This document shows, in pieces, positions 1 through 64,000 of a stretch of DNA of 64,000 nt (position 1 is the first letter of the stretch; each line of letters starts with the position of its first letter). A program made the position numbers and the translations under genes. This DNA comes from Malachius bipustulatus (taxonomy: Eukaryota > Arthropoda > Insecta > Coleoptera > Melyridae), in the NCBI GenBank assembly GCA_910589415.1, contig OU342639.1, positions 9,494,268-9,558,267 on the forward strand, given 5' to 3'. The notes beneath the pieces are model-generated. The model was not told the DNA's origin and did no database searches. It saw nothing but the letters and a program-made list of their open reading frames with translations.

Positions 1-3000
1 ATACTCTTAAGTCAATTCCTTATGTACGAGTTTAAACAAATTTATTGAGAACTTAAATATGTTTCTATAAAATTTTACACCAGCAATTTTAAATTCTTAT
101 CTTTTTCATGTAAACGTATACGTTTTTCATGTAAACAATGCGTAACGCATTTGTGGCGTTAAAGTTTATTTACGCGTACGTCACATCGAAATCAGAATTG
201 TTTTCTCGAGCCACCTCTAGCGACCTTTTTCTTAAAATTATCGCATATAAATTCACAAACCTGCTTCGACTAATGCCCTAGATTGTCATCTAGGGCCTAG
301 ATGACAATTTGTCAAAGGCGGCGCACGCATAAAATACCACGAGTTAGAACTTAAAGGGTGACGTGGAGATAGATTATTTCGCAATATTAAGTGGGTTTGT
401 CAAAAAAACTTGAAAAGCAAAAATTGTAAGTCTCGATTACGCTCAGTTTCAGCATAAATACGACTTATTGTTTTCATTGTCGCCGAAGACATAGATGTCC
501 TGATTTTTCCCACTTGTTTGGCGCCCCCGAATTATAATGTTTATACTTCAAAAAACCAAGCCAGGAAAAAAAAGTTATATTCTTTGACTTTGTTCAACCC
601 TTTAAAATTTGAAAAAATTCATAGCTTTTCTCTGGGAAAACAGCTTAGAGCGTACTTTCTTAAATATCACTTTCCTCATTTCTTTGTACGGTGGGATAAA
701 TACTACAGAGAGTAACATCTATTTTATATAAGACCTAAAAACTTCGTCAAGAATAAAGTAAAATTCCCCCCTACCCCCGGCGCTTCAGTTGCAAAACAAC
801 ATAATTGCTTCTAAATTTACCGTCAAATGCAGTAGTGGATGATGGGAAACTTGCTAGACCTAGAGGACTGAAGGGTGGTAGTATAGAGATCACCAACAGG
901 ACTCGAACCTATGAAAACAATAAAAGAACCATCTTCTTCTTCTCTATCTCTTATCACATCTCATATCAATTGTTCCAACATGATGTGCAAAAACTGTTAG
1001 TAATGGTAGAACTGAGACAAAAAGGCAGAATTAATCATCATTATGCTTATTATTATATTTTTTCGAGATCTACAAGTTTGAATTATTTTAAATTTTTGAC
1101 TAAAGTCACTTTTAGTCTGGTCAATTTGGCGCTATCCATCTTTTTGGGAACTACCGAGAGTAAGTCCTGCAACAAAAAATGTTGCAAATTATGATCCTAC
1201 AGTTTTTCCACAATCGATGTACATCAGTACCGCAATTTGTTCAAGATGGCAGAGTTTACACTGGAGGATTTAACACGTCAATTTGATGATTTACTATTTG
1301 GGCACTCAATTGACAATTTGACTGCACTAAGTGGACTTCAGAGCTTTAAACATGCGCAGATAGTCAAAAAAAGGTCAAAATTGTGAGAATTTAAAGGCAG
1401 ATTTTATCCGTCTGAAGATTGTCAAATTGGATAGATCCAAAAACACACTATGGGTTAGGGAGATAGTCGTGGATATTGATCTTGACTTACAAACCGATAT
1501 GTAGTCTGCTCTCGAGCGACAAAGAGAAAAAACATGAAAACAAAAACCAATGGTGGAGTTGAGATGAACTATTGTCAGAAATCCATTATTCAAATGACGA
1601 TGATGACAGTAGCAAACCGCAAAGAAGAAATGGATTAGCCAAAAACCTATTCAGGTTGATGGATTTGTTTATCCATTACTGAAGCTAAAGAAGTCGTGAT
1701 GAAGATAAATTTGCATATCAGATGCACCATGATACCATGAACTTATCTATTAGGATTGAACTAACTGCCGACAGGTGAACGACATTAAAAGTTTAAAAGT
1801 TCGTCAAGAAATCATCAAAAAAGTAAGGTCAAAAGGAAATAATTGCAGAGAAAACTTGCGGAGGGTGTTGAACACAATTATGATGAGAGGAGAGTGAATA
1901 AGTCAATTTGCCAGTACTAAACATAAAGCGGTCGTCATGATGATAATACATTTACGTAGGTACCTATCGAATGTATGATCTTCACAAGTTCTAAACGGTT
2001 TATTTTCTTGAAGATGTTATTAGTTACAAGGATGGCGTGGGTATATCTGTGTATATTATATATCTTATAAATGCATCTATATAATTGCTATTCCAGCGAC
2101 GCCAATTTATAGATATACATATTAAATGCTCTAATAATTTATAAATTATTTGCGATATTTCTTAAAGCAAAACACTTAATTTAACGGAACACGTTCGCAA
2201 ACATAAAACAACAAAAAACAGAAGTTAGCAATGCACTTTGTAACTTTCAAAGGCAAAAATCGATTGCATTTCCTCTTCATGACATGAAGAGGAATTGTGA
2301 CATTGTGTGTTAATTTGTTGCTTTATATTATATACCGGAAAAGATATAGCGTTAGAATTACCAATAGAGTTGGTATAATGCTCATAAGAATACCCGTAAA
2401 CCCCATTTTTCAGTAATTTTTCTAAAAATTTTCCGACCGAAGACGAGGCTCTTAAAATTCATTCAAACTGAAATTATATGGATGGACCCCTCATTTGTGG
2501 TGTCTGATCATGGCCGACCACTACTTGACAACGGACTCTACGCTCAGGCATGGTTCTATAGTAGCTTATTCTGCGATCGAATACAAGTTTATCGAAGAAT
2601 GGAATAAAGAGGGCCAAACACCATTAACACTGAAAAGACTGAAATGGTTCCCTTTACCTACAAACTCTTCAAAAGGGATTTAAGTTACCCAAGTTATTTG
2701 ATAAACCTTTATTCTTGACCTGGGAGGTGAAATATTTTTGAGTGATTGTAGATGAACAATGACCTGAGTGAAATTCAAACTGAGATTGAGAGAACAGTCA
2801 CAATAACTGTGGCACTCCTATAAATAGCTTTCACTGGTTATACACGGCCATCGTCAGACTGGGAAGAGTTTCGGTCACTAATCCGTTAGTACGTACCCCT
2901 GAAAAGTAACTATATGGGACTGCGGCCGCTTCCGATTTTGATATAAAGTGAGGCGATGGTGGTCTACGTAAGAATTCGAGACTCAGTAAAATGGAAATAT

Positions 3001-3418
3001 CCAGGGTCACCGAGATTAGTCTTAGGGTTGCCTCAGTAACAGGGCCAAATAGGAAAGAGAAAAAATGTTAAAACGCTAATTCCTAAAAAGGATAACAAGG
3101 AAAAGTCGGGTAAAGGGGAGGTAACCTTCGACCTAGGAAAACGAATAGTTATCATACAGCGACACTCTGCTTGGAAAGTCGGGACCTGGGCATATCGTTT
3201 CCCCTGAGGTAGACCACAACTGTCTTCTAAGAGGAAGTTCATGCGACCCTGCAGCCAGTGTAAAAAAATAGGCTCCACGGAGCAGACAATTTATATACAC
3301 CGATAGGCTGCCACAAAAACGCTGGGCTTACATAGGATTAGCTGATGAATGAATGTGCTGAGACGTTGAACAGGTTGAGTGAGAAAAAATCGGTACGGAT
3401 CGCACGTTCAACACATTC
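1..3418. other. No intact gene; decayed sequence
   Basis: No gene with convincing coding structure was found here. The open frames are short and match nothing I recognise. One open segment on the plus strand starting at the ATG near 1243 reads MAEFTLEDLTRQFDDLLFG and runs about 45 codons before a stop; its acidic, helix-like composition would suit the start of a transposon ORF1 or a decayed gene, but there is no further support. A B-box-like GGTTCGAGTCC lies on the minus strand near 895-905 with no matching A box. Confidence 0.4.
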
Positions 3419-3432
3419 AGATATACTAGGTA
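3419..3432. repeat. Target-site duplication, left copy (LINE 3433-5614)
   Basis: AGATATACTAGGTA here is repeated exactly at 5615-5628. The two 14-bp copies flank the minus-strand LINE and define its ends. Confidence 0.88.
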
Positions 3433-5614
3433 TGGTATTTGGTATTTGGTATTATAACTAAATGTGAGAGATGGTTTATATGGTCCCAAACACTGAAGCC
3501 AGTGGGCTTATTGTATTTCTCACATTTAGATTTTCCTTGATTAGAAGAGCTCCGTTCCTTTGACAAGGTTCAGCAGTCCGCTAACCAAGGTTTTTTCCGC
3601 CAGATGGCTCCCGGGACTGATTGGTCCCAGGACCACATAGCGCGTTCTTGCGAGTGCTGGACACTCGAATATCACATGAGAAGCTGTCTCGTCTTCTTCA
3701 TTGCAGAGTCTACAAACTGGTTCTTCTCTGTATATCCCCAGTTTATGTAGGTGTACTCTTAGGTGGCAAAGTCCTGTGAGAAGACCCACCACCGTTCTGA
3801 TCTGCAATCTGTTTAGTTGCAGTATCTGTCTGGCAAGATTTTGAGAGGGCTCCTTGATCATCACCTTACCATGTTTGTTTCCTGTTATACGGTTCCAGTG
3901 TGCTCTATGTTGGGTTCTTACCCACTGAGCCACCGCCCCGCGTACAGTGTTCCTTGGGATGCCAAACACTGGTTCGGGCCCAGTGTAGTTCATCCCAGCG
4001 CCTTTCTTGGCTAGTTGATCTGCAGCCTCATTACCAGGCGTCCCACGGTGACCCGGAACCCAAACTAGTGTCACCACGTTGCACCTGGCTAAGTCAATGA
4101 GGTCTTGCAGGCATTCCCAGACCAGTTTTGATCTGATTTCATAAGCTGCAAGGGCTTTCAGGCTAGCCTGACTGTCGGAGAGGATGTAGATTTCCCTACC
4201 TCGATAGTTCCTTCTGGTATTCTCTCCAACGCATAGCCTAATTGCATTTATTTCAGCCTGGAAGATGCTGGCATGAGTCCCCAGTGGCACGTAAATATTG
4301 CACCCGGGGACCACCCTATGCACTCCAGCTCCGGTACCTGTCTCTGTTTTTGAGCCGTCTGTGTACCAGACCAGCCCTTTTTTCAGGCACAGGTGTTCCA
4401 TTTGTTGCCATTCTTTCCAGTCCATTAGAACCTTGAATGGTTTTACAAATGATATCGTAGTACTCATACCATCGGATTGCATTTCCAGGATAGGATCTGC
4501 GATGGTATCAGTTATTCTGGAATGCCCAGTTTTCCCAGGTTTATCCCAGTTTTGGTTTTGTTTCAGCCTGTAGGCGCCCAAACGTGCCTCGCTCTTAATA
4601 TGAATGTCAAGAGGAGGTAGGTCAAGTATGGCATCCAGTGCTGTCGTTGATGTAGTGTTCATGGCTCCCGTGATGCCTAAGCATGCAAGCCTTTGAACAC
4701 TTTGAATTTTCATAATGGCTTGTTTCTGGTCGATCTTTGGCCACCAGACTAGACAGCCATATGTTAGTATGGGTCTGACCACGGCAATATACAGCCAATG
4801 TACCATGCGTGGTTTTAGTCCCCATGTTTTACTGAATGACATTCTGCAAGCCATCAGTGCCATTTTACTTTTATTAATCGCCTTCTGCAGGTGAAGGTTC
4901 CAGGTCAGTTTTGCATCTAGGGTTATTCCCAGATATTTGACCCGGTCGTTCACCTGCAGCCGTTCATTGAAGAAGATGGGTGGGGTTAAATCCTCCATCT
5001 TGCTTCTTTTGGTGAAGGGGACCAGTGCCGTTTTGACAGGGTTCACGCGAAGCTTCGCCCCGAGGCACCATTCCTCCACGATATTCAGAGCCCCTTGCAT
5101 GAGCTCTGAGATGGTTTTAGTGTATTTCCCCATGACCAGTATGACTATGTCATCCGCGTAGCCTTGGGTATAATAACCTTTGTTGTTTAGCTTGTTGAGT
5201 AGGTCATCCACCACCATGTCCCACAGCAACGGAGATAGGACTCCGCCCTGTGGGCATCCTTTGGTGACGGTGACCCTCATTGTCTCGCCAAACAGAGTTG
5301 CTTGGACTCTTCTGCCTTCCAACATAGCGCTCAGCCACCTAGTTGTGGTGTCATCGACGGCATGTCTTCTAGCGGCCGATACCATGCAGCTGAAGGAGGT
5401 GTTGTCAAACGCCCCCTCTATGTCTAGAAAAGCCCCGAGGGCAATTTCTTTGTTGTCTAGTGATTTTTCAATTCTCATCACTAGCTGGTGCAAAGCTGAT
5501 TCGCATGATTTACCTGGTTGAAAAGCATGTTGCCTCTGGCTTAAAGGCCTCTCTGTAAGAAAGGTTTGCCTGAGATGTTTCTCAACCAGTTTTTCCATAG
5601 CTTTTAGTAAAAAG
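3433..5614 (-). mobile_element. 5'-truncated non-LTR retrotransposon, RNase H type (I group)
   Basis: A LINE inserted on the minus strand and bounded by an exact 14-bp target-site duplication. Its 3' tail (left side, 3433-3460) is not poly(A): read on the minus strand it is a short tandem of a 7-bp AATACCA-type unit, as in I-factor-like elements that end in simple repeats. The 5' end stops inside the reverse transcriptase domain, so the endonuclease and any ORF1 are missing. It was therefore dead on arrival as an autonomous element, but its remaining ORF is undamaged, which points to a recent insertion. Confidence 0.9.
3541..5598 (-). CDS. Reverse transcriptase / RNase H, C-terminal part of LINE ORF2
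   Basis: An open frame of 685 codons that starts inside the RT fingers/palm. Residues 1-330 carry the RT palm: FLDIEGAFDNTSF (motif A), [12 protein letters not shown] (motif B) and GYADDIVI with the YADD catalytic pair near residue 148. Residues about 410-545 are RNase H, with WYTDGSK (Asp), QAEINAIRL (Glu), LSDSQASL (Asp) and GNEAADQLA. A CX2CX~8HX4C zinc motif (CRLCNEEDETASHVIFEC) closes the protein near residue 645. The family reverse-transcribes its own mRNA at the target site. RNase H inside ORF2 places it with the I/R1/LOA group; I cannot name the clade. The first Met is only the first ATG after truncation. Confidence 0.88.
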   Translation of the reverse strand: MEKLVEKHLRQTFLTERPLSQRQHAFQPGKSCESALHQLVMRIEKSLDNKEIALGAFLDIEGAFDNTSFSCMVSAARRHAVDDTTTRWLSAMLEGRRVQATLFGETMRVTVTKGCPQGGVLSPLLWDMVVDDLLNKLNNKGYYTQGYADDIVILVMGKYTKTISELMQGALNIVEEWCLGAKLRVNPVKTALVPFTKRSKMEDLTPPIFFNERLQVNDRVKYLGITLDAKLTWNLHLQKAINKSKMALMACRMSFSKTWGLKPRMVHWLYIAVVRPILTYGCLVWWPKIDQKQAIMKIQSVQRLACLGITGAMNTTSTTALDAILDLPPLDIHIKSEARLGAYRLKQNQNWDKPGKTGHSRITDTIADPILEMQSDGMSTTISFVKPFKVLMDWKEWQQMEHLCLKKGLVWYTDGSKTETGTGAGVHRVVPGCNIYVPLGTHASIFQAEINAIRLCVGENTRRNYRGREIYILSDSQASLKALAAYEIRSKLVWECLQDLIDLARCNVVTLVWVPGHRGTPGNEAADQLAKKGAGMNYTGPEPVFGIPRNTVRGAVAQWVRTQHRAHWNRITGNKHGKVMIKEPSQNLARQILQLNRLQIRTVVGLLTGLCHLRVHLHKLGIYREEPVCRLCNEEDETASHVIFECPALARTRYVVLGPISPGSHLAEKTLVSGLLNLVKGTELF

Positions 5615-5628
5615 AGATATACTAGGTA
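5615..5628. repeat. Target-site duplication, right copy (LINE 3433-5614)
   Basis: Exact 14-bp match to 3419-3432. The few A residues just before it belong to the element-target junction. Confidence 0.88.
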
Positions 5629-6032
5629 CCGAGCTGATAGATCCCTAATATGTGTTGCTTGGGACCAGAGAAAACTTTTATGGACCGGAGCCTAAAACTT
5701 GGTCTGACCAAAGGGTAAAAATGCTACAAAGGAATGAACCCAAAATGGTCTGGAGAATTATGGGTAGACAATACCAAGCTGCAGACATGTTTGGGCTTAA
5801 ATTTGAAACGGCCTAAATTTTCCGAGACGGCTGTTTGCTGTTTTATTAAAATGGCATAAAAGTACAAATTATGAAAATCATTTCAAACTTTTAGATAGTG
5901 ATGTTTATGCAATTTCAAATACGTATATGAATATCATGGGTTGCATAAAAACTGTACCTGTGTAATAATTTCATAAAACAGTGGCGTAAAACTAATTCTT
6001 ACAAGAGGTACTAATAATATTTTCTTTTGCAG

Positions 6033-8653
6033 AATCTCCTACCCTTACCAGCGGGTGCAGGAGCAGCGTTAGTGAAACCTACAAAATATCACTACTACCC
6101 TCACAATCAGCATATTTATTTACTACCTGAATGTGCAATCCAACAAGTAATAACAAAAATACAAATACACCCAATGTACCTTTATGTAATTATCAATTTT
6201 TTTTTAGGTGTGTAATGCTGTCTATATCAGATTAAACTGGACCCAGCCCTTGTGTGCTTGCCCTTCACGATATAGAGATCCCTGTTCAGCTTCATTAAAT
6301 TCAGACGATAATCACACCACTGAATTAATGATAGACGGAAGATCTAGGGTAAGTAGTGTAAAAGTTCTGGGTATTATTTTTAATTTAGTTTCGATTTAAT
6401 ACTTCACTGATGAGTTCTACAATGAGAGATAAATTCCAGAAGGCATTAACTCTGGTGAAAACCTGTGAACCAATAACGGAAATGAGGATTTGCCATTCAC
6501 CGAGAGATTGGTCGTTGCTGGCTTTGCAGAATGTACGCACAGGAAAATCCCACTATCTTGTTATTTGCCGATGTCCAGACTCCAGTATTTTAGGTAAGGA
6601 TGACTATTATAATCTCAGAGTTTTTTTTTCCTGATTATTATACAAATTTAAATAAGATCCTATACATGAATACAGTACAGGCTCCAAGACTATCGCTATA
6701 CCTGCTTGTGAAAACAATCAAATGAAATAACGCATAAATAATTTGTTACGCTTTGATGATTATAAATTTTCTCACTACGTAAATTACTAAAGTAATTTAA
6801 AAAAACTCAAGTCAAAGTTGTAAGTAATTATTCCGGATTATTGTATGAATTCAATTTTATACCTTCAGTGAATTAATAACTTTAATTGCGTAATTATATC
6901 AAAAATCTCGTAGGTAATGACTAGAAGTTTTATATTTTATTCGTTTCCTCGCCATTGCATTCAAACTGCAGAATTTTGCAGGATAATTAAAATTATATAA
7001 AGATTTATTTTTAGCGTCGATCATTTTTTTCCAGAAAAGGCAAACTGTATTTTTATTATTTTGCATCAGGTGGCAAAGAAATCTGATTATTCAGTTTTCG
7101 AGATACAAACTGTACATACCTACGTACAGTGTTTTGAATTTAAAAAATTAAAATCTCTACGACTTTGTCTACACCCCCACCTTCTGCCCCCTGCAATTTT
7201 TCCTCCAAACAACTGTCGAGTCATGAAAAATAAATCGAAGTCTCGAGAAAGCCGTTTTTGTCTTCCATGTTTAGGGAATGAGGGCGAATTTGAAAAAAAA
7301 ATTCATAAAAAGCTTGTTTTATGTTATTACCCCTCTCCAATAATTCCGAAAAAAATGGATCATCCAGTCTATTAAGTATGTACAGGGTTGTCCATCACTT
7401 TTATGTCTACCCCCGAAATAAATCTTAAAGATAAAAAGTTCAAACTTTGAGAATTCAAGAGACCGAACCATGAAGAAGACAAGCGAGGAATATCATTGCA
7501 AAAATTCTGAGAGTTGCATGCGTAGGATACATAACAGGAGCCATGAGAAGATGCCCTATAGCGGCAATGAATTAAGGTAATTCTAAATCACTACACCTAT
7601 TGGTTCAAATTGCCGCAAAAAGAGCTTGTTATAAAATGGCTAGAGAAGAAACAGGATGAACCATTGGGAAAAGGAACAACACTACCTACTTAAGGAAAAA
7701 GGACAAATGAGTCCAACAAATACAATCTCAAGCAGCATACCGCACGGAGGTAATCGAGTATCAGCAATACAACAAAGAAGACTCCGTAAAGACTTACCAT
7801 CTTTAGAACCAACGAAACTCCTAAATCTCCTCCAAGAACTGGAACTAGATGGAGTACGATAATTGAATAGTCACTGGAAGGGGAGACACAAAAGATCATC
7901 CGCGGGAAATAGTATCCTAAGCCTCAAACTTAAACACACAGCATGAACTCAAGTATATCTGTCTTTCATCCTCAATTGTTGTTTCTTTATGCTGCTCTAA
8001 AGTTTCTTATCCCTCAACTACTGACGTTGTTCTTTTGACCAATAAAGCGGATTTCTCCAAAAATTCAATTAGGAATTTGTTGGACTATTGGATTGAAATT
8101 GTGAGTGATTCCAATTCACTGGTGGTCTATGCACGATAGTGCACCAGAGCATTTTAGTGTGGTTTCTCGTGAAACCCATGGAGATCACTGGTTTGCTCGA
8201 TGTCCGGACATAGTGGATTATTTCCGATGGGGCTTTATAAAGTCATAGATTTACACACTCCATTGGAAAATGTGTCCATGAAACAAAACACGTTTTCAAA
8301 AACCATAAGAAAACAAAATATACACTTGCCTACACTTTTCAAATTAATGATTGATGATCAAAATAATGATAAAAAATCGCTAGTAGACTGCATGACTAAT
8401 ATTTTCAAAGTAGCTTTTTAAATGATTATAGTGAATTAAAATAATAATAAAAATGTTAATGATGATTTTATTGATTCTTTCAGAGGGCCCTATGTCTCAC
8501 GATCAGCCCACCTACGCAAGTGTTCCAGGGATTAGAGTTTACGGAATGATGTGTGTGGATCCGAAAAGGAAACGATCTTCCAGGAAATCTGCCAACATGA
8601 CCAGTCTGTGGACTAAAGCTTTAGAATTTTCGAAAACCGTTATATGGGTTTAA
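6033..8653 (+). CDS. Cysteine-rich, probably secreted protein (last four exons)
   Basis: Four exons join in one frame: 6033-6146, 6208-6348, 6440-6593 and 8484-8653 (stop TAA at 8651). Phases are 0, 0 and 1, and all have AG/GT borders (acceptors TTTTGCAG, TTTTTAG, ATTCCAG, CTTTCAG; donors GTAATA, GTAAGT, GTAAGG). They encode about 193 residues with ten cysteines, in blocks such as LPECAIQQVCNAVY, PLCACPSRYRDPC, LVKTCEPITEMRIC, LVICRCPDSSIL and YGMMCV, then a basic RKRSSRK tail. An even cysteine count in short CXC/CX3-6C blocks and no membrane segment suggest a disulfide-bonded extracellular protein. The start codon and signal peptide must lie in unfound upstream exons. I do not recognise the family securely. 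Argos/giant-lens-type EGF antagonists and the widespread arthropod homologues of scoloptoxin-11 are candidates worth testing; I would not assign either. Confidence 0.8.
7480..7920 (+). pseudogene. Decayed RNase H-type LINE remnant in intron
   Basis: The plus strand carries a broken frame reading VACVGYITGAMRRCPIAA. It aligns by eye with [19 protein letters not shown] in the LINE at 25269-29605, and is followed by frames with many stops. It lies in the 1.9-kb intron before the last exon of the Cys-rich gene. It is old and has no coding capacity. Confidence 0.5.
8119..8300 (+). pseudogene. Decayed Tc1/mariner-type transposase remnant
   Basis: The plus-strand reading WWSMHDSAPEHF, then RCPDIVDYFRWGFIKS ending in a stop, resembles the block around the second and third catalytic acids of Tc1/mariner-like transposases (family pattern: ...DGAPAHF... 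and ...SPDLTPLDFFLWG.LK...). The catalytic positions are eroded, and no inverted repeats were found around it. Confidence 0.45.
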
Positions 8654-8717
8654 GCAGTTTAATTTCTAGTTTTTAGTTATTTATTTATAACCTATTTATG
8701 CAAATTATTTATTTATC

Positions 8718-8723
8718 AATAAA
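8718..8723 (+). terminator. Polyadenylation signal AATAAA of the Cys-rich gene
   Basis: AATAAA lies 65 bp downstream of the stop codon at 8651-8653, a normal spacing for an insect 3' UTR. Confidence 0.6.
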
Positions 8724-10068
8724 GAACTGAGCCTTTTCTTATCGATGATTTTCAGTTTTAATGTCTCAAATATAAAATTACCTAAAAATAATATAATAAA
8801 AAGATTTTTACTACCCACCTTCAACTATAGCTTCCAAATCGGGAGATCCGTTAATTCGCTACAAGTAAGTATACCTACTGCTGAGAATGCCTGTCGCCGA
8901 CGGTGGATAGAATCACAATACAACCAAATCGATACAGTACCTAGGCAGGACTCCAGAAAGTCTCTTGGAGGCTACAAGAGGATACAAGCCGTCGTTGAAC
9001 GATATGGCATATATTTTTAAAATCTCTTTGCACCCTCTCAAACGATTCGACACCCCCCACGCAGTTACACTATTCTGCAACACATTCCAAGTGTGGTCTA
9101 AGGAGTTGAAAAGGTTTACCATTTTAGTAATGAATTTAATGAATGAATGCGTATAATGAATTCCAAACTCCTATAAGCTCTGGAGATAATTGATGCTGTG
9201 CGCGAGTTTAATGACAAAATCAAGTCAAAAACAGTTCCCAAATTTCTAATGCTATCGGACTTGGAGTCGAGAGTCGCCATTCTATTGACAATGTTATTAT
9301 CCATGCACCAGTGTTAAAAATTATCAAAATTTGACTGCAGAGTAGCCATATCTTCAGCTGAGCGGATGAAATCTTTCAGGCTTCAGGATCTTGGAGGGAG
9401 GTGTGAATACCCGCTCACAGCTGTAAAAAAGTACAAAGAATTTTGACTCGCGGTATCCTCGTCTACTTGCATGAAAAGTGTTTTTGTAATATTGGCTTTA
9501 TTTTTGCAGAACTGTATGTCAAATTTGTATCAGAAACTATTCTTGTAGAACAGAAAGAGCACCCGGGGACTGTTGCACTCTCATTTCGCGAGAAGTTAGC
9601 ACCCCATTTTTGATTAGAAAAAAATTAATATTTGGGCTTGAGAACTTTTGCTGCACCCCTCTCAGAACTATAGAACTATACTAAAAGAACTAAGAACTCG
9701 TGTCAAAATTTGGGGTGTCAACTTAGGAGCCTTTAAGTTGTATAAAACGAACAAAAAAATTTACTTTCGATCCGCCTGCCACAAGTGATGCGCATTTTCC
9801 ACGACGAGGTCAAAATATTTTCTTTTTTAATCAAAAATACATAAAAATAAGTCGTAGCTTTTAGCAACAGAGTGTAAACGGGATCACCCGATAGAGGGAG
9901 CAAAAAAACCGCGTTTTACTCATTAGTGTGTCGATGGCGAAGTAGAAATTCGGTAAAAACTGCTGGTAATTTCTTTCATTATTTTTATTAGGGCGCGTTG
10001 TCAGGGGAATTAAACTTAAATTCTCACAGTAAACAACTAAAAATATTACCAATCCAATTTCCAAAACG
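8724..10068. other. No gene recognised
   Basis: Only short open frames with no recognisable domain or splice structure. There are no inverted repeats long enough to define an element. Confidence 0.5.
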
Positions 10069-10079
10069 CGGGAAATATT
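10069..10079. repeat. Target-site duplication, left copy (LINE 10080-11679)
   Basis: CGGGAAATATT, repeated exactly at 11680-11690. Confidence 0.8.
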
Positions 10080-11679
10080 CTTCTTCTTCTTTACGTGCCA
10101 TCTCCTTTAAGAAGGTTGGCTATCATCATGGCGATTTTTATCTTTGAAGTTGCGGATCTGAACAACTCAACGGAGCTACTATTGTACCACTGCCTTAGGT
10201 TGTTCAACCAGGAGATGTGTCTTCTTCCCATACTTCTTTTACCCTGTATTTTCCCCTGTATAATCGTTTGCAACAGTGTATACCTCTCCCCTCTTATCAA
10301 AAGGCCCAGATATTGCAATTTTCTGATTTTGATCGTGTTGATTATTTCCCTCTCCTTTCCCATTCTTCTCAACACCTCTTTGTTCGTTGTTCTGCTCATC
10401 CAGCTTATTCTGAGGATTCTTCGATATGCCCACATCTCGAATGCTTCCAGCCGGTCAGTGTCGCACTTCTTAAGCGTCCAGGCTTCCATTCCATATAATA
10501 GTACTGGAAATACGTAGCATTTAAGCATTCTGATTTTAAGATGTAGACTAAGATCTGTTCTGGTTAATGCATTTCTCATTTTATTGAACACTGTTCTAGC
10601 ATTTCCGATTCTCGATCTTATTTCCTGTGAATAATCATTATTTTCATTTACAATTGTTCCCAAGTACTTGTATTTGCAGACTTTCTCCACTGGCTCCCCT
10701 TTGATCCATAATGTTTCTCGCTGTTGCCGGTGTTTCGTGATTGTCATGAATTTAGTCTTTTTGGTGTTAAGTGTAAGCCCCCTTTCTTCGCTGATCCGTA
10801 CTACTAGATCTATTAGTCTTTGCAATTCTTCCAAGGTTTCTGCTATCAGTACTGTATCGTCCGCATATCTGATGTTGTTTATAACCTTCCCATTAACTCT
10901 CACTCCCGTTGTTTTTTGATTTTCTAGTGCTTCTTGTACTATATCTTCTGAATACAAATTGAAGAGTAAATGGTGAGAGCACGCATCCTTGTCTTACTCC
11001 ACGTTTTATTTCGATCTCTTCTGAAAGTTCATTTTGCACAGAAACTTTGGCAGTCTGGTTAAAATAGAGATATGTTATTATTCTGATGTCATTCCTGTCA
11101 ATGTTTTTATCTTTCATGAGTTTTATGAGATGATTATGGCGGACTTTGTCTAAAGCTTTGTTATAATCGAGGAAGGCTACATATATTGGCTGATTGACGT
11201 CCATGAGTCTTTGAGATAGCACATTAAAAGCAAACAACGCCTCTCTAGTACCCATTGCATCTCTGAAACCAAATTGTGTTTCGCTAAGATCTTGCTCAAC
11301 CTTTCTAAAAATTCTTCGATGTATAATTTTAAGGAATATCTTAAGGGTATGGCTCATTAGGCTTATTGTCCGGTGATCCCTGCATTCCTTAGCGTTCGGT
11401 TTTTTTGGCAATGTAATAAATGTTGATTTGAGCCATTCTCTAGGGATGATTCCGGTGTCATATACAGTGTTGTAAAGATCTACCAGTACTCCAATCTGAT
11501 CTTCTGCAATTAATTTGATAATTTCTGTTGGTGTTTCATCAGGTCCTGCAGCTTTATTGTTTTTAGCTGTTTTAACTGCATTCATAACTTCTTCTTTTGT
11601 TATATTTGGGCCCTTTTCCTTATCTGTGTCTCCATCTATTGTTTCCTGTTGTCTCTCATCTTCAAACAATTAATGATTA
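10080..11679 (-). mobile_element. 5'-truncated, frameshifted non-LTR retrotransposon (RTE/CR1-like)
   Basis: A minus-strand LINE bounded by an 11-bp duplication (10069-10079 and 11680-11690). Read on the minus strand its 3' end is a short (AAG)n tail at 10080-10092. The RT frame is broken once, and the 5' end starts just before the RT domain. Confidence 0.85.
10091..11669 (-). pseudogene. Endonuclease-type reverse transcriptase, frameshifted
   Basis: The upstream frame (11669 down to about 10960) holds the RT fingers and motifs A and B: GPDETPTEIIK, FLDYNKALDKV and GVRQGCVLSPF. After a frameshift at about 10945-10985 the second frame (10957-10091) resumes with NLYSEDIVQEALEN-type sequence, the catalytic IRYADDTVLIAE, the thumb (KYKYLGTIVNENN) and the usual C-terminal LRISWMSRTTNKEVL region. 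RNase H is absent. This matches the craniofacial-development-2-like/RTE-like RTs common in insect genomes. One frameshift and the missing endonuclease make it non-functional. Confidence 0.85.
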
Positions 11680-11690
11680 CGGGAAATATT
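11680..11690. repeat. Target-site duplication, right copy (LINE 10080-11679)
   Basis: Exact 11-bp match to 10069-10079. Confidence 0.8.
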
Positions 11691-14077
11691 AATGATTATT
11701 AAATGAATGCAAAAAATGCATTAACACTATTTAAGCGATTGATGCGCAAGAAGGTTTTTTTTTAATGTACGCTTGGTACATTCAACAGACACATATCTAT
11801 TTTTGTACACATCTATCTCTTAATCACTTCTATTTACATAAAATTTATCGTATATGCTATAAAGCAAAGTTTCTAAACTACGGAAATTGATATATGTACC
11901 TTAGAGTAGGAGTATAGGAACCATCAGTTTCCTCGATTTGGGGATCAACACCTACTTGGGGATTCAATTCTGATGAGTAAACCACCGATCCTTATTTAAA
12001 GAACAATTGACTTAATAAATTGGACCGATCAGATAAAATATGAGGTCATGAAGTTTAAAATTACCTTGACGTCACTAAGAGTGTACGTTTTTGGATTCAG
12101 TAATTAACAAATTAGCAATAATCCAGAAGGTTATATAAGTTATATCCAATAAATATGAGAGATTAGAAAATCCATTGTTTTAAACGGAACTATCGGCATC
12201 GGCAAAGAACTTATTGTTTTCAAAGTTATGCAATTATAAAATATAACCATGGGCGTACTACTCTAATTAAAAAAACGACCACTATAAATAAACGTGAGAC
12301 CAAAAATTAAAATATGTTGTCAACATGTTGATAAAAAATTACAATTCCATTAAATAAACTATAAAATTGCTCATAACGCCCTTGAGATCGTTATGATTAA
12401 TATCAGCCTTGTAACAATATGTCGTGTATTATTTATTATTGAACAGCAACTAACTAGATACCAACCTGTCAGAGATATTAACTTATACATAATAAGTGAT
12501 TGCGCCGACTCCTGATATTCTTATTCGACAAGTGGGAATAAAAATTTGTGAAAAAATTAATGGGGATGCACGGTTAGTAGTCATAGAAGCCATTGCAGAA
12601 TGATGTTCCTGCTGTCATATCTTTGGGATCTTTCTTTTCATAAGCATGAAATCTATCTTTAATTCGGGATTATATAATCTGTTGTGAGTTCTTCTCTTCA
12701 AAATAAGAAAGGTAATATTAAGGCTAAAAGAAAACAGACGGCTTCCATCAACCATCATCAGGAGGTTCTGGGGAGCTAGGAAGCACACGCAGCAGTTGTT
12801 GGTAGTTTCAAATTGATGAAGAGACAGAAGTGACGGTTGGAAGCTGATCTGATAATAAATAATCATAAAACCCTCAGATGTTAATAACGACTAAGAACGG
12901 ACGTTTGAAATACTTGGTGGTAAAAAATGACTTTGTCAAGTTCCATGTGTGGAAACCGAGAAACAGATTAATTCGTCTGCTTTTCCAGAAAACGTTTTTA
13001 ATAAAAGTACAGTAATTTTGAGTCAACTTTGACAAGTTGATCTGCTATAACCAGAAGAAAACCAGTGACACCACAAAATGTCGCGGCGGGAATAATTCCG
13101 ATACCTCGGAATAGACAGCTGGAGGATAATTTGTTATACAGAAAATAAACAAAATTTCCTGGAAACATATAGAATCAACTTTAAAATGAACATCTTTTCC
13201 TCTCTCTCGCAAAGATTTTGATTCTCCGACTTCCATTTCCACTCAAATGGTTGGAAATGGTCTCGAAGCAATTACAAGAGATGATCTGGTTATACCAGGC
13301 CAAGTATATTCCACATTTACAGCAGAACAATTTTCCGATGGCGTTTTGCCAAAAAAATCATAGATCATAGTTGAACACATATAAACCTAACACCAAATCA
13401 GTGTGGTTTTTTGCTGAAAAATACTTCAAACGGCGTTCAAACTATTCGAATAAGTACTATACTGGAAAAATCCGGAATGAATGTCACCGATCTTGATAAT
13501 CTGAACGTTATAGGTGTAAGAAAGTCTTTCGACCAGGTGTCTAATTTTGGACGCACTCAGAGAATAACAACAAGGTTCTATAACTTGTAGAACTTAAGCA
13601 AGAGTTACGACACAAATACCTATAGTATTTCCAGCAGGAACATGCCAAAAATTTGAAATTACAGTAAACGTCCATTAAGATTCGGCACTGAGCTGCTTGC
13701 TGTTCAATGTCAAAATGGACCAGAGGCTTGTGCCTTGGAATATGCCATAAGCTGATGATGTTGTTTTGTTGAAGACTTATTTTGTCGTCCATAATAGTCC
13801 ATGAATGGGAAAAAAACTTTTCATCGATTATGCAGCCATACCGACAAATATATTTGAAGGCATCAATATAATCAGCAGTGATGGAAAAATCAAACGAGAC
13901 GTAACCCATAGAACAATAATTAACCATGAGGTCGAAGCCTCAATCCTTTATGGTTGAGAGCATTGTATACAACAGTACCTGATCGAAATGTACACGTTTA
14001 GGTCAGCGGGTGTCACTCTGCTGAATGTAGGTGTAAACTGCATCTATGTTCTCAGCCGCATGAAGGACCACGACCAA
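11691..14077. other. No intact gene; possible RT remnant near 13390-13540
   Basis: Mostly AT-rich non-coding sequence. Near 13390-13540 the plus strand reads LTPNQCGF and then GVRKSFDQV, reminiscent of RT fingers (QYGFR) and motif A (KAFD), but it is too degraded to be sure. Confidence 0.35.
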
Positions 14078-14642
14078 GGCAGCAGTCACGTCGTTGCGAC
14101 GTGATTATTTGGTCATCCCAACGTTATTATATGACTTTTGAAATGACGGACAAATGACGGTAGGATGACGTGATTATGTCACAGCCCGTCGACGTGATAT
14201 TTAGACATCGTATGGACGTACGTAATTTGACGTAATATTATTACTGTTAGACTGTTTATAGTTAGCGGAGATGTTATAACGTTACACGCGCTTAGACAAG
14301 AACTAGATCAACTAGAGAGTATAGGGAATACCGGTTGGGTTGGTTTAGCTTGTTAGCGCGACGTTGCAACACTTGCAATACTAAATCCGATGAGAAATTG
14401 ATAGGGACACTGGGACAAAAAAGCATTAAAGATGATTTTTTTTATATAAAAGTAATTTATAGTAAGGCAGAAATATTCAGTTTGTCTGAGAATGACAAAA
14501 AATGACGTAAGACGACGTCATAAACATCACGTCTGAGAAACTACGACAATAATCACGTGATTTTTTTGGTAATATGACGTCGGGGACCAACCAAAAATGA
14601 CTAAAAAATTACGTCACTATTACGTGTGACGACTCTGCTGCC
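14078..14642. mobile_element. Candidate foldback/MITE rich in TGACGT
   Basis: The segment opens with GGCAGCAG and closes with CTGCTGCC. The two ends also share loosely inverted blocks rich in ACGTGAT, TGACGT and TTGGTCAT. More than ten ACGT cores occur in about 560 bp, far above the AT-rich background. No ORF is present and I could not fix a target-site duplication, so the ends are provisional. Confidence 0.4.
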
Positions 14643-15162
14643 TCTGGGGTGCGAGTAGGCCTTAACATGACGGCAGTCCAGAAAAAGCTGAAGGAGGAGT
14701 TGATGTACTTGATGGAGAAGGCCGACGAGAAAAGCCCACTCTAGATAATGGTACATATCAAAGCATAAATAGAAGAAAATTGAGAAAGTGATAATTTGTA
14801 AAACGCCCCAGTTCCTGTGGATATAAGACATCCTGCTGTAGCAATAATGAGCTGATAGCATAGTTTTACCAGGTTACAACGATGAGGATCAAGGTTGTAT
14901 CTTTTGCACCTATTTCTTCAGTTGTTAGTCGAAATTAGTCGAAATAGCAATGGAAGAGGCAATCAGTCCCCAATAGCTCTGCCGAGGGCTATAAAGAAGT
15001 TGGTTATTGATGAGGGATGGACCAGCAATTGTTGATACAGTTTTCTATGGAATCTAGGAAGATGCTCCTCGTAAAGCACCTACTTCCCAAGCAACCTAAA
15101 CAAGAGAACAATTTAAAAAAAGAACCCTGCTAATGGGCGATAGTTTATAATACCAACGTTAC

Positions 15163-17018
15163 CATCATCATTTTAGTGTCTTTACTGTGAGCATCTCGAT
15201 TTTTCTTCCTCCGCTTTGCTGATAATTTTAACAGTTTTTCGGGCTTCTTTTTTGAGTGCTAAGTTGTGCATTAATTTCGTGACATCATTGAACATCTTCT
15301 AGTATTCTTGTAGCTTAGTGATTTATGTTAGGAGTTGCCTATTTGTAGGCTTTTTAAGGAGAAAATCACTTATATTTACCGTAATTTTATTATCATCTAC
15401 GTAAAATTTTTACCGAATCGTATCGTATCCTTATCACGGACCATTAATCGCGAATTTTGATATTTAAATTTAATTCCTGGTCAGCTGTTTTGTGTTTACA
15501 TTTTCAATATGCCTGGCTACTGCATTACTTGTAACTCTGCTGTAACTCCGACAACTCCTGCCGTTAAATGCATGGGCTCATGTAAAAAATATTCACATAT
15601 TAAATGTCTGGACATCGATGAACGGGAACTGAAGCCGCTTTCTCAGAGCCAGTGGATGTGTTCAAGTTGCACTCAACCGAATATCTCGTCTCAACTTTCA
15701 ATTATCGAAGATACTATGAAGTTGCAGTTTGACGCCTTTAAGACCACGGTTATGAAAGTTATCTCCGATCAATTTACCAAAATTGATGAGCGACTAAGTA
15801 CCCTAGAAAAAGACGTGGGAGGAATCAAGAATGAACTACGAGAATTGCAAATAAATTCCTCATCCGGAGGAATCCTAAAGCCGAACATGTCTGATGTGGT
15901 TTCTGAGCTGGAAGATCGCAGACAACGATGCCGCAATGTCCTCCTTTACAACATACCAGAGTCCTCTGCTGAAACTATATCTGATAAAGTTCTCGATGAC
16001 TTGAGCAATGTAAGCAAAATTCTAGCGCCTTTGGGATCATTTCCGCAACCTAAGAAAATTTCTCGTATTGGTTCAACCACGCACGGCAAAATTCGTCCAC
16101 TGAGACTTATCTACGATAAAGAAGAAGAAGCCAAGGATGTACTACGATCAAATAAACGCAATGGTGATCGCCGGCACCACTTTCATGCTGACCTCACTGA
16201 TGTCCAGCGTAGGGTGAATAGAGCAACCATCCAGGAGTTTAGGACTGGAGTAGCCAACGGTGATAAGGACATAGTTTTAAAGTATAGGAACAATTGTCCG
16301 TACATTGTGAGGAAGGGTAGTTCTGGTCGGAATCATTCGGAAAACACATAGATGCCCAGTGGATTGTTTCTACTTTTATTAGTGTTAAATTTTAGTATGC
16401 GCAAAGATCAAGGACATAAACATTATTGTCGTTTTTTACATTTACAATTTCATTGTAGGGGAGTAGAACGATCTGCAGGATATTTTTGTTATAATACTCC
16501 TGCGATACTCAATTCCATCTAAGTCAGGTCTCGTATATCTACTGTATACTAGCATTTTTGATACATTTTTGATATTTTATTAAGACGCGTACAGTTCTAA
16601 ATCAGTCTCCAATCTATTGAAGTTGTGTCCTAATGAACTTAATCTCATGTGAGACTGCTGTCTTCTACACAACTGTCAGTAAAATTGAAAGATTTGATCT
16701 AACCAAAGTAGAATAATTATTATGAGTGTACTTATGATGCAAAAATTGCTTGCTTATCTTCAGCTGTTTACCACTGGTATTTTTTTATTCTTAATTTTTC
16801 CTCTTGTCATATTATACTATAGTAGGTATATTGTTGTCGTAAAATGTGGGCCATGTTCTTGACTGCTAGGGTATTATTTTTTGTTATTATTTTTAATGTA
16901 TTAAATCAGTTTATTTTTAGGACTATTTTATGTAAACCTATCCATGTTTAAGTTTCCTTGTAATTGGGTTATTAACCTGTAAGGAAATAAAATTATTATT
17001 ATTATTATTATTATTATT
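15163..17018 (+). mobile_element. ORF1-only LINE with (ATT)n tail
   Basis: A plus-strand element with a 5' leader, one intact ORF1 (15509-16351), about 640 bp of 3' UTR containing an AATAAA-type signal at about 16986, and a terminal (ATT)n tract (16992-17018). No RT sequence lies between ORF1 and the tail. A possible 5-bp duplication GTTAC flanks it (15158-15162, 17019-17023); with only 5 bp this is weak, so the left end is uncertain. Confidence 0.6.
15509..16351 (+). CDS. LINE ORF1 protein: PHD-like zinc finger, coiled coil, L1-type RNA-binding region
   Basis: 280 aa, starting MPGYCITCNSAV. Residues 4-55 form a PHD/RING-like cysteine pattern (CITC, CMGSC, HIKC, WMCSSC). Residues about 60-115 are heptad-like (TKIDERLSTLEKDVGGIKNEL), a likely coiled coil for trimerisation. 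Residues about 125-265 begin with ELEDRRQRCRNVLLYNIPE, the start of the RRM-like region of L1/CR1-type ORF1 proteins. Such proteins coat the element's RNA as chaperones. The ORF is intact, although the element lacks ORF2. Confidence 0.85.
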   Translation: MPGYCITCNSAVTPTTPAVKCMGSCKKYSHIKCLDIDERELKPLSQSQWMCSSCTQPNISSQLSIIEDTMKLQFDAFKTTVMKVISDQFTKIDERLSTLEKDVGGIKNELRELQINSSSGGILKPNMSDVVSELEDRRQRCRNVLLYNIPESSAETISDKVLDDLSNVSKILAPLGSFPQPKKISRIGSTTHGKIRPLRLIYDKEEEAKDVLRSNKRNGDRRHHFHADLTDVQRRVNRATIQEFRTGVANGDKDIVLKYRNNCPYIVRKGSSGRNHSENT

Positions 17019-17019
17019 G
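16992..17019 (+). repeat. (ATT)n microsatellite, LINE 3' tail
   Basis: About nine ATT units directly after the AATAAA-type sequence. It is the 3' terminus of the ORF1-only LINE rather than a random microsatellite. Confidence 0.8.
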
Positions 17020-17023
17020 TTAC

Positions 17024-19627
17024 TTATTTACAAAACAGTTACGTTGCGATGATCCCTATTAAGCTAAAAGCACTATGGTAAGATGTTACTGTCATTGGAA
17101 CAGTCATTGGAAAATCTACTAATATTATAAAGTTCAAGAGAAACGGTGAATTTATACGAAGACGATGACGCTGATTGTTTTTATTACGAGAAAATTTTAA
17201 TAATTTTAAATTAGTATTATTTACGCGGCACGCCTATGATTAAGGATTTATTAATATTATGCATTAATTCCGTCTACATACTTAGAACTACCGGTTTTTC
17301 GTTCTTTGCCCATTAAAATAAAATAACATCCACGGACGTCGGACAGTCAACTTCGTTCGATAGTCTTGGAGGTAATTGCGAGTGTGTATGTTCCCCCTGT
17401 GCTGGTAATAACAAAATAAACGTCACTGCTTTGGTATCAGTCATCAGAATTTCTAAAGATGTCTTTATAAAAAGATGGTCCACCTTAGAGAACAATAGTA
17501 ATTTAATTTGTGAAACGAACTTGACTGAAACGTTAATGTGTTTAATTGTGTAAATTAGTATCTTACTTATTCATACAAGATGTACAAAAGTCATCCAGGT
17601 ATGTACCTATTATAGTCTTTGCTTTGTTATTTTAGTGTTAAATCATTAAAGGCCCGTTACAAATATCAATATTTCAAAATCGCATTAAGTATAACAACTT
17701 ATCTAAGTTTAAGTGGTTTTATCTCATGTACTCGACCTTGAATTATTAAAAATGCGTCAATTCCGAAACAGCCTGTTTCACTTGAGAAAATAAAGGAATT
17801 ATTTTCGAGTGGTCGTCGAACTTCATTTTATTTTATTTTACCAGGTACCTACCTCTACCTTGAAAGTAATTAAATTTGCAAGAACTATGTGTAGGTACCT
17901 AGGTGGGTATAGAGAGGTGTATTCATACTTACTTAGTTTTACAATTATTATTATTGTTAGTGTTTGCTTACAATTTGGATATTCCGATCTTTATTCCTAG
18001 AAAAATCTGTTGATACTAATGTAGGTAATTTTAATTACACATAGGTACATACATATAAGTAAATAACTCGTGCGTATGTGTATATGTGTCATGTTTGCAG
18101 ATTTCTTTGATTTTAATATAGGTAGAATATAGATACTTTATATATTATTACTTATTTACATATTCGAAGAAATTAAAAATAAATGTCATCACGCGAAATT
18201 ATAATTAATTACTATTCAATAAAGGCAATATATCTGCAGTGTTAAGTAAACATTTTTATTTATTGTTCATTCTTTTGTAAAAATATTTATTTTTGTATCT
18301 GATAAAATTTTACAATCCATTCAATCTTTTTCCCTTAAATTTTTAATTCCGTAAAAAAAGTAATGAATTAAATCAGTTAGGTAGGCACCTGGAAACATTT
18401 CTTGTTGGCGGAAAAATTTTTGTAACAATAAAATTTTGCATAATACATATAATTAGAACCTGGAGAATTCTACTACGCCTGCTTCATAATATTAAAATAC
18501 CTATGCAATAAAAATACAAAATCGTTTGCCGTAGGTAAGCGGTGGGAATCTAGATTAAAACTGGTTGGTTTTTTAATTTGATGGGAAAACCACGAAATTG
18601 AAGAGATTCATATTTTGTTCGAATTTATAATTTACGTGACTCAGTGGCGCCGTTTACATCTAGTTGAAAGGAAACCGGTAGAAAAAACATTTGCAAAAAA
18701 TGTAATAGTATCTAAATTTTACAACATACATCAGTGGTATATGTAAAATAGTGTGACCTCACATTGTGTGGTCACAAATCATCAAACTCGAAGAAATCCA
18801 AAACCACAAATCACTTATTTATTTCTCGAATGAGGATTTAGTAGCGATATGCCTATTGCCTACTAAACTTGGAATTTTTGAACATCACTGGAACGACAAC
18901 TAGAGAAGTTGCTAATGATAATTAACTTACCAGAATGACGATAATTTACTCAACCGGGTCGAAAATTAATTACCTACTTTTAAAACGTTTTTAAAAAAAA
19001 ATTACCTAATTTAAACGTTTAAATTCCACCCCTTTTTCAAATTTTTGATCCCAACCGTGCGCAGACTTGTTCAGTCGGTTTTTTCTTATTTATAACATAA
19101 AAAAGTTTCAATATAACCCAGTGATAATATTTTTTCATCCCCACTCTTCCTAAGTATAGGGGTATTTTACCCACCTTTTAACTTTTAGGGATTTTCGATC
19201 TCCGCCGCCCGGTTTTCGGGTCTTTTTGCCAATGTTTATCATTATAGAAATTTTGACCACAAAACTCTTTCTTACCTTCCTCCAAGCTTGACTAAGCTCC
19301 GAAAATCCCGAACACTCGAATTTCTCAAAAAAAAATCAACTCAGCAAAATCCAATCATGGCTTGGATATAAAATCCTGAAAAGTGTTCACGAATGAAAAG
19401 GTGCGGGAAAAAATATTACCATTGTTCTCCGCCCTAAGAAACGGAGTTTGAGTAATTTTTCTGCTTAAGATATTTTACTCTGAGGAAAACAAGTTATTTC
19501 AACCTTGGCATCGAAAATTCCGAAAAAGGGGTGGCTTTTTATCGTTTGGGGGTATAGTTGGAGAGGGGTATAGTTCATGGCAACTCATAAGTTTATGTCA
19601 CAAACTACTTGGAATATGGAATATAAA
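17024..19627. other. No gene recognised
   Basis: AT-rich DNA with scattered short GGTACCTA-type motifs (17590-18060) and no domain-bearing frame. It ends at the truncated 5' border of the LINE beginning at 19628. Confidence 0.5.
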
Positions 19628-20896
19628 ATTCCGCAAACAGAGGTCAACTGGTGACCTCCTCACTTACGTCACCGAGCTGTGGAACGGCGCAATCGAGCAC
19701 CATGGGGAGTCTCGAGGGGTTGCGCTTGATATTTCTAGAGCTTTCGACCGTGTCTGGCATGATGGACTGCTGGCAAAACTGCAGGCCTATGGCATGCCCG
19801 AGAAATTCTGCTTGTGGCTTGCGAGTTATCTCGGAGATCGTTCATTGCAGGTGGCAGTCGATGGAGTTCTTTCTGAGACCTTTTCCATCAATGCCGGTGT
19901 GCCTCAGGGATCCATTTTATCTCCGACTCTCTTTCTAATATTTATAAACGACTTGCTTGAAACAACAAAAAATCCAATATGCAGTTTTGCCGACGACAGT
20001 ACCCTCATATCTTCTTATACGTTAGATGCGCGAACATCTGCCATCGACGCACAGACTCGCAGGGAGCAAGAAGTTGCCATACTTAACAATGACTTGCAAG
20101 ACATTCTAACTTGGGGCGATAGAAACCAAGTCCAATTTAATGCTGGAAAAACCCAAGCAGCCATCTTCTCCAAAAAGACCAACGTTTTGGAGCCAGATAT
20201 GATGATGGCGGGACACTCTCTTACCCCAGCGTCATCTCTTCGTTTACTTGGAGTGAGCCTTGGAGCGAACATGTCTTGGCATGATCATGTTGCAGGTCTG
20301 GCGAAGAGTGCTTCTCAAAAACTTGGAACACTCTTCCGCACGAAGAAATTTTATACACCACAACAGCTTCTCCTCTTATACAAGGCTTAAATCCGACCAT
20401 CCTTGGAGTACTGCTCACATATTTGGAGCTCAGCTCCTAAACATACGCTGAGACTACTCGACTCTATTCAGAAAAGAGCCATCCGTTTGATTGGGGACCC
20501 AGATTTGACAAAAAATTTAGACACTCTCGAACATCGAAGAAGAGTAGCTGACCTGAGTCTGTTTTACAGATATTTTAATGGAAAGTGTTCAAAAGACGTT
20601 GCCCGCTTGATCCCACCAAGAACAAGACCGGGCAGAAATACACGTCGAGCCGCAGACGCTCATCCGTATCAGGTTCAGCTCGTTACACCTCGTACCACCC
20701 TATTTCAGACTTCTTTTATGTATAGAACCGCATCACTTTGGAATAGCATTCCAAAGAGCGTGTTTCCCGAAGTATACAACCTACAGAGATTCAAGGCCAA
20801 CGTGAATCGATATCTCCGCTCATGCACCGCTCCCAGAGCGTCATAGGGATTTCCCTGCAGTGCATGTGCATTTTCAATTAAAAAAGAAAAAAAAAT
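19628..20896 (+). mobile_element. CR1/jockey-group LINE, 5'-truncated copy 1
   Basis: The copy begins abruptly at ATTCCGCAAACAG, inside RT, and runs to an A-rich tail (about 20878-20896). It is nearly identical over its length to 33667-34936. Copy-specific damage includes a CAA-to-TAA change at 20388. No clear target-site duplication was seen. Confidence 0.85.
19630..20846 (+). pseudogene. LINE reverse transcriptase fragment with in-frame stop
   Basis: The frame carries RT motif A (VALDISRAFDRVWH, in the frame shared with copy 2), motif B (GVPQGSILSPTLF), the catalytic SFADDSTLI, and the thumb (RLLGVSLGANMSWHDH). A TAA at 20388-20390 replaces the Gln codon found in the sister copy. The same frame then continues to 20846 with the C-terminal region (QKRAIRLIGDPDL, MYRTASLWNSIP). 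RNase H is absent. It is a dead copy. Confidence 0.85.
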
Positions 20897-21511
20897 CTTC
20901 AGGATGTTTTTTTTTCTATTTTTATTTCAAAAATAAGGACTTGAAAAATTGTTTTGATTCAAGGACTTGATTTTGTAAAGAATACATAAATGGTACAACT
21001 GATTCAACTGATTATAGTTGACAACTTCAATCATTGTTGTTGGTTATTAAAAATGCCATAACTCGCAATTAAAAAAAAACTTCTCCCCTGCCGAAATTGA
21101 ACTGTCACTTAAAAAATTTTGTGCAAGATCATGGCGATTTTTCAGACTTCATTTACTGAAGATCCTTGAACTTGTATGGAAAGATCAATGTTCAAATCAA
21201 TGATCAATGAAAAAAGAATGGTAAAAAAAATGTTTTGGTAATTTTTTTTTAGCGAGTCAAGGTTTGAATTGTCCAGATAAGACAACAATTTTTTGGCTTC
21301 CAAAACTGGCCAATTTAGCCACAGATCGAAAACTGGCCAATTTAGCCACGGACATATTTACTATAACACAATAACCAAAAATCCATGCGTAGCAAGCACG
21401 AGCTGGCCAGGGCTTGATGGTTTGTGACTTTAAAGAGGTCTAAGACCTTTTAGGAAATTTAATTCTACGACTTGAAGCTCAAACGAATAAGGCTTGTGGC
21501 TTTGAGCGTGA

Positions 21512-21654
21512 GTTCCTTTAAGAGCATTGGAATTGTGAATGCAAAAAAGACTCCAATTCCTTTTGAGGTCTTGGAAAGCTCTCGAGGGCTTACAAAGCCC
21601 TCCAAAGGAATTGAAGCCCTTTTGTATTCACAATTCCAAAGCTCTAAAGGAAGA
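21512..21654. repeat. Imperfect long hairpin
   Basis: The left arm (GAGCATTGGAATTGTGAAT...) pairs with the right arm (...ATTCACAATTCCAAAGCTC) over about 55 nt with few mismatches. The loop is short and partly complementary. It may be a foldback element or an RNA hairpin; no flanking duplication was found. Confidence 0.65.
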
Positions 21655-21692
21655 CAGAAGAAACTCTTTAAAAGAAAAGCGTGTGAATATTC

Positions 21693-21712
21693 TTGCGAGT
21701 TGCAACTCGCAA
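21693..21712. repeat. Perfect 20-bp palindrome
   Basis: TTGCGAGTTGCAACTCGCAA equals its own reverse complement. Confidence 0.9.
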
Positions 21713-22536
21713 TTCGGATCTTGCTACTGGGAAAGCCAGAAGACGGTGGGATGTCTTGAATAGGGATGTGCGATTTAAATGGATTCTCAAAGGAATTGAT
21801 CTTTTGAGCGGCGATTCTCAATTGAGCGACGTTGCTGAAAGGTGAAATTTTGCGTCCTGAAGACTTCTTGAGCAATAAAGCTTAAATCTTGTTGTGTCGT
21901 CCAAGTCAAAATCTATAATCGCAGGCAAAAAAAATGGCATTCCTCATTGACGGTGTTAACTGTCACTCTTTCATTGTTTTCGAAAAATACAGTCCAATGA
22001 CGCCTCCCAACTCATAATACGCACCTCAAGTGACTTTTTGTGAGTGTAACTCTTTCACTATTTAAAGATTTTCAGAGCCCCAAATGTGACAATTTTGTTT
22101 GTTTACGTAGTACCCACCGAGGGAGAAATAAACCTCATCGCTGAAGAAAGTTTTGTTTTAAGAATCATATCGTTCACAACCTGTGGCTGCAGCAACAATT
22201 TTAAAAACCACGAAATGGATAATCCAGTATAAAATTATAATAAGCGATGAAGCTTATTTATTTGAGAAAGTTTAAACAATCGCAGAAAGAAAACGACTCA
22301 AGCACAAAAATGGTTGTATCGTAGAGTAAATCGTGTGAGATCTGAAAGCCATTTTGTGAGTCTGATTCGACAATTTTATTGTAACAATAATTGTAACAAC
22401 ATACAGAAAAAGATCATAAGCATCCATTCTCCATAGCACATAATTTTAAAATCCCTTCTTTGTGGAGAACTATATCGCCTTGAAATTCCAAGGGCTGTGC
22501 TTTCGAATTGATAAAACTTAAAACTATTCACAACCA

Positions 22537-22631
22537 AACGTGAATCGATATCTCCGCTCATGTACCGCTTCCGGAGCGTCATAGGGATTTCCCTGCAGTA
22601 GTAGCTACGTGTGCAGCCTCAATTAAAAAAT
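22537..22631 (+). mobile_element. 3' stub of the CR1/jockey-group LINE
   Basis: This segment matches the last coding codons and 3' UTR of the LINE copies at 20800-20880 and 34840-34920 (ACGTGAATCGATATCTCCGC... through CATAGGGATTTCCCTGCAG), ending in a short A-rich tail. It is diverged from both, so it is an independent, older and severely 5'-truncated insertion. Confidence 0.8.
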
Positions 22632-22639
22632 ATCTCTCT

Positions 22640-23560
22640 CTCGAATCAAATGCAGGTTATTTATTTTTCCAAAAAATGCAGCTCGATAATAACGTAAACA
22701 TACAAATAATACATTTATTAGTTAATGTAGTTTATAACAATAAGTCTATAGTCACACTCTAACGTAAAGTAAATTCATCTTTATCATCAAGAAAACAATT
22801 AACACGTAATCATATAGGTAATATAAAAATGTTGCAGTTGACCTTCACTTCTTCGCCAACGCTGATGGTGAACCAATCAAGTTATTTTCAAAATTTTAGT
22901 GTTATTTAGTTTATAGGTCGAGACACGTATTGCTTTATAAGATGTTAATTAAATACAATACCAATACCACTTCTTATGCACAGATCTAAACTGTCGATCA
23001 AAATAAAATTCAGTTTAGGTAATTATAACGACGCATTTTTGACAACTTTGAGGGAGAATATGAGAATATCCTATATTCACCTTGTGGTCAAACAAAAAAT
23101 ATTTAACACTATTCAAAATCCTCGAAAAAGCTTTGCCCAATTCAAACATTTCGTTCCCAAGACGATAAAACAAAGTTGCAACAGTAGTTTTAAAATGGAC
23201 CAAAAGCTTCTGTGCATATCACTTTTCTTGTTACGAGAGTCTTCAGCTTTGTCGCTTTATATGGTTTGGCGGAAAATCTATTACCTCTGTACCTACCTGG
23301 GTGAAACACTGAAACGGCTTCGAGTCCGGTAATCCCCCTACGCAGCTGTGTTTTTCGACCCAGATGACAGAGGCAGCAGGAAGCATAGGTATAAGTATGC
23401 GCGGAATTATGACCAAAAGTACGCGTTGATGTAGTACCGGAATTAAAAAATATATTTAACCATCCATAAACTCTCATTCGGCCTTATTAAATCAAACACT
23501 GCTACCAATTTTTTTTTTAATACTTTGTTTACTCTTAATTAAAGTAATATTTTCTTTTCA
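22640..23560. other. No gene recognised; upstream of the serpin signal exon
   Basis: AT-rich. The missing 5' UTR or first Met exon of the serpin may lie here or further upstream. I could not identify it. Confidence 0.4.
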
Positions 23561-23561
23561 G

Positions 23562-26500
23562 TTTTCAGTTTTCTCGTCATTTCTCTAATGAGTATTTCTC
23601 ATTCCCATCAAGATGGAGCTCAGTATGCAGTAAGAGATTCAATTAATCATTTCGCTGTAGATCTATTAAAGGTAATTAATATATTATAAGCAACTACAAT
23701 AATTATTTAGTTAGCTATTCGCGTCACTTTGTAATATATGTCTTCGGAGCTTTTTTGAAGGTAAGTTTCCCTAAAGATGTTTTTTCTATTTAAAGCAAAA
23801 ACAACTTTTTACATTGAGTAGGGGCTAATATATTCCCACTTTGGGTATAACTTCTGTTACTCTGCTCCAATTCAACCCCCCCCCCCCCCCTTTTCAAAGT
23901 TTAAATTACCTACTTTGCATGTAATTTTTTTGGGAGAATACAGAGGCTGTCCTACCAATCTTTTGTACCCTCGACCGCCATCTTTGTTACCTTCGCAATC
24001 GAGACAGGATCGATGCAAATTAGGAGACATATCTGCTGCTCTACATTAATAAGGTGTCTTCACCCACCATAGCGCTCCAGTGGAGAAATTTATTCTACGA
24101 ATAGTCCCAGTCCTGTCATAATAAGATGGAGAAGAACGAGCTCTCTTGACTGGCGTCTGCATGGTGTCACCTCCAAAAACGTTTGCTCTGTGGGATTCAT
24201 ATAGAGGGTGGACAGCGCGTCAGATATAACGAAGCAAGGTGTTATTGCGCCCGCTCCAAGGAATAGAGACATATGGATGGGCGATCATATACAACAACTC
24301 GAGTTGCTGATCAGCAGCTTCCACCTTTTTACAACGCGAGAAAAAAATCTTTAGCGCTCTAGAGGCTCTATAGGAGGGTGAAAAAAAAACAATATCAAGG
24401 GACTTTGAGTCAATACCTTAATTGGGGCATGTGCCTAAACGTGACTAAACAGTATACTTTGTCTATTCTCTTCTTCTGAGTCGGTTGGGAGCGGGACAAG
24501 CCGCGGTGGGATGAGGGGCTAGTCTCTCGGCAACTTTACGCCAATGAGGCCACATATCTCTCTCTCACTCATAGAGAAGCCACCAGCGTCCTGCAAGGGG
24601 GTAGTAATCCAGGCCTTGTATGGATGTAAAAGGGAAGATGAGCTTTTCCGAGCATCGACTCGCGTGAGAAGCGCAAACATAATCTCCATACATTAGAATC
24701 GACCACATTTGCTCCTTGGTCGTTAGGAGTCCCTATATAGGAGTGGAAGATAGAGGGGGAGGGGGGTGTACATACAGGACTGGTATAGAATAAGGAGTGC
24801 CCCATTTGATGGAGAGGAGAGAGTACATATTGACCCCACTCCTCATATACAGTGTGACCCATTTGTTCTTGAAACACCCTGTAGAATCTTAATTTATGGT
24901 GCGATTTTAAAGAAATTTCTTTTAAATCATAGAGCTTGATAAACTATATTTTGGGAGCAAAAAGCGTCTCATTCCTACAAAATCCAAGGCCTACTAGATC
25001 AGTGTTTACTTGTAAAATCTCAAAAATTCATATTAGCGATTTTTTTAGAAAAAAACTGTGCACGCTGCTAGATTCACCAGCCCTCAAAACGGTACTGTAC
25101 TATATTTTATTAGAAATGTCAGAGTAATAGGGATCTTGCGGTTATATTAGAAATTCAAGAGCTTACCTCCCGCCGAACTTATCACAAATGTCAAAAAAAA
25201 ATCAAAGTCTTTAAGTGATTCTAATTAAGATGGTTCTTTTACATCTTGATCTTTATTCAAATAGTCTATTGATATTGATATTGATATTGAGGGTGTCAGA
25301 TGCGCTGCGACCTATTACAGATCTATTGTACCCCCTTTTCTCTGCTTCTTTGGAGTATATTCCCTTCATTGAAGCAGCCTCTCCAACTCCGCTTCCCTTA
25401 GGAATTTCAGGATTTGAAGGGGATCAAAGCCGGGCAAAGCCCCCCCGTTGAGCTGGTGTTGGCCCAGAACATCGTTTCTTCCACGTTCTAGTGCTTCGCA
25501 GTTCATCAATAGGTGACGAGGCGTCTCGTTTTCTTCCCTGCAGAGTCTGCAAACGCCATCTTTTTCTATACCAAGTTTCCTCAGGTGTTCATTGAGCTTG
25601 CAATGAGCTGTTAGGAATCCTGTTAGCATTCTGAGACTTCCTTTGTTGAGGGTCAGGAGTTTCCTTGACCTTTCTCGGTTAAAGTTCCCAAGGAGCTCCT
25701 TGGATTGTCTCAATCCTGAGAGGTTATTCCAATGGATTTCTCTCAGTTTTTCTTCTTCCTTCCGAAGTTCTGCCTTGAAGAACGTGTCTTCAAGGCTACA
25801 GAATGGTTCTGGTCCTATAAAGGGTGTCGATGCTCCTTTTCTTGCCAATGAGTGGGCACGTTCGTTTCCCTCAATCCCAGTGTGTCCTGGTATCAATTTG
25901 AGGTGAATTTTGTTCTCTCTGCCTAGTTTATTGAGTTTTTGTAGGCAGTTCCATGACATTTTTGAGCTGATGATAGGAGAGCTCAGCGTCTTTATGGCTG
26001 CTTGACTGTCTGTCAGTATTGCTATTTCCCTATTTTTATAGTTTCTGTCGAGGTTTACTTGGGCGCATACTTCTATTGCGTACAGTTCGGCTTGAAGTAT
26101 GCTTGGGGATGTTCCCATCGGCTCGGTTGGTGCCTGGCCCATATACTCCTGCCCCAGTTCCCTCGGTGGCCTTTGAGCCGTCTGTGTACCATCTTATTGT
26201 ACCTTCTTTGAAAGTGTGAATGGATGTGTTGCTCCATTCTTCTTTCGTAGACAGTTCCATGATGAAGTTTCTCTTGAAGCTGAATTTCTTGACAGTTTTG
26301 TCTTTTGGCATTATCAGGAGGTTTTTACAGATGTTCAGGGGTTGATTCCCCTCGGTCCGTAGTCCCCCCCTGATCCCCATTCTTGACATTCTGAGTTGAG
26401 CCTCTGCGGCACTTCTCTCAATCACTAAGTGCAGTGGTGTGAGATCTAGAATTACTTCCAACGTTGCTGTTGGGCATGTTCTCATTGCTCCTGTGATGCA

Positions 26501-29500
26501 GAGGCATGCAAGTCTCTGGATCTTTTCGAGTGTTTTCCTCGCTGTTATTAGCTTGGTCCTCTTGTACCAGACGACCGCTCCGTATGTAATGATGAGTCTC
26601 ACTAGCATGGTGTACATCCAGCGTAAAATGGATGGGTTGCAACCCCATGCATTCCCCGCCATTCTCCTGCACACCATGAGTACGGATGTGGCCTTACTTA
26701 CTGTTTCACTCAAGTGCTTGTTCCACATTAGCTTCTTATCCAGTGTTATTCCCAGATATTTTACTTCTTCCTTCCATTCTAACTCGACTCCATTTAAGTC
26801 GATGGTTTTGAGGTTTGGAAGCTTGTTTTTTCTTGTGAATGGTATCAGTGTAGTTTTTATAGGATTGATGTTGAGTCCTATTTCCTGGCACCATTTCAAG
26901 GTTATCTTTAACCCCCTCTGTACTATGTCGCAGAGTGTTCCTTCAAATTTTCCTCTGGCCATGATGACGATGTAGGCAATGCCGTTCTCGGTGAGTAGCC
27001 CGAGGAGCTCGTCTACTACCAGGCTGCATAGGAGGGGGGATAACACCCCTCCTTGTGGGCATCCTTTTGTTGTTTTCACCTGGATGGTGTCATCGCCCAC
27101 TTTGGTTCCAATTATTCTTGTGGACAGCATTTGTTGAATCCAATGGGATGTTGTGCTGTTTATGCGTTTTTTAGTTAGGGCTTTATTCTTGATAGCATCG
27201 CAAGAGGTGTTGTCGAATGCTTCTCCTATGTCCAGAAAGGCGCAAATGGCCGTTTTCTTGTACTCCAGAGTGTCCTGAATCTTTTCTGTCAGGTCATACA
27301 GGGCGGTCTCTGTCGATCTGCCCGCTCTGTATGCATGCTGGCTTGGGTGTAGTGGTCCCCTGTTCAGTGTTTCCATTCTGATGTGATTATCAATGATTTT
27401 CTCCATCGTCTTTAGTAAGAAGGAGGTAAGACAGATGGGTCTAAATGACTTCGGGAGAGAGGTGTCCTTTCTTCCTGCCTTAGGAATAAAGATGACTTGC
27501 GCCTTCCTCCAGGCTTGTGGTATATATCCCATAGCCAGGCTGCTTCTGAATATTCTTACCAGGTGTGGCATGAGATCCTCCAGTCCTCTTTGCAGAAGAG
27601 CCGGGAATATGCCATCCACCCCGGGTGATTTGAATGGTTGAAAGGTGCCAATTGCCCATTTCAGTCTTTCGGAGGTGCAGATGGTTTTCGCGATCTCCCA
27701 ATCTTCTTTCGTGGGTTTACAAGATTCGAACGAATCCTCGTTCCCTACTTTCAGTGCACTGCCTGGAAAGTGAGTTTCTAGCAGAAGTAGAGCTCTTTGC
27801 TCTTCATTTTCTGTGTAGTTCCCATCAGGTTTTCTGAGCGACATTGTTCCTTGTGCAATGCCTTTCGCTAAAGCTTTATGAAGTCTGGATGCTTCAGGTG
27901 TTGAGGTGATATCCCTGCAGAAGTCCCTGAAGCTCTTCCTTTTAGCTTTCCTGATTTCCTTATTGCAGGTTGTCAGTTCCGCCGTGTAGCCCTGCCAGTC
28001 TCCATCGCGCTTGGCTTTATTGAAAAGCCTTCGAACTTCTGCCCGGAGCTTGGATAGGTGTTCGTTCCACCACGGAGTTTTCCTACAAATTCTTTTCTCT
28101 CTAATGGGGCAGCTGGATTCGTATGAATATTTCAGCGCTCCGTTGAGAGATTCTAATGTTGCTTCTAATTCTAGATGGTTTTTGACTCTAGAATTGGTTT
28201 GTCTTATATTTTCTCTTAGGCTGGTGTGAAATGTGTCCCAGTCGGTGTTTCTTGGATTTCTAATGAGGGTGTTCTCTTGCCAGAGTCCCCTCATGTTGAA
28301 TTCTATTATTCTGTGATCAGAGAGTGAGGGTTCGTTAGATACCCTCCAGTCTCTGATCAGTTGACATATGCTCGGACTACCGATCGTTATGTCTATTACG
28401 TCTTGACTCCTTTTAGTTACAAAAGTGGGTGTGTTCCCCACATTCAGCACATCTAAATTGGATTCAAGTAAAAATTCAAGCAGTTGCTCACCTCTTTTGT
28501 TGGTATACTTGCTGCCCCAGCTGATGTTGTGTGCGTTGGCATCACTGCCGAGTAGGAGCGGTAGCCCATGCCCGTTGCAGTACTCGACTAGTTTCTGGAC
28601 TTCCTTAGGAGGTGCTGATGTTTTCTCATGGAAGTACCCCGATGCTACTATGATGCTACGGTGTGTGCCTCCGGTGATGTTGACCCGGATTGGCACAAGG
28701 TCCCGTGTCATGAATTCTGAAAGACATACATATTTAATGTTGTTTCTTATCAGGATGCAGGCCCTTGGGGTATCACTTCTGATATCCCAAATTGTCTTGC
28801 AATCCTTTCGTGGTAGGCCCCTTACCTGCCCCTTGTATGTCCAAGGTTCTTGTATAAGCACAACACCCAGGCATGACCTGTCGAACGCCCGAGCTATGAC
28901 GGCTGATACCCCCCTAGCATGATGGGCGTTGAACTGGGCCATGCTGGTGACATTTGCTGTGCTTATACTGGTCATTGTTCTTCTTGCGTGCGTTGGGGTG
29001 CTTGCCCCCTGTATGAGCATAGACTGTCCATAGGTTCCCGATGAATCCTCGGTGACATTACCTTGATCGGTTGATCTTACCATGGTTGATCCCACGAGTA
29101 GCAAGGGAAGGGTGTTCCACCTATGCAGAGCCCCGCATGCAAAGGTGAGAGGATTGATACAGTGGGGTGCCCCCTTGGTGCCCCAAGGTTGAATCCAGTA
29201 GGGGCTGGTCATCTATCCAGTCACGCATCCCATCAGCCTGGACCCCCGCCTTAGGATTTAGGTTTTTTTTTTGTGAGGTTGTCTCCTCTTGGTTCAGGCG
29301 ATTAAGCCCAGACCCCCGCATTTCTCTGTCCGCGAGACGTGTCCACGACAACAGATGATACGGTATATCAGATAGTCCACAGTCGGACATCTCTGGCGCC
29401 GTTATCCCTAGTGCAGACCTTTAGTCACGACACGACAACTAGGTTAGGGGAGGTGGTCCGCGGCAGGGCTTTAAGCTGCCAGTCTAGAATTTTACCTCCG

Positions 29501-31934
29501 ACGAGCTCTATCACCGCTGCTAACCCTACTCACTTACGCTCATTGTAAGGCCTTCCCCCTATCCGCCACCTGGGGACGCGCCCGATGGGTACTCAACCGC
29601 ACGGGTTCAAATAGTCTAATAAATATTTCATTTAATATTTCAGACCACCTCAGAAGAAGCAGGCGATTCCTTGAATTTGGCACTATCACCATATACAGTA
29701 TGGACTTTGCTGACGATTATATCCGAAGGAGCAAGAGGTAACACTTTGAAACAATTAGAAGATACGTTGCTGTTACCAACTGACAAAAATCTTCTGCAAA
29801 ATTCGCATAAAGAAATGGCTGTGAATTTATTGGTAAGAATTTAGTTTTTGTAGGTACCTACTATAGTTCTATCTCATTCGGTTTGAAATTTAAGGAGTCA
29901 ATCTTATTCCCCATTGTAGAATAATATCACATTAAAAAAGCAACATTTTGAAGGTGTAGGTTCCTATATACATAATAGTATACCTACTTATAATACATCA
30001 CAGCTTCTCAAACACAATTAACTAATTTATTACCCATTGTTTATCATATACATACATTATAATCTAAAAATCAATTAATTTTATATAGATACTTATGCAA
30101 TGTGGTCAGACTCAATTTCATACAATACCTATACCTACTTATTAACCTACCAACATAAAATTTTTAAGAGAGCATTTTAGACAAATAATTGTGTAGGTAA
30201 AGTCTAATAGAGATCTTTCAGTATTGATACTAATCAATATTTAATTATAAACTATTTTGTCATGTGTTATTACACATTACCTATGGAATTAGCGGCATCT
30301 TGCTTCTAATAAGAAATGTTAAAACAGTCTTTATTCTATCATTTCATTAATACATAAAGTGCAACGATATATTTCGATAGTTTGTCATTGATTTCTGTAA
30401 GGAGAGACTCTGATAGGTAGTAAGTCAATTCCTATAGCTATTATAAGCAAAAAAATGTTTTCATAATTATTATAATTTTAATTATATAAGGAAACAATGG
30501 GCCACACTCAACTATACAAACGTTCAGGTATCTAATTGACACCATGCACTATTGTTCTATTTTGTTAAGAGATTAACCGATGGTCAAGTGAAGAAAGCCA
30601 CTATAATTTAAAATTATCCTTATAGCTTGAAAAATACATTACCTACATAAAATTCATCCCCCTTCTTAACTTATTTTAAATTAATCTATTAATTTTTAAA
30701 TCTTTTAGAAAGCATCAGACGGTGTAACATTGGAAGTCGCTAATGGAATTTTTACAACCTCAGTGCACAAATTGAATCCAATATTCCAATTGACTGCTAA
30801 AAAATTCTACAACGTAGAAGTTCAACCGACAGACTTCAACAACCTCACAGAAGCTAAGCGACTGATCAACACTTATATCTCAAATGCGACTAAGAATAGA
30901 ATACAAAATCTCGTACACACAGGTATTTGCTTTCAAATAAATTTTATTCCTTTGCTAAATATTTTCTTATCCAATAGGTGATCTTTCTGGTGCTCAGATA
31001 TTTTTAACAAGCGCAATGCACTTCAAAGGACAGTGGTACATCCCGTTTAATAAAAGCGCAACCGCACCGCAATCATTTTATGATGAACAAGGTAACAGAA
31101 CCGGAGATGTGCAAATGATGTACCAGAGTGGGAGTTTTCCATATAAACGGATTGACGCGATTAAGTCTCATGTTGTGGAATTGCCTTATGGAAATGTAGG
31201 TGTAATTTTTCTGTTTAGCTGAAACAGTTGAGAACATTTTTTTTTTTAGAATGACAAAGCATCCATGATTATAGTTTTACCATACAGAGGTGAAACCCTT
31301 ATCAATGCTCTAAAATTGCTTACCAAAGTGTCAATCGCTGAAGTAATGCTACAATTGCAGCAGGCAGCTCAAAAATATGAAGAAGAAGAAACCATAGTTT
31401 ACTTGCCAAGATTTTCTTCATCCTCAGATTTAACCCTGAATGTAGTTCTCGATAAGGTTAGTGAGATTAAAGTAATAAAATCGAATGATTATTTTTTATT
31501 AATGTTACTAAAATGTGGGTGACCCTGTGGGTTAATTAATTGTATTACTGTTACTCATCTCTATAGATGAATTTAGAAATTAAATAATTTTCTTTTATTT
31601 TTAGATGGGAATAAAAGATGTTTTCAGTGAAAATAATGCAGACTTGCTGGGTATTTTCCCACATTACTTATATCTCAGCAGAGTTATTCATAAAGCCATA
31701 ATCGATGTAAATGAAGAAGGAACAGAAGCGTCTGCTGCAGCTGGTGAGTTTACCTGAATTTTATTAAACCAAAATTTTATTTTAATATTTTACATATTTC
31801 TAGGTGGATCGCTTTCGTATAAATCACCACCGCCAAAACTGATTTGTAATAAGCCTTTTGCATATTTCATTGTCGATAAACCCACTGGATGTGTAATATT
31901 TTCAGGGAAAATTACAAATCCAAATTTCCTCTGA
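23562..31934 (+). CDS. Secreted serpin (serine protease inhibitor), 7 exons
   Basis: Exons: 23562-23671, 29644-29832, 30709-30922, 30978-31195, 31250-31456, 31605-31743 and 31804-31934 (stop TGA at 31932). All introns are GT..AG and phases agree. Exon 1 has an alternative acceptor at 23569. Translation from the ATG at 23588 gives 393 aa, the normal serpin size. That Met sits inside the hydrophobic [14 protein letters not shown] stretch, so the true start, with a full signal peptide, is probably in an upstream exon. Serpin signatures are NHFAVDLLK, the helix region [35 protein letters not shown] plus MIIVLPYRG, the hinge [11 protein letters not shown] and the C-terminal ITNPNF. The protein should act extracellularly, trapping a serine protease by loop insertion. 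Antisense LINE 25269-29605 and a half MITE fill intron 1. The target protease cannot be named from sequence alone. Confidence 0.93.
23672..24849. other. Serpin intron 1, unique part
   Basis: Contains a poly-C run (about 23876-23890) and GC-richer sequence at 24000-24840. The minus-strand frames there have no recognised domain. No gene is called. Confidence 0.45.
24850..25165. mobile_element. Half copy of the CAGTGTGACCC foldback MITE
   Basis: Begins TA-CAGTGTGACCCATTTG and matches the left arm of the complete element at 36322-37203 for about 315 bp, diverging towards 25165. The second arm is absent. Confidence 0.75.
25256..25268. repeat. Target-site duplication, left copy (LINE 25269-29605)
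   Basis: TTCAAATAGTCTA, repeated exactly at 29606-29618. Confidence 0.88.
25269..29605 (-). mobile_element. Near full-length non-LTR retrotransposon, RNase H type (I group)
   Basis: A 4.3-kb minus-strand LINE in serpin intron 1, defined by an exact 13-bp duplication. Its 3' tail is a tandem of ATCAAT units (plus-strand TTGATA repeats at 25269-25289). ORF2 encodes endonuclease, RT and RNase H. A GC-rich leader of about 390 bp precedes ORF2 and has no gag-like ORF1 or zinc knuckles, so ORF1 was either never present or lost by 5' truncation. Two lesions, loss of the YADD box and a frameshift in RNase H, make it inactive. It lies antisense to the serpin and ends only 38 bp before exon 2. Confidence 0.9.
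25366..29212 (-). pseudogene. LINE ORF2: endonuclease, reverse transcriptase, RNase H (two lesions)
   Basis: The main frame (29212-26036, 1058 codons) begins its conserved part at about residue 85 with the exonuclease/endonuclease/phosphatase fold: [22 protein letters not shown] and [13 protein letters not shown] follows from about residue 460: [24 protein letters not shown] (Ile-Gly for Ile-Glu order) and [12 protein letters not shown]. Where a YADD box is expected the sequence reads [12 protein letters not shown], so both catalytic aspartates are deleted in frame. RNase H starts with RWYTDGSK near residue 1000. A frameshift at about 26130-26150 moves the rest ([40 protein letters not shown]) into the frame ending at 25366. 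Confidence 0.9.
29606..29618. repeat. Target-site duplication, right copy (LINE 25269-29605)
   Basis: Exact 13-bp match to 25256-25268, lying 26 bp before serpin exon 2. Confidence 0.88.
29833..30708. other. Serpin intron 2
   Basis: 876 bp of AT-rich intronic sequence. No element or gene was seen in it. Confidence 0.7.
31605..31934 (+). CDS. Serpin exons 6-7: hinge and reactive centre loop
   Basis: Exon 6 ends in [10 protein letters not shown] and exon 7 completes [11 protein letters not shown]. Counting from P15 Gly places P1 at Lys and P1' at Ser (SYK|SPPP). The small residues at P12-P8 are the pattern of inhibitory serpins that can insert the loop into sheet A. A Lys P1 predicts inhibition of trypsin-like proteases, such as the clip-domain proteases of insect haemolymph cascades. 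The exon border falls in the P7 Gly codon, the place where some insect serpins swap alternative last exons; only one such exon is visible here. AATAAA at 31995 follows. Confidence 0.88.
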
Positions 31935-31994
31935 CCTATATTTACGTAAATATTGTTAACATTCGTTCCTGACTAAACATATTGTTGTAATTTA

Positions 31995-32000
31995 AATAAA
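31995..32000 (+). terminator. Polyadenylation signal AATAAA of the serpin
   Basis: Two overlapping AATAAA hexamers begin 61 bp after the stop codon. Confidence 0.7.
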
Positions 32001-32546
32001 TAAGATTTTTGTTTAGTAACTTTTTTCCTGGTAATTTATATTTCCTCTGCAGATGAATCATTCTTTGGGGGTATATAGTATTTGATGATTACCAAGACAA
32101 GCCCTCAAAAAGTCCTGTTCTCAAAATATTCAACTCAGAAGATTGATTGTTGTCTCTCATGACAGTAAGTAACTAAGATCATTTTGCATTCAGCACTTAT
32201 TTGGTAAATATGGGCTCATCTAATTGCTTTGAAAATTATGTTGAATGGATCATTTGTCAAAATTGAAAAGCTGATAAATCCTTCGTCCGGACTGATGTGG
32301 TATTTTTGGCCGCAAGACAAGACGAGAACTAGCCCAAAAGACAACAAATAGACAAATTATTTGTCTCAGAATAAAACTTATTTTAAGGACAACTTACTTC
32401 GTTTTAAGACAAAAGGTCTTGATGAACCAATTCTCTAAATTGAGTAATAATGAAATTACAGGGTGTTAAACGTTCCAACAAGGGACCTAACATTTTTTTG
32501 TATAACTCCAAAACAGCTTAATTTTTTGATCTCGTTTTTATATTAG
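32001..32546. other. No gene recognised
   Basis: Intergenic AT-rich sequence between the serpin 3' end and the truncated LINE. It includes an ACAGGGTGTT motif at 32459 like the ends of local MITEs, with no partner found. Confidence 0.5.
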
Positions 32547-32822
32547 TTCGAAATCTTTTTGGTCTGTAACGAAGGCAGTCAGCCAGAACTTCACCAGATC
32601 AACGATTCCACCACTTACACGGACAGATGGGACTATCGCATCCACGGCTACTGAGAAGGCGAACTTGTTGGCGGGAGTCTTTTCTTCATACCCTTCCGTC
32701 GACTTTCATGGAAGAACTCCGCCAATGATCCCTTCCGTGGAGACCAAAATGTCAGACATTGTTTTCCGACAGCGGGTCATTAAGAGCATTATGTTAGCCT
32801 TAGACCCAAACAAAGTTAAAGT

Positions 32823-33259
32823 ATGGGATTATTTTTTGGGGACAGTCAACATTTGCAGTAGATGTGTTTAGGGTTCAGAAAAGGGCACTTAGGATTATGT
32901 GCAAAATGAAGACCTTGCAGACCTGCAGGGGTGTCTTCAAGAAAGAAAAATTATTGACACTTACTGGTATTTATGTTTATGGATGCATACTGTTTCTGGG
33001 GGGACATCTTCAGTATTTTCATGACTTTGTCCCAGATCACAAATATGGAACTAGATTCCCAGAACGTTACAATCTCCCTGTTCATAGGTTGACATCTACC
33101 GAAAAAGGACCTTTCTATGCCTGTATCAAGCTTTTTAACTGTTTGCCTGATGATATGAAGAAAATTAAAGTGTTTACTTCATTTAAAAAACGCCTATATG
33201 AGTATTTATGTAATATTGAGCCGTATTCTGTGGCTGAGTTTATGGCCTTTCGTGTGTAA
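32823..33259 (+). pseudogene. C-terminal fragment of a LINE reverse transcriptase
   Basis: About 145 codons open to TAA at 33257. VQKRALRIMCKMK matches the QKRAIR block that follows the RT thumb in CR1/jockey-group LINEs. No catalytic RT motif is present, because the insertion is 5'-truncated. Confidence 0.8.
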
Positions 33260-33342
33260 TAATATGTACTAAAATGCCTCATAATGTATAGGTTCTCTCG
33301 ACTTGTTTCAAATCTGTTATGTACAGTTATTTTGAAATAAAT

Positions 33343-33373
33343 GCATTATCTATCTATCTATCTATCTATCTAT
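33343..33373 (+). repeat. (TATC)n microsatellite, LINE 3' tail
   Basis: Seven or so TATC units immediately before the right-hand CAAAG. They are the terminal repeat of the nested LINE. Confidence 0.8.
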
Positions 33374-34936
33374 CAAAGCTTCTGGGCCCGATGACGTACC
33401 TGTTATCGTACTAAAAAAATGCGCCACTGAGCTGTCAGCTGTTTTCTGCCGACTTTTCAACTTGTCGTATAAAAAGGGAATATTTCCTTCTTGCTGGAAA
33501 TGTGCACGGATCCAACCTATTCCCAAGAAAGGCAAAAAGACTATACCAAGTAACTATCGACCAGTGGCACTGCTTTCAGTAATATCCAAGATTATGGAGA
33601 AAGCTATTAACCAACATCTTTTAAAATACTTGGAAGGAGCTAATATAATCAGCGACCGCCAATACGGATTCCGCAAACAGAGGTCAACTGGTGACCTCCT
33701 CACGTACGTCACCGAGCTGTGGAACGGCGCAATCGAGCACCATGGGGAGTCTCGAGGGGTTGCGCTTGATATTTCTAGAGCTTTCGACCGTGTTTGGCAT
33801 GATGGACTGTTGGCAAAACTGCAGGCCTATGGCATGCCCGAGAAATTCTGCTTGTGGCTTGCGAGTTATCTCGGAGATAGTTCATTACAGGTGGCAGTCG
33901 ATGGAGTTCTTTCTGAGACCTTTTCCATCAATGCCGGTGTGCCTCAGGGATCCATTTTATCTCCGACTCTCTTTCTAATATTTATAAACGACTTGCTTGA
34001 AACAACAAAAAATCCAATATACAGTTTTGCCGACGACAGTACCCTCATATCTTCTTATACGTTAGATGCGCGAACATCTGCCATCGACGCACAGACTCGC
34101 AGGGAGCAAGAAGTTGCCATACTTAACAATGACTTGTGAGACATTCTAACTTGGGGCGATAGAAACCAAGTCCAATTTAATGCTGGAAAAACCCAAGCAG
34201 CCATCTTCTCCAAAAAGACCAATGTTTTGGAGCCAGATATGATGATGGCGGGACACTCTCTTACCCCAGCGTCATCTCTTCGTTTACTTGGAGTGAGCCT
34301 CGGAACGAACATGTCTTGGCATGATCATGTTACAGGTCTGGCGAAGAGTGCTTCTCAAAAACTTGGAACACTCTTCCGCTCGAAGAAATTTTATACACCA
34401 CAACAGCTTCTCCTCTTATACAAGGCTCAAATCCGATCATCCTTGGAGTACTGCTCACATATTTGGAGCTCAGCTCCTAAACATACGCTGAGACTACTCG
34501 ACTCTATTCAGAAAAGAGCCATCCGCTTGATTGGGGACCCAGATTTGACAAAAAATTTAGACACTCTCGAACATCGAAGAAGAGTAGCTGACCTGAGTCT
34601 GTTTTACAGATATTTTAATGGAAGGTGTTCAAAAGACGTGGCCCGCTTGATCCCACCAAGAACAAGACCGGGCAGATATACACGTCGAGCCGCAGACGCT
34701 CATCCGTATCAGGTTCAATTCGTTACACCTCGTACCACCCTATTTCAGACTTCTTTTATGTACAGAGCCGCATCACTTTGGAATAGCATTCCAAAGGGCG
34801 TGTTTCCCGAAGTATACAACTTACAGAGATTCAAGGCCAACGTGAATCGATATCTCCGCTCATGCACCGCTCCCAGAGCGTCATAGGGATTTCCCTGCAG
34901 TGCATGTGCATTTTCCATTAAAAAAAAAAAAAAAAG

Positions 34937-36321
34937 TTTATAGTCTAATGTTACAGCAATCATTAACTGTGTGCAACTTGAACCAGGGACGTACAGTAGA
35001 TAGGGCTTTCCCTATTTTCACCCTTCCACCATTTTTACTCCACTGGATAAATTTTCATTTTCACTTATTTTTCCAAAACCTTAACATTTCTGCTACAAAA
35101 AGTGCATAAGGTCGGCTATATTATAAGGTTAGGTACAATTAAATGTATGTCCGGTAAGTACCTCCTAAGTTCTCGGTAGCATAAGAGGCAAGGTCAAAAT
35201 AAAAACCTAGTCTGTCTTAAAAAAAATCCTAAAGGGAGATACACAGCCCAAAATACAATGATTTATTTTTTTGGCTACAACTTTTGAACCGCCGACCCGT
35301 ATAATTGGATGAAATTTTATAGAGGCTATAAAGAGTGGATGTTTAACGTCGTCAGGGAAGTCAGGAACGGACTTTAGTACCACCAAAAATACTTTTTTTA
35401 ATTTTTGTTTTTACTACTTGGAACAACTGCTAATACCCACTGGGCACGTGTGGATTCTGGGTCTAAAGTGGCGGTAGATATAGTAAAAATTTTATACAAA
35501 GACGAAAATAAAAGTGTGAACTACGCATCTTGCAAACTTTAACTGTTCCGCCTTATCAGACTAAAAATTACATCAGTGGCGCGGCACACATAATACTAAA
35601 TATTTTAAATGATAAGTAAATATAAATAGATATTTCAAATAAATACGATGCAAGTTAACCCAGCATCACCACTGAGCATTTGCTTGTTCGATGAACGGCA
35701 GAGATACTCTTATCATTCTTATCTGCTGGATGGTTGTTTTTTTAACCTGGACATTGCTGATATTGAACGTTAAATGATTGTGCACTCGGAAGGCAGTAAC
35801 CAACATTTCTGCGCAGTAAGAACTTATTCGCCTCCATATAAAAATTGTATTCAAAAATATTCACAGCAGCTTTGCTCTGTTCATCAAATTCATTCACAGC
35901 TTTTGATTGGTCCACAAGCGGGAATTATGAATTGCTAGAGCTGATTGGACAAGAGCCGTGTTTTATGAACTATAATTCAATACCTAGGATTAATAACCTT
36001 CATAATTCATACATTAATCATGAAAAAAAATCTTTCCTGAAGAAAAATACAATTGGATGGATTTTGGACTCACAAAATGGAAAAATATTTACTTGTGTTG
36101 AAGGAAGCTTGAACAATACACATAATGATGCTCTAAGATTTTCTCTAAATCCATCAACTGGGACAGAAAAACGTTTATTAAAAAAAACTTCCTTTCAAAT
36201 CGACAAAATATAAATGAGGTTATAAATTTCTGTTAGATAGGTACACTTTTTATACACAAAAATTACAAAATTTACAAAAAATTAAGTGATACCAAGAGTT
36301 TTTCAACACCCTGTATACATA
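34937..36321. other. No gene recognised
   Basis: The plus-strand open frame 35845-36213 (122 codons, beginning MYSKIFTAALLCSSNSF) has low complexity and no domain I recognise; I do not call it a gene. Confidence 0.45.
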
Positions 36322-37203
36322 CAGTGTGACCCATTTGTTCTTGAAACACCCTGTAGAATCTTAATTTATGGTGCGATTTAAAAAAAAATTCTTTTAAATC
36401 ATAGAGCTTGATAAACTATATTTTGGGAGCAAAAAGCGTCTCATTCCTACAAAATCCAGGGCCTACTAGATCAGTGTTTACTTGTAAAATCTCAAAAATT
36501 CATATTAGCGATTTTTTTAGAAAAAAACTGGGCACGCCACGGGATTCACCAACCCTCAAAACGGTACTGTACCAAATTTTATTGGAAATGTCAGAGTAAA
36601 AAGGATCTTGTAGTTATTTTAAAAATTCATAATAATACTCCGAATTTTCATAAATTAGTTTGAAAAAGGTCAAAAGCTATCATAAGTAAAAATTAAAATT
36701 AAAAAAAAGTAAAAAAAAGTAAAAATAAAAATAAAAAAAAATAAAAAAAAATAAAAAAAATAAAAAAAAATAAATAAATAAAAAATTATAATTAAAAAAT
36801 TAAAGTACCTACATTATCACCAACTAGACGTACAATTTCTATTTTGTCTCTCTTGACCTTTTCGAATAAATTAATGAAAATTCGGAGTTCTATTATGAAT
36901 TTCTAAAATAACTGCAAGATCCTTATTACTCTGACATTTCCAATAAAATTTAGTACAGTACCGTTTTGAGGGCTGGTGAATCCAGTAGCGTGCACAGTTT
37001 TTTTCTAAAAAAATCGCTAATATGAATTTTTGAGATTTTACAAGTAAACACTGATCTAGTAGGCCTTGGATTTTGTTGGAATGAGACGCTTTTTGCTCCC
37101 AAAATATAGTTTATCAAGCTCTATGATTTAAAAGAAATTTCTTTAAAATCGCACCATAAATTAAGATTCTACAGGGTGTTTCAAGAACAAATGGGTCACA
37201 CTG
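36322..37203. mobile_element. Foldback MITE with arms of about 330 bp (CAGTGTGACCC ends, TA duplication)
   Basis: Starts CAGTGTGACCCATTTG and ends with the reverse complement. TA flanks each side (36320-36321, 37204-37205). The arms (36322-36650, 36880-37203) are almost perfectly complementary. The centre is an A-rich low-complexity tract (36690-36800). The ends and the TA duplication suggest mobilisation by a Tc1/mariner transposase. No ORF is present. Confidence 0.85.
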
Positions 37204-37478
37204 TATATAAAAGGGTGCAAGTTGAAAAATATACAAACAAAAATATTTCATATAATTTTTGTTGTAAAAAAATAAGAATTCAAAGCACAAATTACAACAT
37301 CAAATTATTAAAAGGTGAAGCCACGTTTATATTTTAATTTTCGTTTAATAAATAATTATAGTATAATTATTAGAAACATGAACTTTTCATGAGATATGTC
37401 ACAGCCTTCTGGAGAAATTGACGGTTTCATGTAAAGACTAGACGCTAGAACTACATGGAGTTGTAATAGTATACTATT

Positions 37479-37656
37479 GCAACGAGCTTATAATGAAGGC
37501 TATTAATACGTGAGTATGATGGTTAAGACACTCGCCTACGGCTCGTATCTTAACCATCATACTCACGTATTAATAGCCTTCATTATAAGCTCGCCTACGG
37601 CTCGTATCTTAACCATCATACTCACGTATTAATAGCCTTCATTATAAGCTCGTTGC
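37479..37656. repeat. Perfect 50-bp inverted repeat with duplicated right arm
   Basis: The left arm 37479-37528 (GCAACGAGCTTATAATGAAG...GGTTAAGA) is exactly complementary to 37607-37656. It is also complementary, over 46 bp, to 37548-37593. The right half is thus a tandem of 59-bp units separated by CCTACGGCTCGTA. Confidence 0.88.
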
Positions 37657-37659
37657 ATA

Positions 37660-38370
37660 ATATACTATTTATTGTATACTATTTATTGCGGACTAACAAT
37701 ATTGTAATAATTTCAGGTCAATTTTATAAAAACAACTCAAAACTATCGTGAAATCGAATTCATTGTTAGTAATGCAGTTGTGGTTGTTGAATTAAAATTG
37801 CAAAGACATTAAGAAACTGAATTTCCTGGTTTTGATTTTATCTCAGAAAATGATCAAGAACACATTATTGAATTTTAATTTTCTTTGAAGTGTAGACATT
37901 TCATGGGATGGTCAATTTAATCAGAACATTGCAACATATTACAATATTACATCACTACATTTTGAAACAATTTATAAACCTACAAACATTATTACATTTT
38001 GAAACAATAAACTTACAAACTAAAATTACTATCAGTTATCTATCAACAGTATTATCAATAATACTATCAACTACATTCAAATTTGTAACTATAAAAGAGA
38101 TGCATTACATCTTAAAATAAAATAAATCTATTTTCGGATTAATCTTTTAGGGGTCGAATCGTTTTATGCTCTTGTAGCATCACTTCACTGAGGAGCAGCA
38201 CCAATTTAGCGGCACTGTTCAGAGAACCAGACCCATTATCCGCTATCCGTAATAATTGTAAAAAACAGTCTTTTTTCCCTGATTAGGGAAACATATTACG
38301 AAACCGAGTGATCACAAATATTGAGTGCAACTTGTTATATAAAAGTCAAGTCCATCCAAAAAACTTAACT
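37660..38370. other. Intergenic / woc-type gene 3' flank
   Basis: AT-rich. Minus-strand sequence below 38371 is the probable 3' UTR of the MYM zinc-finger gene. No clear AATAAA was found in the expected position. Confidence 0.45.
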
Positions 38371-41300
38371 TTAACTAGTCAATAAAGCCACATTTATTTC
38401 TTTAACCATTTTGACTCGATGAAGCATTTTTTCCAAGGATTCACGTGGTAGAGGCATAGTTGAATACCATACAGGACTGTCTGGCACACAAGACCTTTCT
38501 GGTTGTAAATAGAAGACATCATTCCTTGTTTTCACACTTTCAGGACTGAAAATGGATAATAAATTATTTAATATAAACATTATAAAGACGATGTAGGGTA
38601 AAAATTATCAAACAATCAGATAGGTACTAAAACTAACTGCAACAATAAATGAGCACACAAGCGTAACTAAAATCACGCATTAGATATTTAGCGCTGTGGA
38701 GTGTTGGTCACTGTTTGTTATGTCTACAGCTTACAACTAGCAATAATTTTAGATGACAATACTACGAGTTGATGGTGTACTACACCATTGAATAAAATAT
38801 TCCATAGTAAAGAAGTTTTTTTGCAACCTCTGCTGTGTTCATGCCCTCCTGATAAGTCTGCAATATTTTGAGAGTGAAATTCAAATTGTAAATTTACTAT
38901 AATTTCTGTACTTACAGTGTATTTTGCAAATTACAGTGAGCAATAAATTAATTAGGGATGCAACGAATATTCGGCAACTATTCGGCGAACGTAATATTCG
39001 GCCATTTTGCCGAATATTCTATTCGGCTGAATATTTCTATTTGTCGCCGAATATCTCCGCCGAATATGTCTCAAGTTTTTATGAATAGAAATACCGAGAG
39101 AAATACCTACATATTTTTCAAGACATTTTAGGAAACTCCTAAATAATAATGGCTTGGATCTATTGTTATTGATCACAGTTAATCCCTTAACAATAGACTA
39201 GGTACCTATCTACCTGAATATTTTTAGGATTCTTTTTCAAGCATTGACCGAATATTTTACACTTTAATTACAGCATCTCCTATGTACCTATAATTTAGCG
39301 GGGGTTTGGTATCTTGAAAAATACTAATTTATACCTACACAATAATATTCCTATATTATCATCAATTGGGTATTAATTTTAGGGATTCTTCAGAGAAATT
39401 ATGAAATAAAAATCAGAGATAGAAGGCAGACTTCATGATTGTATAAAAATTTAAAAGAATTCCTGTTTTCAAGTGGGTCCTTTCAATTTGTAAACAAACC
39501 ACTTACTCAATGGTTAGGAGAAAGGCTAGTATATCGTAAAAGAAAAGGACAAAGTTCATATCTACCCATTTCACCAAAAGAGACAAACAACAATAATGGA
39601 AATATGGGATGACTTCATGAATCGGATTCCAGTGTTGACCTTAATGGGCTATAAATCAACAATAAATCAAACTTCTCCTTTTGAATTTTAGAAATTTCTT
39701 ATTCATTCTTGAAATCTAAAAAATTTAATAACATTGTTCCTCTTGTGTTTTATTATAGGGGGGAAATTAATGAACTTATAGAAATTGCTTACACTTTACC
39801 TACTTGCTTGAAATTTCAATGATAGGAACAGTAACAAAAAGATAAAGTACCCAGGTACCTACTTCTAAGAATAATTGATTATTTACTGAAAATTGAATAT
39901 TCCTCTGATACCCTGTTATTGTTTTGCCTAAACTCAGAGCTTCAATATGAAAATGAAACAGTCAATAAAGTCAATAAAAATCACCCAACAATAGGGCTGA
40001 AAGGGTTCCTTTCCGAGAATTTATTGTTTTATTAGGTACCTATACTGAAGTTTCAGAATAGTAGGCACTAAGTTCTCGGAAGTGGTCGTGACGTATAAGC
40101 GCTCAGTTGGAGCATTCAGTGGCGGACGCAAAATATCAAAATAGGTTCAGACAATAATGAATTTATTGAGAAATATAATTGTAAACTTCCAAATAATATA
40201 GCATATAGTAAATAATATAGCATATAGCAAAAATAAAAATAGCAAAGAAAATAGGAAAAAAATAGTACCTTAGTCATCGTCAGAAGAAAAATCGTCGGAT
40301 GATGGACAACTATCCCGATCACCGTTATCGTTCAAGTTGATAATTAATGGCTCAACCGAAACATCAACTATTGTGTCTAGATCCCACATTCTGTCTTCTT
40401 CTTTTGTAGTATGTCGGATGCAGTTTCTCCATGTTTCAGCCGTCACATCTCCTATTGCAGTAGCTAGCAGGCGTTTCACTTCATCCATCTTGAAGGTCAC
40501 GTTTTGTTTCGCCACTTGGTTTTTTATTTGAGCCCAAATAAGTTCTATAGGATTCAGTTCACAGTGGTAAGGAGGGAGGCGGTGTACAATGATGTTGCAC
40601 TCGCGAGCCAATTCGTCGACAGCATATCTCTTAAAATGAGGTATTTGTGCCCTTGCGATGTTTAATAGTTGCACTTTTAACATGTTGTCATCAAATGGTA
40701 TATTTCTTTGAGCCAGCCAGTTAATGATGTCACCTTTTCGCCATGCAGTTGTTGGCGATGGCTCCAATCGTCGACTATGGTAGGAAGCATTGTCCATTAC
40801 CACGACCGAATTTGGCTCAAGGCTTGGTAAAATTTTTAAAAACCAGCTTTCGAATTTTTCCGCATCCATTTCCTCATGGTAGTCACTAGTTTTCTTCGAT
40901 TCGAAAAGTAGCAATCCGTTTTCCAAAAAACCCGAATCACTACCTATGTGAGTTATTATGAGCCTCCGCCCCTTGCCCGCTGGCGCTTTTAGTCCTGTGG
41001 AAAAACCTTCAAAAAAAGCTTGTCGACGGCTTGTTATTTCCAAATCTTGCCAAATTTTCGAAACAGTATGACCTTGATTCAGCCAAGTTTCGTCTAAGAA
41101 ATATATTTTCTTCCCTTCACGACGATACTCTCGAATTTTTTGTAAATAATTTCTCCGCCACAAAATTATTTCTTCTCTTTCTATAAGAAGACTTTTTCTC
41201 TGCCTTTTCATATGCCTTATGTTCATTTGTCTTAATGTCCGCAATAAGACACGTCGCGATATTTTCGGCATTGCGTCATCCGAATTGATTTCGGCAGCGA

Positions 41301-44034
41301 TTGCTTTTAATGTTGGAATTTCATTTCGGAAAAAGAACGAATGAAATTTTCTCCGAACGGCGTATTTTATGTCATCATCAATGTCAATGCGTTTTCTCCC
41401 CCTTGTTTCAATATTTTCAGCTACCTTTTCTGTTCCGCCTTTGGACTCTTTGAAAGTTTTCAAGATTCGGTGTACACTCCTAGTTGACACTTTGGTTAAA
41501 TCACTACACAAAGCAACTACATCGTTTACCAACATACTTTGATTCCTTTCACGGAGTCCACAATACACGTTGTATATAATAGTTTTTTCTCCTGTAGATA
41601 AATTCGTACGACGACGTTTACTTTGGCTGCTCTCGCCTTCCATATTGCTCACAACTTTAAATTTAAACAGTATTTCACTTCGGCACTCAAAGAAGCTTGC
41701 TTCTTTCCCGTTTACACCACAGTGAGAACTGAGAAATAAGATTCAGACAGGAAATCTGATGAGCGACCCTTAAAGCAACCAAGCTATCCCCACTAATTAT
41801 GCACTTTATTGTCGACCGGGTATGGGTTTTTCCGGGATGGTGATTCCGTAAATTTCTTATAGTTAAACTTTTTCTGTATCCTGGAACTCAGTTCATTCCC
41901 AAAACAGGAATCATTATTGTATTATTATTTTACCAAATAATTAACTAATAACTAATTATTAACAAATTAGTAAGATATTGATTTTTTCTAGCTTGTATTT
42001 CTTAATTACTTCACAGATTGTCTATGAACAATATGAAATATTCAAAATTTTGTTGTTCCCGAGAGTCGAGAATCTTCTTCCCCCGGTAATATTAATTTTT
42101 CTTTTCTGACAACCAGAAAACAGAAAGAGAAAAATATACAAGTCCCGATCGACATCCAATAACAGCCCAAAACAAACAACTTTTCTTTTTGTTCAGGTTA
42201 TTCCACTGCCGCGAATTCTTTTTCATTCATTTTCATGCGTTTTTTAATTTTTGTGATGCTTCAATAATTCAGCAAATATAAACATAAAAATAAAATATTA
42301 AGGATTTAAAGGAGCGATAAATGTTATATTGCAGCCCCTCACGAAAATAGCATGAACGATACGCCACTGAATACGGAGCTGCCTTGGACGGACTGGCAGC
42401 ATGCTCGATATATATCCATCTTACTTTACCTTACTGCAAGTTGGACCTGCTTATCCTTTGTACTTGTTGACACTGCTGTAATGTTGCCATATATTATATT
42501 TTAAGGGACCGAACCTCATTGAAATTCTACATCTTTTGCTATTAAATATCGATGTTGTGAAATTATTATAGCAGAAAAATTACTCAACAAATAAAACACA
42601 GTATTTTTTATCCTACAACCATTTACCTGCATGTGAATGATAAAAATACAAAATGATAAAACACCAAGAATTAAAAGCTGGCAACAATGTGTTTACTTTA
42701 AGTCCGTAATATTTCTAAGAACTTAGTGCCTACTATTCTGAAACTTCAGTATAAAATCCAACCTATAAGCACATGAATGACTGAAACATGCATGTAAAAA
42801 ACTGGTTATGGACAAGTTGGACAACCCTCAAATAAAATAAAGAAAAAGAAGCCTCTTAGAGCTGGCACTGTGGACTCACCAGGAATTGAAAATTTCACAA
42901 AACCATAATATTCGGCCGGCCGAATATTCGGATTCGGCCGAATACTAATGGCCGAATATTCGTATTCGGTATTCGGCAAAAATCGGTATTCGTTGCATCC
43001 CTAAAATTAATTAATCAATTATCTATTCAAATCACTTATCTCTCAAACAAAGAACAATTTTCTATAAATTTGTCATGGCAGCGGTCTTTACTTGACAGTA
43101 ACATTCAATATAGTAAAAATAAAAACTGTGACCAATATTACATACCATTTAGATAAATAAAATTCATATAATTTTACTGGACAACGCAGGGGATTTTCTT
43201 CATTCTCTTGTTGTTCGTATACCTTCTTCTTTCTTGTATTATTTTCTGGAAAAAAAAATAAAACAATTAAAAAAAATCAAATTCATCATTAATGCAACAA
43301 CTTACGTAAAGCGCTTTGCGGTGGGTAAAACCTTAATAAAACATTTCGAGATCCTGGTGCTTTCGATGCGCCAGGTTGATTCGGATTTCTTTTCCAGTGT
43401 TTCATAATATGTGAAAAGGATAACTGCATGTGCTCGTCAACAGTCTTGAAAATAAGCATGAAGTTAGAGAAATTTTTAGTAAAAAATAAAATTATAAGGG
43501 TCTTACAGTGAGATTGAAATGTTTAGTATTGAAAAACATCAAAGTGCTTAATAGAACATGAGGTGAATGAGCCCCAAGTTGTTTACTTTCCCATAGGTGT
43601 TCCTCTTCAACCCTTGTCACTATATAATGTGAATCGTTATACAGCACAGAAAATTTTCTGGCAACTTCATCTAAACAATCAGTAAATTTCTCGTAATAGG
43701 GATCACAAAATATGTTATCTATGCGGCCATTTTCAAACAAGTACTGCTGAATACCTGTAAAAATTAAATATTTAATCAGTTTGCACTTTTTCACAATTTG
43801 ATTTCAGGTAGAGTTTTACTAACCCAAGCATAAATAGTATATTGTATCGGGGGCATATTCAGCACCATTTGGTTTTCGAACTTCTTTCACAAATAGGCAC
43901 AACGAATAATTCAACTCATCGGCAGTGAGTTGTAATATTTCAGTTTTGAATAATTTCAGACGTCTGGATGATTTTTCCAATTCAGAATTCTTGGTAGTCA
44001 CCCACTGTTTCCAAGCATTCACACCGAAAGTATA
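38371..44034 (-). CDS. woc: woc-type gene exons 11-15: C-terminal DUF3504-type domain
   Basis: Exons 44034-43824, 43754-43507, 43444-43306, 43245-43146 and 38545-38371. Diagnostic blocks are FGVNAWKQWV, DTIYYLCLGIQQYL (across a junction), HIMKHWKRN, NPLRCPVKLYEFYLSK and, completing it in the last exon, CPESVKTRNDVFYLQPER. The domain is shared by ZMYM2/3/4 and QRICH1 and is thought to derive from a tyrosine-recombinase-like ancestor. The final intron is 4.6 kb because of the nested hAT/Tc1-type insertion. Confidence 0.92.
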
Positions 44035-47000
44035 CTATAAAAATATTTATTTATATGAGTAGAGGTCAAACATGCCGGGCTTAATATCTATCCTAATCCG
44101 GTCTAGGAGTAGTAATAATTGTCCTATCAAGTCACAAACTTACTTTCAAACACATATTTGCATCCGGTTTCTCGACGGGTTCAGGCGGTGGGGGAGGCTG
44201 CTGAACGGGCTGCAACAATGATACCTCCTGTCCTCCTGCCCTTCTGCCGCGTTTGCTGGGTCCACCTTGAGCTCGTCCTCCTCTGCTGATACCACGTTTG
44301 CGCCCCCGAACTGGCTGCCTTTCCATCAGATGAATTTGCTCTGTGGGCTCTGTGCCATGCTCTTGAGGTTCTTGACCTTGGGGGGCTGTGATGGTATTAG
44401 CAGTAAGGGCACCTTCAAGGTCTACTGCGGGTTCTTCTAATTCAGTGGCCATCTTCAGAGCCATCTGGAGCATGTCATCACCAAAAGTATTGGTGGAGTC
44501 AACCGGTTCTGGGGTGAAATGACCATCGTCTGCTCCTGCAGAGAAAGAAACTCTAAACGTAAACAAATACACTGTTTCACTATCACTATGACACTTACCA
44601 GTTTCATCCATATCACTCTCAGAATCTGTGTTCTCTTCTTTTTTATCGTCGGCAACCATCTCGGCCATCATTAGTAATTCAGCTTCGTATGGGTCGCTTG
44701 GAATTTTCACTTGAATTTTCTAATATTGAAAAACATAAAATATTACAAACAAAGAAGCAGCCATAGTTCTCTTACTTACTTTTATCTCCTTCATGATTCC
44801 AGTAGATGAATTCCTGGTAGTTGGAATGAAAATTGGGATCGGTATCGGAAGAGGGAATGGTATAGGATAAACAACTGGCGTGGAATACATATTAAGAGGG
44901 GCAGGTACATAGATAGGAACAGGCACTGGAATCAGGATTTTGTCTTTCTCTCGCTTCTCTGTAAGGAAAATGATAAGTTTTCACCTTTTTTTACTACCAA
45001 ATTCCATCTCAGTAAACGTCAATAATCATCGTGAATTTTACCAACACTTTGTACCTTAAGCCAGTCAGTCACTGAACTATCAACCTATTTTTTTTCTTAC
45101 GTCAAAATAATACAGGGTGTATTGTAACGTCCGCATAATATTAGCACCACGTGATTCTACATCAAAAACAGAACATAAAGTTTTAATACCGTTTAGCTCT
45201 TAGACCTCAAATAACGAAGTTATCGACCATTGTAGTTTATTAAATTTGAAGTTTTTTAATACTCAAAAATATTGCTTAATATTATTAAAAAATTCTTAAG
45301 TAAGAAGTAATAAAATAGCCAAATTATCAAAAATTTTAGATTTTTTTTTGGTAAAAATGGTTTTAATTAACATTTCAAAACTAGGAATTATTTGATTTCC
45401 TGAGTTCCAATACTTCCAATCAATATTGCAACTGCGCGTTTTAATTGTTGAATAAAAAATTGAAAAAATTAAAAATTAAAAAAAAAATTGCAACATTGAC
45501 ACGTCGCAGCATGACATTTGTCTTGTTGCACCTTTTTTCGATTACATAGCAACGGCACACTATACCAGTGAGGTGACTTCACGTCTAATAAGTTATCTTA
45601 ATTTTTATACCAGCGCCAGTGTTGCAAAATTTAAGAACGTTAAATTGTCCATATCTTAAAATCTGTGTACATCAAGAAAAAACTGTTGAGGACTTTTTTG
45701 TTCTGTTTTTGATGTAGAATCGCGTGGTGCTAATATTATGCGGACGTTACAATACACCCTGTATAACGAGACCGCTCTGGAAAAATTCTATTCGTTTCGT
45801 AAAGAACTCCTAGTCCACCATTTAATTTGTTTACAATCTTTTTTTATGATGGTTATAAGGCAATAACACGTTCGCGACAATTCCAGTCACATGTCATATG
45901 ACATTGACAGACAGTCGTTAGTTCTATGAATTACTGGAGTGGTCTCGCCGAACAATCTGACATTTCCAGAATCCACGGCCGGTGCGCCGGTGTGAGTTCT
46001 GCAACCTACTAGAATGTGACTACTGATGCGTCGGGGGACTATATAAGGACCGCCGTATGGCTGCGTGCAGTAGTAGTATCCTGGGCGTGAAGCAGTGAAG
46101 ACTGAAGTATAGACAGAGCAGTAGTGAAGTGAAGTGTGCAGTAGGAAAGCCAGTAGTGACAGTATAGCGGATATAAAGAATAGACAAGTACAAGTAGTAG
46201 TGTAGTCAGCTGTGTGTGTTTTGATTATTTAGAATAATTATTAGAGGTTATAAGTACTTGTGGTGTTAAACAATAAAGGAATTTACAGACTTTGGTGGTA
46301 ATTTATTTATTGTGAGACCCGTAACAATAATTTAAAAGTTCACTTTATTACCTCTTATTTTCTTCTACATATTATAACGAACACCGCTCTGGAGAAATTC
46401 TAGTAATTACTTCTTTAACATTCTAGTACACCATTTGCTTGTTTGTTTACATTCTTTATACTGGATTAGTCAATGACACGTTCGCGACAGTTCGACGCAG
46501 GTCTGGAATGACGTGTTGACGGCCGACGGGATTTCTGCAATCTACGAGAGTCGATAATGAACCTACTAGAACGTACCTACTGATGCGTCGGGGGACTATA
46601 AAAGGACCACCGCGCGGCTGCGTGTTTAGTTTAGTTTGGACATTGAGTGAAGTGAAGACAGAGCAGTAACTAGTGGAAGCTGAACAGAACAGTAGTGAAG
46701 TGAAGTGTGAAGTAAGGGAGCCAGTAGTGACAGTTAGTACAAGTAGTAATCAGCTGTGTGTGTTTATTGATTAGAGGTTATAATTTGGTCAATAAAGTAA
46801 TTTGTAAGACTTTTAAGTGGTGGATATATTTATTGTGAGAAACCCGTAACAATATAAATATTTTTTTATTAAGTGGATCACAACCACTGTAAAATTTTAC
46901 TATGATCTAGCTTCACTTTCATTGTTCCACTTAAATTGACCTGATGTGAAAACTTGAATTACTATTGTTCATTAAATTGTATTTTTTTATGTTTGAAATT

Positions 47001-50000
47001 TTATTCTGCTCCTACCCTGTCCTGTAACTCAACCCATAACCTTTTATTAATTATTGTGCAATATACTATTGTATCTCTTGCTCTGGTGGCCTGGTAAAGT
47101 TTTATAGATTCATAGAAATTAAATTGTACCCGCTTAAGTTTGAGTTACAATCTTTAGTGCCCCCCCCCCCTTTTATTTTTTGTATTATTCAAGATAAATA
47201 AATGAAAGTCAGCATAAGTAAATCTATTGTTGTATAAATATTAAATACCATCTTTTCACATGAACATAATAATTGTTGTCAAAATCTAAGAAAGGACTGT
47301 ATAATATAAAGATATAAAATTTATGACTCACCTGTTTGTACTTCTTTATTAACCATGCTACTTTTCGTGGTATTGGTACCCTTGCACACAGTTCTGACTC
47401 TGGTCAATGTGGCAACATTCCTTTGTTCAGGAATAGGGTAAGGTTTAACAATTATCTGTTGCTTGATTTGTTGAATACTTTTAGCTGTATCCATCGCTTT
47501 ATTAACCACTGAAATGTTCTTCGTAACGGCTAAATTGTTGGATTTAGATCTTGTGCTTCTTGTACTCATGGTGGATACAGAATTCCCATTAGTATTAGCC
47601 AGGTTCTGTATGTTGCTCATTATTGGAACAGCACTAAGTTCTATAACATTAACAGAACAATCGTACTAGTACTAGTTGACAAACATATAAAATAATCATA
47701 AAAATTATACCTTCGTCCGATCTATCAGAGTGTGGCAGTTTCTTGCTTTTTCTAGGAGCACCGGCTGGAACCACTGGAATCTTGGCTGGAGTATCATTAG
47801 TCATGGTGATTGGCGTTTTAGGGAATTGTGATTGAAAAGCGAGGCAACAAGAATAGGAGCAGAAGTTCCGGATTGTTGCATCAGACATAGTTAGGTGATA
47901 CATCGGTTGTGATTGTTTCATGCAAAAATCACAGCAGACCCTGAAGCATACCATATCAATAACTGTTCCATAATAATCTTACATTAGTTCTTACTTTTTT
48001 GATGTTAAGGCATTAACAGAAACTTGATACAAGCTCAAGCAGTTGACACTGCACATATTCAGTACTTCCTCAGGTTGGGAATATCTTCTTATCATGTCAA
48101 AATTATACTTCTTTACTTTACACCAGCTACAGGGTACAATTTTACGATGTGCGACTATGTATATGTTTTGGCAACTGTTAGAACAAAAACTATACTGCAC
48201 GTTGTCGTAAAACATCGTAAACTTTTCCAATTGATACCGAGTGAAATTCCGTTTACACATTGCACATTTACCAGCTGTTATCTTATTAACAAAGCTGAAG
48301 GCGACAAAGCAGGGCTCCCCGCAGAAGTAGTTCGACTGGTCCTTGTAAAAGAAATCAATGGCGATTGATTTGCCTTCTTTTGCACAAACACAACATTTAG
48401 TAGAAGCACTAACTTTCGGTGGGCGGTCGTTTGTCATAATATCATATTTTTCCATGCATACTTGTGAACAAAAGTCCTTGAATTGACCTTTGTCTCCTAC
48501 AGGAGCCAGAAATCCTTCCGGTCCACCAGACATGTCTTGTTGACAATATGAACAAACTTTTAAGCCCTTTTTGTACTCCTCTAAACAATGACTTGTACAA
48601 AATTGACGAATATCATTGCCAAATCTGACACAGTATTTCCCTAATGAACTTGGCCTGACATCTGTAGAACAACTGGAACACTTTGATCCTATTTCACGCT
48701 GATATTTTGCTGCAATTATCGAATCAATTTAGTTTAGATTTTTTTGAAAATTTTAAAAACTTCACTTACACAAACAAAACTCATTACAAAAGTCCATGAT
48801 CTCCCAAGTTAGGTTCAATTCCGGATTATCAGTTTTTTTATGACATGTGGCGCACTTCCTGACAAAAGTCATTTTTTGTTGATCTTTACAGCTAGCCAAA
48901 TCTTTGACCCTGATTTCACCTTCACCACTCATTACTATTTCATTTGGATGCAAGTTTTTCAAGCTTTTCAGGCACTCATCACTGCAGATGTATTTAGTGA
49001 TTCCATCTTTCAAATACGTATATTTGGCAGTGCGTTTCTGTAATAATTAATTATTACACAATTTTTTTGAAGCAACCAGCATACAGATTAAATTATAGAT
49101 GAAATAGGCATAAAAACCAAAATTTCTCGTACAATTTGTATAAAAAAAGTATGAAACTGAGATTAAAATTTTGTGATCAAAAATAATACATTTAAATTTT
49201 TTTATATGTCTGTATCCCCTGTTACATCACAATTTTGATGATTCAAATAAACACTTACCAAAAGACAGATTTCGCAAGTATGAAGGTCATTATCGCCTTC
49301 ATTTCTATTAACAAAAAATTTTTCAGTTGATGTAGAGCTATCAGCTCTCAAATCTTTTGAAGTGTCTTCTGTGACACTAGTTTCTGTTAGATCTCTCAGT
49401 TTTGGTAAAGCGGAAGCAGCTTCCTTTTCAGCCTGCAGAATTCATAAATAACACCATGCTAAGTATTTAATGAAAATTTTTAAGAATTCTTACCTGTGAA
49501 ATCACTCGTTCAGTATCAGGAATTATACAAAGCTCTTCATCGGCTCCTTGTTCACTAGCATTATCAGTCTCTGTTAAATTATCTGAATCATTCACAACCA
49601 TGTCCTGATCCCCGATTGGGTCTTGCTCAACCCTAGGCTCACCAGATTCTTTTTCTTTATCAACGTCCATACTACTAGACCCATCTTTATCAACAGATGA
49701 GCAATCTTGGCCTATGTCCATGTTTACATGAATAAATTCACCGCTATCTTTGTGGCTAGTCGATTGTGATGCTTCATCGACCTCCATTAATGAATCTTTC
49801 ATAGATTCTGAATCAATTACCTCATCGCTGATCTCTCGATTGTTGTCACAGCTATCACGTGAATCATTATTTATTTCCTTGTTACTAGGAATTGCTTCTA
49901 AATCAGTGATTTTGTCATCTGTCTCTGTATATTCCTCACTCGGTTTATTCTGCAAAGTTTCCTTATCTTTATCTGTATTTAAATTACTAGATTCATTATC

Positions 50001-52045
50001 TAAGCTTGCTTCAGAAATCGTAGCTACTTCACCTTCGATAATCTCTTCAGGTGCGATTTCTCTTGCAGATTCATTTTCAGGGTTTACATTTTCAAATGAA
50101 TTCAGTTCACTTCCAGAAATTGTTGATAGCGATGTGTCAACTTCTTTTGCAGATTCATTTTCAAATGAATTCAGTTCACTTCCAGAAATTGTTGATAGCG
50201 ATGTGTCAACTTCTTTTGCAGAATCACTTTCAGATGGGTCAAAGTCTGCATACTCGTACAGTTCACGTACACGTTCTCTGTGTCTCTCTTGTGCTTCTCT
50301 GTGTCTCTCTTGTGCTTCTCTTAGTCTCTCTTGTGCTTCTCTATGTCTCTCTCGTGCTTCTCTTTGTCTCTCTTCAGGTAGTATGTCGTTCATATAATTC
50401 ATTCTATCAGAATCGGTACTACTTATTAGAGTAACGGTGCTTGGGGTAAGGGACACTCCCAGGCCCAAATCATCACTTTCAATACTTCTGTCAGTGTCAT
50501 TCTCATTATCAGTGTCGTCTTCAGCAGCTACAGGAACCTCATTTTCCACGTTTTCCGAATCAGATGTTTCATGTGATTCATCCAATAAAACAGGATGTCT
50601 TTCTTTAGTTCCTTCTTCATTTTCTATCGAACTTGGCTTTTCTTCTTGTTCGATGGCTTCCTTTGCTTTGTCTGCACTTGAAGCATTGTTTGTTTCATCG
50701 GAAGTTCCTGGCATATCATACTGACTTTGAGATTCATCAACATTTAGCGAACCGGCTGAAATTTCAAATTTGTTTCACTTGCTGGGATTGTTTAATGCCT
50801 ACCTACTATTTTGCTTAGCTCTATTTTATAATCGGTTCTGTGAACCTTGAAAAGCAGTTTAAAAGCAGTACATCTAAAGCAAAGACTAATTTGTAATAGT
50901 TCGAGGTTCATTGCCAATTAAAATTAAATTCACAAAAATCGTTTAAAATTCCATACTGAAGTGATTGTAGAAATTCGCGTCAACGTGGCAACACTGCGCG
51001 GGAATATGTACTCTCGGCTAGGTTCAGGTCCGTAAAAAAAAAATCGCATTGAACATAGATAAGTGTAGAAAATTAATTAATTCTGATCGCAAAGAAAGGT
51101 TATGGTAATCCTGTTGTTTAGTCTTCCAAAACACCCCTCACATGCCCATTCCACTTTTTCCACTCGCGTTGCTCACAGCAGTCACAGGGTTGCTGCATTA
51201 AATCAGGTCTTTGGTCAGGGTAGGTTTTTTTTTTAATTTAGGGACATTTAAAGGAAAAAAAAACCTACCCTGACCAAAGACCTGATTTAATGCAGCAACA
51301 CTGTGACTGTTGTGAGAGACGCGAGTGGAAAAAGAGCATGTGAGGGGTGTTTTGGAAGACTAAACAACAGGATAACCAAGGTTATGATTTGGTTTCCTTA
51401 AAGCAAAACAAAAAGCACACCATTGCTATTGGCATTCGTAATATATCTACGGGAGTGTACACATTACAGGTTTTCATGGACTTTAGAAAATGTAAGTATT
51501 GAATGATGGTGATCTTAAAATCTAAAAGTTTCACAGGGAAATTATAAGAAACTGATCAGAACCTGCCAAGTCAGGTCACTGATCATTGGTAAGACTCTCT
51601 CCCCTGAAATTTGAAGAAAATAAAATAGCCTTGGATTTAGTCCCCAGTTAACTCCACGACCTGACTGCCAATAGCAACGGCCTATGAACTAGTCTAAAAC
51701 ACACTCTGATAAGTGGGGGGTATTAACAGTTGTTTTGCCCAAGGTAGCACAAGCACATAATTCAAATTCATTACCATCTATGACGGTATTGTCCAGGTCT
51801 GCTTCTACTGACTCTGTTGTAGTGTCCAGAGAATTTTGTCCGCTGCTCACGATAGGTTGATAACCACTTGTTGAGCAACTACTTTCTGCCTGTGCATCAC
51901 TTTCAAACTCGCACTCTTTTGGGGCTGATTTATCAATACCAGTTTCGCTCTCATTAATAACTTCTGCAGACGAGTCGAGAATGGACTCAATATCTGTGAC
52001 AACTCTCTCCGCCATGGCAGTCGTTCAAGGAATCTGCGTCTTTAG
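38371..52045 (-). CDS. woc: MYM-type zinc-finger chromatin protein (ZMYM2/3/4-woc class), 15 coding exons
   Basis: Coding exons, 5' to 3' on the minus strand: 52015-51775 (exon begins at acceptor 52045; ATG 52015), 50755-49494, 49432-49259, 49037-48770, 48709-47995, 47940-47711, 47640-47332, 44958-44780, 44719-44599, 44535-44144, 44034-43824, 43754-43507, 43444-43306, 43245-43146 and 38545-38371 (stop TAA). Every junction is GT..AG and every phase matches; the CDS is 4,764 nt, 1,587 aa. Order: acidic Ser/Glu-rich N-terminus, MYM zinc fingers, a Pro-Val-rich block, an Arg-Gly basic region and the C-terminal DUF3504-type domain. In Drosophila, woc is a nuclear chromatin protein linked to telomere protection and ecdysteroid production; vertebrate ZMYMs act in corepressor complexes. 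The symbol rests on domain order and family resemblance, not an orthology test. A noncoding first exon is implied by the acceptor at 52045. Confidence 0.92.
38945..38952. repeat. 8-bp target-site duplication, left copy (hAT)
   Basis: AAATTAAT, repeated exactly at 43004-43011. Confidence 0.87.
40041..42753 (-). mobile_element. Complete Tc1/mariner-superfamily transposon (DD82E type)
   Basis: Perfect 34-bp terminal inverted repeats at 40043-40076 and 42718-42751 (outer end TACTGAAGTTTCAG), flanked by TA at 40041-40042 and 42752-42753. The single transposase gene is uninterrupted. About 1.07 kb lies between the ATG and the right repeat and 190 bp between the stop and the left repeat. All features of an autonomous, possibly active element are present. 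Confidence 0.93.
40270..41652 (-). CDS. IS630/Tc1/mariner-superfamily transposase, DD82E
   Basis: 460 aa from the ATG at 41652, no stops or frameshifts. Residues about 18-100 resemble a helix-turn-helix DNA-binding region (STRSVHRILKTF), followed by a basic GRKRI and a second helical domain ending near LRQMNIRHMKRQ. The DDE_3-type catalytic core has FLDETW (Asp 1, about residue 195), VVMDNASYHS (Asp 2, about 287) and ELNPIELIW (Glu, about 370). Counting the sequence gives 82 residues between the second Asp and Glu, much longer than the usual 34-41. The tail is acidic (SSDDFSSDDD). It cuts and pastes its own element through the 34-bp repeats into TA. Confidence 0.92.
   Translation of the reverse strand: MSNMEGESSQSKRRRTNLSTGEKTIIYNVYCGLRERNQSMLVNDVVALCSDLTKVSTRSVHRILKTFKESKGGTEKVAENIETRGRKRIDIDDDIKYAVRRKFHSFFFRNEIPTLKAIAAEINSDDAMPKISRRVLLRTLRQMNIRHMKRQRKSLLIEREEIILWRRNYLQKIREYRREGKKIYFLDETWLNQGHTVSKIWQDLEITSRRQAFFEGFSTGLKAPAGKGRRLIITHIGSDSGFLENGLLLFESKKTSDYHEEMDAEKFESWFLKILPSLEPNSVVVMDNASYHSRRLEPSPTTAWRKGDIINWLAQRNIPFDDNMLKVQLLNIARAQIPHFKRYAVDELARECNIIVHRLPPYHCELNPIELIWAQIKNQVAKQNVTFKMDEVKRLLATAIGDVTAETWRNCIRHTTKEEDRMWDLDTIVDVSVEPLIINLNDNGDRDSCPSSDDFSSDDD
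43004..43011. repeat. 8-bp target-site duplication, right copy (hAT)
   Basis: Exact match to 38945-38952. Confidence 0.87.
44780..44958 (-). CDS. woc: woc-type gene exon 8: Pro-Val block
   Basis: Reads EKREKDKILIPVPVPIYVPA, then a second run rich in PIP and ending in IFIPTT. This alternating Pro-hydrophobic segment sits between the MYM fingers and the C-terminal domain in vertebrate ZMYM proteins too, and it is the strongest single family marker outside the cysteines. Phase 1 entry and phase 0 exit both fit. Confidence 0.9.
45111..46326 (+). mobile_element. Solo LTR, copy 1 (interrupted by a MITE after its second base)
   Basis: The LTR runs TATAAC...CCCGTAACA and is flanked by ATAA (45107-45110 and 46327-46330). 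Without the MITE it is 565 bp. It contains a TATA-like box (ACTATATAAGG, about 46037) and AATAAA (46271) in the order expected of U3-R-U5. It lies in the intron between exons 7 and 8 of the woc-type gene, antisense to it. Confidence 0.87.
45113..45761. mobile_element. Tc1/mariner-type MITE with TIRs of about 66 bp
   Basis: Ends CAGGGTGTATTGTAACGTCC on both strands, with one mismatch in about 66 bp of inverted repeat (CACGTGATT versus CACGCGATT). TA is duplicated at 45111-45112 and 45762-45763. It is inserted exactly at the first TA of solo LTR copy 1. No ORF is present. Confidence 0.87.
46373..46851 (+). mobile_element. Solo LTR, copy 2
   Basis: 479 bp, TATAACGAAC...CCCGTAACA, flanked by ATAT (46369-46372 and 46852-46855). 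It is clearly the same family as copy 1 (shared GCGTCGGGGGACTATA and CAATAAAG segments) but diverged and shorter. It has a TATAAAAGG box (about 46597). It lies only 46 bp from copy 1. Confidence 0.88.
46856..47331. other. woc-type gene intron 7, remainder
   Basis: AT-rich intronic sequence with a poly-C run (47160-47170). No further exon was identified. Confidence 0.6.
47332..49432 (-). CDS. woc: woc-type gene exons 3-7: MYM zinc-finger array
   Basis: Cysteine-pair modules typical of MYM (TRASH-like) fingers follow each other: HTCEICLL, YICSDECLKSL, RKCATCHKK with FCNEFCL, SKCSSC with FCTSHCLEEY, KVCSYCQQD with FCSQVCMEKY, KCCVCAKEG with FCGEPCFVAF, KCAMCKRNF with FCSNSCQNIY, VPCSWCKVK with MCSVNCL, and VCCDFCMKQ with FCSYSCC. 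The repeated [KR]xCxxC...FCxxxC spacing is the family signature. Exon 7 is Ser/Thr/Lys-rich linker ending in EVQT. Confidence 0.92.
49494..50755 (-). CDS. woc: woc-type gene exon 2: acidic disordered region with internal repeats
   Basis: About 420 residues rich in Glu, Asp and Ser, predicted disordered. It contains a run of five REAQERHR-type heptapeptides, then two tandem 23-residue units (SAKEVDTSLSTISG...), encoded by adjacent 69-bp repeats at 50092-50160 and 50161-50229. The splice acceptor lies within TTTCAG at 50756; the exon ends at VISQ before GTAAGA. Confidence 0.9.
51103..51379. repeat. Long hairpin in woc-type gene intron 1
   Basis: The left arm 51103-51234 and right arm 51253-51379 are near-perfect inverted copies (TCCTGTTGTTTAGTCTTCCA... 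to ...TGGTCAGGGTAGG) with an 18-bp loop. The differences are mostly small indels. It has no coding content and no obvious element termini. Confidence 0.85.
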
Positions 52046-52441
52046 CTGAAATAAGCACAGTTAACTATTTATATGGCAGCAAATGGAAAACTTAATTCAA
52101 GCAGCAAATTAAGGAATCATGGATTAATATTCATTTCAGCCTTCATATCATACAACAAATTTTTAAACCCAAAACTTAATTAAATACTACCTACCTTTGT
52201 CTTTTGATCCTTGTCATAATATCATAACTTTTTTTGGGGTATTTCTTTATTTAGTCAGCTTCCATGGATATTTATAACGAATTGTTTATTCTTGATAGAC
52301 ACTACTGGGGCTTAAAAAACATACAAATGTTAACCTCAATTCTTCACGATATACAAAGCATACATGATCAATTTAATCGAAAATAGTATTTTGAGCGTAA
52401 TTTTCGTATTAACTTGCATTTCTCATGAGCGTAATGCTTGT

Positions 52442-52680
52442 CCTATTAAAAACGTAAATAAATAAAGAAATTAGAAATACCGGTGTTACATGGGCGCCAT
52501 TTTCTCAAGTTTTTCCTCTTCCTCCACCCACTCCACTCACCACTCACCACTGTCCGTCCACTCCACTGACCTGTCACTTGTCTACTGTCTACAACTACAC
52601 CAGATATGTCAGCCTGAGACTGAAAACTCGTCCGTGCTGCGCATGACGTCACTATGGTGATTGTAATCCAAGCAATAACG
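52442..52680 (-). promoter_or_regulatory. Probable promoter / noncoding first exon region of the woc-type gene
   Basis: The first coding exon begins at a splice acceptor (52045), so a noncoding exon must lie upstream. This GC-richer block, with donor-like GTGAGT repeats on the minus strand (about 52530-52545), is the best candidate. It is an inference from position and composition only. Confidence 0.35.
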
Positions 52681-52855
52681 AAATCATTGAAAATATTTGA
52701 AGGTGTAAGTTAACATTTTGTGGGTTTCATACTAGTTCATTAATACTTCATTATTTTATCTCAAATATTTTAGTATCGTTTTGCTACGAACGAACAAGGT
52801 AAGGTTACGGCGAACATAACGTAGAAGGTCCAAAGTGTTAAAGGACTTGACGATC

Positions 52856-52868
52856 ATGACCACACAGG
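52856..52868 (+). CDS. Possible first coding exon of a divergent gene
   Basis: ATG ACC ACA CAG G followed by GTAAGAAATG, a good donor, about 200 bp from the supposed woc-type promoter and pointing away from it. Four codons cannot prove a gene, and no downstream partner exon was found before the TE cluster at 53050. Confidence 0.2.
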
Positions 52869-53361
52869 GTAAGAAATGTCGGCCATTTTCCCATTTTGTT
52901 TGAAATATTTGAAACGAGAGGACGGGATAACCTCAAATTCTAAGCTAGACTTCAGCAGAGACAAGCCGCAGGATCCTTATTAAATAGATAGGTTACACTA
53001 CAGTCACTAAACCTTATTAACCTTATCGCGCATCGAAAAAGCCTGATGAAAATTATTTCTTGTATTTATTTTTCAAATCCATAATTAATTTATTAAAATT
53101 ATTTCTGTTGAAAAAATGCATTTCGTGTAACTTTTTGAGTTCAATATTTATCAGAAAATCTCTACTTAATATTGGAGGACCTCCATTTTTTATTACATAG
53201 AACATCATTTTTATCTCTAAATTATTATAAGTAATATTATCTTTAATAAATTCCAAAGGTTATATTTTATTTCCATCATAAACCGTAAATATTTTATTTG
53301 CTAATTTTAATTTCAAATGATTAAAATTTTTCTGATACATTTTATCAGATATACAAGATAT

Positions 53362-54682
53362 TGTTACGGGTCTCACAATTATAAAATCACCACTAAAGTC
53401 TGCAAATTCCTTTATTAACAAACTAACACAAGTACAACTTATAACCTCTAAATCTAAATAATCAATAAACACAGCTGTTTTCTTGTCTCCATTCACAGAT
53501 ATTACACCACTTGTCTATTCTTTACAATCCGGTATACTGTCACTCACTGTCACTATACTGGCTTCCTTACTTCAGACTTCACTTCTTGTTCCACTTTCCA
53601 GTTACTACTACTACTACCACTAGAGCGCCGACAGCCCTGCTTTTATAGCAGTGACCGTGGATTCTCGTAAATGTCAAATCGTTCGCGAGACCACTCCAGG
53701 GGTACGTTCATAATAAACGCCGTGTGCACACGGCGACGCCCTAAACCGTTCATAATAACATTATTGGGTAAAGAATTACATCGTTCAGAATGAACGCCGT
53801 GTGATCGCATGGTAGACAACTTTTCATCCCAAGAAATTATATGGATGAAAAACGCCCGTCATGCGCAGTAGCAAAAACGAGTGGTTCGTGATTTATTAAA
53901 TATGAAATTATGAAATATTATTAGGTTAGAAATTATTGGAGAATGAAGATGTAGAAATAGAATCTGATTCAAGTTCGATTTAATAATTATTGTTTGTTCC
54001 ACCGTCCCCGTCTGTTTTTGGTTTTAATTAGTTATATTTGTTATGTGGATAGTTTTGTTAAAATACCTACCTATAAAACCTAAAATGCATGGAAAACATA
54101 AAATATAAGCCTCTAATAAGTACAGAGTCGCATTCATCATCACTATATTCGAAGTCATCATAAAAATCTGATATATTATAATTATAAGCGAAGCTACAAT
54201 AATTGATACCTTGTTTAATATTTCAGATCAATTTTAATTTCCTGACCGAAAGCTGTTACATATAAATTAAAATAAATTATAACATCAACATTCAAGGACG
54301 AACGGGAAATTACAACGACTCGCGTGATTGAAAAAGTATTTATTATTGTTTGTTAATGAAAAAAATTAGGTTATGTACAACTATACTGTCGAAAACTTCT
54401 CTCTGAGAGCGTTCACTTTAAAACAACACACCAGGAACGCTCGGTAATTCGCCCGGTAGGTTGTTTATCATTCACACGGCGTTTATTATGAACGCACTCC
54501 AGTATTTAATAGAACGCACAACTGTCCGTCAATGTGTCATTCCTGACATCCGTCGAATTGTCGCGAAACTGTTATTGTCTTGCACGGTCTAGCCATTATA
54601 AAGAAATGTAAACAAACAAAATGGTAAAAATGGAATTTCTAAGAAACATCTAATAGAATTTTTCGAGAGTGGTCTGGTTATA
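53362..54682 (-). mobile_element. Solo LTR, copy 3, interrupted by a Harbinger-like MITE
   Basis: A minus-strand LTR of the same family as copies 1 and 2 (TATAACCAGACC...CCCGTAACA), with ATAT duplicated at 53358-53361 and 54683-54686. Its own length is 518 bp after removing the 800-bp MITE and 3-bp duplication. It sits inside the protease-coding part of the gypsy fragment. Confidence 0.88.
53700..54499. mobile_element. PIF/Harbinger-like MITE
   Basis: Terminal inverted repeats of 27 bp: GGGTACGTTCATAATAAACG... at 53700-53726 and GAGTGCGTTCATAATAAACG... on the opposite strand at 54473-54499 (two mismatches). The flanking 3-bp CAG is duplicated (53697-53699, 54500-54502). A 3-bp duplication and G-rich ends fit PIF/Harbinger. 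An 18-bp palindrome CGCCGTGTGCACACGGCG lies near the left end. No transposase ORF is present. Confidence 0.82.
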
Positions 54683-55030
54683 ATATGCTGGAGCCTGTGT
54701 CCAGCTGAAATTTATGTTTAATTTTACCAAAATTAACTGATAAACAAACAGAATTATTTCGTTCTAATTACAAGAAAAGAATTATTAGCGCGTTATCAAA
54801 ACGTTCGTTTTCAGCATTATGTGCATTTAAGTTGAAAATTAAATTCTCTGAAATATTATTATTTTCATTTATTGAATTTGCTTCTAGAAAATTATGAAAA
54901 TATTTTGTTTTATTTTTGGGATATTTCATTTTATTTTTACAGACCGGGGAAATAAATGACCTTTTATTTTACATAATGTGCTATGTGCCTTTAATCTAGA
55001 AACTGCAGTATTTATTAGCAAGGTATTTCT

Positions 55031-55800
55031 CGCATATTCGCATGTTCCACAACACATAAAGCAACATACCTAATTTTTATTGTTATCTATTTTAATTTCG
55101 GTGAACTGCGGAGCTCAGAATATTCCTGAGTTTTGACTTAATTCTGCCAACATTATTAATAATAAAAAAATAACATAAACAATAATAATTTGTTATCAAA
55201 ACAGACATAGAACATAACCTTGCTTTTTATTACTTTTGTTTTTTTTATTACTATTGTTTTCGTTCTTTACCTATTCTTTACATTGTTTACGTAAAACGTA
55301 GAGAACTAGAGGATGAATTCTAAAGCCACAGTGCAGGAGAGAGCACAGAGGATTCAGAGTGTCGCGATCGAGTAATCGAGTGCGAGTGTCGAGTATCACT
55401 ATCAGAAGCTGACAGTGTGACAGTGCTGACACGCCATTTTTTTTTCCGTTCCCGTTTCCGAAATCGAAGTCGCCATTGCGATTTTGATTTTTGCCATTTC
55501 ATTTATCTTCATTTCATTTCATGGTGGCTCCTTTGCAGAGAACGTAGCGTAGTCTAGTCCTTTAGGCTAGTCGGCTACGGGCTACCTAACTTGGGCTATA
55601 TGTAAGGTACTCGTTAAATCATTGCAGCCCTAAATCTTATAGTTTACGGATCACAAATGCAATCCTAAATAATAATATAAGTGTTGAATGTGGTAATAAA
55701 CAAGTTTTAAGAGTAGCAGAAGGTGAGGTGAGATGCCGACTGTTTGCCGTGCTCAATATAAAGACCTACCCCGATGTAATACAACATAAGTACAAAGTGA
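55031..55800. other. No gene recognised
   Basis: AT-rich, then a GC-richer stretch (55440-55600). No splice or domain evidence was found. Confidence 0.45.
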
Positions 55801-55839
55801 TGAATTTTATAACTCCCCAGTCCAAATCTCTGAAATTGC

Positions 55840-56560
55840 TATCTTGTTCTCCGCCTGTTACAAATTGCCCGGTCTTCACAGTTCCGATGAAGCATTCCCT
55901 TCTACACCTATAAAAAAGGACCCACAAGACTCCAAATATGACTTTTATCTGCAAGCAGAAAATGTGGACTTAGAAGAAGAAGTAGACATGGAAGAACATA
56001 AATCAGGATGTGCGCTGATGGGAACAAGCAGTGATGGAATAGTTAGCGGTGGAAGTTGTCAATGATATCCTTGAAAAGATCTTGAAATGGTGGTCAAGGA
56101 GTATAAATCGTAAACTACAAAGGACAAATGTGCGCATTGTCCATATAAAACAAACAACCGATCGAATTACGTCCAGCATCATGATCATACACACAAACAA
56201 TGTACGAAAATGTACAAAGGAAACGAATGTCCATATAACAATGGAATTAGGGAATCCCTCCTACGCTTTAAATGCAAACATTCAAAAGATGCTAAAATGT
56301 AAAGACTTGCCTTATGTAGTTTTGAAACTACAATCAGAAAATCAAAATTGCTCGACATTGAAAGTTCCAAGGAAGCTATAGTGTGTACTTAATCACATAT
56401 ATCAATGTGTTGAATGTTCTTCTGAAACAATAATGGAATATAATTCGACCGACATCATAGAAAATCACATTCAAGCAGAAGTACCTACCATAATCACTGA
56501 GAGAAATGTTCAAAAGAAGGTGAGTAATTAAATGTGAGCTATAATGAAACGATTTGATGT
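55840..56560 (+). pseudogene. Decayed C2H2 zinc-finger gene fragment, plus-strand copy
   Basis: One frame reads an acidic linker (KKDPQDSKYDFYL, VDLEEEVDMEEHKS). After a frame change come zinc-finger sequences CAHCPYKTNNRSNYVQHHDH, ECPYNN and FKCKHSKDAKM, then a stop and CSFETTIRKSKLL. Several C2H2 units have lost cysteines or histidines and the frame is broken, so this is not a working protein. It is the inverted partner of 57020-57500. Confidence 0.72.
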
Positions 56561-57019
56561 TTTTTCTCTGTGTGTTTTAGGTGGTGTAAAGATACAAAAT
56601 CACATGAAAAGTTACAGTTCAGTTCAAAGTGTTCTGCAATCACCATGTCTGAGTGAACTAAATCAAGTGAAGAAGATAGCAGTGTAAGGCTGATTATTAT
56701 TTGATGTGTGATTGTAATTTTATTAGCTTGTTTTGAACATTTCAATTTTTGGTTCCACTTTTATTGCTTTGAATGTATATTTTTCCTATTACATATTGTC
56801 ATTGCAATATCAACTATGCGAAAGCAAAAGTGTCAAGTTTTTCAGCTGCCATGTAGTATTTCTTTTCGAAATCGCAGATATTGCAGTGCCAATGATGCGT
56901 CAAATTATGTATCTTATTTTTTTTGTTTTATAACATCTCTATTTCCCTGTATTATTTATACTTTCAATGTCGAGCAAATAGATGCAGTCAGTGTGATGTC
57001 ACTGACTTAGTTACCGATT

Positions 57020-57500
57020 TAGTTGAAATGTGAAGTTCAAGTCGTGATGTGGTCTTTCTTTTGTTGTACTTTTTGGTTGTAGTTTCAAAACTACATACTG
57101 CAGGTCTATACATTTTAGCATCTTTTGAATGTTTGCATTTAAAATGTAGCAGTGATTCCCTAATTCAACTTTTATATGGACATAAGGTACCTTAGTAAAT
57201 TTCTGCACAATGTTTTTGTTTATGATCATAATGCTGGAGGTAATTTGATCTGTTGTTTGTTTTATAGGAACAATGGGCACATTTATTCTTTGTATCTCAT
57301 TATTTATTATCTGTGAAAACCAGTTCAAGGTCTTGATGTAATTTTTAACTTCCAGCACTAAATATTCTATTACTGCTTGTTCCCATCAGCTCCCATCCTG
57401 GTTTGTGTTCTTCAATGTCTATTTCTTCTTCCAAGGCCACATTTTCTGCGTGCAGCTAAAAGCCTTATTAGGATTCTTGTGGCTCCTTTTTTATAGGTTT
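57020..57500 (-). pseudogene. Decayed C2H2 zinc-finger gene fragment, minus-strand copy
   Basis: The minus strand carries the same order as 55840-56560: an acidic linker (about 57480-57370), then CAHCSYKTNNRSNYLQHYDH, FKCKHSKDAKMYRPAVCSFET. It too has stops (after AEIY and in LCPYKS). Nucleotide similarity to the plus copy is high over about 440 bp. The intact parent is not in this window. Confidence 0.72.
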
Positions 57501-58051
57501 AGAAGGGAAAGTTTCATCGAAATTGTGAATATCAGGCAATATGTAACTGATGTAAATCATTGTAACATATTCAGAGACTAGGGAGTAACAAAGTGTATCA
57601 CCTTGTATTTACTGCATTTCGTTTGGTTATGTCTTCATGTTGAGCACAACATTCGGCATTCATTTGACGCCTGTTGCTTTTAAAACGAGTTCACCATCAA
57701 ATTCTTTTAATATTACTATTTTTTAAATTGCAACTGTAATTCGTAAACTATAAGATATAACCTTGGTCCGGAGAAAGAAAGCTTTCTTGGGGCCGAGGCT
57801 TTATTTAACTACCTAGTACCTAACATACAGCTTGGGTTAGGTGGCTGACATTTTCGTCACTTGTCTACAAAATTATGAAACCTAAAATTGATGATAAATT
57901 ATTTTATTTATTTTATTGTTTATTATACGGATATCCACAAAAAAATGTTTTTACAAATAACCACTTTGAACCGCTTAAGGATGATTGTTGCGTGATGCTG
58001 GATTTATAAGTTTTTAAAACTTATTTGGTGCTGGTATTCATTTTAGTGAAC
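57501..58051. other. No gene recognised
   Basis: AT-rich spacer between the zinc-finger remnants and the ribozyme element. Confidence 0.5.
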
Positions 58052-58063
58052 TGTATTATAATT
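58052..58063. repeat. 12-bp direct repeat, left copy (ribozyme element)
   Basis: TGTATTATAATT, repeated exactly at 59389-59400. Confidence 0.82.
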
Positions 58064-58246
58064 CATAAAAATAATGAATTGTAGGTCAATGAGTATAAGC
58101 ACACAGAGTGCAATTGCTAGCCTGTTAGGTGGGTTCGGAGAAATCCTCCATCGCCCATAACAGTTGTCATGCTGGCAGTGCCCGAAACTCCAACCAGAGA
58201 GTTTGCTTCCGCATCCAACAGCAGAGCCTTCCAGAGTACCAAATCA

Positions 58247-58290
58247 AGCACAGACACGTGTTTCGTTCTACTGGAACTCATCAGTGTGCT
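58247..58290 (-). ncRNA. Hammerhead ribozyme, type I, copy A
   Basis: Minus-strand 44 nt, identical to the copy at 59124-59167. Stem I AGCACA/TGTGCT, core CTGATGA, stem II GTTC-loop-GAAC, GAAA, stem III C(ACGT)G, cleavage after GTC. Confidence 0.93.
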
Positions 58291-58707
58291 GCATTCGGAG
58301 TGTCTGGAGGATGCTGTCGGATGAACGGAAGCCGGGGCCTCTTAAGGCCAGCATTAACACGGAACTCCGTGTGGTGTAAAATAGAGCGACATCTAGCGGT
58401 CAGTTCAAGGAACTAACCGTGAGTTCACTCTAAATTGATTGAAGTTCCAGACACTACCAATAAAGCCGGTCGATGACAACGAATAATGAAGAAAACAGAA
58501 GGCAGGTATACTCAAGGATTAATTCATAAAAATAATGAATTGTAGGTCAATGAGTATAAGCACACAGAGTGCAATTGCTAGCCTGTTAGGTGGGTTCGGA
58601 GAAATCCTCCATCGCCCATAACAGTTGTCATGCTGGCAGTGCCCGAAACTCCAACCAGAGAGTTTGCTTCCGCATCCAACAGCAGAGCCTTCCAGAGTAC
58701 CAAATCA

Positions 58708-58751
58708 AGCACAGACACGTGTTTCGTTCTACTGGAACTCATCAGTGTGCT
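58708..58751 (-). ncRNA. Hammerhead ribozyme, type I, copy B
   Basis: Identical 44 nt on the minus strand, exactly 461 bp from copy A. Its unit is truncated 11 bp beyond the ribozyme's 5' stem by the inversion junction. Confidence 0.93.
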
Positions 58752-59123
58752 GCATTCGGAGTGCATTTCGGGCACTGCCAGCATGACAACTGTTATGGGC
58801 GATGGAGGATTTCTCCGAACCCACCTAACAGGCTAGCAATTGCACTCTGTGTGCTTATACTCATTGACCTACAATTCATTATTTTTATGAATTAATCCTT
58901 GAGTATACCTGCCTTCTGTTTTCTTCATTATTCGTTGTCATCGACCGGCTTTATTGGTAGTGTCTGGAACTTCAATCAATTTAGAGTGAACTCACGGTTA
59001 GTTCCTTGAACTGACCGCTAGATGTCGCTCTATTTTACACCACACGGAGTTCCGTGTTAATGCTGGCCTTAAGAGGCCCCGGCTTCCGTTCATCCGACAG
59101 CATCCTCCAGACACTCCGAATGC

Positions 59124-59167
59124 AGCACACTGATGAGTTCCAGTAGAACGAAACACGTGTCTGTGCT
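59124..59167 (+). ncRNA. Hammerhead ribozyme, type I, copy C
   Basis: AGCACA (59124-59129, stem I), CTGATGA (59130-59136), GTTC-CAGTA-GAAC (stem II, 59137-59149), GAAA (59150-59153), C-ACGT-G (stem III, 59154-59159), TC with cleavage after 59161, then TGTGCT (stem I, 59162-59167). All invariant core bases of the hammerhead are present, with full pairing of stems I and II. Stem III is a single C-G pair with a palindromic loop, as in retroelement hammerheads thought to act better as dimers. Confidence 0.95.
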
Positions 59168-59388
59168 TGATTTGGTACTCTGGAAGGCTCTGCTGTTGGA
59201 TGCGGAAGCAAACTCTCTGGTTGGAGTTTCGGGCACTGCCAGCATGACAACTGTTATGGGCGATGGAGGATTTCTCCGAACCCACCTAACAGGCTAGCAA
59301 TTGCACTCTGTGTGCTTATACTCATTGACCTACAATTCATTATTTTTATGAATTAATCCTTGAGTATACCTGCCTTCTGTTTTCTTCT

Positions 59389-59400
59389 TGTATTATAATT
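59389..59400. repeat. 12-bp direct repeat, right copy (ribozyme element)
   Basis: Exact match to 58052-58063. Confidence 0.82.
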
Positions 59401-59969
59401 GTTGAAACCGTATGCGAAACTACAAAAAGACGCAGTTACTTGAACACAAGACTTTATTCTTATTGAAATGACAATAATATTGAGTTAGACTAAATAAATT
59501 CAAAATCAACTCGCTTCGACGCTTCTCCTTCAGCGTCATGTCTCGCAATGAGAATTTCGCCCTTCATCCCCGTAGAACGCCCAATGAGTTCAGAACAAAA
59601 CTGACGTTGGCATGGCGCGAAAGTTTGAATAAACTAAATATTTCGGCAGACAAATAATGTCTGATATTTAAAATTAAATTACATTATAAAATCGTAATTA
59701 CGGCGGGAACAATGATAATCATTTTATATGTGGGCAAGAATTTTAATTTTATCTTTATTAATTTGCGTTTAATTAGGAAAATACGCATTTTTAAACACTT
59801 AATAAAAACATTTGTTTTTTATGACACAGTATCTATCGATTACAGTACTCGCACTTAAAATTAGTGGATATCCGTATTTTTGCACCCATCTACTAACTAG
59901 GTATTTAATTTACACTTTTAATTGTTTTTAATTTGTGAATATTGTCTGATAATGTGTGTATTACAAGTA
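59401..59969. other. No gene; possible old solo LTR at 59402-59650 (minus)
   Basis: The minus strand ends ...GTTTCAACA near 59402 and carries AATAAAGTCTTGTGTTC about 50 bp upstream, a polyadenylation layout like an LTR. No start or duplication could be fixed, so this is a weak suggestion. Confidence 0.3.
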
Positions 59970-61185
59970 TTAACTCGTTCACTGCCCATCTCTAAGGTTA
60001 TGCACTTGTGAAGTACCATATAGATTTTAGTATCTTATTGACATCATTTGTTATAGAAATCAACTAATTTAGTGTTTTTTCATTCACATTTGTTATTTTT
60101 TTTTAGAAAAAATAAGATCCACACGTGTGTCGGCATGGGCACTGAACAAGAAAATTGACGATTATTTGATATCGAGTGCCCACTGACGCACCTGTGTCGG
60201 CAAACTAAAAATGTGCACAAATAAAATTTTATTTCCATTTATAAACCTGTTACACAATATTTGACATGATTATTCAACATAAAGTTATTTCTAAACATAT
60301 AAAACAAAAATATAGTATCCATTTTGCAAAACAAAACATAAATAAACTCTAAAATATTTTTTTATGGGTAGTCTATAAAACCGATTTGTTCTCCAGTAAT
60401 CTCTCAATCTTGGTAATTGGACAATTCCAGTGTAAAAATATATCCCTAGGAATGTGGATATTTCCTTCCTATCCACTGATTTCCACCGGGTAATACGGGA
60501 CTGCGGCCTAGGATTATTATCATTCAGCAATACCACTTCTGCGTAAGCATTCGTTTCTACCACTAACATTTCAAAAAAACTGTCATCCGCAAAAAGTTTG
60601 AAAAAATCAATTGGTTGTCCCTCGCCTGGTATATCAACTTTTAGTTCCTGAGTTCCACTAAACAGAATTTCTTGAAGACTTGGTGGATTTTCAAGCCAAT
60701 CTACAGCTGGCTGTATAGGTACCTGGTTAGGATTGACTGCCTCAAATTCCTCAACTGGTTCATCGATATCAGAATCCTCCGCCTCCTCTGCCATATCTTC
60801 AACTCCACTCCACTCACTGCCAGAGTCTACATAAGGTTCGTCTTCGAAGTCGCTATAATGAATTAATGCCAACATTTCATCTTCTGTTAGATTGTTTGGG
60901 TCTTTAATTTTAGGTTTACGGTGTTTTCTAAGACCAGATGGACCTGGAATGGGATTATCTGCCATTTTTGTCGATCTTTTTCACAAAACAAAGGACCACC
61001 TGTAAAAATACTACCACAAAACCTCAAACCACATGCCCGCCTCGTATCTTGTGCTTAACTGCAGTCCCGAGTTAGCAACATCGTTATTTCAACCTAGGGC
61101 TCAGTGCCGACATTCACGCGGCGTGGGCACTGCCGCGAAAACCCGCGTGCCGACACTGTGTCGGCATGGGCAGCGAACGTGTTAA
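59970..61185 (-). mobile_element. piggyBac-type element, internally deleted
   Basis: TTAA occurs at both borders (59970-59973, 61182-61185). The inner ends are CTCGTTCACTGCCCAT and, on the other strand, CACGTTCGCTGCCCAT, matching at 14 of 16 positions. Further GTGTCGGCATGGGC-type repeats lie near both ends (60127-60142, 60189-60205, 61150-61170) as subterminal repeats. TTAA plus the N-terminal transposase fragment identify piggyBac. It is non-autonomous because the catalytic domain is missing. Confidence 0.87.
60291..60965 (-). pseudogene. piggyBac transposase, N-terminal fragment
   Basis: 224 codons from the ATG at 60965 (MADNPIPGPSGLRKH). The acidic N-terminus (EDEMLALIHYSDFEDE, SGSEWSGVED) is followed by the start of the DDE_Tnp_1_7 fold (PSLQEILFSGT, DFFKLFADDSFFEMLVVETN, KEISTFLGIYFYTGIVQLPRLRDYW). 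The frame then leaves homology at FRVYLCFVL and stops. None of the catalytic aspartates, which lie further downstream in the family, is present. Confidence 0.85.
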
Positions 61186-64000
61186 TGTAGACAATGTAAA
61201 TAGATATGAATCTTATACTGGGTTGAACAGGAATTTTTCTTTTTAGGCTGACATTATTCACTAAATATAAAGCAGTGTAATTAAACAATATGAACATAAA
61301 AAAAGTATTTGAAAGAGTTAAAAAAAGCATCGTGTTTGTAATAATTAAATTGTAAATTCAAATAAATAGTTCCTAAGAACTAATAGACATGGCACATAAA
61401 AATTTTGTAGAAACTCCACCCAATGGGAAATTTAGTAGTTTTAGTTTTAACAGTAAGCCAATTTCATTATTATTTTTTTAGTAACTGTTATTAAACCTAA
61501 TGTCTGTACTCTTGTCTGTACTTGTTTCATAAGTGTTCCAGTTTTTATAAAATATATGAAATGTCTACATTAACTTCTAGTTTTAGTTCTAAGAACCTTT
61601 TTACCTCAGCATAATATGTAGGGAGTTTCAAATGGAAAACAACAAGGGTCATATTAATAAAAGTAAGTTTTAGCTTATCCTTTTCAGTTTTTCAAGTAAA
61701 TTTCATTATTAAGAGCTTTTACAAGAACTTTTTTAAAATCATATGCTGTTAGACTAGATAGCTTTACAAAGTAGGTATAAACTTCTAGTAAAAGCTCTTG
61801 ATAATGTAATTTCATTTGTGTGCGAAAGTATTTACTACAAATAAGTAAATGATTTGAGCAGTAAATACACTCAAAAGCTTGTTTTTATTAATAGGCCCCT
61901 TGTGTCTCAAACCTCTAAAGACATGTTTATTTAAAGTTTTCTGTCTGAAATCACTGGAAGACTCGTAATTTTCGTAGATAAAATCTGAACCAAGTATAAA
62001 TTCGTAATCATGTGGGGACAGGGAAAAATTTTACTCTTGATTAATAATTATTTATATGATATCAGGCAATGCAAAAGCCTAAAAAAGTTGTAAAAATAGT
62101 TGGTTTTGTAGGTTTAGGGTTACTCATGCAAAAAAAGAGCGCAGCGCGCAGCAGAGGGCGTTTTTACTCTAAAAATAAGATGACATTTGCATTAATTCAT
62201 ATTATTTGACAAAAATTACGTTTCTGTGCAAATGACAAATGACAGATTGTAAAAATAAAGGCACAAGCGTCTTAAGGGGGTCAGGCGTCAGGCTCAGGAT
62301 ATTTGGATCTAAAAAACCTTCTTGCGCATCAATCGCAGAAATAGTGTATTTTTATGCGATTCAATTATGAATATTTTCACCGCTTTTTAAATTGGATTTC
62401 TGAAATTTTCCATAGTCAGGTCATATTAGCGTAGTGGTTTACAGAGAAAATTTCATTTCATTTAGTTTGAAAACGTGCCTTAGAATGGATTTTTAAATTT
62501 AACAAAATAAAAATAAAAAATTGGCAAATTAAAAAAAAAATTCCTTTTCCTGTGTCCGCCACTGGCTAACTTTACTTAAAAAATACTATTCTTTACACTA
62601 CCTTTAATAAATTCGCAAAAAGTGAAAGGGGAATTTTGAAAACCGAAAATTTGGAATTTTTTCGTCGTTATGAAAATTATTTTTTTCATAAGGAACGAAA
62701 TAAAAAAAACAATATGGCGGCCATAAGAAAAACGAAAGTTGACTATGAAAACTCTGGGATCTAGTCGGCTTTGAAAATTTTTGAAACGTCAGATGAATAG
62801 CTCATAACGGCTTATGTAAGCCTACGAAAAATTATTTATTAACTTCCAATGGTAAGAAAGATATGGCAAAAATAAGATTTCTCGATTTTTCAGTTTTTTC
62901 AGGATATTTCAGGAACGGTAACAGATATCTTGCATGTTTTGACGGATCCGAGATGGCCACAAAATAGCGCAACTTTTCTCTAATTTAACCGACCTCGTAT
63001 CTTCAATGGTTTATAGGATATCCCTGTAGTGGCCCTTTAAATAGTTCTAACCTTGTCCTTGTATATTAGTTAATTAACTGTAATGACAGAAAAAAACAAT
63101 CTTCAGAGGTGAATATATATTAAGAGAAAACTAGTTTTTCTGGGCTTATGCCCATGGAGACTTCTGATCTACTCATCGAATACTGAATACTACCGATTTC
63201 CAAAATTACAATAAATTTGCAAGAAGACAATTTCCTTAGGGATTCTGCGGGGTCCTATGTTATTGTTAACTACAAACTGCAATATCGGTATGTTTAAAAT
63301 CTGGCATCGTTCATAAATTGCCGATGACGACACTGGTGTCGAAGAACACCGTGTCGAAGTGTCGAAGAAACGCCGGTCGCCTAACATCGGCGATTCAATA
63401 CTCGGCATGCGCATTGTAGTTTCTGACGTTTTGATTCGACGTTACGTAATTCAAATTCTGTCATTATAATATCCATATATAATATGTGAATGAATTCTGT
63501 GCAAATTAATAGTGAATTGTAAATAATACTATTAAATTTAAAATTTAAAAAGGAGTGAATCAATCTGACAGTTTTACACTTTTCAATTATTATTTTCTTC
63601 TTTTTTATCGTTCGAACTACGATCGTTCATTATTAATGTAAATATATGTATCCCGCTAATGTAAATGTAAGACATCGCTCTGATTATTAAACACACGACA
63701 CACACTTATGCCCATTTCTAGTTATGAACGCATCCCTGCTATTTCATTTATTGGTCCCTGGAGTAACTTTTTTTGTTTTGTGTTCTCGTTAAGGACATTG
63801 CTAAGGTTATTTAAATAATTATGGATTGCAATCGCTGACAGATTTGTTCTTGAAATGACGGTTTTGGAGCGTTCACACTGTTGACGGGAATCACAGGCAC
63901 AGGGTATGGCAGGCAGAGTCAATACACGCCGTCAGTGTGACGTCACAGGGCGGGACTAAGTGGTTCTGGTTCCATACAAACAAACCCCTCACGTGGTCAT
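61186..64000. other. No gene recognised
   Basis: AT-rich sequence with short frames only. The 37-bp segment 62311-62347 also occurs, inverted, at 11724-11760, so a dispersed repeat touches this region. The last 100 bp are GC-richer, and a gene may begin beyond the window. Confidence 0.45.

Follow-up and report, generated by a model that had tools for sequence, protein, structure and literature searches.

Within the window, i.e., the whole stretch of 64,000 nucleotides that was analysed, the element under study occupies positions 58064-59388, where an antisense arm (1.5 units of a 461-nt repeat) is placed head-to-head with a sense arm (1.35 units). With unit coordinates counted from u1 = 58059, its features are the following:

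58052-58063: left copy of the target-site duplication (TSD), 12 bp, TGTATTATAATT, by direct reading
58064-58763, minus strand (here the sense strand of the retrozyme): antisense arm, about 1.5 units, an exact match to the 461-nt concatemer; its outer end is site A, at u6, with u4-u6 indistinguishable from the TSD bases TAATT common with the unit
58247-58290, minus strand: predicted type I hammerhead 1 (RF00163, 32.6 bits), predicted cut after 58253
58708-58751, minus strand: predicted type I hammerhead 2 (RF00163, 32.6 bits), predicted cut after 58714, 461 nt from hammerhead 1
58764-58765: junction filler CA, 2 nt, between the two head-to-head arms
58766-59387, plus strand: sense arm, about 1.35 units, an exact match to the 461-nt concatemer; its outer end is site B, at u430
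59124-59167, plus strand: predicted type I hammerhead 3 (RF00163, 32.6 bits), predicted cut after 59161
59316-59370, plus strand: stem-loop common to the retrozyme and to F2, a family of Penelope-like elements (PLEs), TTATACTCATTGACCTACAAT...TTGAGTATACC; site A lies at about 59350, in its 3' part, and minus-strand copies of the stem-loop lie in the left arm
59351-59387, plus strand: the 'tail', i.e., the stretch from site A to site B, at the right end only
59388: an extra T between site B and the right TSD, absent from the unit
59389-59400: right copy of the TSD, 12 bp, a perfect repeat of the left copy

In the direction of the ribozyme strand, each arm has its 3' end next to the flank; as pieces of the concatemer, the arms amount to 705 nt on the left (including 5 bases common with the flank) and 622 nt on the right. 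Two of these features go beyond the original prediction, namely the perfect 12-bp TSD and the origin of both arms as exact pieces of one 461-nt concatemer. The perfect flanking duplication indicates that the element is one insertion and not a satellite array; among 19,078 random pairs of window positions the longest match was 9 bp and none reached 10 bp. Since the 866 redundant bases of the locus present no differences, the insertion is considered young. The outer ends of the arms, site A and site B, are about 36 nt apart in the unit, a spacing that is weak evidence from this locus alone, since about 5% of random end pairs have a distance of 30-40 nt. The GC content of the unit is 46% and, in line with the original statement that no protein is encoded, the coding capacity of the element is limited to a 101-aa stop-to-stop frame spanning the junction. 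A Penelope RT/GIY-YIG frame, for which a search had been proposed, is absent from the element, and a Pfam scan of 19 of the 45 window ORFs returned no GIY-YIG domain.

The three type I hammerhead motifs stand at the places and on the strands first claimed for them, with 100% identity between them and the 461-bp spacing. The Rfam model Hammerhead_1 (RF00163) matches exactly there, with 32.6 bits per motif (E of 8.6e-6 with 1.7 kb searched and of 3.2e-4 over the whole window); this falls 1.4 bits short of the curated cut-off of 34, for which reason a default Rfam scan of the window lists nothing, and the proposed check with this model succeeds for the match to all three motifs and not for the threshold. 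A loose core pattern matched 7 times, 5 of these being at the three motifs, where 2.0 matches were expected; 7 matches were reached in 3 of 100 shuffles, so that the pattern on its own is weak evidence. The cut positions are predictions taken from the motif. As regards folding, the hammerhead is not the preferred predicted structure of a single 44-nt motif (-5.5 vs -8.8 kcal/mol), but when two 44-mers are folded together a double hammerhead is predicted, whose stem III is an uninterrupted palindrome of 8 bp (-26.1 kcal/mol), to be compared with the weak stem III, palindromic loop and action as a dimer given for amphibian retrozymes in PMC7229834. Strong self-pairing is predicted for the 461-nt circle (z of -8.7, and of -6.7 for the antisense; 60 shuffles each). 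Elsewhere, hammerhead patterns were matched in 5 viral contigs, and the pattern search of prokaryote genomes returned none.

The original prediction had hesitated between an insect retrozyme and a Penelope pLTR array. The former is borne out by the motifs, the short non-coding units, the GC content of 46%, the long TSD and the dispersed copies. These are also the traits by which metazoan non-LTR retrozymes are described by Cervera and de la Pena 2020 (PMC7229834), i.e., type I hammerheads, short tandem non-coding units, no LTR, a GC content under 50% and a TSD longer than 4 bp, the 461-nt unit being slightly above the 150-450 bp and 170-400 nt mentioned there. The identity as a Penelope pLTR was rejected on account of the missing RT/GIY-YIG coding frame and of a convincing likeness restricted to a short stem-loop of about 55 nt, common with one of five PLE pLTRs, that of F2. 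The role of Penelope looks to be that of inserting machinery and not that of the element's identity.

Further copies of the unit were sought, as first proposed, with a 707-nt query in the genome from which the window comes (52 contigs, 544 Mb). At least 193 matches were found, which answers the refuting condition first stated, that other copies be absent. The loci mapped comprise 37 fetched clusters among the matches listed plus the window copy, i.e., 38, a sample in which short or old copies are under-represented. Two arms with both outer ends placed were recognised in 35 of the 38. As for the others, L024 has one arm with a B end, a TSD of 10 and an internal other end, while L029 and L047 have one arm each with an A end, a truncated other end and no clear TSD. 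The arms are in head-to-head order in 35/35 two-ended loci; as such, the inverted layout, first thought to be possibly undescribed for this copy, is not special to it and constitutes a rule of the family. All 35 loci have an exact TSD, of 10 bp (1), 11 bp (1), 12 bp (17), 13 bp (9), 14 bp (5) or 15 bp (2), whereas combining the left flank of one locus with the right flank of another gave a 10-bp match once in 582 pairs and none that was longer. Since the TSDs differ between loci, the insertions are independent. Their composition is 82% AT, compared with 63% in the window; read with A on the left, the base following the TSD is G in 25/35 and the base preceding it is C in 13/35. Taken with the gac-TSD-gtc borders of several loci of a 315-nt family described below, this G suggests for the targets of L014-L050 and L063-L078 a roughly two-fold symmetry, as expected of a dimeric endonuclease.

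A further feature of these loci concerns the outer ends. In each of the 35, exactly one end falls at site A (u3-u9) and the other at site B (u428-u435), with no A/A or B/B insertion among them (p = 2.9e-11 under free choice of site). Three other explanations of the inverted arms can be considered. An assembly or sequencing artefact might come to mind at the window locus with its perfect 590-nt inverted arms; with 35 loci on many contigs, each having its own TSD and flanks, and with a fold-back expected to mirror the flanks as well, this is scarcely credible. Self-priming, where the cDNA from a single start folds back and copies itself into the second arm, has been proposed for head-to-head Penelope copies (PMC3846280), and 5 nt close to the arm end at the window junction could pair with the template bases that follow (chance of about 0.03); it nonetheless predicts A/A or B/B ends, found in 0/35, and arms are often very unequal in length (6,667 and 647 nt in L038), which renders it very unlikely. 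Twin priming by a LINE, where the 3' end of the RNA is primed from one strand and an internal site from the other, would similarly give an inverted insert with one TSD and junctions with short overlaps or filler, and LINE reverse transcriptase frames are indeed present in the window. It predicts one fixed and one scattered end, while both are fixed internally in 35/35; moreover, the mapped ends of the 461-nt loci carry no poly(A) or tail repeat, and PLEs with a GIY-YIG domain follow the same two-site rule, so that twin priming too is most improbable. As general rules, all three were rejected in view of the fixed A/B ends and of TSDs and flanks proper to each locus. A SINE-like element mobilised by LINEs was likewise rejected, given the two fixed internal ends and the mapped ends free of tail repeat.

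The inner ends (68, from 34 loci; L046, into which other DNA intrudes, is counted for ends and excluded from the junction count) are scattered over the unit (KS vs uniform, p = 0.10), and 0/68 come as close as 3 nt to the point at which the ribozyme is predicted to cut. At the junctions of these 34 loci, 18 present an overlap of 1-10 nt, 15 a filler of 1-23 nt and one, L015, about 1 kb of another retrozyme. Arms exceed one unit in 60 of 68 cases, the longest, of 6,667 nt, corresponding to about 14 laps. In several loci private variants are common to the units of both arms; in L037, 16 units have 0 differences among them and 4 relative to the window unit, the nearest other locus being 0.65% away, and the same pattern is seen in L044 (3 units) and L049 (4 units). 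Other, mostly older loci have small differences between units. Judging from sequence, private variants in both arms fit a single template RNA, probably circular, that was copied over and over from the two ends.

Alternatively, the template for the same two-strand PLE mechanism may have been linear, a multimer transcribed from a genomic array, the ribozyme remaining idle. It would agree with arms that cross the predicted cut many times without a single inner end at it, with the uncleaved RNA used by a PLE in vitro (PMC11167929) and with the tandem organisation of genomic arrays, from which multimeric transcripts are possible. Up to 14 laps and 16 identical units across both arms are, on the other hand, more easily obtained from a circle, and PMC7229834 reports an abundance of circular retrozyme RNAs for other animals. 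The linear template is a possible but less probable alternative to the circle.

Candidates for the inserting enzyme were found among the PLEs of the genome. In a search for GIY-YIG domains, 150 of 775 candidates were scored, and all the listed ones were above the cut-off; many belong to open frames of 823-855 aa and recur in tandem about every 3.3 kb. About 20 opposite-strand neighbours are in head-to-head order among the matches listed (as read from the list), and at least 2 neighbours in the opposite order are probably different elements since their scores differ. On contig C11 of the genome (G000; 84,009 bases), a long PLE array has GIY-YIG matches at steps of about 3.33 kb, of which 6 are on the minus strand and a longer run comes next on the plus strand, most of them in open frames of 833 aa. 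The pLTR regions of five families and 8 insertions chosen by eye (F1, 3; F2, 3; F3, 2) were considered further. A minimal hammerhead-like core, CTGANGA...CGAAA, is present in 5/5 pLTR regions, and Rfam gave no match on the pLTR pieces at E up to 1. Six of the 8 insertions examined were fully mapped, and all 6 obey the one-A-one-B rule. The ends of F2 lie at 1218-1219 and 1251-1256 in 3/3 insertions, at positions homologous to A and B of the retrozyme and with 13-bp TSDs, while those of F1 (2 mapped; 933-935 and 970-974) and F3 (1 mapped, L081; about 981 and about 1018) lie at sequences of their own. L081 was placed by eye, the automatic alignment having put both ends near 1020. As for the two insertions left unmapped, the left end is hidden by a nested insert at L082/L083, and at L086/L087 one end lies near site A of F3, the other arm is cut short and there is no TSD. 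The mapped F1 and F3 copies sit in (AT)n stretches, and F2 and the retrozyme in AT-rich 12-13-mers. Since the six mapped PLEs follow the same paired-end pattern as the retrozyme, a PLE enzyme likely inserts the latter.

Among these families, F2 stands apart. Its frame carries RVT_1 and GIY-YIG domains, and the named relatives of its protein, among the matches listed, are from insects, with Diabrotica first. Together with the Aromia relative of a MYM-type zinc-finger frame in the window, this makes a beetle, or an animal close to beetles, the likely host. A stem-loop in F2, TTATACCCATTGACCTACAAT...TTGGGTATACC, is the counterpart of that of the retrozyme, with a local score of 40 compared with at most 28 in 60 shuffles and with 18-24 for the other four PLE families. 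One pair of the stem is changed on both sides, from U-A to C-G, i.e., in a compensatory way, and the common piece of about 55 nt directly adjoins site A. F2 is the only one of the five sampled PLE families sharing convincing sequence with the retrozyme. Being the sole family of five with the stem-loop at site A and with homologous start sites, F2 is the presumed partner of the 461-nt retrozyme.

The rule of two sites extends to a second retrozyme, with a unit of 315 nt, discovered as 2.8 tandem copies in the left arm of L015 (L015:4429-5306), where synthesis likely jumped to a different RNA and then returned. Its hammerhead, of type I, scores 53.5 bits in 3/3 copies, i.e., more strongly than that of the 461-nt unit, and the family has 192 matches in the genome. 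Both orientations occur at 16 loci among the matches listed, always in head-to-head order (16/16, as read from the list). Outer ends were fetched for 9 loci chosen by eye; a TSD of 11-12 bp was found in 8/9, while L079/L080 is without TSD and unmapped. In all 8 mapped loci the ends fall in two places, about v314-v2 for one end and about v170-v182 for the other; where the upper values were obtained, variants of the unit blur the placing. A distance of about 142 nt separates the two start sites, compared with about 36 nt in the 461-nt retrozyme, so that the two-site rule holds while the spacing does not. Several borders read gac-TSD-gtc, i.e., a target with two-fold symmetry. No PLE with sites matching this family was found among the five PLE families, with whose pLTRs the 315-nt unit has weak matches only (best E 0.057).

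Among the insertions mapped, two-site pairing is common to PLEs and to two retrozyme families of different sequence. The element of the window is a retrozyme for which, with a high degree of confidence, insertion by a resident PLE enzyme is likely; the two target strands would be opened at points some 12 bp from each other, and one DNA copy would be primed at A and the other at B. Hammerhead cleavage, given the predicted ribozyme, would free 461-nt monomers from multimers, and host ligases would close them into circles. After this opening of the target by the PLE enzyme, most likely that of F2, each target 3' end would be extended on the retrozyme RNA, one from A and the other from B; both cDNAs may then circle this RNA, with lap numbers that vary, and be joined at their stopping points. 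The strict A/B pairing suggests an enzyme dimer holding A and B in two different places, one per target strand. Whether such a dimer works on one circular retrozyme RNA, with protomers at A and B extending opposite strands for a dozen laps or more into a head-to-head double concatemer, is a proposition to which about even chances are given; on this reading, the Penelope 'tail' would be present at one end only because of the obligatory A/B pairing.

Biochemical work on an anole PLE bears on both sides of this model (PMC11167929). The PLE protein, a predicted dimer, cuts both strands and starts reverse transcription at two internal sites bounding the 'tail', in likeness to what is seen here. The start sites were without difference between strands, which counts against strict pairing. 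Furthermore, RNA is used there without being processed, and mutation of the ribozyme does not prevent insertion in vitro, so that ribozyme and circle may not be needed. Homogeneous multimeric transcripts could take the place of the circle. Strict two-site pairing offers in this regard a concrete and testable model of PLE integration, the later steps of which are yet to be validated (PMC11167929).

With respect to known systems, GIY-YIG PLEs resemble the retrozyme by their head-to-head copies, AT-rich targets and TSDs of 8-10 bp and longer, and the optional Penelope tail (31-bp; 30-40-nt) resembles the stretch between A and B (PMC3846280); the retrozyme differs in encoding nothing. Neither PMC11167929 nor the passages considered of PMC3846280 describe for PLEs a compulsory pairing in which each end has its own site. 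In the portion of PMC7229834 considered, metazoan retrozymes are described as tandem repeats, with either LINEs or PLEs as conceivable machinery, and inversion, head-to-head double arrays or fixed paired ends are unmentioned; according to a review, they have no motif revealing the mobilising retrotransposon, PLEs being a likely candidate (PMC7761336, PMC7229834). Plant LTR retrozymes are similarly non-autonomous retroelements with hammerheads and circular RNA but have type III hammerheads, LTR/PBS/PPT, a 4-bp TSD and Gypsy machinery (PMC7229834). In insects, pDo500 of Dolichopoda cave crickets is a tandem repeat with a hammerhead in single and double forms; in the available text of PMC2837043 and PMC2808323 it is called satellite DNA, inverted arms are unmentioned, and it is set beside the retrozyme by description only.

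Retrozymes, PLE tails and PLE inversions are already known. No paper on head-to-head retrozyme insertions, on the strict one-A-one-B rule or on a PLE start-site stem-loop in a retrozyme was found in the open-licence literature searched, and subscription papers may hold parts of them. Insertion ends, targets and the common stem-loop point to PLEs, and to one family of them, as movers of retrozymes, and the many-lap arms would represent a natural case of reverse transcription round a probable RNA circle.

Besides the retrozyme, the window contains LINE-type reverse transcriptase frames at 3541-5691 (minus), 10091-11669 (minus), 19452-20846 (plus), 25366-29212 (minus) and 33336-34886 (plus), some of which have endonuclease or RNase H domains. 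Fragments of DNA transposases lie at 60291-60980 (minus) and 40270-41742 (minus), with domains DDE_Tnp_1_7 and DDE_3. A near-perfect inverted repeat at 51175-51313, with about 60 bp per arm, is matched below cut-offs by several unrelated microRNA models and looks like a palindromic or MITE-like element. Exons for MYM-type zinc fingers at 47321-48728 (minus) likely belong to a host gene, the nearest named relative of which is from Aromia.
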